Shown here piece after piece: positions 1 through 64,000 of a stretch of DNA of 64,000 nt. The stretch spans positions 620,001 to 684,000 of the forward strand of contig DRFI01000020.1 of the NCBI GenBank assembly GCA_011050675.1. The letters are read 5' to 3'. The stretch's first letter is position 1, and each line of letters opens with the position of its first letter. Under the pieces are notes generated by a model. The model was not told where the DNA came from, ran no database searches, and was given only the letters and a program-made list of their open reading frames with translations. Made by a program: the position numbers and the translations under genes. The stretch comes from Maribacter sp. Its GTDB lineage: Bacteria > Bacteroidota > Bacteroidia > Flavobacteriales > Flavobacteriaceae.

Positions 1-1
1 A

Positions 2-268
2 TTTGAAAATGATTTTGAGTTAAACGAGGTTAGAAGATTATTAAATGACATGCCTGGTGTTACCGTACAAGATAATCCTGATACAAACACCTACCCAATG
101 CCAATATATGCACACGATAAAGATGAAGTTTTTGTTGGTCGTTTGCGTAGAGATGAAACCCAAAGGAATACTTTAAACATGTGGATTGTTGCCGATAACC
201 TTAGAAAAGGAGCGGCTACAAATGCTGTGCAAATTTCAGAATATTTAGTTGAGAAAGGTTTAGTATAA
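2..268 (+). CDS. asd: Aspartate-semialdehyde dehydrogenase, C-terminal part
   Basis: The reading frame is open from base 2, so this is the last 88 residues of a gene that starts outside the window; the family is usually about 330 residues. The enzyme reduces aspartyl phosphate to aspartate semialdehyde in lysine, threonine, methionine and diaminopimelate synthesis. Recognition rests on the C-terminal segment with DEVFVGRLRRD followed by NTLNMWIVADNLRKGAATNA and the helix ending in EYLVEKGLV, all typical of Asd. A clear hairpin terminator follows directly, so it is the end of its transcript. Confidence 0.93.
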   Translation, partial: FENDFELNEVRRLLNDMPGVTVQDNPDTNTYPMPIYAHDKDEVFVGRLRRDETQRNTLNMWIVADNLRKGAATNAVQISEYLVEKGLV

Positions 269-290
269 ATTACCCTTTTAACAACGTTAA

Positions 291-325
291 AACCTTCAAA
301 ACAACTCTGTTTTGAAGGTTTTTTT
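291..325 (+). terminator. Rho-independent terminator after asd
   Basis: A perfect 12-bp stem, AACCTTCAAAAC at 291-302 and GTTTTGAAGGTT at 309-320, closes a six-base loop and is followed by a run of T to 325. It lies 22 bases after the asd stop codon. Confidence 0.92.
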
Positions 326-354
326 ATGGTATTTTAGTGAACACTGAAGTATTA

Positions 355-2511
355 ATGAAAAATATATTACGAGCGCTATTCGTCATAACACTTCTTTTTT
401 CTTGTAATAATAAATCTAAATCTGAACATATTATCGTGAATTATCCTATTACCGCAAAAGCTGATACCATAGATACTTATTTTGGAAACGATGTTAAAGA
501 CCCTTATCGTTGGTTAGAAGATGATCGAAGTCCAGAAACCGAAGCTTGGGTCAAAGAACAAAATAAAACTACATTCGGCTATTTAGAGAAAATTCCTTTT
601 AGAAATGATTTAAAAAACCGACTTGAAAAACTTTGGAACTATGAAAAGTTAGGATCGCCTTTTAAAAAAGGTGATTATACCTATTTCATGAAAAATGATG
701 GACTCCAAAATCAATATGTTGTTTATAGAACTAAGGGCGATGAAAAACCAGAGATTTTCTTAGACCCGAATACGTTCTCTGAAGACGGCACAACTTCATT
801 GGCCGGACTAAGTTTTACAAAAGATGGTTCCTTAGCAGCCTACCTAATTTCTGAAGGAGGTAGCGATTGGCGTAAAGCAATAATCTTAGATACGGAAACA
901 AAAGAAATTGTAGAAGATACATTGATAGATATTAAATTCAGTGGTATCTCTTGGAAAGGAAAAGAAGGTTTTTATTACTCTAGCTACGACAAACCTAAAG
1001 GAAGTGAGCTTTCTGCTAAAACAGATCAACATAAGGTATACTATCACAAATTAAGAACGCCTCAAAAAAGCGATGAGCTTATCTATGGTGGTGCCGTATT
1101 AGAAAAACATCGGTACGTTAGTGCTAATGTTACAGAAGACAATAAGTACTTACTTATAACTGCCTCTATTTCTACGTCTGGCAACAAACTATTCATAAAA
1201 AATTTAGAGGACCCCAACGGGTTGCTAGTTCCTGTAGTTGAAGACACCGATTCTGATAATTATGTTATAGACAATGTAGATTCTAAACTCTATATCGTAA
1301 CCAATAGAAATGCACCAAACAAGAAAATAATTACCGTAGATGCCAATAACCCGAAGGTAGAAAATTGGGTGGATTTTATTCTGGAAACGGAAAATGTTTT
1401 AAGCCCAAATATTGGAGGTGGTTACTTCTTTACCGAATATATGGTCGATGCCATTTCAAAAGTATATCAGTATAATTACGATGGTAAACTTATTCGTGAA
1501 GTAAATCTACCAGGCATAGGTGCTGCTAGTGGTTTTGGTGGTAAGAAAGAGGACAAAGAATTTTACTTCTCTTTTACAAATTACAACACACCCGGTTCCA
1601 CTTATAAATTTAATGCGGAAAGCGGCGAATACGAACTATACTGGAAACCTGAAATAGATTTCAACCCTGAGGATTACACTTCTGAACAAGTTTTTTATAC
1701 CTCTAAAGACGGTGCCAAAATACCTATGATCATTACCTACAAAAAAGGGACTGAATTAGATGGCAAAAACCCAACAATTATATATGCCTACGGCGGATTC
1801 AATATTAGCTTAATACCCTCTTTTAGTATTGCCAATGCAGTTTGGATGGAACAAGGCGGAATCTATGCCGTGCCTAATTTACGTGGTGGTGGTGAATATG
1901 GTAAGAAATGGCATGATGCAGGAATAAAAACCAAAAAACAAAATGTGTTCGATGATTTTATAGCGGCAGCAGAATTTTTAGTTGATAAAAAGTATACATC
2001 AAAAGAATACTTAGCTATTCGCGGAGGTTCTAACGGAGGTTTGCTGGTTGGTGCCACAATGACACAAAGACCAGATTTAATGCAAGTAGCATTACCTGCA
2101 GTAGGCGTTTTGGATATGCTGCGTTACCATACATTTACCGCTGGCGCTGGATGGGCATATGATTACGGTACCGCAGAAGATGATGAAGAAATGTTTAAAT
2201 ACCTAAAGGGGTATTCTCCTGTACATAATGTAAAAGCTGGAATTGCTTACCCAGCTACTTTAGTAACAACTGGCGACCATGATGATAGGGTGGTGCCAGC
2301 CCATAGTTTTAAGTTTGCGGCAGAACTACAAGAAAAGCAAAAAGGTACAAATCCAACATTAATAAGAATAGAAACCAATGCCGGGCATGGTGCAGGTACT
2401 CCTGTAAGTAAAACTATAGCGCAATATGCCGATATTTTTGGATTCACATTGTTCAATATGGGTTATACCGAACTACCTAATAAAAGTGTTTTGAAAGAAT
2501 TTAAGGAGTAA
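355..2511 (+). CDS. Prolyl oligopeptidase family serine peptidase (S9A), lipoprotein
   Basis: A 718-residue post-proline endopeptidase of family S9A. An upstream in-frame GTG at 337 exists, but the ATG at 355 begins a clean lipoprotein signal ([17 protein letters not shown], lipid-attachment Cys at residue 17), so I use it and expect a periplasmic, membrane-anchored enzyme. The N-terminal two thirds fit the seven-bladed propeller. The C-terminal hydrolase domain has the GGSNGG nucleophile elbow (Ser559), Asp643 in DHDDRV and His678 in NAGHG, so the triad is intact. Length matches the family. It stands alone between two terminators. Confidence 0.95.
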
Positions 2512-2537
2512 TTCCCTTTCGAAATCAATAATTTATC

Positions 2538-2570
2538 GAAAAATCCGTTTCATATTGGAACGGATTTTTC
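2538..2570 (+). terminator. Rho-independent terminator after the prolyl oligopeptidase gene
   Basis: A 12-bp perfect stem, GAAAAATCCGTT at 2538-2549 and AACGGATTTTTC at 2559-2570, has a nine-base loop and an internal T run. It ends the upstream transcript 27-59 bases after the stop codon. Confidence 0.88.
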
Positions 2571-2596
2571 AATTTTGCATTCCTAAGTATAAAAGC

Positions 2597-3589
2597 ATGT
2601 TACGAGTAGAAAACCTATCATTTTCTTATGATAAACTTCCAGTATTAGAGTCCCTTAATTTACGCATACAACGTGGAGAACATGTGGCAATAATTGGTGA
2701 AAGCGGGTGTGGTAAAAGCACCTTGTTGAAACTAATGTATGGACTAATGGATTTAAATAAAGGTGAGATTTTTTGGGAGGACGAACAAATTTTAGGCCCG
2801 GCTTATAACTTGGTTCCCGGCCCACCATTCATGAAATATCTATCGCAAGATTTTGACCTAATGCCTTTCATTTCCGTATCTGAAAACATTAGCCAGTACC
2901 TTTCTGTCTTTTACCCAGAAGAACTTAAAGAAAGAACACAAGAGCTTTTAGAGATGATAGAGCTTACCGAGTTTGCTAACACAAAAGTAAAAACACTTAG
3001 TGGTGGTCAACAACAGCGCGTTGCACTGGCTAGAGTATTAGCACAAAAACCCGAAATTTTACTGTTAGATGAGCCTTTTAGCCACATAGACAATTTTCTT
3101 AAAAACAGTTTACGTCGTAATATTTTCAATTATCTGAAAGAGAATAGAATTACAACTATTGTCGCAACGCATGATGTAAACGATGTGCTGCCTTTTGCAG
3201 ATCGTGCCGTTGTACTTCGTAATAAGGAAATTATAGCTAGGGCTAGGCCAATGGAACTTTATAACAATCCTAAAAATCTTTACGTAGCATCGCTATTTGG
3301 AGAAGCAAGTATGATTTCTATTGATGTTCTTAAAACCTACGCAAATACTAAAAGAAAAATTATTGTTTACGCTAATGAGTTTAGGGTTTCACCTTCATCT
3401 GGTTTTCAAGTTACCGTAGAAAAAGCATATCCAATGGGAAGTTATTACTTAACAGAAAGTAAAAGCAATGACGATGAAGTTATATTTTTCAATGCTGATA
3501 AACTATACCCAAAGGGAAAGGAAATATTCTTAAATGTTGCCATTGAGACCATCAATCAGCGTATACAAGAAGCTTCTTCCAATTCATAA
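2597..3589 (+). CDS. ABC transporter ATP-binding protein
   Basis: A 330-residue ATPase subunit. Walker A is GESGCGKST at about residues 34-42, the signature LSGGQQQRVALARVLA is near residue 135, Walker B is ILLLDEP, and the switch histidine is in VATHD. About 110 residues follow the ATPase domain, as in ion/polyamine-type importers with a C-terminal regulatory domain. A longer frame exists upstream (2555), but MLRVENLSFSY at 2597 is the standard domain start and the extra part overlaps the preceding terminator. There is no permease beside it, so the substrate cannot be read from context. Confidence 0.85.
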   Translation: MLRVENLSFSYDKLPVLESLNLRIQRGEHVAIIGESGCGKSTLLKLMYGLMDLNKGEIFWEDEQILGPAYNLVPGPPFMKYLSQDFDLMPFISVSENISQYLSVFYPEELKERTQELLEMIELTEFANTKVKTLSGGQQQRVALARVLAQKPEILLLDEPFSHIDNFLKNSLRRNIFNYLKENRITTIVATHDVNDVLPFADRAVVLRNKEIIARARPMELYNNPKNLYVASLFGEASMISIDVLKTYANTKRKIIVYANEFRVSPSSGFQVTVEKAYPMGSYYLTESKSNDDEVIFFNADKLYPKGKEIFLNVAIETINQRIQEASSNS

Positions 3590-3675
3590 ATAAAAATACA
3601 GCGATTATTTATGTTTAGTAAATTTTCAAGCCCAAGACTGCTTTTCGTTGCAAAGTAGGAACATTTCTTTTTGTT

Positions 3676-3683
3676 TACATTTG
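3676..3683 (+). promoter_or_regulatory. Promoter -7 element before arfB
   Basis: TACATTTG matches the Bacteroidota -7 consensus TAnnTTTG exactly. It lies 13 bases before the GTG start of the arfB-like gene, so any leader would be very short. I did not find a well-spaced -33 element. Confidence 0.5.
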
Positions 3684-3696
3684 TTAAAAGCCAGTT

Positions 3697-4098
3697 GTGC
3701 AACAAGAACAAATACTTACCGAGTTACAATATAAAGCCATTAGAAGTAGTGGTCCTGGTGGGCAGCATGCAAATAAAGTTTCTTCTAAAGTAGAACTATC
3801 ATTTCTTATTGCCCCTTCCAACGGACTTACAGAACGTGAGAAAAAAAGAATTTATTTAAAACTAGGTAATAAGCTAAGTAAAGAAGGTGTATTAATTTTA
3901 CAGTGCGATGAATCTCGTAGCCAACATAAAAATAAAGAGTTAGTAATTAAGAGGTTTTTTAAACTTCTAGAAAAATCATTGGTAGTTCCAAAAGCACGAA
4001 AGAAAAGCAAACCCACTAGATCATCAATTGAAAAAAGATTGAAAAGCAAGAAAATAGCCTCGCTTAAAAAAACGAATAGAGGTAAGCCTGACTATTAA
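3697..4098 (+). CDS. arfB: Ribosome rescue hydrolase ArfB-like (GGQ domain)
   Basis: A 133-residue class I release factor-like peptidyl-tRNA hydrolase that frees stalled ribosomes without a stop codon. The catalytic loop is RSSGPGGQHANKVSSKVEL with GGQ at about residues 21-23, and the basic tail (KKSKPTRSSIEKRLKSKK) is the segment that enters the empty mRNA channel in ArfB. It lacks the codon-recognition domains of RF1/RF2. The start is GTG at 3697, which places the GGQ at the normal distance from the N-terminus; no in-frame ATG is available. It converges with the GntP gene, with only four bases between stop codons. Confidence 0.92.
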   Translation: MQQEQILTELQYKAIRSSGPGGQHANKVSSKVELSFLIAPSNGLTEREKKRIYLKLGNKLSKEGVLILQCDESRSQHKNKELVIKRFFKLLEKSLVVPKARKKSKPTRSSIEKRLKSKKIASLKKTNRGKPDY

Positions 4099-4102
4099 AT
4101 TT

Positions 4103-5431
4103 TTAGGCAAATATAGAATAGAACACAAAAACCGTAATCGCCCCTGTAAGCCCAAGAACACCTGTTCCTAAACCAAATAGCCTATATCCTGTTTTTACAT
4201 TCATTCCACTCATTTGGGTCACTACCCAAAAAAAGCTGTCGTTTGCATGTGAAATTACAGCCGACCCTGCTCCAATTACTACAACTACAAGTGCTTTTTG
4301 TATTTCGGTTTCAAAACCTAACGATGACATCATCGGCATAATAATAGAAGCCGTAGTTACCAAGGCTACAGTAGAAGAACCTTGAGCCGTCTTTAACGCT
4401 GCAGCTAATACAAAGGGCAAGAAAATACCCATATTATAGTCGGTAAGTGTTTGTCCTAAAATATCGGCAATACCTGAATTTTGTAATATTTTACCAAAAA
4501 TACCTCCCGCACCAGTTATTAAAAGAATTGATGCCGCGTCTTTTATTGCCTTACCTACCCACCCAGCAGAAGAAAGCATATCGTAATTTAATTTCTTTGG
4601 TAATAGTAAACATAAAAACACACCAATTAATAAAGATATTACCGGTTCCCCAACAAAATTTATGAATGCCATTAATTCACTGTCTTGAGCAAAGTCTCCT
4701 GAGTTTAATACTGATTTAAGAACAATAAGAAAAATAGGAACTAAAATAGGGATTGATGCTTTTAGAGCACTAGGTGAATCTTTGATCTCACGTTCTGCTT
4801 CCATGGCATCTTCTACATTGGGTTCAATAAAGGTTTTGGAAGCATATTTCTTGGCGAATATTATACCGACAATTAGCGCCACGATACTGGTTGGAAATCC
4901 AAAAGCGATAACGAGCCCTAAATCTGCGCCTAAAATACCTGCGGCGGCAATTGGTCCTGGTGTTGGCGGAACCATGGTATGCGAAGCCATTAAACCCAAC
5001 CCTAAAGCAATCGCTGGTCCAGCAATAGATATTTTAGCCTTTTTAGAGAGACTTTTATTTAAAGGATGTAACAGCATAAAACCACTATCGGCAAAAACAG
5101 GTATAGAAACAATGTAGCCTATAATACCCATAGCTGTTGGCACTCGTTTTCTACCAATGATACCTAATACTTTTTCGGCTATTGCAAAAGCACCACCGGT
5201 ATGCTCTAAAAATGCACCGATAATGACCCCTAAAACAATGATTAATCCTATTTTACCTAGCGTACCACCAAAACCCTCATTGATTGAAACAATGATTTCG
5301 GCATAAGGCATACCAGCAAAAATTCCGTATAAAATGGAAATTATAAATAGCGCTAAAAATGCATGAATTTTAAGCTTTGTTGTCAATATAATTATGGCAA
5401 TGACAGCAATAAGCAAATAGAAAATTTCCAT
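4103..5431 (-). CDS. GntP family gluconate/organic acid permease
   Basis: A 442-residue polytopic inner-membrane carrier of the GntP family, which imports gluconate or related sugar acids and glycerate with protons. The protein is almost wholly hydrophobic, with the family motif region ASHTMVPPTPGPIAAAGILG in its first half and SHANDSFFWVV near the C-terminus. No gluconate or glycerate kinase lies beside it, so the substrate is open. The gene appears monocistronic; the 148 bases upstream of its start show no strong motif. Confidence 0.9.
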   Translation of the reverse strand: MEIFYLLIAVIAIIILTTKLKIHAFLALFIISILYGIFAGMPYAEIIVSINEGFGGTLGKIGLIIVLGVIIGAFLEHTGGAFAIAEKVLGIIGRKRVPTAMGIIGYIVSIPVFADSGFMLLHPLNKSLSKKAKISIAGPAIALGLGLMASHTMVPPTPGPIAAAGILGADLGLVIAFGFPTSIVALIVGIIFAKKYASKTFIEPNVEDAMEAEREIKDSPSALKASIPILVPIFLIVLKSVLNSGDFAQDSELMAFINFVGEPVISLLIGVFLCLLLPKKLNYDMLSSAGWVGKAIKDAASILLITGAGGIFGKILQNSGIADILGQTLTDYNMGIFLPFVLAAALKTAQGSSTVALVTTASIIMPMMSSLGFETEIQKALVVVVIGAGSAVISHANDSFFWVVTQMSGMNVKTGYRLFGLGTGVLGLTGAITVFVFYSIFA

Positions 5432-5579
5432 AACTAAAAATCAATTTATATTTTATTCAGTGCCGTGTTTGTACTTTTCCAGTCTGACTTTAGAATTTCT
5501 AATCGTCCTTTTTGAGGATAATAGAGTAAAATTTCAATTACGACAGCTTTAAGATAGCTAAATAAAATTCAACATTTAA

Positions 5580-6050
5580 CTAATGAATACTTACGATAGT
5601 TAATGACTTACCGTTAAAGCTGAAGGTATCGCCTACCAATTTACCGAAAGCAAGTTTACCTATAGGTGTAGCTGCCGAAATACAGTACACAGATTTTAAT
5701 TCGTTTTTGAACTCTCCTGCAGATATTGCCACATAATAAATGAAAGAATCGGTAACGACTAAACTACCTAAACCTACTGTTTTTACATCTCTGTTTTTGG
5801 GAACTTTGGAAAGAAGTTGTTGTGTTTTTTCCAATTCTGCCAATTGTTGACCTAGCTTTTCACGCTCTAGCTGAATCATAGCGCGACCAGTCTCATGCTT
5901 ATCACCTGCACTACTTTTTGTTTCTGACGATAAAGCCGTTTCTAGTTCTTTAATTTGATGTTGTATTCTTGTTAACCTGTCGCTAACGAAAAGTACGCAA
6001 AAGTCATAAGCGTCTTTTTTAAGAATGTCATGTGGTTCAGTTTCCTTCAA
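5580..6050 (-). CDS. GreA/GreB C-terminal domain protein (transcription elongation factor-like)
   Basis: A 156-residue protein with an N-terminal coiled coil (about residues 20-80, containing ETKSSAGDKHETGRAM) and a C-terminal FKBP-like GreA/GreB fold (VGLGSLVVTDSFIYYVAISAG to the end). It may bind RNA polymerase and affect transcript cleavage or stress transcription; this is inferred from family. Only a TTG start (6050) fits, and it overlaps the end of the upstream lipoprotein gene by 14 bases, so translation is probably coupled. Related flavobacterial proteins are sometimes labelled 3-oxoacyl-ACP synthase, which the sequence does not support. Confidence 0.75.
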   Translation of the reverse strand: MKETEPHDILKKDAYDFCVLFVSDRLTRIQHQIKELETALSSETKSSAGDKHETGRAMIQLEREKLGQQLAELEKTQQLLSKVPKNRDVKTVGLGSLVVTDSFIYYVAISAGEFKNELKSVYCISAATPIGKLAFGKLVGDTFSFNGKSLTIVSIH

Positions 6051-6648
6051 TATGATACAAATCTGCTAATTTATAGATCAAGTAATTTACGATTTGATTA
6101 TCACTTTCACCATCACTTAGCATTTTTTGAATCTCTATTCTATTTTCTGCTTTAAAGTATTCTAAATCACCAGAACGATCTTCACTAAAAATATTCCAAG
6201 ATTTTAATCCGCTTAACATTGCTTTATGCGCTTCATATCGCTTTGTAATCGTTTGTACCTTTCTTTTATCAACCTTTACCATTGCTTCATTGTCATGCAA
6301 TAATTTGTAGTCTGCCGAAATTTTTGCATCTGCTTTTTCAGCTTCGGTTATAATTTTGAAATACGCCTTTGAAACTAATGATTCATATGTAGTATTAAAA
6401 CCAGATACTACAACATCATCCTCTGCAAGTGGAACATCAGAACCTGTACTTGCATATAAATCAACATTGGAATATGAATTGTTAGCTATAAGTGATTCCT
6501 CCCATGCCTGGCTTTTAATATGCTCTTTCCAAACTTTAGCATATTCTCGTTGGTAATGGGTTTTAGACAAACCACAACTGTTAAGGCATATGATTGCTGC
6601 AATAGCTGTTAGCACAGCCATCGTAATTTTTTTAATCAATTTTCTCAT
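6037..6648 (-). CDS. Hypothetical lipoprotein
   Basis: A 203-residue protein I do not recognise. It begins with a lipoprotein signal (lipobox LNSC, Cys near residue 25) and the rest is hydrophilic and mostly helical in character, with many Lys, Glu and Asp. It is probably anchored in a membrane facing the periplasm or the surface. Its 3' end overlaps the GreA-like gene by 14 bases. The sequence CAAACGTA at 6697-6704 reads TACGTTTG on this strand, an exact -7 promoter element about 50 bases upstream. Confidence 0.7.
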   Translation of the reverse strand: MRKLIKKITMAVLTAIAAIICLNSCGLSKTHYQREYAKVWKEHIKSQAWEESLIANNSYSNVDLYASTGSDVPLAEDDVVVSGFNTTYESLVSKAYFKIITEAEKADAKISADYKLLHDNEAMVKVDKRKVQTITKRYEAHKAMLSGLKSWNIFSEDRSGDLEYFKAENRIEIQKMLSDGESDNQIVNYLIYKLADLYHIEGN

Positions 6649-6818
6649 ATAGTATAAATGCTATTACAAACCATCTTAGCCGTCTACTGTTCTAGGCAAA
6701 CGTATAAGTGCATATTTGGGTAATAGATAAAATGAGGGGACGTACAATTTATAAATAAAAACCAGAGTACAGGTCTCTTTTAGATAAGAATTAAAAAAAC
6801 GGGTTAAACGGAGATATT

Positions 6819-7934
6819 CTAATTGTAAATATTAGCCAATTTCTTACCTATAGTACTACCAATTGCAATACCCATACCTCCCAAACGTACGCCACATGAA
6901 ACATTATTAGACAATTGCTTTATTATTGGTTTCTTTTGTTGGCCGACACCCATTATACCACTCCAACTGTAATCAACTTCAAATGTTTTCTCAGGTAATA
7001 TGACTGTTTTTAAAAGGTCTCTTAATTTATTCTCAACCAAAGTTGTAGTGCCAAATTCAGCCGTTTCTTCAGTTTTAAAATCTAAATTTCTACCACCACC
7101 CAACAAAATACGGTTATCTATATTTCTAAAATAATAATATCCTTCTTCTAGGTGAAACGTTCCCTTAATTCGTAAGTCCTTAATTGGTTTCGTAATTAGT
7201 ACTTGCGCTCTTGCCGGTTTTACATTTTCTGATAGTAGCTGAGCAGCAAACCCATTAGTAGCTATTAATAATTTTTTGGTCGTAAACTCTAAGTCATTTG
7301 TTTTAATCGTCACTTGCGTACCAGAATCTTCAAACCCTTTTACATGTGTAGCGTTTAAAATTGTAATTTCCTTTTGTAACGCTAATTGAACTAAAGATTT
7401 CATCATCTTACCTGTATCAATCTGTCCTTCAAAAACTTGAGAAATATAGTTTTTATTAATGCTCTTGAAATCAAAAAGGTTTGTAGTTATTCTAAAAGCA
7501 TCATCCTTAAACACAGGATGAAGCAATTCATTTACCATCTTAATTTTATGATGACAATGTTCATATAATTCATTGTCACTCTCAAGAAACAACTCATGCC
7601 CACCATTGTTTTCATAAGCAATTGCATCATCTCCTAATAACACACGTAAATCTTGTATACCGTCATATCTATCTTGCACAAGTTTAACAACGTCTTCTTT
7701 TGAATGTATTTTAAGGTCTGATAATATTTCAGAGATACTACCAAAACAGGCAAAGCCCGCATTTTTAGTACTAGCACCTTGCGGAAGCGTACCTTTTTCC
7801 AAAATTAGAATACGTGCCTGAGGATGCCTTCTCTTCAATTCTAAGGCACAATTTAAGCCTACAATGCCACTACCAACAATTGTATAATCTATGTTCGCAA
7901 ACCATGATGTACGTTCCCAGTAGCTTAGGTTCAT
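6819..7934 (-). CDS. FAD-dependent oxidoreductase (D-amino acid oxidase/glycine oxidase-like)
   Basis: A 371-residue DAO-fold flavoprotein. The dinucleotide-binding motif is VGSGIVGLNCALEL at about residues 20-33, followed by EKG and GASTKNAGFA, and the C-terminal FAD contact region is GVRLGGMGIAIGSTIG. Such enzymes oxidise amines or amino acids with oxygen or quinone; the substrate is not predictable here. It follows the deacetylase gene with 21 bases between them, so the two may share a transcript, although no functional link is apparent. Confidence 0.85.
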   Translation of the reverse strand: MNLSYWERTSWFANIDYTIVGSGIVGLNCALELKRRHPQARILILEKGTLPQGASTKNAGFACFGSISEILSDLKIHSKEDVVKLVQDRYDGIQDLRVLLGDDAIAYENNGGHELFLESDNELYEHCHHKIKMVNELLHPVFKDDAFRITTNLFDFKSINKNYISQVFEGQIDTGKMMKSLVQLALQKEITILNATHVKGFEDSGTQVTIKTNDLEFTTKKLLIATNGFAAQLLSENVKPARAQVLITKPIKDLRIKGTFHLEEGYYYFRNIDNRILLGGGRNLDFKTEETAEFGTTTLVENKLRDLLKTVILPEKTFEVDYSWSGIMGVGQQKKPIIKQLSNNVSCGVRLGGMGIAIGSTIGKKLANIYN

Positions 7935-7955
7935 TGTATAATTTAGTTTATTGAA

Positions 7956-8930
7956 TTATAATCCTCTTGCATCCATTTCGTCTTTTTCATACCTACTATC
8001 TTCTGCCGGATACCTAAGAATGTTTTCATATTTTCCTGATTGTTTTGCCAAAGACCAAATAAGACTTTCACCAGCAAATTCTGAATTGGGTTGATTCTCA
8101 AAAACTTCATCGGCATATGCTTTATCGGCATCAATAACGGTCCATCCTTTATTTTTAAATTCTTGTATTAAGTCTCCTAAAAACAAAGCTGAAGTTAAAT
8201 TATGATGTAGCAATATTGTGTGGTTAATATGTCTGTCGTTCAACTCATACGATAGCTTTTCATAATAATTTGCCCTTTCGATTAAATGCTGTAAATAATA
8301 CTTCTTAAACTGATCTATGTCTGCTTTATCTAAACCCACCTCTTTTATTCGCTTTAAAAGGCGTTGGTTTATATACCAATCTGATGCATCAATAGTGACA
8401 TACCCATTTTTGTATTTATGAGCTTTAAGAACATTTCTAATACTATCTACCTTAAGCTTACTTGCGCCTTCTTTTAAATATGGAAACCTAAAATATTTGA
8501 CTGAATTACTAAACTTAGAAATGATAGAATCCGTTTTATTCAATTCATTTTCAAATAATTCAGTATCCTTTTTATCAGAATTGAAATTAGGATGTGTAAA
8601 AGAGTGGTTAGCTATACCGTGACCTTTTTCATTCCAGCTATTCAATAAATACTGACCTTTCTTATCCAATTTGTTTTTACCGGTAACAAAGAAAACAGCT
8701 TTTAGATTATTCGTATCTAAGTGCGTTAGTAACCTTTGGTTCCAATCTTCAAATGCAAGACCGGCTAAGTCTGATGTTATGCCATCATCAAATGTAAAAC
8801 TGATAGTTTTGCTTGAAGATTTTAATTCTTCTGTTTCTACTATAGCACCTTTCGATTTTTCACTAGGACTTTCTTTACACCCAATGAAAGAAACTAATAA
8901 TAGCGCGGTTATAGTTATTATTCTAGTCAT
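7956..8930 (-). CDS. Polysaccharide deacetylase family lipoprotein
   Basis: A 324-residue carbohydrate esterase 4-type (NodB homology) protein. The signal MTRIITITALLLVSFIGC makes it a lipoprotein. Motif 1 is TFDDG near residue 47, motif 2 is HSFTHP (the two metal histidines), and motif 3 is RFPYLKEG, so the metal site looks complete. It probably removes acetyl groups from a cell-envelope or dietary glycan. The family is well established; the substrate is unknown. It is first in a possible two-gene unit with the FAD oxidoreductase. Confidence 0.88.
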   Translation of the reverse strand: MTRIITITALLLVSFIGCKESPSEKSKGAIVETEELKSSSKTISFTFDDGITSDLAGLAFEDWNQRLLTHLDTNNLKAVFFVTGKNKLDKKGQYLLNSWNEKGHGIANHSFTHPNFNSDKKDTELFENELNKTDSIISKFSNSVKYFRFPYLKEGASKLKVDSIRNVLKAHKYKNGYVTIDASDWYINQRLLKRIKEVGLDKADIDQFKKYYLQHLIERANYYEKLSYELNDRHINHTILLHHNLTSALFLGDLIQEFKNKGWTVIDADKAYADEVFENQPNSEFAGESLIWSLAKQSGKYENILRYPAEDSRYEKDEMDARGL

Positions 8931-9009
8931 TAAGATAATAGGAATTTAAAATGAGCTTTTCTTCTTTAAATATACTTAAACAGTGTAAGACTTGATTTCT
9001 AAAAAGGAT

Positions 9010-9043
9010 TAAAATAAAAAACTCCAACATTGCTGTTGGAGTT
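9010..9043 (-). terminator. Rho-independent terminator after accC
   Basis: The stem AACTCCAACA (9020-9029) and TGTTGGAGTT (9034-9043) with a four-base loop is followed on the minus strand by a T-rich tract. It ends the fabH-accB-accC transcript just after the accC stop codon. Confidence 0.9.
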
Positions 9044-9048
9044 CGTTA

Positions 9049-10401
9049 TTAACTTTCGGGTTGAGGATCCATTTTCCAATCGTTCATAAATGCTGTTGTA
9101 TAATTACCAGCCAAATAATCTGGATGATCCATTAACTGCCTATGAAACGGAATTGTTGTTTTAATTCCTTCAATTACGAATTCATCTAATGCACGCTTCA
9201 TTTTGTTAATTGCTTCTTCCCTTGTTTGGGCCGTAGTAATTAGCTTAGCAATCATTGAATCATAATTTGGAGGAATACTATACCCGCTATAAACATGTGT
9301 ATCCATTCTTACTCCATGACCACCTGGTGTATGTAAGGTTGTAATCTTACCTGGTGATGGTCTAAAATTGTTATAAGGATCTTCCGCATTAATTCTACAC
9401 TCAATAGAATGTAATTTAGGAAGATAGTTTTTACCTGAAATCGGCACACCTGCAGCTACAAGAATTTGCTCACGAATTAAATCATAATCAATAACTTGTT
9501 CTGTAATAGGGTGCTCTACCTGAATACGAGTATTCATTTCCATAAAATAGAATTTACGGTGCTTATCTACCAAAAATTCTATGGTACCAGCGCCTTCATA
9601 CTTTATGTATTCTGCCGCCTTAACCGCAGCTTCACCCATTGCTTCTCTTAACTTATCTGTCATGAAAGGGGACGGAGTCTCCTCTGTCAACTTTTGATGA
9701 CGTCTTTGAATAGAACAATCTCTTTCAGAAAGGTGACATGCTTTACCATATTGATCACCAACAATTTGAATTTCAATATGTCTTGGCTCTTCAATTAACT
9801 TTTCCATGTACATCCCGCCATTACCAAAAGCAGCGGTTGCCTCATTTACAGCACTATCAAAGAGCTCTTCCATTTTATCTTCAGAAAAAACGGCGCGCAT
9901 ACCTTTACCACCACCACCGGCAGTTGCTTTGATCATTACAGGATAACCCATTTTCTTGGCTACCTTCTTGGCATCTGCAACATCTTTCAAAAGACCTTCT
10001 GAACCTGGTACACAAGGTACACCAGCTTCTTTCATGGTTTCTTTGGCCGTAGCCTTATCTCCCATTTTGTCTATTTGATCCCCAGAGGCACCAATGAATT
10101 TGATTTCATGCTCAGCACATATACGTGAGAACTTAGAGTTTTCTGAAAGAAAACCATAGCCTGGGTGAATAGCATCTGCATTTGTGATTTCTGCAGCAGC
10201 AATTATATTAGGTATCTTTAAATAGGACTCGCTACTAGCAGCAGGACCTATACATACAGCTTCATCTGCAAAGCGCACATGCAAACTCTCCTCATCTGCC
10301 TTACTATATACAGCTACCGTTTTAATACCCATTTCTTTACAGGTACGAATAACGCGCAAAGCGATTTCTCCCCTATTGGCAATCAGTATTTTTTTAAACA
10401 T
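9049..10401 (-). CDS. accC: Acetyl-CoA carboxylase, biotin carboxylase subunit
   Basis: A 450-residue ATP-grasp enzyme that carboxylates biotin on BCCP, the first step of fatty acid synthesis. It starts [19 protein letters not shown], has the glycine-rich ATP loop [14 protein letters not shown], the [12 protein letters not shown] segment and the [13 protein letters not shown] catalytic stretch. Full family length. It is the last gene of fabH-accB-accC, 85 bases after accB, and is followed by a terminator. Confidence 0.98.
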
Positions 10402-10486
10402 CTTTTAAATTTTAAGTTCAAGGTTCGACAAGATTCTTACATACCGTTATCATAACAGTATCTAACAACTACTACTCAAAATTTAG

Positions 10487-10975
10487 TTAAGAAGGATCTA
10501 CCAAAAATAATGGTTGATCAAACTCTACTGGTGAAGAATCATCTACTAATATCTTAACGATAGTACCAGAAACTTCAGATTCTATGTCATTGAACAATTT
10601 CATTGCTTCAATTACACAAAGTACATCTCCTGTACCAATTGTATCCCCTACCTCAATAAAAACAGGCTTGTCTGGAGATGGCTTTCTGTAGAAAGTACCA
10701 ATGATAGGAGACTTTATAGTGATGTATTTATCATCCTCGGCTTTTTTCTGCTCGGCCTCTGTTGGAGAAGCTGCTTGAGCTTCTGCTGGTGCAGCGGCAA
10801 CAGCTGGCATAGCTTGTTGCGCCATAGGCATTGTGTGCACGTAAGTTGGCTCAGAATTCCCACTTAAGCTTCCGGTACGAATGGTAATCTTAATATCATC
10901 CGTCTCCAATTTTACCTCGCTAGCGCCAGATTTGGCTACAAACTTGATAAGGCTTTGAATTTCTTTAATATCCAT
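10487..10975 (-). CDS. accB: Acetyl-CoA carboxylase biotin carboxyl carrier protein
   Basis: A 162-residue carrier protein. The N-terminal domain is followed by an Ala/Pro-rich flexible linker (about residues 50-80) and a biotinyl domain with the modified lysine in EAMKLFN (Lys126). It carries carboxybiotin between AccC and the carboxyltransferase. It lies 33 bases downstream of fabH and immediately upstream of accC, the usual Bacteroidota order. Confidence 0.97.
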   Translation of the reverse strand: MDIKEIQSLIKFVAKSGASEVKLETDDIKITIRTGSLSGNSEPTYVHTMPMAQQAMPAVAAAPAEAQAASPTEAEQKKAEDDKYITIKSPIIGTFYRKPSPDKPVFIEVGDTIGTGDVLCVIEAMKLFNDIESEVSGTIVKILVDDSSPVEFDQPLFLVDPS

Positions 10976-11008
10976 ATTTCTCTAAGTTATAATTGGTAGT
11001 TGTTGTTG

Positions 11009-12004
11009 TTAGTTATAAGCCCATTTTAAGTAGATAGAACCCCAGGTAAAACCACCGCCAAAGGCAGCAAAAACTAAGTTATCTCCTTTTTTAAGCTGTT
11101 TTTCGTAATCAAATAATAAAAGTGGCAATGTTGCAGATGTTGTATTACCATAGCGCTGAATATTCATCATCACTTTAGAATCATCTACACCCATTCTTTT
11201 GGCAGTAGCATCAATAATACGCTTATTTGCTTGGTGGGGTACTAGCCAGTTAACATCATCTTCAGAAAGTTCATTTCTAGTCATGATCTTTGCTGCTACA
11301 TCTGCCATATTAGAAACGGCAAATTTAAATACCGTTTTCCCTTCTTGAAAAATAAAATGCTTTTTATTGGTAACGCTTTCTATTGTAGCTGGCATAATAG
11401 ACCCGCCACCTTCCATTCCAAGAAATTGTCTTCCGCTACCGTCTGCTCTTAAGTACTCATCTTGCAAACCTAAACCTTCATAGTTAGGCTCAAAAAGTGC
11501 AGCGCCGGCACCATCACCAAAAATTATGCAAGTGGTACGGTCCGTATAATCGATAATCGATGACATTTTATCTGCACCTATAAGTAGTACTTTCTTATAA
11601 CGACCAGTTTCTATATGACCCGCAACTGTCGACATTCCAAAAAGAAAGCTAGAACATGCTGCTAATAAATCATAAGCAAAGGCATTAACGGCACCTATTT
11701 CAGAAGCTACAAAAGCTGCTGTTGATGCTACCATACTATCTGGAGTTGCGGTTGCAACAATTACCAAATCTATTTCGGAAGCATCTAGACCCTTCTTTTC
11801 CATAAGGTCCTGAGCGGCCTTAATGGCCAAATAAGACGTGCCTTCCCCTTCTTCCTTTTTTAATACCCGTCTCTCCTTTATACCAGTTCTGCTAGTAATC
11901 CATTCGTCATTGGTTTCAACCAACTCCTCAAGCATTTTGTTGGTCATTACAAACTGGGGAACATAGCCTCCTACCGCGGTAATAGCTGCTGTAATTTTGG
12001 TCAT
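11009..12004 (-). CDS. fabH: Beta-ketoacyl-ACP synthase III
   Basis: A 331-residue KAS III enzyme that condenses an acyl-CoA primer with malonyl-ACP and so starts fatty acid chains, including branched ones in this phylum. The catalytic triad is visible as Cys in LLAACSSFLFG, His in VPHQANKRI and Asn in QRYGNTTSAT. It is separated from the upstream rpmF by 233 bases containing a terminator, so it is probably read mainly from its own promoter with accB and accC. Confidence 0.97.
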   Translation of the reverse strand: MTKITAAITAVGGYVPQFVMTNKMLEELVETNDEWITSRTGIKERRVLKKEEGEGTSYLAIKAAQDLMEKKGLDASEIDLVIVATATPDSMVASTAAFVASEIGAVNAFAYDLLAACSSFLFGMSTVAGHIETGRYKKVLLIGADKMSSIIDYTDRTTCIIFGDGAGAALFEPNYEGLGLQDEYLRADGSGRQFLGMEGGGSIMPATIESVTNKKHFIFQEGKTVFKFAVSNMADVAAKIMTRNELSEDDVNWLVPHQANKRIIDATAKRMGVDDSKVMMNIQRYGNTTSATLPLLLFDYEKQLKKGDNLVFAAFGGGFTWGSIYLKWAYN

Positions 12005-12182
12005 ACTTTATTTGCTTTCTTGTAAAAAACTTAAAAAACGAGTCAAAAGTCATGAAAAATAATGATTTTCAACGACTTTTCGTGTAAAGTTATCGGGTTT
12101 TTAAAAAATTGCAATTGATAGCTATACAGCTATTACACCTTAAATTATCTGAATAACAAGGTGCTAAAATATAAATTGGACT

Positions 12183-12215
12183 AAAAAAAACTCCCTACTT
12201 CTAATGAAGTGGGAG
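12183..12215 (-). terminator. Terminator between rpmF and fabH
   Basis: On the minus strand CTCCCACTTC pairs with GAAGTAGGGAG (one bulge, loop ATTA) and is followed by eight T. It would end the DUF177-rpmF transcript before fabH. The remaining intergenic bases (12005-12182 and 12216-12237) show no other clear element. Confidence 0.82.
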
Positions 12216-12237
12216 CTTAGTATAAGTTCAAAAAGTC

Positions 12238-12435
12238 TTAAGCTTCTGCCTCTTCGGTTTTATCAACCAAAACTTGACCTCTATAATGTAATTTTCCTTC
12301 GTGCCAGTGAGCTCTGTGAAATAGGTGAGTCTCGCCAGTTGTAGAATCTGTAGCCAAAGTAGGAGCTACTGCCTTATAATGTGTTCTTCTTTTGTCTCTC
12401 CTTGTTTTGGAAATTTTTCTCTTAGGATGTGCCAT
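12238..12435 (-). CDS. rpmF: 50S ribosomal protein L32
   Basis: A 65-residue basic ribosomal protein starting [17 protein letters not shown], the standard L32 N-terminus. It has no cysteines, so it is the zinc-independent form. It follows the DUF177 gene with seven bases between them, the conserved yceD-rpmF pairing. Confidence 0.98.
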
Positions 12436-12442
12436 TTAAACC

Positions 12443-12973
12443 TTATTTATCCGTTAATAGTTTCTTTAATTCGTCCCATCGGGGATCGCTTTCTTCTTTA
12501 TCTGATCTCTTCTCTTTTGGTTGAAGCTCGTTTAACCTGTCTAACACTTCAGATTCTAAAGTGCCATCTTCAATACCAGGATGAATTCTTTTTTGAGGAA
12601 CTGCCAATACAAGCATTTCATACACATACTGCGCTATGTTCAATTGGTGTTCGTTATGAGGAAGAATTAATATTTCATCATTTTCATCATTATACTCTTC
12701 ACCAAACTTAACTACCAAATGCAAATCTCCGCTTAAAGCTTGATCATACGGTTCACTAGTTATGTCACAATCAACATTTACTGTTCCTGATGCTTCCAAA
12801 TCAACCTCCATCATTGTACTTGTTTTATTAAGTACTACATCTAAATTGATGTTGGTAGCATTGAACTCATCGTATCCAAAAGAATCAAAGAACGTATTTT
12901 CAATCTGGTAATTAAAGTTGTGTTTTCCTTGCTTCAATCCTGAGAAAGGAATATTGAACTCCTTTTGCTTCAT
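12443..12973 (-). CDS. DUF177 (YceD-like) protein, ribosome assembly-linked
   Basis: A 176-residue protein of the DUF177 family, whose genes lie before rpmF in most bacteria and which is thought to assist 23S rRNA processing or ribosome assembly. I start at ATG 12973 (MKQKEFNIPFSGLKQG); an in-frame GTG lies three codons upstream. The core contains VNVDCDITSEPYDQALSG, in which the family often has paired cysteines; here only one is present. The tail is charged. The gene has a strong promoter directly upstream. Confidence 0.9.
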   Translation of the reverse strand: MKQKEFNIPFSGLKQGKHNFNYQIENTFFDSFGYDEFNATNINLDVVLNKTSTMMEVDLEASGTVNVDCDITSEPYDQALSGDLHLVVKFGEEYNDENDEILILPHNEHQLNIAQYVYEMLVLAVPQKRIHPGIEDGTLESEVLDRLNELQPKEKRSDKEESDPRWDELKKLLTDK

Positions 12974-13019
12974 CTCGTACACACTTAAATTAACACTATT
13001 CGCCCTTAAAAGGCGGGTG

Positions 13020-13049
13020 CAAAGATACTATTTTTTTAATAAAAGACAA
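13020..13049 (-). promoter_or_regulatory. Strong Bacteroidota promoter for DUF177-rpmF
   Basis: On the minus strand a TTG (13047-13049) is followed after exactly 19 bases by TATCTTTG (13020-13027), which fits the Bacteroidota primary sigma consensus (-33 TTTG, 19-20 bases, -7 TAnnTTTG). A short GC-rich dyad (about 13003-13019) follows in the leader. Confidence 0.75.
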
Positions 13050-13095
13050 TAGTTATCAACTATTTATCTTTATAACTTTTTAATCTTACAAAATT

Positions 13096-14148
13096 TTAAC
13101 GCTCTCTCTTTAAACGTTGCTTTTTTAATACGTCTTGTGTAAGCTCTTCGTATTCTGTTCTATTCTTAAAAATCTTTAAAGCCGTAAAGACTGCTTCTTT
13201 AAAAGAACTCTCATCAGCAACACCTTTTCCTGCTATTTCATAAGCAGTTCCATGATCTGGTGATGTTCTAACCTTACTTAATCCTGCCGTAAAATTAACT
13301 CCTTGACCAAATGATATTGTTTTAAATGGAATTAAACCTTGATCATGATATGCAGCCAAAATCGCATCGAACTTTTTATATCCATCCGACCCAAAGAAAC
13401 TATCTGCAGAATAAGGCCCATATACTAAATGACCCATGTTCGCCATTTCTTTAATGACCGGCTTTAGTACCTCATCATCCTCTTTACCGATAACACCATT
13501 ATCGCCACTATGTGGATTAATCCCTAAAAGGGCTATTTTTGGCTTTCGAACACCAAAATCCATCATTAGTGATTTTTCGATAATGTTTATTTTATCGCGT
13601 ATTAATCTTGGTATAATAGCATCGGACACATCTTTTACCGCTACGTGATCCGTTAACAATCCAACCTTTAGTGTATCTGTCACCATAAACATTAGACTCT
13701 CACCATTAAGCTCTTGTGCCAAATAATCTGTGTGTCCAGGAAATTTGAACTCTTCTGATTGTATATTGTTTTTATTAATAGGCGCGGTTACTAAAACATC
13801 TATATCGCCTATTTTTAAGGCCTCTACTGCTGCTCTTAAAGATTTAATAGCATACTCACCACCTTCTTTGGTTGACTGCCCAAAATCGATTCTAGGCATT
13901 TCTTTCCAAACATTTACAATATTAATTTTATTGTCTATTGCTTTTGAAGCATCTGGTATACCATTAAAAACAATACTAAGGTTCAATTGCTTCATTTGGA
14001 AGGAAACCGTCTTGTTTGAAGCAAAAATAACGGGAGTACAAAAATCTAACATTCTGCTGTCTTCGAAGCTTTTTAATGCCACTTCACAACCTATTCCATT
14101 TAAGTCTCCTATTGAGATGCCTAACCTAATTTTCCTGTTTTCCTCCAT
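13096..14148 (-). CDS. pdxA: 4-hydroxythreonine-4-phosphate dehydrogenase
   Basis: A 350-residue enzyme of the DXP-dependent pyridoxal phosphate pathway, oxidising 4-phosphohydroxy-threonine. The start ATG at 14148 gives MEENRKIRLGISIGDLNGIG, the usual N-terminus with a glycine-rich loop; a longer frame from GTG 14208 would add 20 unlike residues. Metal-ligand motifs FPGHTDYLAQ and AAYHDQGLIPFK are present. It is divergent from the riboflavin synthase gene. Confidence 0.95.
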   Translation of the reverse strand: MEENRKIRLGISIGDLNGIGCEVALKSFEDSRMLDFCTPVIFASNKTVSFQMKQLNLSIVFNGIPDASKAIDNKINIVNVWKEMPRIDFGQSTKEGGEYAIKSLRAAVEALKIGDIDVLVTAPINKNNIQSEEFKFPGHTDYLAQELNGESLMFMVTDTLKVGLLTDHVAVKDVSDAIIPRLIRDKINIIEKSLMMDFGVRKPKIALLGINPHSGDNGVIGKEDDEVLKPVIKEMANMGHLVYGPYSADSFFGSDGYKKFDAILAAYHDQGLIPFKTISFGQGVNFTAGLSKVRTSPDHGTAYEIAGKGVADESSFKEAVFTALKIFKNRTEYEELTQDVLKKQRLKRER

Positions 14149-14157
14149 GATATTCTG

Positions 14158-14165
14158 TACCTTTG
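14158..14165 (+). promoter_or_regulatory. Promoter -7 element before riboflavin synthase
   Basis: TACCTTTG is an exact TAnnTTTG match, 43 bases before the ATG of the riboflavin synthase gene and just outside the pdxA start. A convincing -33 element was not found. Confidence 0.5.
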
Positions 14166-14208
14166 TACTCAATTTTGAATATTCAAAATTACTTAAATTA
14201 AACGACAC

Positions 14209-14793
14209 ATGTTTACGGGAATTATTGAAACATTAGGTAAAGTAACCTCTCTTGAAGTTAAAGGTGGCAACTTAGACATCACCATAGAATCTAGCTTAAC
14301 TCCTGAATTAAAGATAGACCAAAGTGTAGCTCATAACGGCGTTTGTTTAACCGTTGTTAGCCTAACAGATACCACATACACCGTAACTGCAATTGCCGAA
14401 ACCCTTAGCAAAACCAATCTTGATAGTTTAAAAACCAATGATTCTGTAAATTTAGAGCGCGCCATGATTTTGGGTTCTAGGTTAGATGGTCATATTGTTC
14501 AAGGCCATGTAGATCAAACAGGAGAATGCACCAATGTAAGAGAAGATAATGGTAGTTGGATTTTTTCTTTCACCTACAATGCTAAAACCGGAAACCCTAC
14601 TATTGAAAAAGGGTCAATAACCATAGATGGAACAAGTTTAACGGTAGTCAACTCTGGAAAAAACACTTTTGAAGTTGCTATTATACCATATACTTACGAA
14701 CACACCCGTTTCAACACCTACAAGCCTGGAACTATTGTAAACTTAGAGTTTGATGTTATAGGTAAGTATGTTGCAAAATTGATGGCGAAATAA
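14209..14793 (+). CDS. ribE: Riboflavin synthase, alpha subunit
   Basis: A 194-residue enzyme that dismutates two 6,7-dimethyl-8-ribityllumazines to riboflavin. It starts MFTGIIETLG, the invariant N-terminus, and contains two lumazine-binding repeats, the first with SVAHNGVCLTVV and the second with GSITIDGTSLTVV. Length is normal. It converges with the acyltransferase gene with four bases between the stops. Confidence 0.97.
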   Translation: MFTGIIETLGKVTSLEVKGGNLDITIESSLTPELKIDQSVAHNGVCLTVVSLTDTTYTVTAIAETLSKTNLDSLKTNDSVNLERAMILGSRLDGHIVQGHVDQTGECTNVREDNGSWIFSFTYNAKTGNPTIEKGSITIDGTSLTVVNSGKNTFEVAIIPYTYEHTRFNTYKPGTIVNLEFDVIGKYVAKLMAK

Positions 14794-14797
14794 CCCG

Positions 14798-15886
14798 CTA
14801 TACCTTAATAAATATCTTTTTCTGATATAGAATATAGCCAACAAAGCTATAAAACAGCACTACACTTAGCCCGTATAAAAGGGATGAAGTTTCTAACGCT
14901 ATAAAATCGTGTACATATACTGTTTGAAACAGCCAACCATGTAACGAAGTTTCCCCTACTTGTATCTGCCCCATTACCTTACTGATGAAGCTTGATAAGA
15001 AATAAATAACAATAGCATTTGCCCCTGCGTATCTAAATATTGAGCCAAACTCTATTTTCTTAACATCGGTCAGATAATAAATAAGTGCTAAAATTAAATT
15101 TGCCCAGCCTGCCGTTACCAACACAAAACTACTTGTCCATAATGCTTTGTTGATTGGAAATACAATATCCCAAACATGACCTATGATTAAAAGACTACCA
15201 CCTAAGCCCATTAATATGGTTGCTTTCTTTTTTTGTGTACTCGTTAATATAAGACCTGTAAATACACCTAATAAAGAGCTGGCAATAGAAGGGATTGTAC
15301 TCAACAAGCCTTCTGGGTCATAATCTGCCTTATAGCTGTGCGAACCAAACACTTTAACGTCGATCCAATTTGCTAAGTTATTAGGTGCTCTTTCAAATGT
15401 AGAGGCTACACCATCAACAGGTACAAAGGTCATTAATAACCAGTATCCTATTAAGAGCACAGCAGTAACCGAAATTAGATTTTTCCAACTTAGGTTTATG
15501 AATAATAATGCAGCAAAAAAGAACACCACACCTATTCTTTGAAGCACTCCTGGAAAACGAATATCGCCGAAATCTTTAAAGAAAGGAAAATGAATAACAA
15601 ACGCCCCTAAAAAAAGTCCGAGTCCGATTAGTTTTAATGCTCGGATTCCTATTTTACGATACGCCTTAGCATCTACAGTCCTGTTTTTATAGGAGAAGGC
15701 AATAGATGTGCCGACAATGAATAAAAAGAATGGAAAAACTAAATCGGTCGGTGTATACCCATGCCAATCGGCATGTAGAAATGGTCCGTAAACATTAGAC
15801 CAAGTTCCTGGTGTATTTACCAAGACCATTAATAAAATAGTAGCACCCCTAAAAATATCAACTGATAAAATCCTTTCCTTTACCAT
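14798..15886 (-). CDS. Heparan-alpha-glucosaminide N-acetyltransferase-like membrane protein (DUF5009/NagX type)
   Basis: A 362-residue polytopic protein with about ten membrane segments. It begins ILSVDIFRGATILLMVLVN and has the PTDLVFPFFLFIVG signature of the HGSNAT/NagX family, which passes acetyl groups across membranes or helps take up amino sugars. It lies seven bases downstream of a sodium:solute symporter gene, so the two are co-transcribed. Together they suggest handling of an acetylated sugar; that substrate is inferred, not shown. Confidence 0.85.
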   Translation of the reverse strand: MVKERILSVDIFRGATILLMVLVNTPGTWSNVYGPFLHADWHGYTPTDLVFPFFLFIVGTSIAFSYKNRTVDAKAYRKIGIRALKLIGLGLFLGAFVIHFPFFKDFGDIRFPGVLQRIGVVFFFAALLFINLSWKNLISVTAVLLIGYWLLMTFVPVDGVASTFERAPNNLANWIDVKVFGSHSYKADYDPEGLLSTIPSIASSLLGVFTGLILTSTQKKKATILMGLGGSLLIIGHVWDIVFPINKALWTSSFVLVTAGWANLILALIYYLTDVKKIEFGSIFRYAGANAIVIYFLSSFISKVMGQIQVGETSLHGWLFQTVYVHDFIALETSSLLYGLSVVLFYSFVGYILYQKKIFIKV

Positions 15887-15893
15887 CTTAATA

Positions 15894-17705
15894 TTATAAA
15901 ATGGTTCCTTTTAATCGATTCCAAGCTTTTATTAATAACACTCCTGCAATAATAGAAACAACGGTTAGAATAATTGCTTGTGTAGTTCTGCCATAGATCC
16001 AATATCCTGTAGCAAACATAATAGAGTAAATTAATACTACACCTAATAACATTGCTGTTAACCCGGCAGGAACGCTCCATTTTTCTTTATCCTTTACTAT
16101 TTCTACCGCATCTGTATCTGCATCGCTTACCACTTTTGCCCAACCTGGACCGCCTGGTTGTATTTTTCTATAAAAGCTACGTAATGTATCGTTAGATTCT
16201 GGCTGTGTCATAAATGTTGCCATCAACCAAATAGCCGTAGTCAACACTACAATAAATATGTATTCTGACCAGTCTGGCAATAGTCCTGTATCGGTAGCAA
16301 AAAAATATGCACCTATTGGAGTTAGTTTTAATATAATCGAAATAATACCAGATGCGAACATTGCAGTAATTTCACTCCAAGCATTAATTCTCCACCAGAA
16401 CCATCTTAAGATAAAAATAAGTCCGGTACCTGCTCCAAACGCCAATAGCACATCAAACAACTGAAGTGCATTTTGTAGTAATAATGCCAAACCAGCACTA
16501 AATATCATTAAGACAACAGTTGATATTCTACCTACTGCAACCAATTTTTTCTCTGATGCATTTGGGTTAATCTGTTGCTTATAAAAATCATAAACAATGT
16601 ATGACGACCCCCAATTTAATTGCGTACTTATTGTACTCATATATGCTGCAACCAATGAAGCAAGCACAACTCCTAAAAGTCCACTAGGTAATTTTGTCAA
16701 CATAGCAGAATATGCTAAATCATGACCCAATTTATCTGGAGTTACATTAGGAAAAGCCTCTTGTATACTTGCCAAATCTGGGTACACTACTATAGATGCC
16801 AATGCCACCAAAATCCATGGCCAAGGTCTTAACGCGTAATGCATTATATTAAAAAAGAATGTTGCACCAATAGCATGATTTTCATCTTTTGCAGCCAACA
16901 TACGCTGTGCGATATAACCACCTCCACCTGGCTCTGCACCCGGGTACCAAGAACTCCACCATTGTACTGCTAAAGGAATTATAAATAAGGTTATCAATGC
17001 TTTCTTGTTACTAAAATCTGGAAGTATGTTTAGTTTAGAAGCTACATCCTCATTTGCCATCAATGCCTGTATACCTCCAACCTCAGGTATATTCACTAAA
17101 TAATAAGCAGCACCTATTGCCCCTGCCATAGCTACGAAGAACAATAGAAAATCTGTGTACACCACACCTTTAAATCCGCCTAAGGCGCTAAAAGTAACAG
17201 TAATCAAACCAGCACTTACTACTGTTTGCCAAGGCTCTAACCCAAGCATAATACTTCCTATTTTTATAGCAGCCAACGTAACCGCAGACATCGTGATTAC
17301 ATTAAAAATTACCCCTAAATAAATAGCTCTAAATTTTCTTAAAAAACTTGCTGGTTTACCGCCATAGCGCATCTCATAAAACTCAAGATCCGTATTTACA
17401 TTTGATTTACGCCAAAGTTTAGCATAGACAAATACCGTTAACATACCGGTTATCAAAAAACACCACCAAACCCAGTTACCCGAAACCCCATTGGTACGTA
17501 CGATATCTGTAACTAAATTAGGTGTATCTGTGGAAAATGTGGTTGCTACCATTGAAAGTCCTAAAAGCCACCAAGGCATTGTACGTCCTGAAAGAAAAAA
17601 TTCTGAAGAACTTTTACCTGATGTTTTTGATACATAAAACCCTATGCCTAAGACAAGGGAGAAGAAAACTATAATAAAAGTATAGTCTAGCGTACTGAGT
17701 TCCAT
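15894..17705 (-). CDS. Sodium:solute symporter (SSS family)
   Basis: A 603-residue inner-membrane transporter with about 14 membrane segments. The first part contains YFVSKTSGKSS-type and SGRTMPWWLLGLSMVATTFS sequences found in sugar-type SSS carriers. It should use the sodium gradient to import a sugar or other small solute. It is the first gene of a two-gene operon with the NagX-like protein. The start ATG at 17705 is 75 bases from the divergent TauE-type gene. Confidence 0.9.
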   Translation of the reverse strand: MELSTLDYTFIIVFFSLVLGIGFYVSKTSGKSSSEFFLSGRTMPWWLLGLSMVATTFSTDTPNLVTDIVRTNGVSGNWVWWCFLITGMLTVFVYAKLWRKSNVNTDLEFYEMRYGGKPASFLRKFRAIYLGVIFNVITMSAVTLAAIKIGSIMLGLEPWQTVVSAGLITVTFSALGGFKGVVYTDFLLFFVAMAGAIGAAYYLVNIPEVGGIQALMANEDVASKLNILPDFSNKKALITLFIIPLAVQWWSSWYPGAEPGGGGYIAQRMLAAKDENHAIGATFFFNIMHYALRPWPWILVALASIVVYPDLASIQEAFPNVTPDKLGHDLAYSAMLTKLPSGLLGVVLASLVAAYMSTISTQLNWGSSYIVYDFYKQQINPNASEKKLVAVGRISTVVLMIFSAGLALLLQNALQLFDVLLAFGAGTGLIFILRWFWWRINAWSEITAMFASGIISIILKLTPIGAYFFATDTGLLPDWSEYIFIVVLTTAIWLMATFMTQPESNDTLRSFYRKIQPGGPGWAKVVSDADTDAVEIVKDKEKWSVPAGLTAMLLGVVLIYSIMFATGYWIYGRTTQAIILTVVSIIAGVLLIKAWNRLKGTIL

Positions 17706-17780
17706 AAGTTGGTTTTAGGTTGATTGTTAAAGATATATTATTTTAGGAGATTTATACATCTAATACGCTAAACGTACCAC

Positions 17781-18536
17781 GTGCTTCTATCAATAACTAC
17801 TGAAATTACCCCAACCGCTTGGATACTTGCTTACGGGGCAACCTTTATAGTAGGTTTATCAAAAGCCGGAATTAAAGGCATTGCTGTTTTAAATGTGACC
17901 CTTATGGCATTGGCTTTCGGCGCCAAAGAGTCCACAGGCATGGTGGTACCCCTACTTATTCTAGCCGATATTTTATCAGTGATCTATTATAATAAATATA
18001 CACAGTGGAAATATGTTTTTAAAGTACTCCCATGGATGATTGTAGGAGTATTAATAGGTGTTGTCATTGGCAAAGATCTTCCTGAAAAATTCTTTAAAAT
18101 AGGTATGGCGACCATAATCATCATCACCTTGTTTATGATGGTTTATTGGGACCGTAAAAAAGATAAAAACGTACCATCTCACTGGACATTTGCAGGGTCT
18201 ATTGGAACAATAGCGGGTATCACCACCATGGTAGGCAACTTAGCTGGTGCATTTTCTAATATTTATTTTTTAGCCATGCGGCTACCTAAAAATCACTTTA
18301 TAGGTACTGCAGCCTGGTTGTTTTTAATCGTAAACATTATTAAACTTCCGTTTCATTTTTTTGTCTGGAAGACTATTTCAACAGAATCCTTGACATTAAA
18401 TCTTATATTATTACCAGGAATTCTTCTTGGCTTTTTTGTAGGCGTACGCTTTATAAAATTTATTAAAGATGCGTTTTTTAGAAAGATGATAATGGTATTA
18501 ACTGCCGTTGGTGCAATACTTATAATGTTCAGCTAG
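17781..18536 (+). CDS. TauE/SafE family permease
   Basis: A 251-residue membrane protein with about eight hydrophobic segments and the N-terminal motif FIVGLSKAGIKG typical of the TauE/SafE family, which exports sulfite, sulfoacetate or related organosulfur anions. The only suitable start is a GTG at 17781. It is transcribed away from the symporter operon, and no sulfur-metabolism gene lies close by, so the substrate is unknown. Confidence 0.85.
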   Translation: MLLSITTEITPTAWILAYGATFIVGLSKAGIKGIAVLNVTLMALAFGAKESTGMVVPLLILADILSVIYYNKYTQWKYVFKVLPWMIVGVLIGVVIGKDLPEKFFKIGMATIIIITLFMMVYWDRKKDKNVPSHWTFAGSIGTIAGITTMVGNLAGAFSNIYFLAMRLPKNHFIGTAAWLFLIVNIIKLPFHFFVWKTISTESLTLNLILLPGILLGFFVGVRFIKFIKDAFFRKMIMVLTAVGAILIMFS

Positions 18537-18652
18537 CACCTCAACTTTATATTATAGCTAGTTGAATACCGTCTATTTATTTGAGATTAGGGTTAATGCG
18601 TAAGCGACCAACCTTGTAATTTTATAGCTCTAATCTAGAAACACGGCCGTAA

Positions 18653-20182
18653 ATGAATATCATAGGAAATTTCATAAAAGGAGTTATAAATGTAACCGAT
18701 AAAATTACTGGTGATGACAACCCGATAGAGGAACAAAAAGAGGTTCTTAAAAACCTTTTAGAAAAAGCAAAAGATACTTCTTTTGGTAAAGCTTATGAAT
18801 TTGAACATGTTCTAGAAGACGATAATTTAGCTCAAGTATTTCGGGACAAGGTTCCTTACTTTGATTACAATGAAATCAATGAAAAGTGGTGGCATAAATT
18901 ACATGAAGATCAAACGGATGTTACTTGGCCTGGCAGCCCCGACTACTTTGCATTAAGCTCGGGTACCACCGGAAAATCAAGTAAGCGTATACCTGTTACA
19001 AATGAAATGATAGACGCTATCCGACAAGCAGGTATTAAACAAGTTTTAGCCCTTTCTAATTTTGATTTACCAGCAGATTTCTTTGAAACGGGAATTCTTA
19101 TGCTTGGTAGTTCTACCGATTTAATTGAAAATGAGGACCATTTAGAAGGAGAGATTAGCGGTATTAGCGCTAGTAATATACCATCTTGGTTTAGTGGTTA
19201 TTATAAACCTGGAAGAGAAATTGCAAAAATTGAAGACTGGGACGAGCGGGTGGCAAAAATTGCCGAAAAAGCTGCAGATTGGGATATCGGTGCGCTTAGT
19301 GGCATACCTTCTTGGATAGAATTAATGCTTAAAGAGGTCATCAAAAAACACAACCTGAACAACATCCACGAAATATGGCCTAATCTACAAGTCTATACTT
19401 CTGGAGGAGTAGCATTTGGTCCTTATGAAAAAAGCTTCAATGCCTTAATGGGAAAACCTATAACGGTTATAGATACTTATTTGGCTTCTGAAGGTTTTAT
19501 TGCTTTTCAAAGTAGACCAGAAACTGACGCTATGAAATTAGTGACGGATAACGGAATCTACTTTGAGTTTGTTCCTTTTGATCCAGATTATATTTTGGAA
19601 GATGGATCACTTTCACAAGATGCTCCATCTTTAACACTTGCTGAAGTGGAAACAGGTCAGAATTACGTGCTTATTATTAGTACAGTAAGTGGTGCATGGC
19701 GTTATTTAATTGGAGACACGATTGAGTTTACAGATGTTGAACGTGCCGAAATTAAAATTACGGGGCGTACTAAATTTTTCTTGAATACAGTTGGCTCTCA
19801 ATTATCAGTAAATAAATTAGATGATGCCCTAAAAGATATCATGGAAACATTTGATATTCAAATACCAGAATACACGTTATGTGCAAAGAAATATGAAGAC
19901 GGATTTTACCATACCTGGTATTTAGGTACTAAAACAACACAAGACCCTAAAGACATAGCGAATAAGCTAGACGAGTCTTTAAAAGCTGCTAACAAAAACT
20001 ACAAGGTAGCACGCTCTAAAGCTTTAAAAGGGGTTAAAGTTTTCACGGTAGACCCAGATGTTTTTTATAGCTGGAACGATAGCAACAAAAAGAAAGGCGG
20101 ACAGGTGAAAATGGAACGTGTTATGAAAGAAGAAAAATTTGCCGAGTGGGAAGATTTTGTTAAAAAACAAAACAATAAATAG
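18653..20182 (+). CDS. GH3 auxin-responsive-like adenylating enzyme
   Basis: A 509-residue protein of the GH3 branch of the acyl-adenylate-forming superfamily, named for plant enzymes that join auxin or jasmonate to amino acids. The ATP loop is SSGTTGKSSKRIPV at about residues 103-116, and the C-terminal region has the hinge-like TGRTKFFLNTVGSQLS. Bacterial members are common in this phylum; substrates are undetermined. It is monocistronic and converges with the peptidase gene. Confidence 0.88.
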   Translation: MNIIGNFIKGVINVTDKITGDDNPIEEQKEVLKNLLEKAKDTSFGKAYEFEHVLEDDNLAQVFRDKVPYFDYNEINEKWWHKLHEDQTDVTWPGSPDYFALSSGTTGKSSKRIPVTNEMIDAIRQAGIKQVLALSNFDLPADFFETGILMLGSSTDLIENEDHLEGEISGISASNIPSWFSGYYKPGREIAKIEDWDERVAKIAEKAADWDIGALSGIPSWIELMLKEVIKKHNLNNIHEIWPNLQVYTSGGVAFGPYEKSFNALMGKPITVIDTYLASEGFIAFQSRPETDAMKLVTDNGIYFEFVPFDPDYILEDGSLSQDAPSLTLAEVETGQNYVLIISTVSGAWRYLIGDTIEFTDVERAEIKITGRTKFFLNTVGSQLSVNKLDDALKDIMETFDIQIPEYTLCAKKYEDGFYHTWYLGTKTTQDPKDIANKLDESLKAANKNYKVARSKALKGVKVFTVDPDVFYSWNDSNKKKGGQVKMERVMKEEKFAEWEDFVKKQNNK

Positions 20183-20187
20183 TACTT

Positions 20188-20805
20188 CTAATCTATACTA
20201 GCAGCATCCCGTTCATCAACCAAAATCATAATTTCTTCTGGCGATAGATAGAAGTTTTTAATTCGGTCTACATAAGCTTGGGTTAAGCCTGCTTCCTTTA
20301 AAATAAACTCTTTAGTTGCGAGAATATAGGTTTCCATACCATGGTTTACGGCATACGAATCTGCACGGCGCTCAGCTTCACGAATGTAGTTTTCAGAGGT
20401 TATATATTTAAACCCGAAACCAATTAGATTAAAACCACTTCGTTGTTCAAAATCCATAACGTGACCTAGTTCATGACCTAACCACCCAATCATAACTTCA
20501 GAAGGTATGTCTTTAGTGTAATACACAGAATCGGCAATCTTTATTCTTTCACTTATTAATATATTATAAGACCTGCTCTTCTTTGATTTAAAAACACTAA
20601 AAAAAGAAGGCTGTGCCTGCATAGTAGATTTTTTAATATTCTTTTTAAACTTAAATTCAATAGTCGTGTTAGTAAGTTCTGGATAGTGCGAAAGGGCGAT
20701 TTTTGCCTCCTCGGTTATTTCATGCGGAATTGTATGTTGTGCAGATGCAACCATAGAGTAACTTAAAATTATTAGGATTAAATAGTTCAATTTGTTTTGT
20801 TTCAT
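20188..20805 (-). CDS. Secreted putative zinc metallopeptidase (HEXXH)
   Basis: A 205-residue protein with a signal peptide (MKQNKLNYLILIILSYSMVASAQ) and a gluzincin-like motif GHELGHVMDF near residue 110, followed about 30 residues later by REAERRADSYAV, which could supply the third zinc ligand. I infer a periplasmic metallopeptidase, but the specific family is unclear. Its ATG overlaps the stop of the cardiolipin synthase gene (TAATG), so the two are translationally coupled. Confidence 0.72.
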   Translation of the reverse strand: MKQNKLNYLILIILSYSMVASAQHTIPHEITEEAKIALSHYPELTNTTIEFKFKKNIKKSTMQAQPSFFSVFKSKKSRSYNILISERIKIADSVYYTKDIPSEVMIGWLGHELGHVMDFEQRSGFNLIGFGFKYITSENYIREAERRADSYAVNHGMETYILATKEFILKEAGLTQAYVDRIKNFYLSPEEIMILVDERDAASID

Positions 20806-22232
20806 TAAAGTAGCGGACTAAAAAATTTGGCTAGTCCTTCCAAAAATTTACTAAAAGGTGATCTATTTTTAAATTCCTCTAAATCAACCTTTACATCTTC
20901 GGTACAGTGTTTTGTAAATAGCTTTTCAATTTCTGATGCTTTTTCATCATCATATACTATCGCATTGGTTTCGAAATTGTGTTCAAAACTTCTATAATCA
21001 AAATTGCCAGATCCAACCGACACTATTTCACCATCAATAATAATCACCTTACTATGAGAAAAATCGGGTCTTAGATAAATGTTAGCCCCTACTTCCAACA
21101 AAGCTTCAAATGTGGAGAACATACTATATTGAGCTAGTAGCGAATCTGATATTTTAGGCGTTAGCAAAGTAACTTTAACTCCGCTCAAAGCTGCTATTCT
21201 TATTGCCTCTAAAACCGGTTCGCCTGGAATAAAATAAGGGTTGGCAATACAAATGCTCTTTTCTGCAATATTGATCATTGCCAAATATTGTTGCATAATT
21301 GCAGGGTACCTAGAATCTGGACCACTTGATATTATTTGTGTCACGGTATTACCCGTAGGTTCTACTTTCGGAAAGTACTTATCTTGAAGTAATAATTCTT
21401 CCTTTCCTGCAAAATGATAATCTTTTACGAAAACACGCTGTAAACTATTAACAGCCGGACCTTTTATACGTAAATGCAAATCTTGCCAAATTCCTAATTC
21501 TGAAACAGGTTTCAAGTATTTATCTGACACATTGAATCCGCCAGTAAATCCTATTTTTCCATCAATAATTACAATTTTTCTGTGATTTCTATAATTAAGG
21601 GTAAACAAGAGATTTCCAAATCGAATAGGCATGGTAGAATATGCCTTTACCCCGATATCTTTAAATCGTCTTACTCTTTTACCTCGCATAGAATTGCTGC
21701 CAAAAGAATCATATAACATTCTAATCTCTACACCTTCTTTAACCTTCTTTTTAAACAAATCGTAAAACCTGTCTAATAACATACCATCTTCTAATATGTA
21801 ATATTGAAGATGTATAAAATCTTTAGCCTCTTCTATTGCTTTGAAAATAGCACCAAATGCTTCTTCACCACTATTTAATAATGAAATATCATTGCCTTCA
21901 TATGGGGCAAAATAACTGTTTTTCCTAATCAGCGACGCTAACTTTTCTCGTTTGTAATCATTAAAATGGTGAACACTTTGTTCCCCACCTTCTAACTCTT
22001 TATAAGTCTCTGAATACAGTCGTCTTTTTTCTGTTTGCTTTAGTTTAAAGAGCTTAAATTTTCTTCTATTTATTCCGAACAAATAATATAATAGAGGTCC
22101 CAAAAAAGGAAAGATTATAACAGACAAAGACCAACTAATCATTTTAGTAGCCTTAGAACCATTAAAAATTATATTGACAATACTCCATAGAGTAACCGCA
22201 ATGTAAGCAAGCCAAAGAATTGTATTTATCAC
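20805..22232 (-). CDS. cls: Cardiolipin synthase (phospholipase D family)
   Basis: A 475-residue membrane enzyme that joins two phosphatidylglycerols into cardiolipin. Two N-terminal membrane helices are followed by two PLD catalytic motifs, HRKIVIIDGKIGFTGG near residue 217 and HSKVIIIDGEIVSVGSGNFD near residue 393. Length is typical for ClsA. The start codon is GTG (22232). The downstream peptidase gene is coupled through a one-base overlap. Confidence 0.95.
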   Translation of the reverse strand: MINTILWLAYIAVTLWSIVNIIFNGSKATKMISWSLSVIIFPFLGPLLYYLFGINRRKFKLFKLKQTEKRRLYSETYKELEGGEQSVHHFNDYKREKLASLIRKNSYFAPYEGNDISLLNSGEEAFGAIFKAIEEAKDFIHLQYYILEDGMLLDRFYDLFKKKVKEGVEIRMLYDSFGSNSMRGKRVRRFKDIGVKAYSTMPIRFGNLLFTLNYRNHRKIVIIDGKIGFTGGFNVSDKYLKPVSELGIWQDLHLRIKGPAVNSLQRVFVKDYHFAGKEELLLQDKYFPKVEPTGNTVTQIISSGPDSRYPAIMQQYLAMINIAEKSICIANPYFIPGEPVLEAIRIAALSGVKVTLLTPKISDSLLAQYSMFSTFEALLEVGANIYLRPDFSHSKVIIIDGEIVSVGSGNFDYRSFEHNFETNAIVYDDEKASEIEKLFTKHCTEDVKVDLEEFKNRSPFSKFLEGLAKFFSPLL

Positions 22233-22362
22233 TCTATTTGTTGTTTACCAACAAGATACTATAAATTGACCCAGCCCGTCTTAGCAAAAATCTTTTAAGA
22301 CACTTTTAGTTTGAAACGAGTTAATTACTGCCTGAAGTTGTGAGTACTTTTAAAAAAAAGTG

Positions 22363-22773
22363 ATGGGAGTAATTGCTATGGATAAAAAACAGATAACCCT
22401 TTATTACAGTTCAGAAAATTCAATAGGTAAACAATTGAATGCCTATGTAACGTCTTCGGGCAAAGACAACTTAACAATAGATATTTCTAAAACAAATGTT
22501 ACTGGCACTCAATGGGCTGAACTTGCCGACGGATTAGGTAAAAACATATCTGATTTGGTGAATACCGATCATCCTGATTTTAAAGATGTATACGGTGAAG
22601 AAACAATAAATTTAGATGATGATGGATGGTTGAAAATATTAAACAAAAATCCAAGTTTTCTAAAGAATGCTATCGTTATTAAAAGTGAAGATTTTATAGA
22701 ACTTACAAGTGCATCAGACTTTAAACAATACATGGATCCTGATAGTGCCGGTATAGAAAAACCTTATAAATAA
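22363..22773 (+). CDS. ArsC/Spx-fold protein without cysteine
   Basis: A 136-residue thioredoxin-like protein of the arsenate reductase (ArsC) superfamily, judged from ITLYYSSENSIGKQ, IDISKTNVTGTQWAELADGLG and the LKNAIVIKS strand. It contains no cysteine, so it cannot be an arsenate reductase and is more likely a structural or regulatory relative. I prefer ATG 22363 (MGVIAMDKK); GTG 22360 and ATG 22378 are alternatives. It stands alone between cls (divergent) and an AsmA-like gene. Confidence 0.6.
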   Translation: MGVIAMDKKQITLYYSSENSIGKQLNAYVTSSGKDNLTIDISKTNVTGTQWAELADGLGKNISDLVNTDHPDFKDVYGEETINLDDDGWLKILNKNPSFLKNAIVIKSEDFIELTSASDFKQYMDPDSAGIEKPYK

Positions 22774-22838
22774 AAGCATCTACTTCTAAGCATAGGGTTT
22801 CCCATAACTTCTAAATACCTTCAATTAAAACAACCCTT

Positions 22839-24395
22839 ATGTCCAAGTTTATAAAATGGATTGTTGTAATTCTTGTTATCTGTTCTAGCGCCTATTTGCT
22901 TGCCGAATGGAAAATGAAGAATGAAGTCGTTAGCTTTTTGGAACACAAGGTTCCTAAACATATAGATTTTACATATGACAAAATCACTGTCAACCTATTC
23001 AAAGGAAACATAGCATTTAAAGATGTTACCGTAGTTAGTTTGGGTAAACAAACATCTTCTTGTGAAATAAAAGTTGATACCGATGAGCTTTCAATAGAAG
23101 GCTTTAGTTATTGGAAAATACTTTTTCAAAAATCTATTTTTATAAAAACCCTAACACTCACCAAACCTCACCTCAACTTTAAAACTTGCCCCAAAGACAC
23201 GGACAATGTTGTTGCGAATAAAAGCAACCCGATAAACCTCTTAAAGGAGATATTTGTTCAAAACCTTATCTTCGATTCCGGAATTGTAGAAATTTGGGAT
23301 GCGACAAAACAACTAGAATTAATCTCTGTTCAAAAGATAAATCTTTCTTTAAAAGAAGTAGCTACGAACCCTGATATCATCACTAAATATGTACCATTCA
23401 CTTTCTCCGAATATAACATTGAAATTCAAAAATTCAATGCTCCGTTAGGGGATTTTGAAGCGTTAGAAATGGAATCAATGGTCATTGATAATTCTAACAT
23501 TGACATAACCAACATATCACTTTCCACCATTTACTCTAAATCAGAATTAAGTAAAGAAATAACCTATCAAAGAGATTATATCGACTTAACTATTCCATCA
23601 ATTAACGTTGAAAATCACAACTATTTAGTTTCAAACGACTCGCTACAAGTTAATTTCAAAGAGCTATTTCTAACGAAGCCAAAACTAGAAATGTACCGAG
23701 ATAAGTCTAGATTAGAAGATTTTAGAAATAAGCCACTTTATGGTGAATTACTACGAAAATTACCATTTAAAGTAGCTATTGACTCTGTTTTTATAGAAAA
23801 AGGCTCAATTATCTATGAAGAGGATATTCCTAATAATGTAAAAGCTGGAGCATTAAGCTTCGAAAATTTAGATGCCACTATTAGTAATTTATCCAATTTA
23901 GTCAATGTCGAAGACCCTCTTAAAATTCATTTGAACGCCAATTTAATGGGTGTAGGTAAATTTCATCTAGATTGGGAATTTGACGTACAAGATTTACAAA
24001 ACACATTTCTAATCTCTGGCGGACTCTCAAATTTCAATACGGCTAACCTCAACGATTTTATTGTTCCTAATTTAAGAACACAAACTACAGGCACAATTGA
24101 CCAGTTATATTTTACAATTTCTGGTGATGATAATGTAGCGACGGGCGATATTAAAATGAGCTATGAAGATTTTAAATTTCAAGTAATGAACAAAGAAAGA
24201 AACGGAATTAAAAAGGTTCTTTCTTTTATCGGAAACCTATTCGTTAACGACGGATCAAAAGCAGATGTACATGGGTACAGATATGGTGATATAAATGTGG
24301 AACGCGTAAAGAATAAGTCTTTCTTTAATTACTTATGGATCAATTTACAAGATGGTTTAGTAGATGTCTTAACCGGAAACGGGAAAAAAGATTAA
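22839..24395 (+). CDS. AsmA-like envelope protein
   Basis: A 518-residue protein with one N-terminal membrane anchor (about residues 5-23) and a long beta-rich region. The early part (FDYDKITVNL-like, KGNIAFKDVTVVSLG) and a late segment (NLRTQTTGTIDQLYFTISG) resemble the AsmA/DUF748 group, now thought to form bridges that move lipids across the periplasm. The family call is moderate because these proteins are divergent. A bidirectional terminator follows. Confidence 0.65.
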   Translation: MSKFIKWIVVILVICSSAYLLAEWKMKNEVVSFLEHKVPKHIDFTYDKITVNLFKGNIAFKDVTVVSLGKQTSSCEIKVDTDELSIEGFSYWKILFQKSIFIKTLTLTKPHLNFKTCPKDTDNVVANKSNPINLLKEIFVQNLIFDSGIVEIWDATKQLELISVQKINLSLKEVATNPDIITKYVPFTFSEYNIEIQKFNAPLGDFEALEMESMVIDNSNIDITNISLSTIYSKSELSKEITYQRDYIDLTIPSINVENHNYLVSNDSLQVNFKELFLTKPKLEMYRDKSRLEDFRNKPLYGELLRKLPFKVAIDSVFIEKGSIIYEEDIPNNVKAGALSFENLDATISNLSNLVNVEDPLKIHLNANLMGVGKFHLDWEFDVQDLQNTFLISGGLSNFNTANLNDFIVPNLRTQTTGTIDQLYFTISGDDNVATGDIKMSYEDFKFQVMNKERNGIKKVLSFIGNLFVNDGSKADVHGYRYGDINVERVKNKSFFNYLWINLQDGLVDVLTGNGKKD

Positions 24396-24416
24396 TACAA
24401 TACTATTAAAACTGAA

Positions 24417-24447
24417 AAAGCCAGTTAGTAAAACTAACTGGCTTTAT
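24417..24447. terminator. Bidirectional terminator between convergent genes
   Basis: A 12-bp perfect stem AAAGCCAGTTAG (24417-24428) and CTAACTGGCTTT (24434-24445) with a five-base loop has A-rich sequence before it and T-rich sequence after it, so it can serve both the AsmA-like gene and the small lipoprotein gene. Confidence 0.9.
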
Positions 24448-24466
24448 TTCATAGCAATATTTTATA

Positions 24467-24649
24467 CTAGTTGTCATCAGTAGCATCTTCTACTGCATCT
24501 TCAACTTCATCAGCTCCGTCTTCAATTCCATCGCCAATATCATCAATTCCTTCTTCCATCTTTTCTCCTGCAGTTTTTTCTTCTCTACAGCTTGTTGCAA
24601 CGCTAATTGTCATAAATGCGAATACAATCATTAATAGTGACTTTTTCAT
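24467..24649 (-). CDS. Small acidic lipoprotein
   Basis: A 60-residue lipoprotein precursor. The signal peptide ends at the lipobox VATSC (Cys near residue 21) and the mature part is extremely acidic, with a degenerate repeat of the form G-I/A-D/E-D/E (GIDDIGDGIEDGADEVEDAV). About 40 residues remain after processing. Short lipoproteins of this kind are frequent in flavobacteria and have no known role; it may form a charged amphipathic helix in the periplasm. Confidence 0.72.
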   Translation of the reverse strand: MKKSLLMIVFAFMTISVATSCREEKTAGEKMEEGIDDIGDGIEDGADEVEDAVEDATDDN

Positions 24650-24670
24650 AATATAGATTTTAATAATTAG

Positions 24671-24712
24671 GTTAACATTTTAAATAATAGGTATTACGGT
24701 TAATTTGTTAAC
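24671..24712. repeat. Inverted repeat GTTAACA/TGTTAAC upstream of the acidic lipoprotein
   Basis: GTTAACA (24671-24677) and TGTTAAC (24706-24712) form a 7-bp dyad with 28 bases between, in the promoter region of the small lipoprotein. The same GTTAACA word recurs before the YtxH operon. It could be an operator, but the AT-rich background makes this uncertain. Confidence 0.3.
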
Positions 24713-24816
24713 GATATAGTTCCTCATACCTGTCACAACAAAAATGCCACTATTCTGCTGGAGTGCTTGGTTGTAAAAAAACAAATATTAACTCATCCAA
24801 CAAAAACAGTTATTTC

Positions 24817-24868
24817 GCTTGAATCCCAGTACTTTGCTTTAAGTACTGGGATTCAAGCTTATTTTTTA
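24817..24868 (+). terminator. Orphan strong hairpin, terminator-like
   Basis: An 18-bp perfect stem, GCTTGAATCCCAGTACTT at 24817-24834 and its complement at 24841-24858, has a six-base loop and is followed by TTATTTTTTA. It is the strongest terminator-like element in the window, yet no plus-strand gene ends before it: the genes on either side are divergent. It may end a small RNA starting in 24650-24816, or act as an attenuator in the leader of the AraC-type gene that starts 63 bases later. Confidence 0.7.
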
Positions 24869-24921
24869 GGATTAATTTGATTTAGAAATTTGACCTATAT
24901 TGTTGAGTATATTATAATTTG

Positions 24922-25968
24922 ATGGGGACTAAAAAAGAACTTAAGGAGTTGAATGTGGTAGATGTTGTAAAAGATATTGCCAATAGACTACAGGTAGAAT
25001 ACAAAGAAGAGAACAATGAAATTTGTATGGACATCCCTGAAGAAGCAGGTTCTGGTCATATCAAAGCAATAAACTTTTCTCATGGTGTGGGTGTTATGGA
25101 TGTTGATATTACCTTAAAGAAAGAAGTGCGTTTTGTACTTAATCAATCTTTAGTTCAGCCACTAGAAATCGTGTTTAATAGAGAAACAAGTTTGATGCAT
25201 GAGTTTGACGGTCAAGAAAAGCAAACGGAAATTAAACATTTAGAAAGTGCAATCTTTTCTTGTAATAGCAAATATGGTAATGTTCTTAACCTTAAAGCAA
25301 ACGAGCCTATTTGCTTTTTTAACCTTGAAATAAACAGAAAATTGTTTGAAGAAAAGATTGAATCTTTTCTTCCTGAAATGAATGAAGATTTAGAAGGTCT
25401 TTTTAGAGATGTAAATGGTGTTAATCTGTTCTTTCAAAAAGGTCATTATAGCTTAGATATTGCTAAATGTATTGAAGAAATAAACCAAAGTGAAGATACC
25501 GGTTTTACTAAAAGTGTATTTATAGAAGGTAAGTGCTTTGAAATATTAGCTCATCACCTGCGCCAATATGTTGATGATGCATCGCCCACCGAGAAAAGAA
25601 CCATATTAAGACAGTCTACAGTCGTAAAAATTGAAGAGGCAGCGAATATTATTGATGACACCCTAGAGGAGACTCCAGATATAATTACGTTATCAAAAAA
25701 AGTTGGATTAAATCAAAATACATTGCAAAACGGATTTCAAAGTTTGTTCGGGTTATCGGTTAAGGAATATATTCAAAACAACCGGATGGAAAAAGCCAGG
25801 CACTTAATGGAAACCACCACTTTGAACATTACTGAAATTACATATAGAATTGGTATAAACTCTAGAAGCTATTTTGCTAAGTTATTTAAAGAACGGTATG
25901 CTATGTCTCCAAAACAGTATATGCAAAAACTCGCCTCCAATAATAAAGGAGAAACCAATACCATCTAA
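24922..25968 (+). CDS. AraC family transcriptional regulator, copy 1
   Basis: A 348-residue regulator with a C-terminal AraC-type double helix-turn-helix (about residues 245-345, including NITEITYRIGINSRSYFAKL and the ending YAMSPKQYMQ). The N-terminal 220 residues form an unassigned sensor region. The start is ATG 24922; a TTG lies one codon upstream. It is paralogous to the next gene, 158 bases downstream on the same strand (shared VDITLKKEVRFV versus CDLTFHKETKLV and matching HTH regions), so this is a tandem duplication. Confidence 0.88.
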   Translation: MGTKKELKELNVVDVVKDIANRLQVEYKEENNEICMDIPEEAGSGHIKAINFSHGVGVMDVDITLKKEVRFVLNQSLVQPLEIVFNRETSLMHEFDGQEKQTEIKHLESAIFSCNSKYGNVLNLKANEPICFFNLEINRKLFEEKIESFLPEMNEDLEGLFRDVNGVNLFFQKGHYSLDIAKCIEEINQSEDTGFTKSVFIEGKCFEILAHHLRQYVDDASPTEKRTILRQSTVVKIEEAANIIDDTLEETPDIITLSKKVGLNQNTLQNGFQSLFGLSVKEYIQNNRMEKARHLMETTTLNITEITYRIGINSRSYFAKLFKERYAMSPKQYMQKLASNNKGETNTI

Positions 25969-26041
25969 TATCACTTCTTTTTAAACTGTCAAAAATCTAT
26001 TTTAACATTTTTAATGAAATCAAAAGTGCTCATTTGTGTCA

Positions 26042-26064
26042 ATTAACATTTCAAAAGTGTTAAT
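26042..26064. repeat. Inverted repeat ATTAACA/TGTTAAT before AraC copy 2
   Basis: A 7-bp dyad, ATTAACA at 26042-26048 and TGTTAAT at 26058-26064, lies 63 bases before the second AraC-type gene. The word TCAAAAGTG is also repeated directly at 26020-26028 and 26051-26059. It is a candidate regulator site, possibly autoregulatory. Confidence 0.35.
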
Positions 26065-26126
26065 GTAAATCTCTTAATTCTAGTTTTTTTGTAAAGTACA
26101 ATTTCTGTTGTGCTTTATATAAAATA

Positions 26127-27164
26127 ATGAGAGAGTTAGTAATAAACAGTTGCAGTTCTGATGATGTGTTTACCCAAATACAAGATTGTATCAAAGGTAA
26201 GCTTACGCAGTGTTCGGGTGAAAGTGTTTTGACTTTCGATAACAAAATTGGAAAAGGCACCATAAGAACTATAAGCTTCAACTGGGGCGTTTCCCTTATA
26301 GATTGTGACCTTACATTTCATAAAGAAACTAAGTTAGTTTTTGACACGAAGCAGCTGTCCCCAATTGAGTTCATCTTTATCTCTAAAGGGTTTTTCAAAT
26401 ACAGTGAAAGCAATACAGATTCTTACACCACAATAGAGCAATTTCAAAACACCGTTATTTCAAATAAAAAAGATGCTCATAAAACTTTTCTATTTCCAGA
26501 AAACGAACAATTAAAAATCAACTTCATCCGTATTGATCGTCAAGAATATCTACAAAAGAAAAATAATAATGTTTGCCAATTAGACAAACTGTTGGTTTCC
26601 ATATTTAACGACAATAAAGGTGATGTAGCCTATAAACACGGTGGTAGTTATAGCTTAAGAATTGCAGATGAAATTAAAATGCTAAATAATGTTGACGCTG
26701 CTTTCGGAATGTTAAGGTCTCTTTCTTTAGAAGGTAGACTTTATCTTATTTTATCGCTACAGCTATTGGAACATAAAAATTTTGAAGAAAATATGAACTT
26801 ACCCGAAGCTCTTTCAAAAGAAGATATCCTTAAAGTACACAAACTTACTACGTATATTTTAGAAAACATTTCTGAAACTACTTCCTTAGCTACGCTCAGC
26901 TCAGTGTCTGGCTTAAGCCCTAAAAAACTACAGATAGGTTTTAAAATTCTATATTCAAAAACCGTAAATGAATATGTAAGACAGTTGAAGTTGGAAATTT
27001 CAAAGGATTATCTTAAAAATTCTGATTTATCTGTATCCGAAATCGTTTATGCAATAGGCATTAAAAGTAGAAGTTACTTCTCTAAAATATTCTTTGAAGC
27101 GTACGATATTCTACCAACAGATTATAGAAAGCATCTCAAAAACAAAAACTCCACTATACGTTAG
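26127..27164 (+). CDS. AraC family transcriptional regulator, copy 2
   Basis: A 345-residue paralogue of the preceding regulator. The C-terminal AraC domain is visible in TTSLATLSSVSGLSPKKLQ and SVSEIVYAIGIKSRSYFSKI, and the N-terminal ligand or dimer region follows the same pattern of strands as copy 1. ATG 26127 is the first available start. It converges with the SRAP-like gene, overlapping by four bases at the stops. Confidence 0.87.
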   Translation: MRELVINSCSSDDVFTQIQDCIKGKLTQCSGESVLTFDNKIGKGTIRTISFNWGVSLIDCDLTFHKETKLVFDTKQLSPIEFIFISKGFFKYSESNTDSYTTIEQFQNTVISNKKDAHKTFLFPENEQLKINFIRIDRQEYLQKKNNNVCQLDKLLVSIFNDNKGDVAYKHGGSYSLRIADEIKMLNNVDAAFGMLRSLSLEGRLYLILSLQLLEHKNFEENMNLPEALSKEDILKVHKLTTYILENISETTSLATLSSVSGLSPKKLQIGFKILYSKTVNEYVRQLKLEISKDYLKNSDLSVSEIVYAIGIKSRSYFSKIFFEAYDILPTDYRKHLKNKNSTIR

Positions 27165-27853
27165 TTCTCTGGATACTCATATGGCGATAACATGCTATCA
27201 TACGATATATCTTGATTAAAAAGATTCTTAGCAATTGGTCTTATTTCTAGCGCTGTTTTATGCGGTGGTTGTGCTATTTCTAAAGCCCGCTCCATTATTG
27301 TATCACCAGAAAGCCATTCCCCTTTATCTTTATGGTCTATAATTATAGGCATATAATCAACAAGATTTTGATAGCTCACAATTTCCTTTTCTAGGGGTCC
27401 TGTTAACAGGGAACTAGTAATAAACCCATCTTCTAGAATAGTATAAATACCTGCCAGATATAGCATTCCCCCATTTTTGTTACTTACATGATAAGGATAG
27501 ATTTCACCATTCTTTAATACCGAGGTAAAGAATCCTGTAACTGGAATGATACACCTTCTATTCATAAAAGAATCATGATACCAAATATCAATTTCCGAAT
27601 TACGAACCGGTATAGTAAGCGTATTTGTCAATCTTTGGAACAACCCCCAGTCATCTTTAAAACTACTTGGTAACAAGCCCCATATTGCCAAAGAAATTGC
27701 ATTAGGATCATCCATAGTAACAATGGGTATAGTAGCTTCGGCTGAACCACTAATGACCACTTGTGGGGTATATAATTTTGGATACTTGAACATAGCATTT
27801 ACATCTCGCTCTATCTCCTTCATCTGTGCTGTATTCGAAATTTTAAAATACAT
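27161..27853 (-). CDS. SRAP (YedK/HMCES)-fold protein lacking catalytic residues
   Basis: A 230-residue relative of the SOS response-associated peptidases that crosslink to abasic sites through Cys2. The fold is recognisable from LAIWGLLPSSF, RRCIIPVTGFF, MLYLAGIYTIL and YMPIIID. By my alignment with E. coli YedK every active residue is changed: Cys2 is Tyr, Asn75 falls at Pro, Glu105 (of GFxEW) is Thr in GFFTS, and His160 falls at Val before the YMP motif. It therefore should not act as the classical enzyme, although it may still bind DNA. Confidence 0.75.
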   Translation of the reverse strand: MYFKISNTAQMKEIERDVNAMFKYPKLYTPQVVISGSAEATIPIVTMDDPNAISLAIWGLLPSSFKDDWGLFQRLTNTLTIPVRNSEIDIWYHDSFMNRRCIIPVTGFFTSVLKNGEIYPYHVSNKNGGMLYLAGIYTILEDGFITSSLLTGPLEKEIVSYQNLVDYMPIIIDHKDKGEWLSGDTIMERALEIAQPPHKTALEIRPIAKNLFNQDISYDSMLSPYEYPEN

Positions 27854-27988
27854 ATCAATTATTTGATTTAAACATAAAGTTCGTCATATAAATGAGGGAC
27901 TCTTATTGCAGAAACACAAAAATATAACCCATTAGAACAAGTTTCTATTTCGTGTCAAATAGTATTATTTTACGCAGAAATTGGGCAC

Positions 27989-28018
27989 AAAAAAAAGAGG
28001 CTATTAATAGCCTCTTTT
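27989..28018 (-). terminator. Terminator after the DUF2383 gene
   Basis: A near-perfect palindrome, AAAAGAGGCTATT followed by AATAGCCTCTTTT (27993-28018), precedes eight T on the minus strand. It lies 20 bases after the stop of the DUF2383 gene. Confidence 0.88.
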
Positions 28019-28037
28019 CTTAAAGATAATCTTTAAT

Positions 28038-28487
28038 TTACCTAATGTCCTCTAACATCTTAATATTAGATAACCCATTTTGTATCGCTTCCTTTTGGCT
28101 TCTTAAAATGGCTGCCGTTGTTGAAGGTAAAGAAGTATCTTCCAAAACTTCTTCGTATTCTTCAATAGCACTTTTTTCTCCTCTAATTGCTTCTTCTAAC
28201 ATAGCTTCTGCACTATCTAGAGAGAATAACGCCTTTACATCCATCCATGCTCTGTGCGCCTTACCTGCCACGCTATCGCCTTTATCAATTTCTTGACCAA
28301 AAGACTTAATTTCTGCCTTTAGTTCGTGCCCAAAATCATAACGTTGTTTAGACTTGTTTTCAAAAAATGCTTTTAACTGAGCGTGCTCTGTATTTTCTGC
28401 CGCTTTTTTAAAGCCTTTTTCAGCATCATATGTTTTTTCTAAAAGCTCATTTAATTTGTTTCCTACTTCTTCCGTATATGTTCCCAT
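28038..28487 (-). CDS. PA2169-type four-helix-bundle protein (DUF2383)
   Basis: A 149-residue all-helical, ferritin-like protein. DUF2383 members start with a helix like LNELLEKTYDAEKGFKKAAEN and contain a second helical hairpin with EEAIRGEKSAIEEYEEVLED, where conserved acidic residues could bind metal. Such genes often appear in general-stress sets with Dps, YtxH and similar proteins, as here. Function is unproven. A terminator follows. Confidence 0.85.
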   Translation of the reverse strand: MGTYTEEVGNKLNELLEKTYDAEKGFKKAAENTEHAQLKAFFENKSKQRYDFGHELKAEIKSFGQEIDKGDSVAGKAHRAWMDVKALFSLDSAEAMLEEAIRGEKSAIEEYEEVLEDTSLPSTTAAILRSQKEAIQNGLSNIKMLEDIR

Positions 28488-28536
28488 TGTTTATAGTTTA
28501 AATTATGTGATTATTATTTTAAGATGTCAATCACGA

Positions 28537-28779
28537 TTACATCTTATAAAACTTATTTCTGTTCTTAAAATCTTGAAGCTTTCTTTTTAACTCTCCTATA
28601 TCTTTTCTCTTAGATGTATCTGAATACATTAATACATGCTCCATATCAATTTCACAAAAGGCATCTTCCTCTTCATTTTCGAAATCATCAAAACCTGTAT
28701 TAATGATATAATCTCTTATTAATAAACTGATGAATACGGAACCTATTAGTATAGAAATACCTCCAATTAAATTTATCAT
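28537..28779 (-). CDS. Small membrane protein, unknown
   Basis: An 80-residue protein with one N-terminal membrane segment (about residues 3-23), then an acidic stretch (FDDFENEEEDAF) and a basic C-terminus (KRKLQDFKNRNKFYKM). I do not recognise the family. TATATTTG on the minus strand (28797-28804) is an exact -7 promoter match 18 bases before the start, which supports expression. Confidence 0.6.
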   Translation of the reverse strand: MINLIGGISILIGSVFISLLIRDYIINTGFDDFENEEEDAFCEIDMEHVLMYSDTSKRKDIGELKRKLQDFKNRNKFYKM

Positions 28780-28796
28780 CTGTATTGTTTTGAAGA

Positions 28797-28804
28797 CAAA
28801 TATA
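28797..28804 (-). promoter_or_regulatory. Promoter -7 element for the 80-residue membrane protein
   Basis: CAAATATA on the plus strand reads TATATTTG on the minus strand, matching TAnnTTTG. No well-placed -33 element was found. Confidence 0.45.
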
Positions 28805-28843
28805 TATTTGATTCTAAGTACTTTTTATCTTGATACATATTAG

Positions 28844-28926
28844 GTTTAACTCCTTTGAATAGGGTTAAACTTCCGTATTTTAGGATTAAAAATAAAATCT
28901 GTTTGTTATACAATAATCAACAGATT
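28844..28926. repeat. Two inverted repeats in the divergent spacer
   Basis: GTTTAAC (28844-28850) pairs with GTTAAAC (28864-28870). A second hairpin pairs AATCTGTT (28896-28903) with AACAGATT (28919-28926) and continues inward through TTAT/ATAA to a three-base loop, giving about 14 pairs with one mismatch and one G-T pair. Both lie between the 80-residue membrane protein gene and the DUF2945 gene. Confidence 0.55.
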
Positions 28927-28956
28927 CATAGAACTTGCAGTATCAAATTAGTTCTC

Positions 28957-29032
28957 AAGTTTGTGCATCTCTAAACGGTATTTTCCATCACCGGTTCTCC
29001 AAAAAACTAGCTGTGATGGAAAGCACAAACTT
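28957..29032 (+). promoter_or_regulatory. Long bulged stem in the leader of the DUF2945 gene
   Basis: AAGTTTGTGC (28957-28966) and TTTCCATCAC (28982-28991) pair together with the uninterrupted segment GTGATGGAAAGCACAAACTT (29013-29032). This makes a 20-bp perfect helix with a 15-base bulge on the left side and a 21-base loop. It ends 14 bases before the ATG at 29047, so it could control ribosome access or be a processed RNA. It is not followed by a good T run. Confidence 0.6.
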
Positions 29033-29046
29033 TTAACACATTCATT

Positions 29047-29259
29047 ATGATACGAAAAGGAACAGTTGTAAAATGGTCTTGGGGAAATGGTACAGCGGAA
29101 GGTACTGTTGAAGAAACATATACTTCAAAAACGACTAAGACAATAAAAGGAAATGAAGTAACCAGAAATGGAGATAAAGACGATAAGGCGCTTTACATTA
29201 AACAAGATGATGGAGACTATGTATTAAAGAGTGAAAGCGAAGTGGAACGAGCCGACTAA
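29047..29259 (+). CDS. DUF2945 (HVA1-like Tudor-fold) small protein
   Basis: A 70-residue protein starting MIRKGTVVKWSWGNGTAEGTV, which matches the DUF2945 or hypervirulence-associated small SH3/Tudor-like fold (barrel opening with a KGxxVxWxxGxG pattern). The function of the bacterial family is unknown; members turn up in stress-gene clusters. It converges with topoisomerase IB, with seven bases between the stops. Confidence 0.85.
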   Translation: MIRKGTVVKWSWGNGTAEGTVEETYTSKTTKTIKGNEVTRNGDKDDKALYIKQDDGDYVLKSESEVERAD

Positions 29260-29266
29260 ATTGTTC

Positions 29267-30343
29267 TTACTTGTTTTTAGCTAAATTCAATAGCGGATTA
29301 AAATCTGATATTAAGTCTAACAATACAACCTCAGCTGCCGTCTGGTATTCTGTAGATGATTTGTTATCTAAGCTTTCGAAAACCTCATTCAACTCGTTAC
29401 TTTCATACTTACTTACCACAAAAGGGTGAACATAGTATTTCTTGCACACATTTCTTGTATTACCTAATGCTTTGGCTGTATCGTCAAAAGCTTCTATAAC
29501 ATTTTTTTTAATTTCACTTTCTGTAGAGGCAGGTTCTTTCTCTAATAGCGACTCAAAGAAAATGATGGTTCCAGACCATGTTCTAAAATCTTTGGCAGTA
29601 AAAAGGTCTCCACTAATTTCTTGCAGATATTCATTTACCATTCCGCTATCAACACTGGTTTTAACCCCTTCTTCATCAAAAAATTGAAACAAATCCCAGC
29701 CTGGTATTTCTTCGCACTGCAAAACCAATTTTCGCAGCCTTCTATTATTTAAAGTTATACTATGCTTTTTTCCTTTCTTGCCTGTAAATTCAAATTTCAA
29801 CTTATTCTTACTTGTTTTTAAATGTCTAGTCCTTAATGTTGACAAACCATATGTTTTATTTCTTTTGGCATATTGCTGATTACCAATACGTATATGGGTT
29901 TCTTCCATTAATCGTACAATAAGGGCAAGCACCTTCTTTTTTGGCCATCCTTTAAGTTGTAAATCTTCGTCTACCTTTTTTCTAATTAATGGTAAAGATT
30001 TACCAAATTCATGCATTCTTAAAAACTTGGTTCGGTTTCTAACCCTCATCCACAAATCGTGATACCGGTATTGAAGTCTATGTTTCATATCATAACCAAC
30101 TGCCTGTAAATGGGCATTTGCCAATAAGGCTATTTTAACTTCTTGCCATGCTGGTGGTATTACCAGTTTTTCTATTCTAGATATTTCAGACTTCTTATTT
30201 AGCGGTTTGTTCTTTAATAGATATTGAAACTTATCTTTCTCTTTGATCCGTAAAATTGATAACGCTTCTCTATCTACATATTTTAAATGTATATGAGCAG
30301 CAACATCGTGTGGTTCACTCGCTATTAGTTCTGAATACGTCAT
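29267..30343 (-). CDS. DNA topoisomerase IB
   Basis: A 358-residue eukaryotic/poxvirus-type topoisomerase that relaxes supercoils of either sign through a 3'-phosphotyrosine bond. The catalytic set is visible: Arg in MEETHIRIGN, the Lys loop in LSTLRTRHLK, Arg in KDFRTWSGT, and the nucleophile Tyr in KKYYVHP. I start at ATG 30343 (MTYSELIASEP); a GTG nine codons upstream is possible. A 19-bp inverted repeat lies immediately upstream. Confidence 0.92.
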   Translation of the reverse strand: MTYSELIASEPHDVAAHIHLKYVDREALSILRIKEKDKFQYLLKNKPLNKKSEISRIEKLVIPPAWQEVKIALLANAHLQAVGYDMKHRLQYRYHDLWMRVRNRTKFLRMHEFGKSLPLIRKKVDEDLQLKGWPKKKVLALIVRLMEETHIRIGNQQYAKRNKTYGLSTLRTRHLKTSKNKLKFEFTGKKGKKHSITLNNRRLRKLVLQCEEIPGWDLFQFFDEEGVKTSVDSGMVNEYLQEISGDLFTAKDFRTWSGTIIFFESLLEKEPASTESEIKKNVIEAFDDTAKALGNTRNVCKKYYVHPFVVSKYESNELNEVFESLDNKSSTEYQTAAEVVLLDLISDFNPLLNLAKNK

Positions 30344-30377
30344 CTTTAAGTCGTTTAAATAGTACGGCACGTAACAA

Positions 30378-30435
30378 TGAATATTTATTTTTGTTTACTC
30401 TTTTTTACATACCGTGAAACAAAAATAAATATTCA
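30378..30435. repeat. 19-bp perfect inverted repeat upstream of topoisomerase IB
   Basis: TGAATATTTATTTTTGTTT (30378-30396) is exactly complementary to 30417-30435, with a 20-base spacer. It sits in the 259-base region between the divergent topoisomerase and DUF2652 genes, 35 bases from the topoisomerase ATG. The arms are AT-rich, which favours cruciform formation in negatively supercoiled DNA. The rest of the spacer (30436-30602) shows no other clear element. Confidence 0.75.
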
Positions 30436-30602
30436 AATTGCTAATTTGGTGTTCTATCCAACTCATTTGTAATCTTAAACAACCTAATTTAAAGATTACT
30501 AGATAACATAGCTCAATTGGATTGCGGTACTAATTTCACCATACGGAGTCTTTTTAAGTTTGAAAGTTCTATACCTTTCCCCCTCACTTATTACTACAGC
30601 TT

Positions 30603-31208
30603 ATGAAAGGATCACCAATGTTAATTTGTATACCAGACATAAGCGGTTTTACTGAATTTATGAGTGAAACTGATTTTGAATTGAGCTCAAAAATAATACC
30701 TGCATTACTTAACCAAATTATCTACACCAATAAGATTGGATTAAAAGTATCTGAAATTGAAGGTGATGCCGTGCTTTTTTTTAAGACGGGAGAAATGCCC
30801 AATCTAGAAACTCTTATAGAGCAATGCAGAGTGTTTTATACCGAGTTCTATAAAGAACTTGACTCGTTAAGAGAAAAATACAAAAGCAATAAAGATGCTG
30901 CCGTTATACCAGAAATATTAGGATTGAAAATAATACTACATTATGGTAAAGAAATTGCATTGACCAAAGTTGGCAATCGTATAAAACTCTTTGGTGAAGA
31001 TTTGATTATCGCTCACAAGCTACTGAAGAATAAAATAAAATTAAGCGAATATTTATTGCTTACCGATGGTTTAACCAATTACTACAAAGAGAATAATCTA
31101 AACGATAAATTCGACTGGGGATCATTGAAACAAAACTCTACAGAATACAATCATGTAGGTGAAATCAACTACTCCTACATCAATTTAAAACCTCTTGTTA
31201 AAGAGTAG
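30603..31208 (+). CDS. DUF2652 protein, class III nucleotidyl cyclase-like
   Basis: A 201-residue protein of the DUF2652 family. The N-terminus has PDISGFTEFM and residues 58-63 are EGDAVLFF, which correspond to the two metal-binding aspartates of class III adenylate/guanylate cyclases (D in DIxGF, and D in GD). Substrate-specifying residues cannot be assigned. It could make or sense a nucleotide signal, or be an inactive cyclase fold; no activity is known for the family. It is divergent from topoisomerase IB. Confidence 0.75.
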   Translation: MKGSPMLICIPDISGFTEFMSETDFELSSKIIPALLNQIIYTNKIGLKVSEIEGDAVLFFKTGEMPNLETLIEQCRVFYTEFYKELDSLREKYKSNKDAAVIPEILGLKIILHYGKEIALTKVGNRIKLFGEDLIIAHKLLKNKIKLSEYLLLTDGLTNYYKENNLNDKFDWGSLKQNSTEYNHVGEINYSYINLKPLVKE

Positions 31209-31316
31209 TTTTTTCTAACGTTAAATAAAGTTAAAGTGTTCATCAATAAGGCTTCAGAGTTAATCGGTCTAGATAGAAATTATTAATTTTATAGTAGAAT
31301 AATTAAACAAATTATC

Positions 31317-31784
31317 ATGAGTTATTTAGACATTAAGTCAAAAGATATAGCGCCAATTGTTGAGGAATTAAACACCTTATTGGCAGATTATAATTTATAC
31401 TACCAAAACCTAAGAGGGTATCACTGGAACGTTTCTGGAAAGAACTTTTTTGACCTTCATATTAAGTTTGAAGAGTTGTATACAGATGCAAGAATCAAAA
31501 TTGATGAAATCGCAGAACGTATCTTAACTTTAAGACAAAACCCAACTAGTGAATTTTCTAAATATTTTGAAATGTCTTCTATTAAAGAAACTTCATCACT
31601 TATTTCTGATACTGAAATGGTGAAGAATATTTTAGACCAACATGAGACTTTACTAAAGCAAATGAGTAAAGTGGTTAAAAAAGCTGAAGCTGGTGGAGAT
31701 GAAGGAACTATTGATATGATCGGTGGTTATATTGGTAGTATCGAAAAAGTAAGTTGGATGTTAGATGCCTGGACAAAAGAGTAA
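31317..31784 (+). CDS. dps: Dps family DNA-protecting ferritin
   Basis: A 155-residue Dps protein that binds DNA in stationary phase and detoxifies iron and peroxide. The ferroxidase segment is NLRGYHWNVSGKNFFDLHIKFEELYTD in two parts around His37 and the Asp/Glu ligands of the neighbouring subunit, followed by IDEIAERILTL. Length is normal. A bidirectional terminator follows. The neighbours (DUF2383, YtxH operon) fit a stress block. Confidence 0.95.
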   Translation: MSYLDIKSKDIAPIVEELNTLLADYNLYYQNLRGYHWNVSGKNFFDLHIKFEELYTDARIKIDEIAERILTLRQNPTSEFSKYFEMSSIKETSSLISDTEMVKNILDQHETLLKQMSKVVKKAEAGGDEGTIDMIGGYIGSIEKVSWMLDAWTKE

Positions 31785-31810
31785 TACCTTCAATAAAGTA
31801 TCATATAAAA

Positions 31811-31841
31811 AAAGCACCTCTTTAAAAGAGGTGCTTTTTTT
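31811..31841. terminator. Bidirectional terminator after dps
   Basis: AAAGCACCTCT (31811-31821) pairs with AGAGGTGCTTT (31827-31837) around a five-base loop, with A-rich sequence on the left and a T run on the right. It can end dps on the plus strand and the YtxH operon on the minus strand. Confidence 0.92.
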
Positions 31842-31880
31842 ATGTAAACTGATAACTACCAATGTAATTCGTCTTTGTTA

Positions 31881-32075
31881 TTACTTAACTACTTTACGCA
31901 TAATATAAAGCATTCCAAATTTCTTAGCTGCGGAGAATGCAGTTGAAACCCAGTTGTACGGACTCAAATCTTCCTGCACATCTTGCTTCAACCCTTTTAA
32001 TTCTTCTAAAGCAATTTGTCGCTCTAATTTCAGGCGTTTTAAATTGTACTCTATCTCATCAAAATTTTTATACAT
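31881..32075 (-). CDS. Small protein of the YtxH operon, unknown
   Basis: A 64-residue protein with a charged helix (NLKRLKLERQIALEELKGLKQD) followed by a more hydrophobic C-terminal part (FGMLYIMRK). I do not recognise the family. It is the third gene of a tight operon after the YtxH and holin-like genes, seven bases behind the latter, so it probably works with those membrane-associated stress proteins. Confidence 0.7.
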   Translation of the reverse strand: MYKNFDEIEYNLKRLKLERQIALEELKGLKQDVQEDLSPYNWVSTAFSAAKKFGMLYIMRKVVK

Positions 32076-32082
32076 ATTTCTA

Positions 32083-32430
32083 TTAGTTAAAGAATTTATC
32101 CGATAACTTTCTTACTAACATGTTATCTATTTTACCTCTAAAAATATAGGCTATAATCAATAATACTATAAATAAAGCACCAGCAATTAAACAGGCACCT
32201 ACCATACTTTCAAGAATATTTGCAAGGAAAACTACCCCCGCAACTGTCATGAATATGAGTGCCAAAAAAGCAAGACCACCAATGACTGCCATTTTCAGCA
32301 GCATACCGGTGGTCATTGTTAATTGTTGAAACACTTTTAGCCTGTAGTATTCTTGGGTTTTCTTATAGTAAACCTCTCCTACATCAATAGCCTTATTAGA
32401 CGTTTCGTTAAGTGAATCAATGACTCCCAT
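32083..32430 (-). CDS. Phage holin family-like two-helix membrane protein
   Basis: A 115-residue protein with two strong central membrane segments (about residues 43-67 and 76-95) between charged ends. It resembles the holin-X-like proteins (YqjE/DUF1469 type) that occur beside YtxH genes in stress operons and are not phage holins in function. The start codon directly follows the YtxH stop, so the genes are coupled. Confidence 0.75.
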   Translation of the reverse strand: MGVIDSLNETSNKAIDVGEVYYKKTQEYYRLKVFQQLTMTTGMLLKMAVIGGLAFLALIFMTVAGVVFLANILESMVGACLIAGALFIVLLIIAYIFRGKIDNMLVRKLSDKFFN

Positions 32431-32763
32431 TTATACTGTTTTCTGCAGTTTCTTATTCTTCATTTTCAACTCAGCCAATTTCTTCTCTAAGGTCGAAATA
32501 ACATCATCTGTCTTGTAACTTAAATCTGAAACTAAAGATTCTACTCTTGTATCTAACGTTTCTTTTTCTTCGGTCATTTTAGATGCGACCCTATTCTTTA
32601 AATCAACTGCACTTTCAGTAAAGTTGTCTCTCGTTGCAGCTGCTTGATCAGCAATAAGTCTTCTTGTATTTTCTCCTTTATCTGGAGCGTAAAGAATTCC
32701 TAAGGCTGCACCAATTGCAGAACCTGCTATAATTGCTAATAATGTATTTCCACTATTGTTCAT
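32431..32763 (-). CDS. YtxH domain protein
   Basis: A 110-residue protein with one glycine-rich N-terminal membrane helix ending in ALGILYAPDKGENTRR, the YtxH signature, then a long charged coiled-coil region. YtxH proteins are general-stress proteins in Bacillus and relatives. It leads a three-gene operon. The spacer to the divergent aldehyde dehydrogenase gene contains the word GTTAACAAT twice (32884 and 32904), 20 bases apart. Confidence 0.88.
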   Translation of the reverse strand: MNNSGNTLLAIIAGSAIGAALGILYAPDKGENTRRLIADQAAATRDNFTESAVDLKNRVASKMTEEKETLDTRVESLVSDLSYKTDDVISTLEKKLAELKMKNKKLQKTV

Positions 32764-32883
32764 GTTATAAATTTTTTAGATTAAACTGTTCTTTCTATTT
32801 AGCGATGATATCTTAATTATCATCCTCTACAAATGTCTATATTAAAGATACAATTACTTAACTCAAAACCTTTTAATATTAAC

Positions 32884-32912
32884 GTTAACAATAGCTTAAA
32901 AGGGTTAACAAT
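32884..32912. repeat. Direct repeat GTTAACAAT, 20-base period
   Basis: GTTAACAAT occurs at 32884-32892 and 32904-32912, two helical turns apart, in the divergent spacer between the YtxH operon and the aldehyde dehydrogenase gene. It is a possible regulator binding site; similarity to the dyad at 24671-24712 is suggestive only. Confidence 0.3.
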
Positions 32913-32949
32913 TAAATGAAACGAATTAATTCATAATCTTGTTTACCTC

Positions 32950-32957
32950 TAAATTTG
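32950..32957 (+). promoter_or_regulatory. Promoter -7 element directly before the aldehyde dehydrogenase start
   Basis: TAAATTTG matches TAnnTTTG and ends five bases before the ATG at 32963. If used, transcription would begin at or within a few bases of the start codon, giving a leaderless message. Confidence 0.4.
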
Positions 32958-32962
32958 TACAT

Positions 32963-34324
32963 ATGAAAGAATACCAGACGAAGAACCCATATAACGGTAG
33001 TGTTGTAAATACTTATTCCCAAGATACTGAAGCTACTATCAACTCTAAATTAAATAAAGCCTTAGCTATTGAAGCTACTTGGGCAGGTATGGAAATTGAA
33101 GATAGGTGTCAATTATTGACCAATGTTGCAGAATTGCTGATAGACCGTAAAGAGGACTATGCAAAACTGATGACACAAGAAATGGGCAAGCCATTTTCCC
33201 AAGGTATATCTGAAATTGAAAAATGTGCATGGGTCTGTGATTTTTATGCTCTTAATGCAGAAGATTTATTGGCTGATGAAATTATAGAGACCGATGCTGA
33301 TGAAAGTTTTATAAGCAACGACCCATTAGGATGCATTCTTGCCGTTATGCCTTGGAACTATCCTTTCTGGCAAGTTATTCGCTTTGCTGCTCCGACATTG
33401 ACTGCAGGTAACACCGCTTTATTAAAACATGCCCAAAACGTAACAGGTTGTTCTCTAGCTATTGAGCAATTATTTTTGGATGCAGGATATCCAGAAGGAT
33501 GTTTTCAAAGTTTAAAAGCAGGACACGAAGAAATTGAAAAATTGATAGCCAATGACGGCATTAAGGCCGTTACACTAACCGGAAGCGAGAAAGCTGGTAA
33601 ATCAATAGCACGTACTGCAGGTGAAAATCTAAAGAAAACGGTCCTAGAACTTGGCGGGAACAATGCTTGTATTGTATGGGAAGATGCCGATTTGGACCAA
33701 TATATAGACATAATGGTTACTGCACGTATGCAAAATACAGGGCAGAGCTGCATTGCCGCTAAACGTTTTATAGTTTGTGAAGACATTTATGATGCTTTCT
33801 TAGAAAAATTTACCAAAAAAGTGAAGTCGCTCAAAAGTGGTGATCCCATGAAAGAAGATACATTCATTGGTGTTATGGCTCGTGAAGATTTAGCGGAAGA
33901 ACTACAAGAACAAGTTAATAAATCTATTAAACAAGGTGCTAAAGTTGTTCTAGGCAACATGCGAAAAGAGGCCTATTTTTCACCTACTATACTTACAGAT
34001 GTTGCTGAAGATATGCCTGTTTTCAACGAAGAAACATTTGGTCCTGTTGCTGCAATAATTAAAGTTAAGGATAGAGAAGAGGCCATTGCCACGGCAGCCA
34101 ATTCTAGATTAGGATTAGGTAGTATGTTATTTACAGAAGATGTAGATGCGGCAATGGACATAATTTCCAAAATACCAGATGGTGCATTTTTTATAAACGA
34201 TATGGTTAAATCTGATCCAAGATTACCATTTGGTGGTACAAAAGCTTCAGGATATGGTAGAGAATTATCAAGAGAAGGAATCTTAGAATTCGTAAACAAA
34301 AAGACAGTTTACATTAAAAAATAA
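32963..34324 (+). CDS. Succinate-semialdehyde dehydrogenase family protein
   Basis: A 453-residue NAD(P)-dependent aldehyde dehydrogenase. The catalytic Cys263 is in NTGQSCIAAKRF and the general base Glu229 in LELGGNNA, with MPWNYPFWQ at the cofactor side. The short length and NPYNGSVVNTY-like N-terminus match the short succinate-semialdehyde dehydrogenase group, which oxidises succinate semialdehyde to succinate. I chose ATG 32963 over the upstream TTG at 32939. The small membrane ORF at 34330 follows within five bases. Confidence 0.9.
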   Translation: MKEYQTKNPYNGSVVNTYSQDTEATINSKLNKALAIEATWAGMEIEDRCQLLTNVAELLIDRKEDYAKLMTQEMGKPFSQGISEIEKCAWVCDFYALNAEDLLADEIIETDADESFISNDPLGCILAVMPWNYPFWQVIRFAAPTLTAGNTALLKHAQNVTGCSLAIEQLFLDAGYPEGCFQSLKAGHEEIEKLIANDGIKAVTLTGSEKAGKSIARTAGENLKKTVLELGGNNACIVWEDADLDQYIDIMVTARMQNTGQSCIAAKRFIVCEDIYDAFLEKFTKKVKSLKSGDPMKEDTFIGVMAREDLAEELQEQVNKSIKQGAKVVLGNMRKEAYFSPTILTDVAEDMPVFNEETFGPVAAIIKVKDREEAIATAANSRLGLGSMLFTEDVDAAMDIISKIPDGAFFINDMVKSDPRLPFGGTKASGYGRELSREGILEFVNKKTVYIKK

Positions 34325-34329
34325 AAGAC

Positions 34330-34500
34330 ATGAAACAAAATACAGAAGAAACAAAATTTGTAAAAGAGCCTGAAGAAGAAACACAAGAATATATTCTTCA
34401 GAAAAATAAGAAAACGAAGTTGGGCGTCACAATTCTTACGGCATTTCTAGTGCTTCTAATTATTGCAATAATCATTTCTAACATCTTTTTTAATAATTAG
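34330..34500 (+). CDS. Small tail-anchored membrane protein
   Basis: A 56-residue ORF beginning MKQNTEETKFVKEPEEE, with a charged N-terminal half, a basic cluster (KNKKTKLG) and a single hydrophobic helix at the C-terminus (VTILTAFLVLLIIAIIIS). It starts five bases after the aldehyde dehydrogenase stop and ends 26 bases before the next gene, so it fills the gap in the same direction. The composition is that of a real small membrane protein; function unknown. Confidence 0.6.
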   Translation: MKQNTEETKFVKEPEEETQEYILQKNKKTKLGVTILTAFLVLLIIAIIISNIFFNN

Positions 34501-34526
34501 AAAAGCTTATAAACTTAAAAATCTTT

Positions 34527-37500
34527 ATGGTCAACCAACATAGTCAATTCAATTGGACAAACTTTAAGATTGCCAAATCTATTAGTTTTACAATTGTATT
34601 ACTCCTACTTTCTTCATGCGCAACTTTTAAGGAACAGGGTATTTCCAATATTGTAAATGATACCCCGAGCAATACTATTACGTACTCGTTTTATATTGCA
34701 GGTGGTTTAGGCAATACTTCAGGAGTTCCAAATCATGACTTGTTAAATCGTTTTAAACAAGAGCTTAATAATGCATCCGAGAATAGTACATTGGTATTTA
34801 CAGGTGATAATATTTCCACCGAAAGTGGTGATTGGAAGGCTGATAGTTTACTGGTAAAACAACAATTAGAACTTTCGACTGCTTTTAAAGGTAAAACTGT
34901 TTTTCTTCCTGGTAATAATGAGTGGAAAAGTTATGAGCTTGATAAAATTGAAAAGGTTGAGAATTATTTAAAAGAGGTTGAACGAAAAAGTACAACAGTT
35001 GTTCCTAATAATGGTTGCCCTATTGATCATAGGGTCATTAACGATGACCTAGATTTAATATTAGTAGATTCTAAATGGTTTATATCTAACTGGTCTAGAA
35101 TTGAAGGCATTAACAGCAAATGCACAGATATTATTACCCGTAGAAGATTCATGGAAGAACTGGAAGGATATATTGGTGACGGTCAAGGAAAGAACATTGT
35201 CATTGCCATGCATCATCCTGTGTTTACCAACGGAACGTATGCAGGGAAAACTACGGTAAACGATCACGTAACACCACTACCAATATTGGGCACCATTAAA
35301 AACGCTGTAATGGACTTGGGTGCTTTTGACCCAGAACACGTTAATTCAAGAAGATATAACTATTTACGAATAGCTGTTAGTGCACTAGCACAGGCAAACG
35401 ACAGAATAACATTAATTTCTGGTCATGAAGAGAGTCTGCAGCTACTTGAAGGTGGTGGTATTCATCAAATTGTTAGTGGATCACTTGGTGAAAAAAGCGC
35501 GACCAAATTAGGACCTGGTAGAATAACTGCTATCGGTGGCTCTATTGATTATCAAGGAGAATATGCTTACGGAGAAAGAGGTTTTGCGCGCTTAGACTAT
35601 TTCGCCGACGGTAGCTCTAAAGTGACCTTTATTACAGAAAACGACCTTAACAATAGTAAAACATTCGCAGTTCTGCCTGCTAAAGAACCCCTAAAAGAAT
35701 ACGAACAATCTACAAATAGCGACAAAAAAATAGAGAAGACTACTATCCTCAACGACCCAAAAGACTATGATAAAAGTAGCATTTACAAATTTCTATGGGG
35801 TGATCGTTATCGTAAATATTACGGCAAATCCGTTGAAGCTCCAATTGTAAAATTAGATACACTTTATGGTGGTCTATCTGTCGTAAAAGAAGGTGGAGGG
35901 CATCAATCTTTCTCGCTGCGTTTAGAAGATAGTAACGGCAAGCAATATGCAATGCGTTCTTTGCAAAAAAGCGCATTAAAATTTTTGAAATTCAAGCTAC
36001 CAGGAATTTCATATAATACTCAAGACTACCAAGACACTTGGGCAGAAAAAGCTATTTCAGATTTTTTTACAACCGCTCATCCTTACATGCAATTAATAGT
36101 AGACCCCCTTGCAGCATCGGTAGCTATTAATCACTCAGATACAGATTTGTTTTATGTTCCAAAACAAGACAGTCTTAAGCAATTCAATGAAAACTATGGT
36201 GATGAGCTTTATTATATAGAAAGAAGACCTTCGGAAGAACAGGCGCATTATAAAGGGTATAGAAGAACTATAAATGAAACTTCTGGTAAGGTTACCGATT
36301 ATGAAAGCACTACCGATATGCTTGAAAAAATTAAAAGCGATGAGTCTTATTATGTAGATGAAAGAAGTTTCATTAGAGCTCGAATTTTTGATATGCTAAT
36401 TGGCGATTGGGACCGTCACCAGGACCAATGGAGGTGGATAGAATACGAAAGCCCAGACGGTGAAAAAGAATTTATGCCCATTCCGCGCGATCGTGATAAT
36501 TCATTTCCAAGATTTGATGGTAAAGTTATACCATTCATTCAATGGTTTGTACCCAACACAAGAAATTGGCAAACATATGATGATGACATTGATAATGTAA
36601 AATGGCTTAATCTATCAGGTAATAAACTAGACCGAACATTATTGACTTCATATGGTCCAGAGGTTTGGGTGCAAGAAGCAAAAGCTATTCAGGAAGGAAT
36701 GACACCAGACGTAATAGATGAAGCATTTACGCGTCTACCTATATCTGTACAAGACGAAACTTCTGAAAATATAAAGACAAGTTTAAAACAGCGTCTAGTA
36801 GCATTAACAGAAACTGCAAAGGATTATGCAGAATACCTCAACAAGATAGTTGCTGTTACAGGTACTGAAAAAGATGACATATTTACCATGACGCGAATGG
36901 AAAATGGCGACACTAAAGTAGTAGTAAAGCGCATTCTATCCGATGAGAAAAATAAAGAAATATATTCTAGGATTTTCAACGATAGCCTCACCAAAGAAAT
37001 ATGGATTTATGGTCTTGGCGATGATGATGTTTTTGTTGTTGAAGGAATAGAAAACCCTAAGACAAAATTAAGAATTATCGGGGGGTATGGCAAAGATAGT
37101 TATGACATTGCAAACAAGAAAAAGGTGAAATTATACGACTGGAAACATGAAAAAATCAGTTTTGAAAATTTAAAACCAGCAACTTTATTAACTGATAACT
37201 ATAAGACAAATACCTTTCATTTTAGATATTTTAAACCGAACACAAATGTGTTGGTACCGACCCTAGGTTTTAGAACCGACGATGGTATGTTCTTGGGAGC
37301 TTCGAATACTTATACCCAAAATGGTATCGATGGTAATACTTTTAGACAACAACATACTATAAGTGCCAATTACTATTTTAAATTTAAAGCGGCAGAACTA
37401 TCATATTCAGGAATTTACGGCAGTGTTTTCCCTGGATGGAATTTTGAAATGGATGCCTATTATGCCAACGACCGCTATGTAAGTAACTTCTTTGGTTTTG

Positions 37501-38267
37501 GTAACGAAACGGTCAATAATGAAGATGCATTGGACAGAGACTACTACAGGGGAAGAATTAGAACATTTAAGGCAAGTGCCGGTTTAGCATATTACAGTCT
37601 TAGAATTAAAGGATTATTTGAATCTTTTAAAGTAACCGATAACCCTGATCGTCTTTTTACTTCTAGTAATTTAGATGATAACATTTTTAAAAATCAAAAT
37701 TATGGCGGAGCAGAATTAACAGGTGAATATGATCGTGATGATGCTGGTGATTTCCCTTCTAAAGCTATTTATTTTGGTTTCGCTGCAGGCTATAAAATGA
37801 ACCTTAATAACAACGCAAACAAATTTGGATACGCTTCTTTAAAAGTTGGTTTTGATCACAAACTAGAATCTAAAGGTAATTTGGTCTATAGCACCATTGC
37901 CGAATACAAAGGTCTTTTTGATTATAACGATGTCTACTTTTATCATACCCCTTCTCTTGGTGGCGGTAATGGATTACGTGGTTTTAGAGATGAGCGTTTT
38001 ACTGGTAAATCTTACTTTTATCAATCATCTGATATAAAGCTGAAACTTAAGAGATATGTGACAGCAGTGTCTCCGGTTACCATCGGCATGTATGGTGGTT
38101 TTGATTATGGTAGAGTTTGGATGCCTGAAGAAAATTCTAATGTATGGCATACTTCACAGGGTGGTGGTTTTTGGATTAGCAGTCTAAAGGCGCTAACCTT
38201 TAATATCGGATATTTCAACTCTAAAGAAAGTAACCTAATTCAAGTTGGTTTTGGACTTTCCATATAA
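34527..38267 (+). CDS. Metallophosphoesterase fused to an outer-membrane surface-antigen barrel
   Basis: A 1246-residue protein. A lipoprotein-like signal (LLLLSSC, Cys near residue 31) is followed by a calcineurin-like phosphoesterase domain with FTGDN (about residue 91), LPGNNEW (about 127), AMHHPVF (about 228) and the variant SGHEE (about 299). A middle region of unassigned fold follows (about 430-880), containing the GDWDRHQDQWRW segment, and the last 350 residues look like an Omp85/BamA-type barrel (SLGGGNGLRGFRDERF, C-terminal aromatic-rich strands). It probably sits in the outer membrane with the enzyme domain on one face. Substrate unknown. Confidence 0.82.
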   Translation: MVNQHSQFNWTNFKIAKSISFTIVLLLLSSCATFKEQGISNIVNDTPSNTITYSFYIAGGLGNTSGVPNHDLLNRFKQELNNASENSTLVFTGDNISTESGDWKADSLLVKQQLELSTAFKGKTVFLPGNNEWKSYELDKIEKVENYLKEVERKSTTVVPNNGCPIDHRVINDDLDLILVDSKWFISNWSRIEGINSKCTDIITRRRFMEELEGYIGDGQGKNIVIAMHHPVFTNGTYAGKTTVNDHVTPLPILGTIKNAVMDLGAFDPEHVNSRRYNYLRIAVSALAQANDRITLISGHEESLQLLEGGGIHQIVSGSLGEKSATKLGPGRITAIGGSIDYQGEYAYGERGFARLDYFADGSSKVTFITENDLNNSKTFAVLPAKEPLKEYEQSTNSDKKIEKTTILNDPKDYDKSSIYKFLWGDRYRKYYGKSVEAPIVKLDTLYGGLSVVKEGGGHQSFSLRLEDSNGKQYAMRSLQKSALKFLKFKLPGISYNTQDYQDTWAEKAISDFFTTAHPYMQLIVDPLAASVAINHSDTDLFYVPKQDSLKQFNENYGDELYYIERRPSEEQAHYKGYRRTINETSGKVTDYESTTDMLEKIKSDESYYVDERSFIRARIFDMLIGDWDRHQDQWRWIEYESPDGEKEFMPIPRDRDNSFPRFDGKVIPFIQWFVPNTRNWQTYDDDIDNVKWLNLSGNKLDRTLLTSYGPEVWVQEAKAIQEGMTPDVIDEAFTRLPISVQDETSENIKTSLKQRLVALTETAKDYAEYLNKIVAVTGTEKDDIFTMTRMENGDTKVVVKRILSDEKNKEIYSRIFNDSLTKEIWIYGLGDDDVFVVEGIENPKTKLRIIGGYGKDSYDIANKKKVKLYDWKHEKISFENLKPATLLTDNYKTNTFHFRYFKPNTNVLVPTLGFRTDDGMFLGASNTYTQNGIDGNTFRQQHTISANYYFKFKAAELSYSGIYGSVFPGWNFEMDAYYANDRYVSNFFGFGNETVNNEDALDRDYYRGRIRTFKASAGLAYYSLRIKGLFESFKVTDNPDRLFTSSNLDDNIFKNQNYGGAELTGEYDRDDAGDFPSKAIYFGFAAGYKMNLNNNANKFGYASLKVGFDHKLESKGNLVYSTIAEYKGLFDYNDVYFYHTPSLGGGNGLRGFRDERFTGKSYFYQSSDIKLKLKRYVTAVSPVTIGMYGGFDYGRVWMPEENSNVWHTSQGGGFWISSLKALTFNIGYFNSKESNLIQVGFGLSI

Positions 38268-38318
38268 CACAAGATTTATTTTGTACTTTTCTAAAGTATT
38301 CCATACCATATAATCATC

Positions 38319-39530
38319 ATGTCTTCAATAGTTTCTAAAGCCGAAGTATTTGCCACCGATAAATTAACCGGTAATATTAACCCAAATTATCTCTATCATA
38401 ATCTTAGGCATACACAACGTGTTGTTAATAGTACCAAAGAACTGATAGAAGGGGAACATATTGGAGATAAAGAAAGTGAATTGCTTTTAGTAGCAGCCTG
38501 GTTTCATGACCTTGGGTATACTATTGCACACAATAATCACGAAGAGCATGGTTGTAAATTAGCCAAGGACTTTTTGACTAAAAACAACTGCCCAACACCA
38601 TTTATAGAGCATATTTGTAGCCTAATAATGGCAACAAAAAAAAATTACTCGCCCACTAATGAATTAGAGAAAATTATTCGCGATGCAGATTCTTCTCATT
38701 TTCATGTAAAGAATTTTATGGCGACTACCGAACTGCTAAGGGAAGAACTTTCGTTATTAGGTATTCAAAGCAATACCTCTGTATATTGGCGAGAAGAGAA
38801 CATTAAACTTTTACGAACCAAACATAGGTTTTATACCGACTATGCAATTCTTACCTGGCAAAAGGGAAAGGATAAGAATATTAAAAGACTCATAAAGGCA
38901 AAAAAGAAAAACAATGAGCTTGTCAAAAAAGAAAATTTAAAAGCTCATTTTAAAGGGGAGTTGCCCGATAGAGGAATACAGACTTTGTACAGGGTTACAT
39001 TACAAAGCCATTTAAAACTTAGTGATATTGCAGATACAAAAGCGAATATTCTACTTTCTGTAAATGCCATTATCGTTTCTATGGCATTGGCTAACTTGGT
39101 TCCAAAATTAGACAACCCTTCAAACGATTATCTATTTTACCCAACGTTTCTTTTTATTATTTTCAGTGTAGTTTCTATGGTGATGTCGATTATTGCAACT
39201 AGACCGAATGTAACATCTGGTCAGTTTACAGAAGAGGAAGTAACTACCAAAAAAGTAAATCTGCTATTTTTCGGTAATTTTCATAAGATGAAGCTAGAAC
39301 AGTATAATTGGGCAATGTCAGAGCTAATTAAAGACAAAGACTATATCTACAGCTCATTAACAAAAGATCTATATTTTCTTGGGATTGTTCTAGAAAGGAA
39401 GTACAGAATTTTACGGTGGACTTATACCGTTTTCATGATCGGTATGATTATTTCAGTGATTGTATTTGGAATTGCACTTAAGTTTTATGGGCCTGAAAGA
39501 ATATTAGAGCTTCCGGTAATGCAACCTTAA
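38319..39530 (+). CDS. HD domain fused to a Pycsar-type transmembrane effector domain (PycTM/DUF5706)
   Basis: A 403-residue protein. The N-terminal part has an HD phosphohydrolase signature: NLRHTQRV, WFHDLGYT (HD near residue 64), HNNHEEHG and DADSSHF. From about residue 215 it carries RVTLQSHLKLSDIADTKA and hydrophobic segments at about 243-262, 272-292 and 372-392, matching the PycTM domain that kills cells in Pycsar anti-phage systems when it senses cyclic pyrimidines. No classical Pycsar cyclase is adjacent, so a defence role is not established. It is monocistronic. Confidence 0.8.
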   Translation: MSSIVSKAEVFATDKLTGNINPNYLYHNLRHTQRVVNSTKELIEGEHIGDKESELLLVAAWFHDLGYTIAHNNHEEHGCKLAKDFLTKNNCPTPFIEHICSLIMATKKNYSPTNELEKIIRDADSSHFHVKNFMATTELLREELSLLGIQSNTSVYWREENIKLLRTKHRFYTDYAILTWQKGKDKNIKRLIKAKKKNNELVKKENLKAHFKGELPDRGIQTLYRVTLQSHLKLSDIADTKANILLSVNAIIVSMALANLVPKLDNPSNDYLFYPTFLFIIFSVVSMVMSIIATRPNVTSGQFTEEEVTTKKVNLLFFGNFHKMKLEQYNWAMSELIKDKDYIYSSLTKDLYFLGIVLERKYRILRWTYTVFMIGMIISVIVFGIALKFYGPERILELPVMQP

Positions 39531-39536
39531 AACATC

Positions 39537-39662
39537 TTATAGTCCTTTAGCCATAAAAACTACACATAAAAAAATTCCCATGGCAGCAACCGCGATGGTG
39601 AATTTAAGTGCTTTTTCTATTGCTGGTTCTTTGGTTTGATTATTAACATTTACTCTGGTCAT
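39537..39662 (-). CDS. Small membrane protein, unknown
   Basis: A 41-residue ORF, MTRVNVNNQTKEPAIEKAL followed by one membrane helix (FTIAVAAMGIFLCVVFMA). CAAAGTTA at 39691-39698 reads TAACTTTG on the minus strand, a perfect -7 element 29 bases upstream, which supports real expression. It ends seven bases after the stop of the convergent HD-PycTM gene. Function unknown. Confidence 0.55.
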   Translation of the reverse strand: MTRVNVNNQTKEPAIEKALKFTIAVAAMGIFLCVVFMAKGL

Positions 39663-39806
39663 GGCCAATGGTTTATTTAATAGTATACCGCAAAGTTAAA
39701 AATTGCGACTATGAAGTTTTGACCTCATACACTATTTTCTTATCTCCATCAAGCACACACTAACAAACTGTTTTTATGATAACTACCATTTTCTAAGAAT
39801 ATCCGT

Positions 39807-41243
39807 TTAACTCATCTGAATCATTGTTTCCTTAAACTTTGCCTTTGGTGCAGAACAAACAGGACACTCATAATGTTCATCTATATCTTGAAATTTTGTA
39901 CCCGCTGCAATACTCAAAGCTACATCACCAAAAGACTCATCATAAACTGTTAGGCAATCTTGACACTGAAACAACGTTTGTGTTGCTTCTACCACCTCAA
40001 CATTTGTAGTCTCTTTAGAATCATCTAAACGACCTAGCTGATCAAAATACATCTTACTCAATTCCATCAACAAACCAGGTAATTCTATCTTATCTATATC
40101 TTGGGCATAGGTAATATACTTTTGGCTGTTTGGATCAAAATGTTCAAAATGTAGAACATTGTACGTAGGGCGAACTTCAAAGTCTTTAACAATAGTGGGT
40201 AAACTATTCTTTTCGATAATTACCGAGGCAAAGTGAGAACGTTTACCCACTTCATTACTAATACAGAATGTAAGACCATAAGTACTAATATCATTTTGGT
40301 CAAAGCTTCGAACTAAAAATTTCTTTAACTCTAAAGCCTCGCCATCATCAATTGGCACATGCCAATTCATTTCCAATTGGGAATGCCTAACATTGATTCC
40401 TCTTTTACCCAAAAAGCGTTCTAATGCCGGTCTACTCGATTTTTTAATTCCTTTTACTACAAATGATTTCCAAGGAGTAATACATATTTTTCCAATACTG
40501 TTATCTAAACAAAAACCACAAAATGCTTTTAGAAATGACAGGTCATATTTATTGTTTCTCCAGTAAAGACCTAGCCAATACATATCTGGCCCCAAACGGT
40601 TCATACCCTCATAGTATGGGAAAGTTTGAAAAGGAACCTTTAATTCCTTTTCCATCGTTCTATTATTGGTCTCTAAATTTTTGTTCATGACAAAGAACAA
40701 CTCATCTATGTCCGTAATATCCTCATATATTTCTTCGAACTGTTTAGAAATGGAATTAATATCCCAACTATAGATAAGAACCGGATAAAATGCAGACGAT
40801 TTCCAATGGGGTAGTTTAATGTTTAAATACCAATAATCTTCTTGTTCAGAAGCTATAAAGTTGAGGTTGCCACTAAAGATAGGAACCAAGCGTTGTTTTG
40901 GATCTGTAATATTGATTTTTAATTTCGGTAAAAAATCAAATCCTTCTAGAATATAGAGATAAGTAGACCCTTTTAACCAATGGGTCATGTCAAAAATATC
41001 TGCAGATACATATGAGCTTACAATGTTCTGAAAAGTACGATTGGCAATAATATCGGTATTGAATTTAGAAATACTTTCTAACTGTTCTTCTTTAGCATCT
41101 TTCAACGGAAACAAAATATCTTGTCTCGACCCAAAATTGACGCTTTTAAGCCCCGCTGCTTCTAACATCGTAATAATATCTTTCAATTCACCAGGAGAGG
41201 TGACTCCTCCTTTTATCAGTATTCTATGAAGATCATCGTTCAT
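39807..41243 (-). CDS. Nitrite/sulfite reductase ferredoxin-like domain fused to rubredoxin
   Basis: A 478-residue protein. The first 60 residues (LIKGGVTSPGELKDIITMLE, FGSRQDILF) resemble the ferredoxin-like half-domain of nitrite and sulfite reductases, and a second such region may follow (GKICITPWKSFVVKG). No siroheme cysteine set is present. The C-terminus is a rubredoxin with CQDC and CPVC ligands for one iron. It lies 11 bases downstream of the nitrate reductase gene in the same operon, so it is a probable electron carrier or docking subunit for that enzyme. Confidence 0.78.
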   Translation of the reverse strand: MNDDLHRILIKGGVTSPGELKDIITMLEAAGLKSVNFGSRQDILFPLKDAKEEQLESISKFNTDIIANRTFQNIVSSYVSADIFDMTHWLKGSTYLYILEGFDFLPKLKINITDPKQRLVPIFSGNLNFIASEQEDYWYLNIKLPHWKSSAFYPVLIYSWDINSISKQFEEIYEDITDIDELFFVMNKNLETNNRTMEKELKVPFQTFPYYEGMNRLGPDMYWLGLYWRNNKYDLSFLKAFCGFCLDNSIGKICITPWKSFVVKGIKKSSRPALERFLGKRGINVRHSQLEMNWHVPIDDGEALELKKFLVRSFDQNDISTYGLTFCISNEVGKRSHFASVIIEKNSLPTIVKDFEVRPTYNVLHFEHFDPNSQKYITYAQDIDKIELPGLLMELSKMYFDQLGRLDDSKETTNVEVVEATQTLFQCQDCLTVYDESFGDVALSIAAGTKFQDIDEHYECPVCSAPKAKFKETMIQMS

Positions 41244-41254
41244 ATCGCGCTATT

Positions 41255-44200
41255 CTAATTTGCTAAAACCAGCTGTTTCTTTAATAATTCTTTTATTTCG
41301 GGCTTACAACTTCCACAACCTAAACCTGCCCCTGTTTCTGAACATAATTTGTTGAAATCTGAGCATCCGCCTTTTATTGCATCAAGTACATTGCCTTCTC
41401 CAACCTGACTACAAGAGCAGACCAATTTTCCTTTTAAAGGAACGGATGTTGAGGCACCTCGCAGCAGTTCATTTCGCTTTTCGGATAATTCAATCTCTTC
41501 TTCTATCAGTCTTTTAAATTCTGCAAATTCATTTTTATCACCCAGTAAAATGGCGCCTTTTAACGTATCATCTTTTACAATACATTTCTTATAAAAACGC
41601 TTACTTACATCCATTAAAATGATTTCCTCATAAGTAGAATCGCCAATGGGTGAATTCACCATACCAATACTACAGAGATCCAGATTTTCGAATTTTAAAA
41701 TATTCATTAACACCGAACCATTGTAAATACTACTGAAGTCTCCAAGTATAAAATTAGCTGCAATATCGGCTTGTTGTTCTGCAGCCGAAGTAATACCGAA
41801 AAGCGAATTTTTGAACTCTGCTATTTCACCTAAAGCAAATATAGACGGGTCGCTACTTTGCAAATATGAATTTACCACGACACCTCTACGCGTATTGATG
41901 CCTGTTTGTTTTGCCAATTCAATATTTGGTCTGGTACCGATAGCATATACTATAGCATTACATTGAATAGTACGACCTGTTTTTAGATTAACAGATAGGC
42001 TATGTTTTTGGTTCTTATCCTCAAAAACAGTACTTACTTCATTATCGAAATAAAGATTTATACCTCGTTCTACTACATCTTCTGCCAATAAACGACTTGC
42101 AACGCTATCTAGCTGCCGTTCCATTAATCGTGGTGCACGTTGTATAATACTAATGTTGATATTGATTTTTTTCAATGCAGCAGCGAGCTCTAGTCCTAAT
42201 AGGCCTCCACCTACAATAACCACATTTTGGTCTTTAGCCTGCAGTCCGGTTTCTGCGAGGTATTTTCTTAGTTTATCTGCATCACCTCGTTCACGCATCG
42301 TAAAACGACCGGGTAATTGTATCTGAACATCACTAGGTATAAAGGCTCTACTACCTGTGGCCATTATTAGTAAATCGTACGAATGTTTTTCTCCATTAGA
42401 ATCTACTACTGTTTTATTTTCCGCATCTACATTTTCAATTCCTACTCCAGAATGTAATACTACATCTAGTTTTTTCAACTCCCCATCTTTAAGCTTCTCT
42501 AAAGCTTCCCAAGAAAGCTCATCACTTACATATTCTGGGAGTAAAACTCGATTATAGAAAGGGTCTTTTTCCTTTGAAAATACATGAAGTTCATCAATAC
42601 TATTTTTCTCTCTATACGATTGTATAAAACGATACGCTGCAGCACCTGCACCTATAACCACTACTTTCTGTTTCTCTTTTACAAACTTTGCAACCTCAAC
42701 AGCACAGTATTTAAAATCGGGCTCTTTTGATACCGGATCTACCAAGTCATTGGTTAAATTATTTACCCTGCCAAAATCATTATTCAATACTCTACCCCAG
42801 TGCATGGGCAGGAAAACAACGGATTCGCGTATATCATAATTCAGCTGCACTTTCACCTGTACTTTTCCTCTTCTGCTTTTTACAACCGCTATATCCCCTT
42901 CTTTAATCTTCCGTAAATACGCATCTACTGCGTTCATTTCTAAATAGGGCTGTGGAACATGCGTCAATAATCTTTTCACCTTACCGGTTTTGGTTCGGGT
43001 ATGCCATTGATCACGAACCCTACCTGAGTTCAGTATCAACGGGTAGTCGATAGTCGTTTCTTCAGATTTATTATAAAGTGTTGCTGGCGCATTAAAATGT
43101 GCCTTTTTATCGTTGGTAAAGAACTTGCGGTCCGTAAATAATCTAGGTGTTCCTTTATGCGTTTTATGTGGAACCGGCCATTGAAAACTACCTTCATTTA
43201 TCAACCGTTCATAAGACAAGCCAGAAATATCTATTTCAGTGCCTTTTGTCAATAAACAGTGTTCGTCATAGACTTCACTGCTATTCTTATAATCGAAGCC
43301 TTTATAGCCCATTGCCTGTGCAAAACGCCATATAATTTCTGCATCTGGTAATGCTTCACCCGGTGCATCTATAACTTTAGGCAAATGACTAATTCGTCTT
43401 TCTGAATTGGTCATGGTACCTTCTTTCTCTAACCAACCCGCTGCCGGTAATAATAAATCGGCAAATTTGGTTGTTTCAGAATTATGGGATATATCTTGAA
43501 CTACTACGAATTTTGCCTTTTTTAAAGCTCTTTCTACTTTGTTAGAATTAGGCATACTTACCGCAGGGTTAGTACATACGATCCAAATCGCTTTTAACTT
43601 ACCTTCATCTAGGGCATCGAACATTTCTGTTGCGGTATAGCCTGGTTCTGACTGTATTTCTCCACCTCCCCAAAAATCGGACACTTCTTTTCTGTGTGCC
43701 GCATTTCCTAAATTTTTATGTGCTGCCAACAAGCTGGCCATACCACCAACTTCTCTACCGCCCATAGCATTAGGTTGCCCTGTCAAAGAAAATGGTCCAG
43801 CACCTGGTTTGCCTATTTGCCCCGTTAAAAGTGACAAATTTAGTAATGATACATTTTTAGCTACACCAATAACACTTTGGTTCAACCCCATAGTCCACAT
43901 GCTGATAAACTTCTTGGCATTACCAATATATTCGGCAGCTTTACGAATATCACCAACGGGAATACCACATTTTTTAGCAGCTTCTTTCAGTGATAAGGTA
44001 AACGCCATTTCTTTAACCGCCTCAAAATTTGCGGTGTGCTTTTTTATAAAGGCGGAATCTATTTTTCTTTTCTCGATTAATCGACGGGCTATAGCATTAA
44101 AAAGAATAACATCGGTACCCGGTAAAATCTGTAAATGCAAATCGGCACCTGCACAGGTTTGGGTTTTTCGAGGATCAACTACAATTATTTTTACGTTAGG

Positions 44201-44785
44201 GTTCTCTTCCTTGTGCTTTTCCAACCTTCTATATAATATCGGATGGCACCATGCCGGGTTAGCCCCTGCAATTAGAAAACAATCTGCTAATTCTATATCG
44301 TCATATGAAATAGGAACAGAATCTTCGCCTAATGTTTTTTTATAGCCAACAACGGCAGAACTCATGCACAACCTTGAGTTGGTATCTATGTTATTGGTAC
44401 CTATAAATCCTTTAGTGAGTTTGTTAATTAGATAGTATTCTTCTGTTAAACATTGACCGGACACATAGAATCCCACACTATTAGAACCATGTTTTGCGAT
44501 GATGCTTTTAAAAACAGCAGCTGCACGTTCAAAAGCAGTGTCCCAAGAAACTCGTTGTAATGGGTGATTTCTGCTCCATTTCATTTCTGGATACAGAATT
44601 CGATCTGTTTTATCTTGGGCTACATAATTGAGATTTCGACCCTTTGTACAAAGCATGCCTTTGTTTGATGGATAATCGGGATTACCATCTACCGATATAG
44701 TTCCTTTTGAATCTACATTAACCAACATACCACAGCCTACACCGCAATATGAACATATCGTTTTATGAGTTTTATTACTATTCAT
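41255..44785 (-). CDS. Assimilatory nitrate reductase with fused NirB-like diaphorase and BFD domain
   Basis: A 1176-residue multidomain enzyme reducing nitrate to nitrite. An N-terminal [4Fe-4S] site (CSYCGVGCG, residues 11-19, fourth Cys in GMLCTKG) opens a molybdopterin oxidoreductase of the NapA/NasA type (to about residue 690). From about 708 (KVVVIGAGAAAYRF) comes a FAD/NAD(P)H diaphorase like NirB, and from about 1118 a BFD-like [2Fe-2S] domain (CSCSQ, CGSC). Electrons could pass from NADH to Mo within one chain. A frame extends to 44863, but the operator at 44836-44851 lies there, so I start at ATG 44785. Confidence 0.9.
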   Translation of the reverse strand: MNSNKTHKTICSYCGVGCGMLVNVDSKGTISVDGNPDYPSNKGMLCTKGRNLNYVAQDKTDRILYPEMKWSRNHPLQRVSWDTAFERAAAVFKSIIAKHGSNSVGFYVSGQCLTEEYYLINKLTKGFIGTNNIDTNSRLCMSSAVVGYKKTLGEDSVPISYDDIELADCFLIAGANPAWCHPILYRRLEKHKEENPNVKIIVVDPRKTQTCAGADLHLQILPGTDVILFNAIARRLIEKRKIDSAFIKKHTANFEAVKEMAFTLSLKEAAKKCGIPVGDIRKAAEYIGNAKKFISMWTMGLNQSVIGVAKNVSLLNLSLLTGQIGKPGAGPFSLTGQPNAMGGREVGGMASLLAAHKNLGNAAHRKEVSDFWGGGEIQSEPGYTATEMFDALDEGKLKAIWIVCTNPAVSMPNSNKVERALKKAKFVVVQDISHNSETTKFADLLLPAAGWLEKEGTMTNSERRISHLPKVIDAPGEALPDAEIIWRFAQAMGYKGFDYKNSSEVYDEHCLLTKGTEIDISGLSYERLINEGSFQWPVPHKTHKGTPRLFTDRKFFTNDKKAHFNAPATLYNKSEETTIDYPLILNSGRVRDQWHTRTKTGKVKRLLTHVPQPYLEMNAVDAYLRKIKEGDIAVVKSRRGKVQVKVQLNYDIRESVVFLPMHWGRVLNNDFGRVNNLTNDLVDPVSKEPDFKYCAVEVAKFVKEKQKVVVIGAGAAAYRFIQSYREKNSIDELHVFSKEKDPFYNRVLLPEYVSDELSWEALEKLKDGELKKLDVVLHSGVGIENVDAENKTVVDSNGEKHSYDLLIMATGSRAFIPSDVQIQLPGRFTMRERGDADKLRKYLAETGLQAKDQNVVIVGGGLLGLELAAALKKININISIIQRAPRLMERQLDSVASRLLAEDVVERGINLYFDNEVSTVFEDKNQKHSLSVNLKTGRTIQCNAIVYAIGTRPNIELAKQTGINTRRGVVVNSYLQSSDPSIFALGEIAEFKNSLFGITSAAEQQADIAANFILGDFSSIYNGSVLMNILKFENLDLCSIGMVNSPIGDSTYEEIILMDVSKRFYKKCIVKDDTLKGAILLGDKNEFAEFKRLIEEEIELSEKRNELLRGASTSVPLKGKLVCSCSQVGEGNVLDAIKGGCSDFNKLCSETGAGLGCGSCKPEIKELLKKQLVLAN

Positions 44786-44830
44786 TTTATCAATGATAAA
44801 GAATGGTTCAGAAGTATACTGCAAATTATA

Positions 44831-44856
44831 AAAAGTACGTATAAATACGTACTTTT
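44831..44856 (-). promoter_or_regulatory. NarL-like 7-2-7 operator before nitrate reductase
   Basis: A perfect 16-bp dyad, TACGTAT-AA-ATACGTA at 44836-44851, extends outward by G/C and four A/T pairs to 44831-44856. It stands 51 bases before the nitrate reductase ATG. An imperfect -7 element (TTTG on the minus strand, 44822-44825) lies between. The geometry is that of NarL-type sites. The rest of the spacer to 45056 has a short palindrome AATTGATCAATT (44918-44929) and nothing else clear. Confidence 0.75.
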
Positions 44857-45056
44857 TTATCATAAATGTTCAGTAATAAATCGAGTGATTCGTAATTAAT
44901 TTACTCAAGTACTGAGAATTGATCAATTAAGGAAAAAGTAGCGCATAGAAATATTAATGCTACGGTTCTAAGTTAAGCATTAGCAATCACAGAAACTGCA
45001 TGTAAATACAACCTGATATTTCTCTCGTTAAATAATACCAGCGAATGTAGAAACCT

Positions 45057-45728
45057 TTAGATAAGGTTATGTTTCTGAGACTTTTTAGAAAGGTCAATTA
45101 GATTTTTTACATCCATTTTACGCATTAAATTAAAACGATGTGTTTCAATAGTACGTTTACTATTTTGAAGTTTTTCTGATATCTGTTGATTGGTTAACCC
45201 AGAAAGGACTAACTCTAAAACCTTAAGTTCTTTATTGGTTAAATCAAAGACGTTATCACCAGTTTTACGAGGTGCTTCTTCTTTAATCACCTCTTTTTTT
45301 ACACTCATTAAGTTATTAACCAACACATTACTGATGTCTCCGCTAAAATACTTTCCACCATCTCTAACGGTATGTATCGCTTTTATAAATTCTGACTTAT
45401 CAGTATCCTTTAAAAGATATCCATTGGCTCCAGAGCTTATAGATTTTAGAATGTATTCTTCAGAATCATGCATTGAAAGTATAATAGACTTCACCTCGGT
45501 TTTGCTATTTGTAAGCTCTGCCACGGCATCTATACCATTCATGACCGGCATTCTAATATCTATAATTAAAATATCGGGTTTTACCTTATTTACTAATTCA
45601 ATAGCTTCTTTCCCGTTCGATGCTTCGCCAATTACGTCTAGGTCAGATTCCGATTCTAATAAAGATCGAATTCCGTCTCTAACCAAAGCGTGGTCATCTG
45701 CCAATACTATTCTCGTTGTTTCACTCAA
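45057..45728 (-). CDS. NarL/FixJ family response regulator
   Basis: A 223-residue regulator. The receiver domain has the acidic pair in VLADDHALVRDG, the phospho-acceptor Asp in DILIIDIRMPVMNG and the switch Lys in LLKDTDKS. The C-terminal LuxR-type HTH is LTNKELKVLELVLSG and LTNQQISEKLQNSKRTIETH. The start appears to be TTG (45728); no ATG is available before the receiver. It lies inside the nitrate cluster and is the natural partner of the NarX-like kinase at 53363. A 13-bp inverted repeat of the operator type lies just upstream. Confidence 0.9.
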   Translation of the reverse strand: MSETTRIVLADDHALVRDGIRSLLESESDLDVIGEASNGKEAIELVNKVKPDILIIDIRMPVMNGIDAVAELTNSKTEVKSIILSMHDSEEYILKSISSGANGYLLKDTDKSEFIKAIHTVRDGGKYFSGDISNVLVNNLMSVKKEVIKEEAPRKTGDNVFDLTNKELKVLELVLSGLTNQQISEKLQNSKRTIETHRFNLMRKMDVKNLIDLSKKSQKHNLI

Positions 45729-45737
45729 AATATAGGT

Positions 45738-45770
45738 AATTATACGTAATAAGCTAAATTACGTATAATT
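45738..45770 (-). promoter_or_regulatory. 13-bp inverted repeat with TACGTA cores before the response regulator
   Basis: AATTATACGTAAT (45738-45750) and its exact complement ATTACGTATAATT (45758-45770) flank seven bases. Each arm contains TACGTA, the core of the nitrate-gene operators, but the spacing differs from the 7-2-7 sites. It begins ten bases before the TTG start, so it may mediate autoregulation. Confidence 0.65.
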
Positions 45771-45823
45771 TTAAAATGATGATACGGTTTATGATACCAA
45801 GGATGTTTAGATGGTATATAGTT

Positions 45824-47107
45824 TTATTCTTTCTTCGTCTTTAAAAATTGAGGTTTAATTGTCAACTGTACCCAAGCCCAATTCTGACTACTTGCCGCAA
45901 GGTCATCTGTTATCCCTTTTAGCTCATACATACCATCTGCAGCGAACATTTGAGAATAACCAACAGCTAGTCCATACCCATTAAAAGCCTTGGAAAAAAC
46001 CAAATCAATTTCGGTACCCAAAGATTTTTCGCCACTGGGTAGTTCTTGTTCTCCGCTAAAATTTAAGACCTTAATAAGTAAGCTAGATTTCTTTCCTAAA
46101 TCGAATTTAGCGCTTGCGTGAATATCAAACAGACCAACAGAATTGGCATGGTTACCTACGTAGAAATAATCCATAAATCCGTTAAATTTATGATTGGTAC
46201 CATAAAGCGGGAAAAATGCTTCTGTCTTATCTGTAGTATCCGCCTTGTTTCCACTTATAACTTCTGTCCCTAAACCTAACGTTACTTTATCGCTTGCCTT
46301 ATATCCTAAGTCTAGCCCAAACAAATACGTTCCCCCAACTTTCAACTCATTTTGTCTTTCACCTATTTGTAAAAACAAGTTGGCATTTGCGCTAAAACTT
46401 CCTCCTTCATACCCCAAGTGTGTTCCTATAGTTTGTAGGTTACTCACCCCATCTGTTTCTTCTTCGGTATCAAAATTCTGAAAACCATTATTCAAAGCCA
46501 ATATGCTTACCGAGAAATTATCCCATTGTTGTTTGGCGTATAGATATTGCATTGTTTTATAGGTAAAAAATCCTGATGTATTATAGGCTGTTCCTACGGA
46601 TTGAAACCCTGCCGGATTATCAAAATCTTGACTAAAAGCCAGACCTACATCCAACATAAATTTATCTTTCTTATACTTTAAAAGTCCCGCATCATGGTTT
46701 CTACCCTGCTGTGCCCAATCTAGCCCCCCAAAAATACGTTGGTCATCATATGAAATTACTTGTCTACCAAGTTTTGTAGACCAACCCTTGCCTAAACTAA
46801 TGTCTGCCCAAGCTTCAAATACCGCAAAAGAATCGTTTTGATCATCGGGTAGAATTTGCCTGTTTTCTCCCCAAACCATTACATCTTGTATGCTTAAATA
46901 GAATTGATAGGCTTCCGTTTCGTACTTGGCATTTAAACGTGCTCGTGTAGAAATTGCAAATCCTGCGTCTGCAGCATCAGGAATTATACTACCAAAACCA
47001 TGTCTATATTCTGTTCTTGGTCTAAACTGCCCGTCTAAAGTGAATTGAGCATTAGCTATTTGAACACACAGAAAAACAAAGCATGCTATTTTATATGGAC
47101 TTCTCAT
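45824..47107 (-). CDS. Outer-membrane porin, alginate-export-like
   Basis: A 427-residue secreted protein (signal MRSPYKIACFVFLCVQIANAQ) with a beta-barrel pattern. The N-terminal QFRPRTEYRHGFG and ISTRARLNAKYE fit the alginate export family of outer-membrane channels. It is 105 bases downstream of narK on the same strand, so it is likely co-transcribed and could let nitrate or nitrite through the outer membrane; that substrate is inferred from position. Confidence 0.78.
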   Translation of the reverse strand: MRSPYKIACFVFLCVQIANAQFTLDGQFRPRTEYRHGFGSIIPDAADAGFAISTRARLNAKYETEAYQFYLSIQDVMVWGENRQILPDDQNDSFAVFEAWADISLGKGWSTKLGRQVISYDDQRIFGGLDWAQQGRNHDAGLLKYKKDKFMLDVGLAFSQDFDNPAGFQSVGTAYNTSGFFTYKTMQYLYAKQQWDNFSVSILALNNGFQNFDTEEETDGVSNLQTIGTHLGYEGGSFSANANLFLQIGERQNELKVGGTYLFGLDLGYKASDKVTLGLGTEVISGNKADTTDKTEAFFPLYGTNHKFNGFMDYFYVGNHANSVGLFDIHASAKFDLGKKSSLLIKVLNFSGEQELPSGEKSLGTEIDLVFSKAFNGYGLAVGYSQMFAADGMYELKGITDDLAASSQNWAWVQLTIKPQFLKTKKE

Positions 47108-47212
47108 TGATTACTTTTTAGTTTAGAATTATAGATGATTGATAAACCCAGAAATGATATAAGGGTTAATGACTGGTAATTAAAATTATTACGGGTTTCT
47201 TTAATTCGTGTT

Positions 47213-48625
47213 CTAGTCTATACTTGAAAATTTTAACTCACCTAGCATCTCCGCCTTAACAGCTTTTTCGTCGGCTGTAGAAAATTTTATGGCCAAGGTT
47301 GTAAGAGCACTAATAACCACAAACCCACCTATGATAAAATAACCGCTGGAAACTGCACTTGAAGCAGCTGCAGCTTGTGCCGCTTTCATGGCCTCTTCAC
47401 CTAAATTGGCATTTGCCGCTAATGCATTCGTTTCCGCTAAAGACGATTTAGATTTTAATAGAAGTGCTGCTAAAAAAGCACCTACATTACCTCCTGCACC
47501 TACAATACCAGAAATAGAACCAATGGCTTTTTTATTGATAAATGGAACTACAGAGAATGTTGCTCCTTCCGCCATTTGTACTGTAATACTAAAAGCTATT
47601 AAAAATATTATTCCTAGTGCGAAACTAGTTGTCATTGAAAAAACAGAAAGCATGGCGCCTTCTAGGGCAAGTATTACAGTTAAGAACAATACTCTACCTC
47701 GTAGTCCTTTTAATTTACCGAATCGATCACCGAAAAACCCACCCAAAGTACGAGCAAATATGTTCATTAAGGCGAAGGAAAGTACAAGGTTCCCCGCTGT
47801 AGATCTAGTAAGTCCGAATGTATTTTGCAGGTAATCATCCATAGTACCATACACGGTAAGTTCCATTCCAAAAGAGGCTGCATATACTATGAAAAGAATC
47901 CAAACACGGTAATCTTTTAAAACGCTCAAAAATGATTCTTCGTCCTTTTTCAGCTTCGGCATTTTTCCGGCTTCTTTTAATTCTTTGAAGTTGCCTTCTG
48001 GGGTATCTTGTGTAAAAAAATAATAAACAACACCCATTATCATTGCAATTATACCAGCAATAATCATAGAATAACGCCAAGCAAATTCATCAGCTACGCC
48101 AAAACTTACTACTGCAGCAGCAATTAAAGGCATACCTAAACGGTTGGCCCCGCCTCCTAAATTTCCCCAACCTGCAGATGTAGCATTTGCCGTACCCACA
48201 ATATTTGGAGCGAACATGATAGAGGTATGAAATTGAGTGATTACAAATGAGGCTCCAGTAAACCCAATAAATAGCCTACATATTAAGAATTGCATAGGTG
48301 TTTGAACAAAACCAATGAGTATTACAGGAATTGCTCCTAAAATCAACAAATACGTATAACATAATCTAGGACCGTATTTATCACAAAGCTTACCGATTAA
48401 TAATCGTGCAAAAACAGTTCCCGTTACCGCTAGAATTATGGAGTTCCATTTTTGATCAGGTGTTAAACCCAAATCTTTTACCACATCTGGCATAAACGGT
48501 ACAATACCGAACCATGCAAAGAAGCATATGAAGAATGCTATAGAGGTTATCCAAAAAGTACGAATTGGCATACTCTTTAAATCGGTTAATTTTAATGTGG
48601 TCGATTTCTTAGATTTATTTTCCAT
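47213..48625 (-). CDS. narK: Nitrate/nitrite transporter (MFS, NarK/NRT2 type)
   Basis: A 470-residue major facilitator with 12 membrane segments. Both nitrate signatures are present: AGWGNLGGGANRLGMPLI in the fifth segment and SGIVGAGGNVGAFLAALL in the eleventh. It imports nitrate (or exchanges nitrite). Its promoter has an exact -7 element with an operator dyad in place of a -33 element. The porin follows downstream. Confidence 0.95.
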   Translation of the reverse strand: MENKSKKSTTLKLTDLKSMPIRTFWITSIAFFICFFAWFGIVPFMPDVVKDLGLTPDQKWNSIILAVTGTVFARLLIGKLCDKYGPRLCYTYLLILGAIPVILIGFVQTPMQFLICRLFIGFTGASFVITQFHTSIMFAPNIVGTANATSAGWGNLGGGANRLGMPLIAAAVVSFGVADEFAWRYSMIIAGIIAMIMGVVYYFFTQDTPEGNFKELKEAGKMPKLKKDEESFLSVLKDYRVWILFIVYAASFGMELTVYGTMDDYLQNTFGLTRSTAGNLVLSFALMNIFARTLGGFFGDRFGKLKGLRGRVLFLTVILALEGAMLSVFSMTTSFALGIIFLIAFSITVQMAEGATFSVVPFINKKAIGSISGIVGAGGNVGAFLAALLLKSKSSLAETNALAANANLGEEAMKAAQAAAASSAVSSGYFIIGGFVVISALTTLAIKFSTADEKAVKAEMLGELKFSSID

Positions 48626-48656
48626 AATACAGTTGGTTTTAATTAATAAAGATGTA

Positions 48657-48690
48657 CAAACCTACTATATTTAATACGTATTAATACTTA
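48657..48690 (-). promoter_or_regulatory. narK promoter with operator over the -33 region
   Basis: CAAACCTA (48657-48664) reads TAGGTTTG on the minus strand, an exact -7 match. Ten bases upstream lies TACGTAT-TA-ATACTTA (48675-48690), the nitrate dyad with one mismatch. No TTG occurs at the proper -33 place, so the operator occupies that region, as expected for an activator. A lone TACGTAT lies further up at 48715-48721. Nothing else is clear between here and 48874. Confidence 0.7.
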
Positions 48691-48874
48691 GTTTTATAAT
48701 TTTATAAGCCGAAATACGTATTTTTATGTGAATTAAGAATATGAGAGCCTTAAAATATATATTTGATATTTTTAAAAAGAGAATTTTTAGATATCCTTAA
48801 TTTGAGATGTTGAGTTTAAGCTAAACCGATAGTGAATTACGTAGTTCTAAGCAACTATAATCCCGTTTTCTAAA

Positions 48875-49654
48875 TTAAATTTCAGAATGAAGTACCCGCT
48901 GAACTTCCTCTTCAAAAAATGATGGGTGATCCGCAACCACATCACCAATTACAATAATACCAGGCATATTCTTTATAATAGAATTGGTATGGTTACTTAT
49001 AGTATCTAATGTAGCAACAATACAGCGTTCATTTTCTGTAGTACCATTTTGAATAACTGCAACTGGTGTCATTCTACCTCTATATTTACTTACCTCATCA
49101 ACTATTTCGATTAGTTTTCTTACTCCCATTAATATGACCATAGTGGTAGAGGACTTAGCTGCATATTTTAAATCTTGAGAAAATGTGCCATCTCGTTTTG
49201 TAGCGGTCATCACCCAAAAACTACTGCTAACCCCTCTTTTAGTCATAGGTATTCCTTGACTGGAAGGTACTGCTATAGCACTTGAAATTCCTGGTATTAC
49301 GCTTACCGGGATACCAAACGATTCTACATATTCTATTTCCTCATTTGCTCTTCCAAAAACGAACGGGTCTCCTCCTTTCAATCGTACTACATGACCATAT
49401 TTAAATGCGTTTTGTACTATAAGTTCGTTAATTTCATTTTGAGTGTGAGAGTGCTTTCCACACCTTTTTCCAATATATACTCTAGGTATATTAGTACGTA
49501 TTTCAGATAATAGCTCATTACTAATTAGCGCATCATATAAAATGATATCAGCTTCGTTTAAAACCTTTAAACCCCTTACTGTTATTAAGTCTTTAGCACC
49601 AGGACCAGCTCCTACTAAACTTACTTTTGCCGTTTTATCTAATTCCATCTTCAT
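48875..49654 (-). CDS. cobA: Uroporphyrinogen-III C-methyltransferase
   Basis: A 259-residue SUMT that makes precorrin-2 for siroheme, the cofactor of NirB. Motifs are VSLVGAGPGAKDLITVRG at the N-terminus, VRLKGGDPFVFGRANEE and the PGISSAIAVPSSQGIPMTKRG loop. The start is ATG 49654 (49648 is also possible). It is divergent from nirB, with a single TACGTAT half-site (49694-49700) 40 bases upstream. The oxidation and iron steps are supplied by the gene at 55200. Confidence 0.95.
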   Translation of the reverse strand: MKMELDKTAKVSLVGAGPGAKDLITVRGLKVLNEADIILYDALISNELLSEIRTNIPRVYIGKRCGKHSHTQNEINELIVQNAFKYGHVVRLKGGDPFVFGRANEEIEYVESFGIPVSVIPGISSAIAVPSSQGIPMTKRGVSSSFWVMTATKRDGTFSQDLKYAAKSSTTMVILMGVRKLIEIVDEVSKYRGRMTPVAVIQNGTTENERCIVATLDTISNHTNSIIKNMPGIIVIGDVVADHPSFFEEEVQRVLHSEI

Positions 49655-49693
49655 AGTATTTAGCTTTATTAATTATCGATTCAGCAACAAGAA

Positions 49694-49742
49694 TACGTAT
49701 TTATTTTATTATAATCATACAATATATACGTATTAATACGTA
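49694..49742. promoter_or_regulatory. Divergent cobA/nirB control region with a perfect 7-2-7 operator
   Basis: TACGTAT-TA-ATACGTA at 49727-49742 is a perfect 16-bp dyad ending 29 bases before the nirB ATG. A half-site TACGTAT at 49694-49700 lies on the cobA side. The -7 element for nirB is imperfect (for example TAATATTG at 49741-49748). Confidence 0.75.
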
Positions 49743-49771
49743 ATATTGTTGTGTAGCTAAATAGTAAGGAT

Positions 49772-52288
49772 ATGAAAACTATAATTGTTGTCGGTAATGG
49801 AATGGTAGGGTACAAATTCTGTGAGAAGTTTGCTGCACGAGAGGAAAGCAAGCATTTTAAACTGATTGTCTTTGGTGAAGAACCACGTGCTGCTTATGAT
49901 AGAGTACACCTTAGTGAATTCTTTGGTAGTAGAGATGCCAAGGCTTTGGAAATGGCCCCTTTAGAATGGTATGCAGATAATCAAATAGAGTTAATCGTAA
50001 ACGAACGGGTTACGGACATTCATAGGACTAAGAGAACGATTACTACTGCCAGTGAGAAGGAGTTTAGTTATGATTATCTTATTCTAGCCACTGGATCCGC
50101 CCCTTTTGTCCCTCCTATTAATGGTGTAGAGAAAAAAGGTGTTTTCGTTTATAGAACCATAGAAGATCTAGAGGCAATGTTAAATTATGCCGAGGAAATC
50201 AAAAAGACAAAACCGAATGCCAGAGCTGCTGTTTTAGGTGGCGGACTTCTTGGTCTGGAGGCAGGAAAAGCAGTTATGGATATGGGCCTTGAGCCACACG
50301 TTGTAGAGTTTGCTCCCAAACTAATGCCAAGACAATTAGACTCTAGAAGTAGTAATGTACTTCAACTAACCTTAGAAAATATAGGAATATCTATACATAC
50401 CGGTAAAGCTACTAATAGTATAATGGGTAATGGCGCCATAACGGGAATGGATTTTGGTGAGGATGATACACTAGATGTTGATATGTTGGTCATATCCGCA
50501 GGTATTCGCCCGAGAGATGAATTAGGTAAAACTTGTAATCTAGAAATGGGAGTTCGTGGCGGAATTGTGGTTAACGATAAAATGCAAACCTCTGACCCAA
50601 CCATATATGCTATTGGAGAGGTAGCTTTATATAACCATATGATTTATGGTTTGGTTGCTCCTGGTTACGAAATGGCAGAGGTAGCGGTAAACCAAATTCT
50701 TGAAACTAGCGAAGTTGTCATGAAACCTGAAATTGATATGTCTACCAAGCTTAAGCTTATTGGGGTAGATGTTGCCAGTTTTGGTATCCCTTATATGCCA
50801 GCCGAGAAAGGACTTTCCATAATTTACGAGAACAAGACAAAGGGTATTTATAAAAGAATTAATGTAAGTCACGATGGTAAAACTCTTTTAGGTGGAATCA
50901 TGGTGGGTGATGCGGAAGACTATAGTATTCTTCACCAAATGTACCTGAACAATATGCCCCTTCCAGATAATGCGGAAGAACTAATTGTTGGTTCTAGAGG
51001 AGAAGGCGGTTCTGCTTTTGGTAGCGCAATGGACTTACCAGATACAGCCGTAATCTGTTCTTGTGAGGCAGTAACGAAAGGTGCTGTTTGCTGCTCGGTT
51101 ATAGAAGATGGAAATGAAACGATAAAAGACGTCGCAAAGGCTACCAAAGCAGCCACAGGTTGTGGTGGCTGTAAACCAATGGTAGCAGATTTAATAAAGG
51201 AGAGTCTTAAAACATTAGGAAAAACAGTGAAAGAACGTTTATGCGAGCATTTCAATTATTCTCGCCAAGAGCTTTTTGACCTTGCAAAACTTAAAGGTAT
51301 AACTGATTATGACACACTGTTAGATGAAGTTGGTACCGGTAACGGATGCGAAGTTTGTAAGCCTGCAGTAGCTGCCATTTTTGCCAGTCTTTACAATGAA
51401 ACTGCAAACAGACAAGAGTCTATACAAGATACAAACGATAGGTATTTAGCAAATATTCAACGTAACGGTACCTATTCTGTAGTACCAAGAGTTGCAGGTG
51501 GTGAAATTACACCGAAGCAACTAATGGCTATCGGTAGAATTGCCCAAAAATATGATTTGTATACAAAGATTACCGGTGGTCAACGTATAGATATGTTCGG
51601 CGCTAAACTAAATGAACTACCATTAATTTGGGAAGAATTAATAGAAGAAGGTTTTGAAACAGGGCAAGCATACGGAAAATCTTTACGTACTGTAAAAAGT
51701 TGTGTGGGTTCTACTTGGTGCCGTTATGGAATGGATGAAAGTGTAAGCTTCGCTGTGGAAATAGAGCATCGCTATAAAGGTATTCGTTCTCCACATAAAT
51801 TTAAAGGCGGTGTTTCTGGATGTATCCGTGAATGCGCAGAAGCAAGAGGAAAAGATTTTGGCTTTATAGCTGTCGAAGGTGGATGGAACGTTTACGTTGG
51901 CGGTAATGGTGGTGCTACTCCAAAACATGCAATCTTACTAGCCGAAAAAGTAGATAAGGAAACCGCCATAAAATATGTAGATCGCTTTATCATGTTCTAT
52001 ATAAAAACAGCACAGCCATTACAAAGAACTGCCCCATGGTTAGAAAAGCTAGAAGGTGGTATTACCTACTTACAAAATGTAATTATAAATGATTCATTAG
52101 GCATCGTAGCGCAATTGGATACCGAAATGCAAGCCTTGGTAGATTCTTATGTATGCGAATGGAAAGAAGCTGTTGAAACTCCAGAAATTAGAGAACGATA
52201 TACACATTTCGTTAACTCTGAAGAAACGGACAACAACATCGAATTTGTATCATTAAGAGATCAAAAAATGCCTAAAGAATGGGCATAA
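49772..52288 (+). CDS. nirB: Assimilatory nitrite reductase (NADH), large subunit
   Basis: An 838-residue cytoplasmic enzyme reducing nitrite to ammonium. An N-terminal FAD/NADH domain (VVGNGMVGYKF, LGGGLLGLEAGKAV) is followed by two BFD-like cysteine regions (CSCEAV with CGGC; CEVC), the ferredoxin-like half-domain and the siroheme/[4Fe-4S] domain with C-VGSTW-C and C-IRE-C ligands. It leads the operon nirB-nirD-DUF4202-kinase-siroheme dehydrogenase. Confidence 0.97.
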   Translation: MKTIIVVGNGMVGYKFCEKFAAREESKHFKLIVFGEEPRAAYDRVHLSEFFGSRDAKALEMAPLEWYADNQIELIVNERVTDIHRTKRTITTASEKEFSYDYLILATGSAPFVPPINGVEKKGVFVYRTIEDLEAMLNYAEEIKKTKPNARAAVLGGGLLGLEAGKAVMDMGLEPHVVEFAPKLMPRQLDSRSSNVLQLTLENIGISIHTGKATNSIMGNGAITGMDFGEDDTLDVDMLVISAGIRPRDELGKTCNLEMGVRGGIVVNDKMQTSDPTIYAIGEVALYNHMIYGLVAPGYEMAEVAVNQILETSEVVMKPEIDMSTKLKLIGVDVASFGIPYMPAEKGLSIIYENKTKGIYKRINVSHDGKTLLGGIMVGDAEDYSILHQMYLNNMPLPDNAEELIVGSRGEGGSAFGSAMDLPDTAVICSCEAVTKGAVCCSVIEDGNETIKDVAKATKAATGCGGCKPMVADLIKESLKTLGKTVKERLCEHFNYSRQELFDLAKLKGITDYDTLLDEVGTGNGCEVCKPAVAAIFASLYNETANRQESIQDTNDRYLANIQRNGTYSVVPRVAGGEITPKQLMAIGRIAQKYDLYTKITGGQRIDMFGAKLNELPLIWEELIEEGFETGQAYGKSLRTVKSCVGSTWCRYGMDESVSFAVEIEHRYKGIRSPHKFKGGVSGCIRECAEARGKDFGFIAVEGGWNVYVGGNGGATPKHAILLAEKVDKETAIKYVDRFIMFYIKTAQPLQRTAPWLEKLEGGITYLQNVIINDSLGIVAQLDTEMQALVDSYVCEWKEAVETPEIRERYTHFVNSEETDNNIEFVSLRDQKMPKEWA

Positions 52289-52347
52289 TATTAATTTCCA
52301 ACAACACCGCTCAACATAGGAGTTTGAATTAATTAAAAATTAAAATT

Positions 52348-52728
52348 ATGTCTTTATCTGTTTTAAATACGTACGAAAGTGTAACCGAAACTAATGTCAC
52401 AGTCTGGTTCAAAGCAGCACCTACTTCTAGATTTCCTAAAAATGGCGGGGCATGCATAAAATACAAGGACAAACAAATTGCTATTTTCAATTTCACACGT
52501 GAAGGCACTTGGTATGCTTGTCAAAATTTATGTCCGCATAAGATGGAAATGGTACTTTCTAGGGGTATGATCGGAGAAGAGAATATGGAGCCTAAAGTAG
52601 CTTGCCCATTACACAAAAATACCTTTTCGTTAAAAACTGGAGAAAATTTGAATGGCACCTTAGAGGGAATAGCTACCTATCCTATTAAAATAGAGGATGA
52701 CTTTGTGTATGTTGGCTTTTCTGAATAG
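52348..52728 (+). CDS. nirD: Nitrite reductase small subunit (Rieske-like)
   Basis: A 126-residue Rieske-fold partner of NirB. Cluster-binding residues are seen in CQNLCPHKM and CPLHKNTFSL, so it belongs to the group that keeps the [2Fe-2S] ligands, unlike E. coli NirD. It lies 59 bases after nirB. Confidence 0.95.
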   Translation: MSLSVLNTYESVTETNVTVWFKAAPTSRFPKNGGACIKYKDKQIAIFNFTREGTWYACQNLCPHKMEMVLSRGMIGEENMEPKVACPLHKNTFSLKTGENLNGTLEGIATYPIKIEDDFVYVGFSE

Positions 52729-52749
52729 CTTTGAGTAAATAAATGACTT

Positions 52750-53340
52750 ATGGCGATAACGGATAAATTATTAGTAGCATTTCAATATTTTGACGAAGCC
52801 AATAAACAAGATCCCAATACAGAAATCTTTGAAGGAACTACGTATCCAAAAGAAGTATTGTATGGTATTAGAATGACCGAACGCCTTAATGAGTTTAACC
52901 CAAATGCATCTGAAGCTTTACGGTTAACCGCTAGATGTCAACACATCTGTAGATGGGAAATACCAAGGGAGTCATATGAAATGAATCGCGAAGGGTACCT
53001 TAGATGGAGACAAGATCTAAAAAAATTCCACGCGAATAAAGCTGCGGCTATTTTAGAGGAAATTGATTATGATCAAGATACAATCGATAAAGTACGTTTT
53101 CTATTAGAAAAAAAACAGCTGAAGAAAAACGAAGAAACACAAACCTTGGAAGATGTTATCTGCTTGGTTTTTCTAGAGTTTTATTTTGAGCCATTTGCTC
53201 ATAAACATGCAGAAGATAAGACTATAGACATTCTTCAAAAAACATGGAGAAAGATGTCTACAAAGGGGCAAGATGCTGCATTAAAATTACCGCTATCTAA
53301 ATATTCTATAGATTTAATTACCAAGGCGCTACAAGCCTAA
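52750..53340 (+). CDS. DUF4202 protein of the nitrite operon
   Basis: A 196-residue soluble, helical protein of the DUF4202 family. It has conserved His, Cys and Glu residues (RCQHICRWEIPRE near residues 57-69, and FYFEPFAHKHAEDK later) that could form a metal site similar to HD-type proteins. Family members often appear beside assimilatory nitrite or sulfite genes; function unknown. It sits 21 bases after nirD and 22 before the kinase. Confidence 0.8.
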   Translation: MAITDKLLVAFQYFDEANKQDPNTEIFEGTTYPKEVLYGIRMTERLNEFNPNASEALRLTARCQHICRWEIPRESYEMNREGYLRWRQDLKKFHANKAAAILEEIDYDQDTIDKVRFLLEKKQLKKNEETQTLEDVICLVFLEFYFEPFAHKHAEDKTIDILQKTWRKMSTKGQDAALKLPLSKYSIDLITKALQA

Positions 53341-53362
53341 AATAATTTACTACTTATTCTTT

Positions 53363-55213
53363 ATGGCCAATAACGACCACAATATACCATTGGACACGGC
53401 TACCTTTATACGTATACGTAAGTGGTATCTATTGGCTTTGGCCGCCATTGCTATTACCATCATTATTGCCCAAGTACTTATACAATTACACCTAAAAGCG
53501 CAATCTGGAGATTCTCAACTTATAAACATAGCAGGTAGACAACGTGCTTTTAGTCAGAAACTAGTAAAGGAAATGCTGCTCTTAAAAGACAGCAATGATC
53601 CTAGCAAGAAAAAAGTAATACTATCAGAGATTGCCGAGACTCTTAAAGTTTGGAAGGTTTCGCATCAAGGTCTGCATTTAGGTGATGCTTCTTTTAATCT
53701 CCCTTATGAAGATGATTCAAAAATCCGATCACTTTTTAACGAACTTGAGCCGCACCATGCTACTATGGTTAATGCTTTAGAACATATACTTTCGACCCAT
53801 CAACAGAACATTAATACCTCGGTACAGGAAAAAGATATAAATACTCTTTTAGAAAATGAACGTCCGTTTTTGGACATCATGGACCAAATTGTAAATGAAT
53901 ATGACGCCCGTAGTAATGAACAGCTTCAGAAACTAAAACAAAAGGAGTATTGGTTATTGGCTTTTTCGTTATTAATTCTCCTGTTAGAAATCTTCGTAAT
54001 CTTTAGACCATTATCCATCCAAATTAAAAAGACTATTGGCAACCTAATGGGTAAGGATGAGGAATCTAAAGGTCAACTAGAAAAAATTCAAAACCTATAC
54101 GAGGAAAAAGAACAATCCTTAAAAGAGTTACAAGAACTAAATTTCGTTATTGATAACGCCGCACTATTCGCGAGTATACGTAAAGATGGCTCCATTGTCT
54201 TTATTAGTAAAAAGTTTTTAGATCTATTAGACCACGAAACTATACCGGTAAATAAACCTATCTCAGAAATATTAACGACAGAGGAAGGTCAGCAATCTTA
54301 CCTAAAAGAGGTATTGAAAATAAACCGGAAGAACGTTATTCGTAAAGAAGAGTTGCAAGTCGTTACTTCTAAAGGCACCACCATTTGGTTAGATATGTCT
54401 ATCGTACCCATGCATCAATCTACCCTAGAACAAGATATTCTAATTCTATGTTCAGATATTACAGAGCGAAAAGAAAACCAGCTTAAAGTACAAGAACTGA
54501 CCAAACAGAATTTTGAGGAGCGCATGCAGCAAAAAAAGGTGCAAGCAAGCCAAATAGTAGAGGGTCAAGAAGAAGAACGTAAGCGTATTGCTAAAGATAT
54601 TCATGACGGAATAGGACAAATGCTTACTGCCCTTAAATTTAATATTGAGTCTATAGATATTGAGGATAAAGCAAAAACGGGTGAAAAAATCGCTTATTTA
54701 AAAAGCTTGACATCAGACCTAATAAAAGGTGTTAGAACGGCCACCTTTAATCTTACTCCGCCAGAATTAAGTGATCACGGTATATTTCCTGCTATTCATA
54801 AAATGACCACAGAGCTTTCTAAATTAACTGGAAAGAATATCTTGTTCAAAAACAAAACAGATAGTAATTACAGATTCGATTCTCTTGCAGAGACCAATAT
54901 TTATCGTGTTACGCAAGAGGCAGTTAACAACGCCATAAAATATGCCGAAGCCAATTATATTTTGGTTACTTTAAATTACTCGTACCCAATTTTAAGTGTA
55001 GTTATAGATGATGATGGCAAAGGTTTTGACGATACCATTTTAGGACAATTACCAAAAAACAACAGTGATGGTGGTATGGGTCTATTTTTCATGAAAGAAC
55101 GTATTGACTATATTAACGGGCGCTTATTCATAAATTCTGAACTTGGTAAGGGTACGCGTGTCACCATTAATTATAAAACCGAAGAAAACAAAATTTTACA
55201 TGGAACGGAATGA
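53363..55213 (+). CDS. NarX-like sensor histidine kinase
   Basis: A 616-residue membrane kinase. The first membrane segment (about residues 21-42) is followed by DSQLINIAGRQRAFSQKLV, very like the nitrate-binding P-box of NarX/NarQ and PilJ-type sensors. A periplasmic helical domain, a second membrane segment (about 196-218), a coiled coil, a PAS domain (about 255-375) and a HisKA_3/HATPase core follow, with phospho-acceptor His414 in AKDIHDGIGQML and the N-box EAVNNAIKYAEA. HisKA_3 kinases pair with NarL-family regulators, and the one at 45057 is the obvious partner. Its gene overlaps the next by 14 bases. Confidence 0.9.
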   Translation: MANNDHNIPLDTATFIRIRKWYLLALAAIAITIIIAQVLIQLHLKAQSGDSQLINIAGRQRAFSQKLVKEMLLLKDSNDPSKKKVILSEIAETLKVWKVSHQGLHLGDASFNLPYEDDSKIRSLFNELEPHHATMVNALEHILSTHQQNINTSVQEKDINTLLENERPFLDIMDQIVNEYDARSNEQLQKLKQKEYWLLAFSLLILLLEIFVIFRPLSIQIKKTIGNLMGKDEESKGQLEKIQNLYEEKEQSLKELQELNFVIDNAALFASIRKDGSIVFISKKFLDLLDHETIPVNKPISEILTTEEGQQSYLKEVLKINRKNVIRKEELQVVTSKGTTIWLDMSIVPMHQSTLEQDILILCSDITERKENQLKVQELTKQNFEERMQQKKVQASQIVEGQEEERKRIAKDIHDGIGQMLTALKFNIESIDIEDKAKTGEKIAYLKSLTSDLIKGVRTATFNLTPPELSDHGIFPAIHKMTTELSKLTGKNILFKNKTDSNYRFDSLAETNIYRVTQEAVNNAIKYAEANYILVTLNYSYPILSVVIDDDGKGFDDTILGQLPKNNSDGGMGLFFMKERIDYINGRLFINSELGKGTRVTINYKTEENKILHGTE

Positions 55214-55784
55214 GCTTTACCCTATATTTTTAAAAGTATCTAACCTTCATATTTTAATTGTAGGTGGAGGAAATGTTGCACTAGAAAAATTGACATTTCT
55301 ATTGAAATCTAGCCCCAATGCCCAAGTAGAAATGGTAGCACCTATGTTTAGGGAAGAAACCATTGAGCTGGCCAACAAATTCAATATACAAATGAATGTG
55401 ACGAAATATGATAAGTCTTACTTAAAAGGAAAGCATATTGCTATTGCCACGACAGACAATGTACCTGTAAACGAGCAGGTATATCACGATTGTAGGGAAA
55501 GACAGATTCTAGTCAATGTTGCCGATAACCCACCCTTCTGCGATTTTTATATGGGTGGTATCGTTACCAAAGGAAATGTAAAGGTGGCTATTTCTACTAA
55601 CGGAAAATCACCAACTACAGCCAAAAGACTTCGTCAATTTTTTGAGGATGTAATACCTGAAAATATTGATGATTTGGTTAAAAACCTCAACGAATTTAGA
55701 AAATCCATCAAAGGTGATTTCGAAGAAAAAGTTGAGACCCTAAATGAATTTACAAAAGGCTTAGTACATAAGAAAGAGGAATAA
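55200..55784 (+). CDS. Precorrin-2 dehydrogenase / siroheme ferrochelatase (CysG N-terminal type)
   Basis: A 194-residue enzyme that oxidises precorrin-2 and inserts iron to make siroheme. The NAD-binding loop is LIVGGGNVALEKL near residues 17-29, and the VADNPPFCDFYMGGIVTKG stretch with the FSTNGKSPTTAKR-like substrate loop is typical. The start is ATG 55200, inside the end of the kinase gene; longer upstream frames are not protein-like. Together with cobA it makes the NirB cofactor. Confidence 0.93.
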   Translation: MERNELYPIFLKVSNLHILIVGGGNVALEKLTFLLKSSPNAQVEMVAPMFREETIELANKFNIQMNVTKYDKSYLKGKHIAIATTDNVPVNEQVYHDCRERQILVNVADNPPFCDFYMGGIVTKGNVKVAISTNGKSPTTAKRLRQFFEDVIPENIDDLVKNLNEFRKSIKGDFEEKVETLNEFTKGLVHKKEE

Positions 55785-55785
55785 T

Positions 55786-56343
55786 TTAGTTTTCAAAACT
55801 GACATGCGCAACGTCATGACTGCAACTGTAATGTGCATTATCGGCTGCGTAAACAGAAGCATCTGCAGATTCTTGCGCATCTTGTATTAAGCGCTGTGCT
55901 ATTCGCATGTAGTATTGTAAGTTACCCAAGTTGTTCGCTTTTGCCGCATTCTTGACATTCTCAAAAGCTTCAGTAGAAAAATCACGAGAATCTATAGCGT
56001 GTCTTTCTGCATCAATGGTATAGCTCATAACCTCAGCCAAACCGCAACTTTCAGAATCGTATTGCGCCTCAGAAGCCAATATTACAGCTTCATCTGCAGC
56101 ATTTACCGCCTGCCCCATTAATAACAATACCGTTTTAGTATTTTTTCTAGCCTTAGTTATAGAAGCATCAAAAGAAGCTATTTCAGCAGAAGTACTTAAA
56201 GAATCTGAAAGCTGACTTACTTGCTGCATGTAACTTTGAACATCGCTAATTTCACTTTTAAAAACTTCGCATTGGGCTTGTAAATATGTTGAGGTAGAAA
56301 ACAATAATACAACAACTTTTAGGCAGGATTTAATCTTGTTCAT
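55786..56343 (-). CDS. Secreted helical protein with four cysteines, unknown
   Basis: A 185-residue protein with a signal peptide ending near LQAQ, then an Ala/Ser-rich, probably all-helical mature part. Four cysteines (QCEVF at about residue 24, SCGLAE, one in the N-terminal signal, and YSCSHD near the C-terminus) suggest up to one or two disulfides after export. I do not recognise it. It converges with the siroheme gene (one base between stops) and is not part of that operon. Confidence 0.55.
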   Translation of the reverse strand: MNKIKSCLKVVVLLFSTSTYLQAQCEVFKSEISDVQSYMQQVSQLSDSLSTSAEIASFDASITKARKNTKTVLLLMGQAVNAADEAVILASEAQYDSESCGLAEVMSYTIDAERHAIDSRDFSTEAFENVKNAAKANNLGNLQYYMRIAQRLIQDAQESADASVYAADNAHYSCSHDVAHVSFEN

Positions 56344-56471
56344 TCTTGGGGGAAATTATTTGGTTATGGTATTAACTGCAATAATTTCATAATCGTATTA
56401 TAATTAGGCCAACTGCATAAAATAAAGAAAATTCTTGTTAAACACACTTATTTTAGACTTCATACTATTAT

Positions 56472-56491
56472 CTACTTACCAAACTAAGTAG
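56472..56491. repeat. Short inverted repeat before the NahK-like gene
   Basis: CTACTTA (56472-56478) and TAAGTAG (56485-56491) form a 7-bp dyad (8 with the flanking T/A) about 50 bases before the phosphotransferase start. It may be an operator. Confidence 0.3.
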
Positions 56492-56541
56492 AGTCTGCGA
56501 GATTTAAATATCTTTAAAATTTATATCACATTACCATATCT

Positions 56542-57594
56542 ATGACCCACCATCCTATCTTAAGCATTCTAGAAGAATTTAACCTCAACGCAAACAAATT
56601 TAAATACACTTCTTTAAACTCAGGTTTAATTAATGATACATATTTGGTTTCGGGTGATGCTGAGCAACAATATATACTTCAGAAGATAAATCATAATGTA
56701 TTTAAAGATCCGGAAATGTTGATGGACAATATCAATTATACCCTGCCTTCTTTATCTGCAAAGGATTATGCGCAAATAACTTTTTTATCGACCAAAGACG
56801 GACAGAACTGTCTTGTGAAAAATGGTGAGTTTTGGCGTGTAATGACATTTATACCCAATAGCACTACTTATGATACCACTACCGATACGGACATTGCTTT
56901 TGAAGCAGGACGAATTATTGGCGGATTTCACGGTCTTTTAAAAACAGTGGATGCTGAGGTAATTAAAGACACCTTGCCTAAGTTTCACAATCTAGCACAT
57001 AGGACTCAAGAGTTTAAAGAAGCACTAAAAAATGCAGCTCCAGAAAAAAAGGAAATTGCGAATAATGCTATTCAACAGGCACATCATTTTCTTAAAGAAT
57101 TGGAACATTTAAATAACGAAAGCCTACCTATAAGGGTTTGCCATAATGACACCAAATTGAACAATATATTGTTCTCTAATGCAACCAAAAAAGCGCTTTG
57201 CCTAATTGACCTTGATACTATTATGAAGGGTTATTTTTTCTATGATTTCGGAGACGCCATTAGAACGGTCGTTAATAATGCTCCTGAAGATGAACAGAAC
57301 CACGATTTAATTCATTTTGATAAAAATCTTTTCAAAGCCTTTGTTGACGGATTGGCTTCTAACGACTCCTTTTTAGCAACCGCAGATATAAAAAGCCTAC
57401 CATTAGGAGCCGTATTTATGCCTTTTATTCATGGGTTACGAGCCTTGACCGACTACCTGAACAATAATAAATATTACAAGGTATCTTACGAAAACCAAAA
57501 TCTAGACCGTTGCCTTAGCCTTTTCAATTTTGCAGAAAAAGCATTGGCTAAAAAGGAATTTATGACCGATTATGTTCAACAAAGTCTAAGCTAA
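56542..57594 (+). CDS. NahK-like sugar kinase (aminoglycoside phosphotransferase superfamily)
   Basis: A 350-residue kinase of the APH/choline-kinase fold. Catalytic motifs are VCHNDTKLNNILF (HxD loop at about 218) and LIDLDTIMKGYFFYDFGDAIR (metal-binding Asp). The overall sequence resembles the N-acetylhexosamine 1-kinase group, which phosphorylates amino sugars at C1; antibiotic resistance is unlikely. It overlaps the convergent SdiA-regulated-type gene by four bases at the stops. Confidence 0.78.
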   Translation: MTHHPILSILEEFNLNANKFKYTSLNSGLINDTYLVSGDAEQQYILQKINHNVFKDPEMLMDNINYTLPSLSAKDYAQITFLSTKDGQNCLVKNGEFWRVMTFIPNSTTYDTTTDTDIAFEAGRIIGGFHGLLKTVDAEVIKDTLPKFHNLAHRTQEFKEALKNAAPEKKEIANNAIQQAHHFLKELEHLNNESLPIRVCHNDTKLNNILFSNATKKALCLIDLDTIMKGYFFYDFGDAIRTVVNNAPEDEQNHDLIHFDKNLFKAFVDGLASNDSFLATADIKSLPLGAVFMPFIHGLRALTDYLNNNKYYKVSYENQNLDRCLSLFNFAEKALAKKEFMTDYVQQSLS

Positions 57595-58499
57595 TATTTG
57601 TTCTGGTTACCAGCTTCGAGTTTTAATTTTAATTTGGTGATAGTACCTATACCGTCTTTTTTACCTTCGCTAGAGATGTACAATGACCCATCTTCCCCAA
57701 AGGTGATTCCCTCTGGTTGTGGAAATATATTTTTGTCCAAACTATAACCCCTTTTAGCTGTTCCGTTTTCATCTAAAATCAACAATTTAGGTTTTGACCC
57801 CTCTAACATATAGATTTCCTTTGTTTGTGGATGAATTGCAATGTCTGACGGGCGAAAGTTTTTATACACTTTTTTCTCTCTAAAATGCTTCAACACCTCA
57901 TCATCCATATCTAACTGCATCACAGGATTATCCACTAATTTATGGTCATCCAAAGAAAAAGCGTACACTCCTTTTTTATCATCCGAGTCTATGTCACGGT
58001 CTTTAGGTATCATCAATAATTGATGATTAGCTAAGTCTAACTCAAGACTTTCCATATTGTTCTTTTCGCTGAACTTGGTTTTGTACGATGTTGTTTTTTT
58101 ATCGATATCTCTATAGTTCTCAATAATGGTTATAGTACCATTACTCTCCAATACATAGGCATCTTCACCCTCAATAGCCAAGCCTTCATAATCACCAGCA
58201 CCTCCAAATTCAATTTCTTGAACTACTTTTTTCTTGTCAAGGTCATAAATAAATATGATTCCGTCTTCGTCTTGTACGGCAGCTATTCTATTGTCATCTA
58301 TCCAAGAAATACCAGAAACTTCACGCAGTTCTGATGGTAACTCCCAACGACCAGAAATCTCATAGGCTACCTTATCTGCACCATCATAAGGCATCCAATC
58401 CCTAAAGTTCATGAATAGGAAACCCATGCCTAAAACAATGGCAGCGATGGTCCAAAATTTTATGGTTACCATATTCAGTCTCCTATTTATAGTTTTCAT
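57591..58499 (-). CDS. SdiA-regulated family beta-propeller protein
   Basis: A 302-residue protein with an N-terminal membrane anchor (about residues 15-32) and a propeller of the SdiA-regulated family, seen in VSGISWIDDNRIAAVQDEDG, YEGLAIEGEDAYVLES, RPSDIAIHPQTKEIYMLEG and PEGITFGEDGSLYISSEG. The repeated acidic DxDG turns suggest calcium or ligand binding. It should face the periplasm. Its role is unknown. Confidence 0.82.
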   Translation of the reverse strand: MKTINRRLNMVTIKFWTIAAIVLGMGFLFMNFRDWMPYDGADKVAYEISGRWELPSELREVSGISWIDDNRIAAVQDEDGIIFIYDLDKKKVVQEIEFGGAGDYEGLAIEGEDAYVLESNGTITIIENYRDIDKKTTSYKTKFSEKNNMESLELDLANHQLLMIPKDRDIDSDDKKGVYAFSLDDHKLVDNPVMQLDMDDEVLKHFREKKVYKNFRPSDIAIHPQTKEIYMLEGSKPKLLILDENGTAKRGYSLDKNIFPQPEGITFGEDGSLYISSEGKKDGIGTITKLKLKLEAGNQNKY

Positions 58500-58601
58500 A
58501 ATTCCTTTATTTAAAAATATTTACGTAAAAATAGCCCTCAAATCTGTAATGAAATAGGAACAAGTGTTTTCAAAAATACTTTTACAAAAACCTTAACTTT
58601 T

Positions 58602-59867
58602 TTATGGAAATATTAAGGTAAAAACGTGCTGGTCATCAAATGAATACTGCAGTTGAAGATGGTATTTGTCTGCAATCGCCTTACTAATAGCAAGTCCGAG
58701 TCCGGTTGAGCGACTATCAGTAGATGATTTTTTGAATCGCTTAAAAAGACTATCCGAATTTAAAGCGCTATTGGTTCCATAATTTTTAATAGTTACTATG
58801 CCCTCTTCTATATAGATGTCTAAAGTCTTACCTGTTTCACCATGTAAAATGGCATTCTTTATCAAATTAGAAATCATGATGATTGCCAGATCTTTATTCA
58901 TAACGCACGATACACTAGCGTTTGAATTTATATTTAAATGAATATCTCTGTGTTCAGCAAAATCAGAGAAATCGGCTGTAATAGTATCGACAAGGGCGTT
59001 AACATCTATACGTGCCTCCTCTAAGTATTGTTTATTATCAATCTTAGAAAGCAATAACAAAGATTTGTTCAGTCTTGTTAACCGAGTAAGGTTATCTAAA
59101 ACAGCACCTATTTCTTGCGTTTGTACTCCTGATAATTCATTTTTCTCTAGCAGCAACTCTAACTTATTAATTGCAATGGCAAGAGGTGTCTGTAATTCGT
59201 GAGCGGCATTTTCTATAAATTCCTTTTGGGCAATATAACTATCACGAGATTTCTCTGTTAATCGTTCTACGCTTTCATTAAGTAATTTAAACTCCACTAT
59301 ATCGGTTGGCTCTTGTTGTATAGGGTCATCTTTTTCGATACGGAAACCTTTTAATCGGTCGATAAGTGTATAGAAAGGTTTCCATACTTTTTTCATGACC
59401 AGATTATTAAGGATTACAATGCTTAATATCAATACCAAATAAAGACCTACCAAATATATAAACAGGTTCTCTATTTGGTCATCCTCTTCTACCATAGAAG
59501 TAATGAGCTTTATTTTATAGTGATTACCATCTTGCTCAAAGATGCTTTCAAGTATACGTATAGGCTCATATTCATCTTCGTTCTGCATATACATTAAAGT
59601 ATCCCTATAACTGTCTTTCTGCTTTTTATGACTACCAATTTCTGTCTTTTTAATTGTGTAGTTATTAACGCCAAACTCGGTATCATGTAATAAATCTGGG
59701 TCGTCCTTTACCGCTCTTATAATCAGCTCTTTTTGGTTTTCCAATCCGTCATCTAAACTATCGTACACCTCATCTAACATTGCAAAATAGAAGATAACCG
59801 CCCATATAGATATGAGCACGATCAGCAGTAATGCAAAGTATTTTGTAGAGTGGTTTAGAAGCTTCAT
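58602..59867 (-). CDS. Sensor histidine kinase (HisKA type)
   Basis: A 421-residue membrane kinase. Membrane segments at about residues 12-32 and 135-157 enclose a periplasmic sensor domain of about 100 residues. The H-box is FIENAAHELQTPLAIA, and the ATP-binding domain has LIKNAILHG and STGLGLAISKAIADKY. It follows its response regulator with 30 bases between them, so the pair is one operon, divergent from a PepSY-like target candidate. Confidence 0.93.
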   Translation of the reverse strand: MKLLNHSTKYFALLLIVLISIWAVIFYFAMLDEVYDSLDDGLENQKELIIRAVKDDPDLLHDTEFGVNNYTIKKTEIGSHKKQKDSYRDTLMYMQNEDEYEPIRILESIFEQDGNHYKIKLITSMVEEDDQIENLFIYLVGLYLVLILSIVILNNLVMKKVWKPFYTLIDRLKGFRIEKDDPIQQEPTDIVEFKLLNESVERLTEKSRDSYIAQKEFIENAAHELQTPLAIAINKLELLLEKNELSGVQTQEIGAVLDNLTRLTRLNKSLLLLSKIDNKQYLEEARIDVNALVDTITADFSDFAEHRDIHLNINSNASVSCVMNKDLAIIMISNLIKNAILHGETGKTLDIYIEEGIVTIKNYGTNSALNSDSLFKRFKKSSTDSRSTGLGLAISKAIADKYHLQLQYSFDDQHVFTLIFP

Positions 59868-59897
59868 AATATTCGAAAATTCGTTCTGTAAAGTATG

Positions 59898-60575
59898 TTA
59901 CACTACTTGTAATTTATAGCCTACGCCATATACCGCCTCTATTTCTATAGTTGCCGTTGCGTCTGTAAGTTTTTTGCGTACGTTTTTAATTTGCGAATAG
60001 ATAAAATCGAAACTATCTGCTTGATCAATATGGTCTCCCCATACATGTTCGGCTAAAGCTGTTTTTGTTACCAAGCGGGTTTTGTTAGAAATCATATACA
60101 AGAGCACATCATATTCTTTGCGGTTAAACGTCACCTCTTTTTCATTTATATGTACACTTCTACTTTCTGGGTTTATAATAACATTTCCAATTTCAATAAG
60201 CTTATTACCATCAAAACTTCTCCGGCGAACTATGGCTTTTACCCGTGCATGTAGTTCTGCCATATGAAAAGGTTTGGGCAGGTAATCATCTGCACCTAAA
60301 TTAAGCCCCTTAATTCGGTCATCTAAAGAATCTTTTGCCGAAACAATAATTACACCGTCACCCTTACCCTGTTGCTTCAATTGTTTTAAAAGCTCCAGTC
60401 CGTTACCATCGGGCAAAGTAATATCCAACAAAATACAATCGTAGTCATATACCCCAATTTTAGTACTGGCGGTCTTAAAATCTGCAGCGGTTTCTACCAT
60501 ATATTGCTCACGCTCTAAGGTCTGCCGCATGTTCTCTAGCATCTGTGGTTCGTCTTCTATAATTAGAATTTTCAT
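59898..60575 (-). CDS. OmpR/PhoB family response regulator
   Basis: A 225-residue regulator with receiver motifs IIEDEPQMLENM, DCILLDITLPDGNG (phospho-acceptor Asp) and YLPKPF, followed by a winged-helix domain with VTFNRKEYDVLLYM and IYSQIKNVRKKL. It is first in the operon with the kinase. Tandem GAATTCTA words in the divergent spacer are candidate sites for it. Confidence 0.95.
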   Translation of the reverse strand: MKILIIEDEPQMLENMRQTLEREQYMVETAADFKTASTKIGVYDYDCILLDITLPDGNGLELLKQLKQQGKGDGVIIVSAKDSLDDRIKGLNLGADDYLPKPFHMAELHARVKAIVRRRSFDGNKLIEIGNVIINPESRSVHINEKEVTFNRKEYDVLLYMISNKTRLVTKTALAEHVWGDHIDQADSFDFIYSQIKNVRKKLTDATATIEIEAVYGVGYKLQVV

Positions 60576-60605
60576 GGCACTATAGTTTGCAACAACAATA
60601 TAGTA

Positions 60606-60632
60606 GAATTCTAGAAAGAAATGGGAATTCTA
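60606..60632. promoter_or_regulatory. Tandem GAATTCTA repeat between regulator and PepSY-like gene
   Basis: GAATTCTA at 60606-60613 and 60625-60632, 19 bases apart, lie in the divergent spacer. OmpR-family regulators bind direct repeats about two turns apart, so this is a plausible site for the adjacent regulator. Confidence 0.4.
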
Positions 60633-60726
60633 AGACCTAGGTTAATGACTTTAAAAAACAACAGCATTCCCAATTCCTTCTAGATTTGTTCTATTTCTTT
60701 GAAGGGAATTTAAAAATTAACTGATA

Positions 60727-61173
60727 ATGAAAAATAAGAATTTAATAGCGGTTGCCTTTACGGCACTTGGAGCATTTACTGTTTTTGCACAGGACATTAA
60801 TCCTAATACCGTACCAGCAAATTTAAGACATAATTTTGAACAAAGTTATCCTCAAGCAAGTGATGTGGAGTGGGAAATGGATGGACAAGCTTACAAAGTA
60901 GAATTTGATGATAATTGGCTAGAACATGAAATTTGGTATACTACGGATGGAAAGACCGCAAAAATGGAAGAAGAAATTAGAGAGGCAGATTTACCACAAA
61001 CGATTAAAACTGCTATTTCTAATAACTACGTAGGATTCAAAGTAGATTCTATTGAAAAAACCACTCAAAATGGAGCTTCTTATTATGAAGTAGAACTTGA
61101 AAAAGGGTGGAGCGAAGAGAAGGATGTCGTTTTTGATGAAAGTGGAAAAGTACTTAGCGAAAGGAATGATTAA
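60727..61173 (+). CDS. PepSY-like (BLIP-fold) periplasmic protein
   Basis: A 148-residue exported protein (signal MKNKNLIAVAFTALGAFTVFA) with two PepSY-like repeats, the first around FEQSYPQASDVEWEMDGQAY and the second around GFKVDSIEKTTQNGASYYEV. Such proteins are frequently encoded opposite a two-component system in Bacteroidota and are thought to be its target or modulator; here they are divergent. A strong terminator follows. Confidence 0.85.
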   Translation: MKNKNLIAVAFTALGAFTVFAQDINPNTVPANLRHNFEQSYPQASDVEWEMDGQAYKVEFDDNWLEHEIWYTTDGKTAKMEEEIREADLPQTIKTAISNNYVGFKVDSIEKTTQNGASYYEVELEKGWSEEKDVVFDESGKVLSERND

Positions 61174-61202
61174 TGTTTCTTTGATTGGGAGATGTGGAAA
61201 GG

Positions 61203-61231
61203 GCCGGAACATATATTTCCGGCTTTTTTTT
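61203..61231 (+). terminator. Terminator after the PepSY-like gene
   Basis: GCCGGAA (61203-61209) pairs with TTCCGGC (61217-61223), loop of seven, followed by eight T. Confidence 0.9.
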
Positions 61232-61269
61232 GTTTTGATTTCTAGAAATGTATACAGGTTATTAACTCA

Positions 61270-61836
61270 CTATTTCTTCAGTAAATCATCTAACAATGCC
61301 CTTACTTTTTTGCTGTCCCAATCTGCTGCGCCTGTTTCTTTAATGATAATATTTCCATTTCCGTCTATTACGTAATTAGTGGGAATACTATTTTCTTGCA
61401 ATATCTTTGGAGCTTGCATTTGAGGAAAATAGATAGGAAGCTCATAGCCTTTTTTAGTAATAAACCGCTGTACCCTTTCTGGTGCTTCTTGGGTCAACAA
61501 CATAAAATTGACCTTGTCTCCGTAATCGGTATACAAATCTTGAATTCCTGGTAGTTCTGCAATACAAGGCGGACACCAAGTTGCCCAATAACTTATAAAA
61601 GAAACTTCTCCTTTTCCTACCGATATGCTTTTGGATTCACCTTGCATATCTACTACAGCATATTGAAACGGAGTTACTTGATTTTGGTCTTCTGCATCTT
61701 CCACGCTTGGCGACCAAACGGCAACTTTCAATTTATTTATTGCAACCTGAATGGGAGTTCTCGTCTGTGGTATCAATAGCAGAACTATGAACACTACAAA
61801 AATGATATCGCTAATTTTAAACTTTCGTTTTTTCAT
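61270..61836 (-). CDS. TlpA-like thioredoxin family protein
   Basis: A 188-residue membrane-anchored thiol-disulfide protein. An N-terminal helix (about residues 10-25) is followed by a TlpA/ResA-type thioredoxin domain with the active site YWATWCPPCIAELPG (CPPC near residues 88-91) and the cis-Pro in ENSIPTNYVID. It probably reduces or isomerises disulfides of exported proteins. It is a single gene. Confidence 0.9.
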   Translation of the reverse strand: MKKRKFKISDIIFVVFIVLLLIPQTRTPIQVAINKLKVAVWSPSVEDAEDQNQVTPFQYAVVDMQGESKSISVGKGEVSFISYWATWCPPCIAELPGIQDLYTDYGDKVNFMLLTQEAPERVQRFITKKGYELPIYFPQMQAPKILQENSIPTNYVIDGNGNIIIKETGAADWDSKKVRALLDDLLKK

Positions 61837-61944
61837 GTGGAGTCTGAGTCGAAAAATAGGGCTATTCTTTACAATTGTATTTTATTACCCGTTTAAAACT
61901 GTAAAACAGATTAAAATGTTTAATTTGTTCAAATCACACTACAC

Positions 61945-62133
61945 TTAACCCTTCCTCTTTTCTTTGAGATATCCGTTTAACATTATTCCGAATAAGGCAA
62001 CCCAGAGTAAGCGAAAGAACCAAATATTCATTTCAAAACCGAAAAATTCACCTGTATCACTCGTCGTGAAAAAGCTATAAATGATTTCAATTAATGCTAT
62101 TACCATTCCAATAATGGAAAATACTTTTCTCAT
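61945..62133 (-). CDS. Small two-helix membrane protein
   Basis: A 62-residue protein with two membrane segments (about residues 3-21 and 35-53) and a basic tail (LKEKRKG). I do not recognise the family. It lies 45 bases after another small membrane protein gene on the same strand. Confidence 0.6.
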   Translation of the reverse strand: MRKVFSIIGMVIALIEIIYSFFTTSDTGEFFGFEMNIWFFRLLWVALFGIMLNGYLKEKRKG

Positions 62134-62178
62134 CTTTTTGATTTTTAATTAATAGATATCCGACTAAAATATTAGTGT

Positions 62179-62421
62179 CTACTTCCTAGAATCCAATTCC
62201 TTTTTCAAGGCATTCATGTTCTTTATATTCAACGGAATTATAGCTGATAATGCCAAAGGAACGGCTAATAACGGAGTTATACCATCTTGAATAGAAACAT
62301 AGATAAAGAAAAGTAATATTCCGCTTAAAACAATAGCCAATAACCAAACCATAGTCTTAACCGCAGTATGCTTCTTAATTAATTCTTCAGTGCTAAGTTT
62401 AGCTAATGATGTTTGATTCAT
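62179..62421 (-). CDS. Small two-helix membrane protein
   Basis: An 80-residue protein with a short N-terminal cytoplasmic part (SLAKLSTEELIKKHTAVKT), two membrane segments (about residues 24-45 and 50-66) and a charged end. The layout resembles small flavobacterial redox- or stress-linked membrane proteins without known role. It follows the CPBP gene by 21 bases. Confidence 0.62.
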   Translation of the reverse strand: MNQTSLAKLSTEELIKKHTAVKTMVWLLAIVLSGILLFFIYVSIQDGITPLLAVPLALSAIIPLNIKNMNALKKELDSRK

Positions 62422-62442
62422 GTGCCTTAATTTAAAATTATA

Positions 62443-63081
62443 TCACCAGTTTCCTTTTTCATATAAATCTAAGAATGCTGCTGCTGAAACCCCAAGAAAA
62501 TCTACTAAAAAATGGGACACAACTACCCACCGTATACTGTTAGTTTTCTTGTAAACCCAGCCCCAAACAATACCCATTATTAATGTAGAAATCACTAATT
62601 CTAAACCACTGTTCACTTCAGAATTTATACCAAAAGCTGCGTGGTTTATAGCGTACAAGATACCTACATACAATACCGATGCCCAATTAGACCATGTTTT
62701 GGTATAATCTAAAAGCAGTCCGCGCCAATAAAACTCTTCTATAAACGGATTAAACAAGGCCAACAAAATCCATGGTAACCAAATGGTCCAATGATTTAGT
62801 AATTGGTAATGCATTAAAAATAGTGGTAGCGGTATAAGTCCAACTACAATAGCTAAAATATTCCAACCAAAAGACCCCGTTGGTTTCTTTATCCATTTCT
62901 TTATAGATTCTTTACCTCCGTACTTAAAAATGAAGAAAAGCCAAAGTGCCCACCCTATTAAAATCATAGGGATAAAAGCCCATTTTCCTATAATCTGTCC
63001 AAAACCATAAGCAACTGCAAAATTGACGGCAATAATTATAAAAGGCGAGGCAATTACAATCTCTCTTTTAGTTAGTGCCAT
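62443..63081 (-). CDS. CPBP family intramembrane metalloprotease
   Basis: A 212-residue polytopic protein of the CAAX protease and bacteriocin-processing family (Abi). The glutamate motif is FIEEFYWRGLL, the first His motif is NHAAFG and the second is HFLVDFLG, so the active site is complete. These enzymes cut in the membrane; substrates are usually peptides or lipidated proteins and here unknown. It lies 16 bases downstream of the secreted-protein gene at 63098. Confidence 0.88.
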   Translation of the reverse strand: MALTKREIVIASPFIIIAVNFAVAYGFGQIIGKWAFIPMILIGWALWLFFIFKYGGKESIKKWIKKPTGSFGWNILAIVVGLIPLPLFLMHYQLLNHWTIWLPWILLALFNPFIEEFYWRGLLLDYTKTWSNWASVLYVGILYAINHAAFGINSEVNSGLELVISTLIMGIVWGWVYKKTNSIRWVVVSHFLVDFLGVSAAAFLDLYEKGNW

Positions 63082-63097
63082 AGTTTACCTTTAAATT

Positions 63098-63631
63098 TTA
63101 ATTGCAGTTCGCTTGTGTTGCCTTATTCCTCCATTGTATCCAATATTCCTGTAAGCCTTCTGGTGTGGTTTTCAAATCGCTAATATGCAATGTATCCCCA
63201 GGCAGTAAAACATTACTTAATTCTTTCTTTCTAGTAGATACTGATGGAGTATGGTTCCAGCCACCAACATGGTCAAAAGAAGTAAAGGCATCACAACGTT
63301 CGGTTACCGAAAGAAAAGGTATTCTCAATTTATAGGTAACCATACCCGAGCCCATACCCAATGTGGTCATTTTAATACTTGAAAAATCAACCTTGGTATA
63401 TACTCCGCTGTTATAGCATTCTTTTAATTTGTCGCCTACTTTATGCGACATAGTGTTGGAGAACTGATGGGCAACATCAGAACCGTTTATAAATTCCGGT
63501 CCATAATACCTGCCCTTACAACCATTTTCATCACACTCAATTGTAGTGGTGTTTATATCATTAGCCTGACCATAAACCATGGTAGAAAAATAGCTTAAGA
63601 TAAAGGGTAACAACAGAGAATATCGTAGCAT
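63098..63631 (-). CDS. Exported cysteine-containing protein, unknown
   Basis: A 177-residue protein with a signal peptide (MLRYSLLLPFILSYFSTMVYG) and five cysteines in the mature part (IECDENGCKG, LKECYNS, TERCDAF and the C-terminal ANCN), which suggests disulfide bonds. No family is recognised. It precedes the CPBP protease gene with 16 bases between them, so the two may be expressed together. Confidence 0.6.
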   Translation of the reverse strand: MLRYSLLLPFILSYFSTMVYGQANDINTTTIECDENGCKGRYYGPEFINGSDVAHQFSNTMSHKVGDKLKECYNSGVYTKVDFSSIKMTTLGMGSGMVTYKLRIPFLSVTERCDAFTSFDHVGGWNHTPSVSTRKKELSNVLLPGDTLHISDLKTTPEGLQEYWIQWRNKATQANCN

Positions 63632-63660
63632 AAAAATCTTTTACTTAAGCTTCATCAATA

Positions 63661-64000
63661 CTATTGCTCTTGTTGTTCTTCTTTAGACTTATTGTATTTA
63701 GTAAACTCCACCTTTTTATCTTCCAATATTTTATAAAAACGTCGGTGAGATATTTTTAGATCTTTCGTTATTTGAGCAACCTTTTTCTTTTTCTTCTTGT
63801 ACAGTTTAATCTCTGCTGTTACTGCCTTATTAAAATAATAGTTGTGCAGGGCATCCACAACTTCTAGTTCGGTCTTATTGCTTGAATTTACGAGCTGGTC
63901 TATTTCAGATTTTATGTTTTGTAAGCCTTTCATTTCTTTGGTTATTTTTCGGGCACTGGGTCCGTGAACCTTTGCGTAAGATCGGCGTACCTTTCTAAAT
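63661..64000 (-). CDS. Lysine-rich helix-turn-helix-like protein, truncated by the window
   Basis: The frame is open through base 64000, so the gene begins outside the window; an internal ATG at 63933 is only one possible start, and residues before it (VRRSYAKVHGPSARKITKE) look protein-coding. At least 112 residues are present. The part after YYFNKAVTAEIKLYKKKKKKV contains a helix-turn-helix-like segment, VAQITKDLKISHRRFYKIL, and the tail is Glu/Gln-rich. I infer a nucleic-acid-binding protein of unknown role. Confidence 0.55.
   Translation of the reverse strand, partial: FRKVRRSYAKVHGPSARKITKEMKGLQNIKSEIDQLVNSSNKTELEVVDALHNYYFNKAVTAEIKLYKKKKKKVAQITKDLKISHRRFYKILEDKKVEFTKYNKSKEEQQEQ

Follow-up and report, generated by a model that had tools for sequence, protein, structure and literature searches.

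A palindrome at nitrate-gene promoters of Flavobacteriaceae is the probable operator of the cluster-encoded NarRR-type regulator

A 64,000-nucleotide stretch of a Maribacter genome (hereafter the window) carries a nitrate gene cluster in which one palindrome, two inverted TACGTAT heptamers separated by two bases, recurs upstream of several genes. This raises the question of whether the palindrome is an operator and, if so, which regulator reads it. The cluster contains the following genes.

41255–44785, minus strand: nitrate reductase (nasA), fused to NirB-like flavin and BFD domains; corrected start
45057–45728, minus strand: LuxR/NarL/FixJ-type response regulator (narRR), Pfam Response_reg and GerE; recognition helix KRTIETHRFNLMRKM
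47213–48625, minus strand: NarK-type nitrate transporter (narK), 310.1 bits against a cut-off of 311.7
48875–49654, minus strand: uroporphyrinogen-III C-methyltransferase of sirohaem synthesis, called cobA
49772–52288, plus strand: nirB, nitrite reductase large subunit
52348–52728, plus strand: nirD, nitrite reductase small subunit
52750–53340, plus strand: DUF4202 gene, a regular neighbour of the kinase, with an HD-like predicted fold
53363–55213, plus strand: sensor kinase (narHK) with PilJ-type sensor, PAS, HisKA_3 and HATPase domains

The longest nitrate reductase frame starts at 44863, which would place the palindrome inside the gene. Sequence and orthologue upstreams indicate that the start is likely the ATG at 44785 (minus strand), before NSNKTHKTICSYCG, so that the dyad lies 51–66 bases upstream of the gene. 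The copies in the window, none assigned to a strand, are these.

44836–44851: perfect dyad TACGTATAAATACGTA, upstream of the nitrate reductase gene, 0 mismatches
45733–45748: degenerate dyad TAGGTAATTATACGTA, 2 mismatches, just upstream of the regulator gene
48675–48690: dyad TACGTATTAATACTTA, 1 mismatch, TAAGTATTAATACGTA when read toward narK
49727–49742: perfect dyad TACGTATTAATACGTA, in the nirB/cobA divergent region, 0 mismatches

The copies claimed by the initial annotation before nitrate reductase, narK and nirB were thus confirmed (0, 1 and 0 mismatches), and its statement that full dyads are confined to these intergenic spots of the window holds at 0–1 mismatch. Matches at up to three mismatches are only mildly above chance (8 in the window vs 3.65 expected, a number reached by 3 of 100 shuffles); the strength of the signal lies in the near-perfect copies. 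Across the 4,714,719 bases scanned genome-wide, sites with 0–1 mismatch occur at only three places, within a 4,907-base span, and there is no excess at two mismatches, where 24 further places bring the total to 27 vs 28 for the control pattern. A relaxed dyad, TAMGTA-N4-TACKTA, matches six places in the genome vs four for its control. Three of the six fall outside the nitrate cluster, each within an open coding frame, and further regulon members elsewhere in the Maribacter genome were rejected on this ground.

Enrichment upstream of orthologous nitrate genes, set beforehand as the test, was strongly positive. The survey comprised 93 nirB-positive genomes of the family, from 66 genera, 92 of them with readable upstreams; the relaxed dyad precedes nirB in 90 of these 92, and the backwards control in none (0/92). 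One miss carries a one-mismatch version (G228); in the other (G346), cobA precedes nirB and the dyad stands ahead of cobA. Counted up to 160 bases from the start, the relaxed dyad was found at nirB (78/79), narK (47/49), nasA (32/46) and the regulator gene (15/46), and never before the internal genes for the sensor kinase (0/74), nirD (0/80) and DUF4202 (0/76). Half-site density follows the same lines, with 19.3 per kb in the nirB, narK and nasA upstreams, 0.68 in the nirB coding sequence and 0.33 before internal genes. In 80 loci (1.67 Mb), 252 relaxed dyads stand against 0 control matches. The relaxed pattern was derived partly from the same 80 loci. Counts from these loci and from the 92 genomes are not independent events, since the two sets overlap and share descent. 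The dyad also precedes NrtA-like genes in relatives; among 40 dyads lying elsewhere that were inspected, one falls within a frame and several are more than 300 bases from any gene start. The frequencies at nirB, narK and nasA support the proposal of a Bacteroidota nitrate regulon with its own operator. Outside the family, the picture from three genomes is mixed: one has the dyad at nirB (G659), one has TACGTA-N5-TACGTA (G749), and one has no dyad at nirB, with dyads at 17401 and 18296 of its locus (G599, L129).

Which protein would read this site? The 92 kinase-matching genomes are a subset of the 93 nirB-positive ones, and the 93rd (G390) has diverged matches to the regulator (41%) and the kinase (31%) beside nirB and the dyad. 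At the threshold of 1e-60, the kinase was found in only 7 of 395 class-wide genomes, 4 of these in the family. In three relatives (G180, G228 and G383) the regulator, DUF4202 and kinase genes lie away from nirB, yet the nir/nas locus keeps relaxed dyads; G180 and G383 have them at nirB, and G228 has the one-mismatch form there. Operator and regulator also appear to vary together: across 83 loci, the third base of the nirB dyad differs according to which recognition helix the linked NarL/FixJ-type regulator carries. Helices of the IET or VET kind go with TACGTA in 45 loci, TAAGTA in one and no dyad in one, and the AEV helix with TACGTA in 8 and TAAGTA in 22; the split is 0 to 2 for IDT and 3 to 1 for other helices. 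Dyad placement differs as well. With the AEV helix, the dyad occurs at 15/21 regulator genes and before nasA in 3/17 cases within 160 bases (7/17 within 260), vs 0/25 regulator genes and 29/29 nasA genes with other helices; all 14 of the 46 relatives whose nasA lacks a dyad within 160 bases have the AEV helix. This association may reflect shared ancestry. At position 7, 69 of the 90 nirB dyads have T and 21 have A, so the hexamer is fixed and its extension to the heptamer is a preference; G at position 4 was fixed by the pattern in that count, which is therefore no test of it.

Enteric NarL binds inverted heptamers in a 7-2-7 arrangement, with a consensus near TACYYMT. The geometry here is indeed the same (inverted heptamers, 2-bp gap), but the half-site is TAMGTAT with G at position 4, both perfect window copies fail TACYYMT, and the site overlaps the promoter core instead of lying upstream. 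The kinase has a PAS domain where HAMP and GAF stand in enteric NarX: Pfam matches are PilJ (6.3e-10), PAS_9, HisKA_3 and HATPase_c, with HAMP and GAF absent at 0.001. It scores far below the equivalog cut-offs for NarQ (72.2 vs 553) and NarX (64 vs 578). The regulator had been annotated as a NarL-family protein. Its LuxR/NarL/FixJ type stands, and its best PDB sequence match is NarL (122.3 bits); membership of NarL proper was rejected by its score on the NCBIfam equivalog (146.5 bits, cut-off 250), and the NarL recognition helix TESTVKVHVKHMLKKM, aligned with NSKRTIETHRFNLMRKM here, marks it as not of the NarL kind. When only the DNA-binding domain was compared, the best solved-structure sequence matches were EsrB and SsrB (7vim, 44.3 bits; 2jpc, 41.2 bits), which serve other regulons. 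The likeness to E. coli NarX/NarL, judged from the available part of PMC4549865, extends to a 16-bp site with TAC...GTA ends at nitrate genes and a LuxR-type regulator, the engineered narG site there being TACCCCTAAAGGGGTA.

With its TAMGTA core, the half-site is closer to FixJ than to NarL, as far as the accessible text of PMC4999443 documents FixJ sites (SELEX site GTAMGTAG; fixK site TAAGTAATTTCCCTTA; protection at fixK from -69 to -44 and from -57 to -31). The FixJ helix RTVEVHRANVMAKM resembles RTIETHRFNLMRKM and, in relatives, RTAEVHRFNLMKKL. The regulator nevertheless scores only 82.2 on the FixJ equivalog (cut-off 255), and the FixL/FixJ signal is oxygen, not nitrate (PMC4999443, same portion). 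The nearest counterpart is the nitrate-sensing kinase and regulator pair of Bacteroidetes named narHK/narRR (PMC8199190, from the portion available), which shares a nitrate-type sensor and PAS kinase without HAMP or GAF, a paired regulator and a position among nitrate genes; in the window, too, regulator and kinase are encoded with nitrate genes.

We considered how the dyads sit relative to candidate promoters, using the Bacteroidota -7 box types, TAnnTTGY among them, given in the available part of PMC9723704.

44821–44828, minus strand: candidate nasA -7 box TAATTTGC, TAnnTTGY type, 7 bases downstream of the nasA dyad
45733–45769, no strand assigned: degenerate dyad plus two TACGTA half-sites (45743, 45760), upstream of the regulator gene
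48657–48664, minus strand: candidate narK -7 box TAGGTTTG, 10 bases downstream of the narK dyad
48715–48720, no strand assigned: extra half-site TACGTA, 30 bp upstream of the narK dyad
49688–49699, minus strand: half-site TACGTA fused to a candidate cobA -7 box (TACGTATTCTTG)
49741–49748, plus strand: candidate nirB -7 box TAATATTG, whose first TA is the last TA of the dyad

Sharing of a TA between dyad and -7 box at nirB recurs in 77/78 loci and 81/90 genomes. At nasA, an offset of 6 or 7 with a TAnnTTGY box is found in 8/32 relatives, and at narK the offset is +10 in 15/47 and -2 in 28/47. Half-sites spaced by 33 bp occur 56 times in 79 nirB regions, and the 30-bp spacing 9 times in 49 narK regions. 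For cobA no distinct offset emerged, and 27/52 have no box at all. The region 45733–45769 is a tentative candidate for an autoregulatory site; that the dyad before the regulator gene is only a degenerate one speaks against narRR as its reader. The estimated dyad centres are at about -18 (nirB), -27 (nasA) and -30 (narK).

Taken together, these observations make it very probable that the palindrome is the operator of the narRR regulator of the nitrate two-component system encoded in the cluster, a degree of confidence that leaves aside the sign of regulation. The regulator encoded at 45057–45728 likely binds the dyad, a dimer reading two TAMGTA half-sites whose centres are 10 bp (one helical turn) apart. 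The sensor kinase (53363–55213) would feed this regulator, with nitrate as the presumed signal, and the regulator would control the nirB(+nirD), cobA, narK and nasA transcription units as a single local regulon, with an nrt-like ABC transporter operon as a further member in relatives and globin and Crp/Fnr genes in a few of them. Since the dyad overlaps the -33/-7 promoter core, the bound regulator may block RNA polymerase until an inducing signal lifts the block; we rate such repression at about even chances.

The same regulator on the same operator could also act as a nitrate-induced activator, replacing a missing -33 element and touching sigma directly, which we consider a serious possibility that falls somewhat short of even. 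NarX/NarL systems usually work by nitrate-induced activation, and a TTG lies within 12 bases upstream of the dyad in only 6/78 nirB promoters. E. coli NarL offers a precedent, activating from 7-2-7 sites at napF and yeaR (PMC4549865, the portion available), but those sites lie at -38 to -49, and the centres here are far nearer the start and not on one helical face. Moreover, the nirB half-site shares the TA that sigma must read, and a further half-site stands between dyad and ATG in 33/78 nirB promoters. It is improbable that the dyad serves a transcription factor other than narRR, for instance a second LuxR-type protein or one of the Crp/Fnr type. With 11 GerE matches above cut-off in the Maribacter genome, other LuxR-type proteins are conceivable binders of the dyad, and a Crp/Fnr gene occurs in some relative loci, twice with a dyad upstream (L049, L093); yet no Crp/Fnr gene was found among the cluster proteins scanned, the narRR-type regulator accompanies the dyad even where unlinked, and the recognition helix is associated with the operator variant.

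It is more improbable still that the palindrome is only a hairpin or a promoter variant in the form of an extended -7 element. At nirB, the -7 box and the 3' half-site are fused, but the 5' half-site is retained too, and many nasA, regulator-gene and narK dyads lie 6–10 bases clear of the candidate box. The hairpin idea was prompted by kinase-less genomes. Perfect palindromes occur in 26/305 of them, more commonly than the control (6/397 genomes), a finding that speaks against the narRR reading. Loci were available for part of the 58 positive genomes; 19 were inspected, 3 of them with a kinase match, and in 7 of the 16 kinase-less ones (L105, L114, L115, L117, L118, L123, L125) a perfect copy lies between convergent genes, some copies being flanked by terminator-like runs of A and T. 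A terminator does not apply to the promoter copies. The nirB dyad lies upstream of the predicted transcript. Chance in AT-rich DNA, to which the lack of a genome-wide excess at two mismatches might point, was ruled out for practical purposes by the confinement of 0–1 mismatch sites to one cluster and by the contrast between nirB upstreams and control.

Returning to the narRR operator, the kinases of eight relatives have no Pfam PilJ match and the dyads are kept beside them, which weakens nitrate sensing by PilJ as the only input. An extended model, speculative and rather unlikely as a whole, would have a FixJ-like regulator compete with sigma, throughout the family, at an operator fused to the -7 box, helix and operator coevolving. 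The sensor would be exchangeable; where PilJ is lost, a constant partner, the HD-fold DUF4202 protein, would pass the kinase a signal from inside the cell on nucleotides or nitrogen status.

In the initial annotation, the regulon with its own operator was not known to be described. For the operator this stands, weakly given the scope: no description of the dyad was found in the open-licence papers searched, and the accessible part of PMC5395568 holds nothing relevant. The two-component pair, by contrast, had already been reported as narHK/narRR, in an account whose available text covers proteins and gene order and contains no DNA site or regulon (PMC8199190); what is added here is the operator and its place at promoters, together with candidate further members and sensor-less kinases. 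As far as the literature found shows, nitrate control in Bacteroidota is known from such protein surveys (PMC8199190, in its available part). With an operator defined, this control becomes a regulon that can be tested across the nirB-bearing genera of our sample, and nitrate genes can be predicted in marine genomes. The paired helix and operator variants offer a natural set for studying DNA choice by LuxR-type regulators, and the layout at nirB raises the question of how a regulator acts when its site and the -7 box have bases in common.

A pattern search recovered the three palindromes reported by the initial annotation, TACGTAT-N2-ATACGTA at 44836-44851 (upstream of the nitrate reductase gene nasA) and 49727-49742 (upstream of nirB), with a one-mismatch copy at 48675-48690 (upstream of narK), and a copy with two mismatches precedes the regulator gene. 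Sites with 0 or 1 mismatch are absent from the rest of the 4.71-Mb genome. The relaxed dyad, TAMGTA-N4-TACKTA, occurs at six places in the genome, the three outside the cluster lying within coding frames. The region upstream of the regulator gene also contains two TACGTA hexamers in a perfect inverted repeat (45739-45769), its 12-base arms separated by 7 bases, which is wider than the spacing in the 7-2-7 dyad.

The cluster extends from 39.8 to 55.2 kb of the window. Its nirB protein shares 95% identity (best segment) with the Maribacter litoralis protein, so the DNA probably comes from a Maribacter or a near relative. Besides the genes listed here, it encodes an alginate-export-like outer-membrane protein, the NarK transporter, a sirohaem methyltransferase, nirB and nirD.

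39807-41243, rubredoxin/NIR-domain protein (gene downstream of that for the nitrate reductase) in which a C-terminal rubredoxin accompanies a nitrite-reductase ferredoxin-like half domain (NIR_SIR_ferr match barely at cut-off)
41255-44785, nitrate reductase fused to NirB-like reductase/BFD modules in a single protein of about 1,176 residues
45057-45728, minus strand, LuxR/NarL/FixJ-like response regulator
52750-53340, DUF4202 gene, between nirD and the kinase gene here and in most relative loci
53363-55213, plus strand, PilJ-PAS-HisKA_3 sensor kinase

The expected enrichment upstream of orthologous nitrate genes was observed in two samples. Within the best 80 of 227 nirB loci, the relaxed dyad lay no more than 160 bases upstream of nirB in 78/79 cases, narK in 47/49, nasA in 32/46 and the regulator gene in 15/46; over the same distance it was found upstream of none of the algE (0/48), kinase (0/74), nirD (0/80), DUF4202 (0/76), rubredoxin (0/34) or cysG (0/25) genes. 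These 80 loci contain 252 relaxed dyads in 1.67 Mb and zero matches to the control, the pattern read backwards, and 187 of the 252 precede nirB, cobA, narK, nasA or the regulator gene. Among 397 evenly drawn family genomes, 93 with nirB and 92 with the kinase (at 1e-60), the dyad was present within 300 bases upstream of nirB in 90 of the 92 nirB-positive genomes whose upstream region could be read, with 0 for the control. Of the two exceptions, G228 carries a one-mismatch form, and in G346 the gene order is cobA-nirB and the dyad stands ahead of cobA. The strict 16-mer was found in 22/26 genomes whose kinase is close (at least 62% identical), in 10/66 with a more distant one and in 26/305 without the kinase, its control being present in 6/397.

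We inspected 40 of the 65 dyads located outside these five upstream regions, and 39 are intergenic. Twenty precede a gene for a 455-465-residue lipoprotein, usually about 20 bases away; all five of these lipoproteins that were scanned are NMT1_2 proteins (NrtA-like), followed in locus L016 by permease and ABC ATPase genes. Three others lie upstream of a second kind of MFS transporter, two upstream of globin genes (L039, L070) and two upstream of Crp/Fnr genes (L049, L093).

Other palindromes were noticed in relatives. Perfect copies of TACGTATNNATACGTA adjoin a different LuxR-type regulator gene in L114, L115, L118, L123 and L125, with, on the other side in most of them, a conserved gene that has NPPQSGILGMHNIVERPVA-type sequence at its end and that we take to be acyltransferase-like; some of these copies resemble bidirectional terminators. 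In L110, around 1501, the long palindrome AACAACTACGTATATATACGTAGTTGTT has a transporter gene on one side and, on the other, genes that by protein sequence presumably resemble succinate dehydrogenase.

The dyad half-site varies with the recognition helix of the regulator. Across 83 loci with both readable, in counts that ignore kinship, IET/VET helices occur with TACGTA 45 times versus once with TAAGTA (one locus has no dyad), and the AEV helix with TAAGTA 22 times versus TACGTA 8 times. Both relatives with an IDT helix have TAAGTA, and four loci with other helices have TACGTA (three) or TAAGTA (one). In the best 80 of 227 loci, the AEV helix is encoded by all 15 regulator genes preceded by a dyad and is also found in the 14 loci whose nasA lacks a dyad within 160 bases, 4 of which have one within 260 bases. 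The dyads stay in the nas/nir locus of G180, G228 and G383 even though the genes for the regulator, the kinase and DUF4202 are located elsewhere in the genome, travelling together. The predicted fold of DUF4202 (pLDDT 96.7) is nearest to HD-superfamily hydrolases, small alarmone hydrolases among them; the term DUF4202 was not found in the open-licence literature searched.

How the dyad might act was considered from promoter architecture. Flavobacterium psychrophilum sigma-A promoters carry TAnnTTTG at -12 to -5, with a second class, TAnnTTGY, according to the consulted portion of PMC9723704. In the best 80 of 227 loci, the last TA of the nirB dyad doubles as the opening TA of a TAnnNTTG box in 77/78 cases, an overlap also seen in 81/90 genomes. 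Relative to the dyad end, the candidate -7 box in the same loci lies at -2 (28/47) or +10 (15/47) for narK, at +6 or +7 for the regulator gene (12/15), and at +6 or +7 (21/32) or -2 (11/32) for nasA, whose boxes are looser. From these offsets, we estimate dyad centres near -18 (nirB), -27 (nasA, regulator) and -30 (narK). Half-sites are mainly spaced by 10 bp, others by 20-23, 30 or 33 bp. Overlap with the promoter core suggests that a bound regulator would exclude RNA polymerase; on the other hand, only 6/78 nirB promoters have TTG just upstream of the dyad, at the expected -33 position, and the absence of this element suggests activation. Judging from sequence, we lean slightly towards exclusion.

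The resemblance to NarL pointed out by the initial annotation stands for the 7-2-7 geometry and the genes concerned, but the heptamer differs, and neither its helix nor its score makes the regulator a NarL member. The core TAMGTA is identical to that of the FixJ site, as given in the part of the source consulted, and the FixJ helix is among the closest solved helices, yet the regulator is not a FixJ member either. The cluster fits the Bacteroidetes narHK/narRR systems, as far as these are described in the portion of PMC8199190 consulted. We judge this to be an already known protein pair with a probable operator and a promoter layout of which no description was found in the open-licence literature searched. 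Eight relatives (G002, G237, G389, G082, G228, G180, G383, G030) keep the dyads with kinases devoid of a Pfam PilJ match at 0.001, and kinases of this kind retain the PAS and kinase domains (L142, L143, L144, L145, L146, L158, L159, L160). Because these eight keep the dyads, nitrate may not be the sole input to the system.
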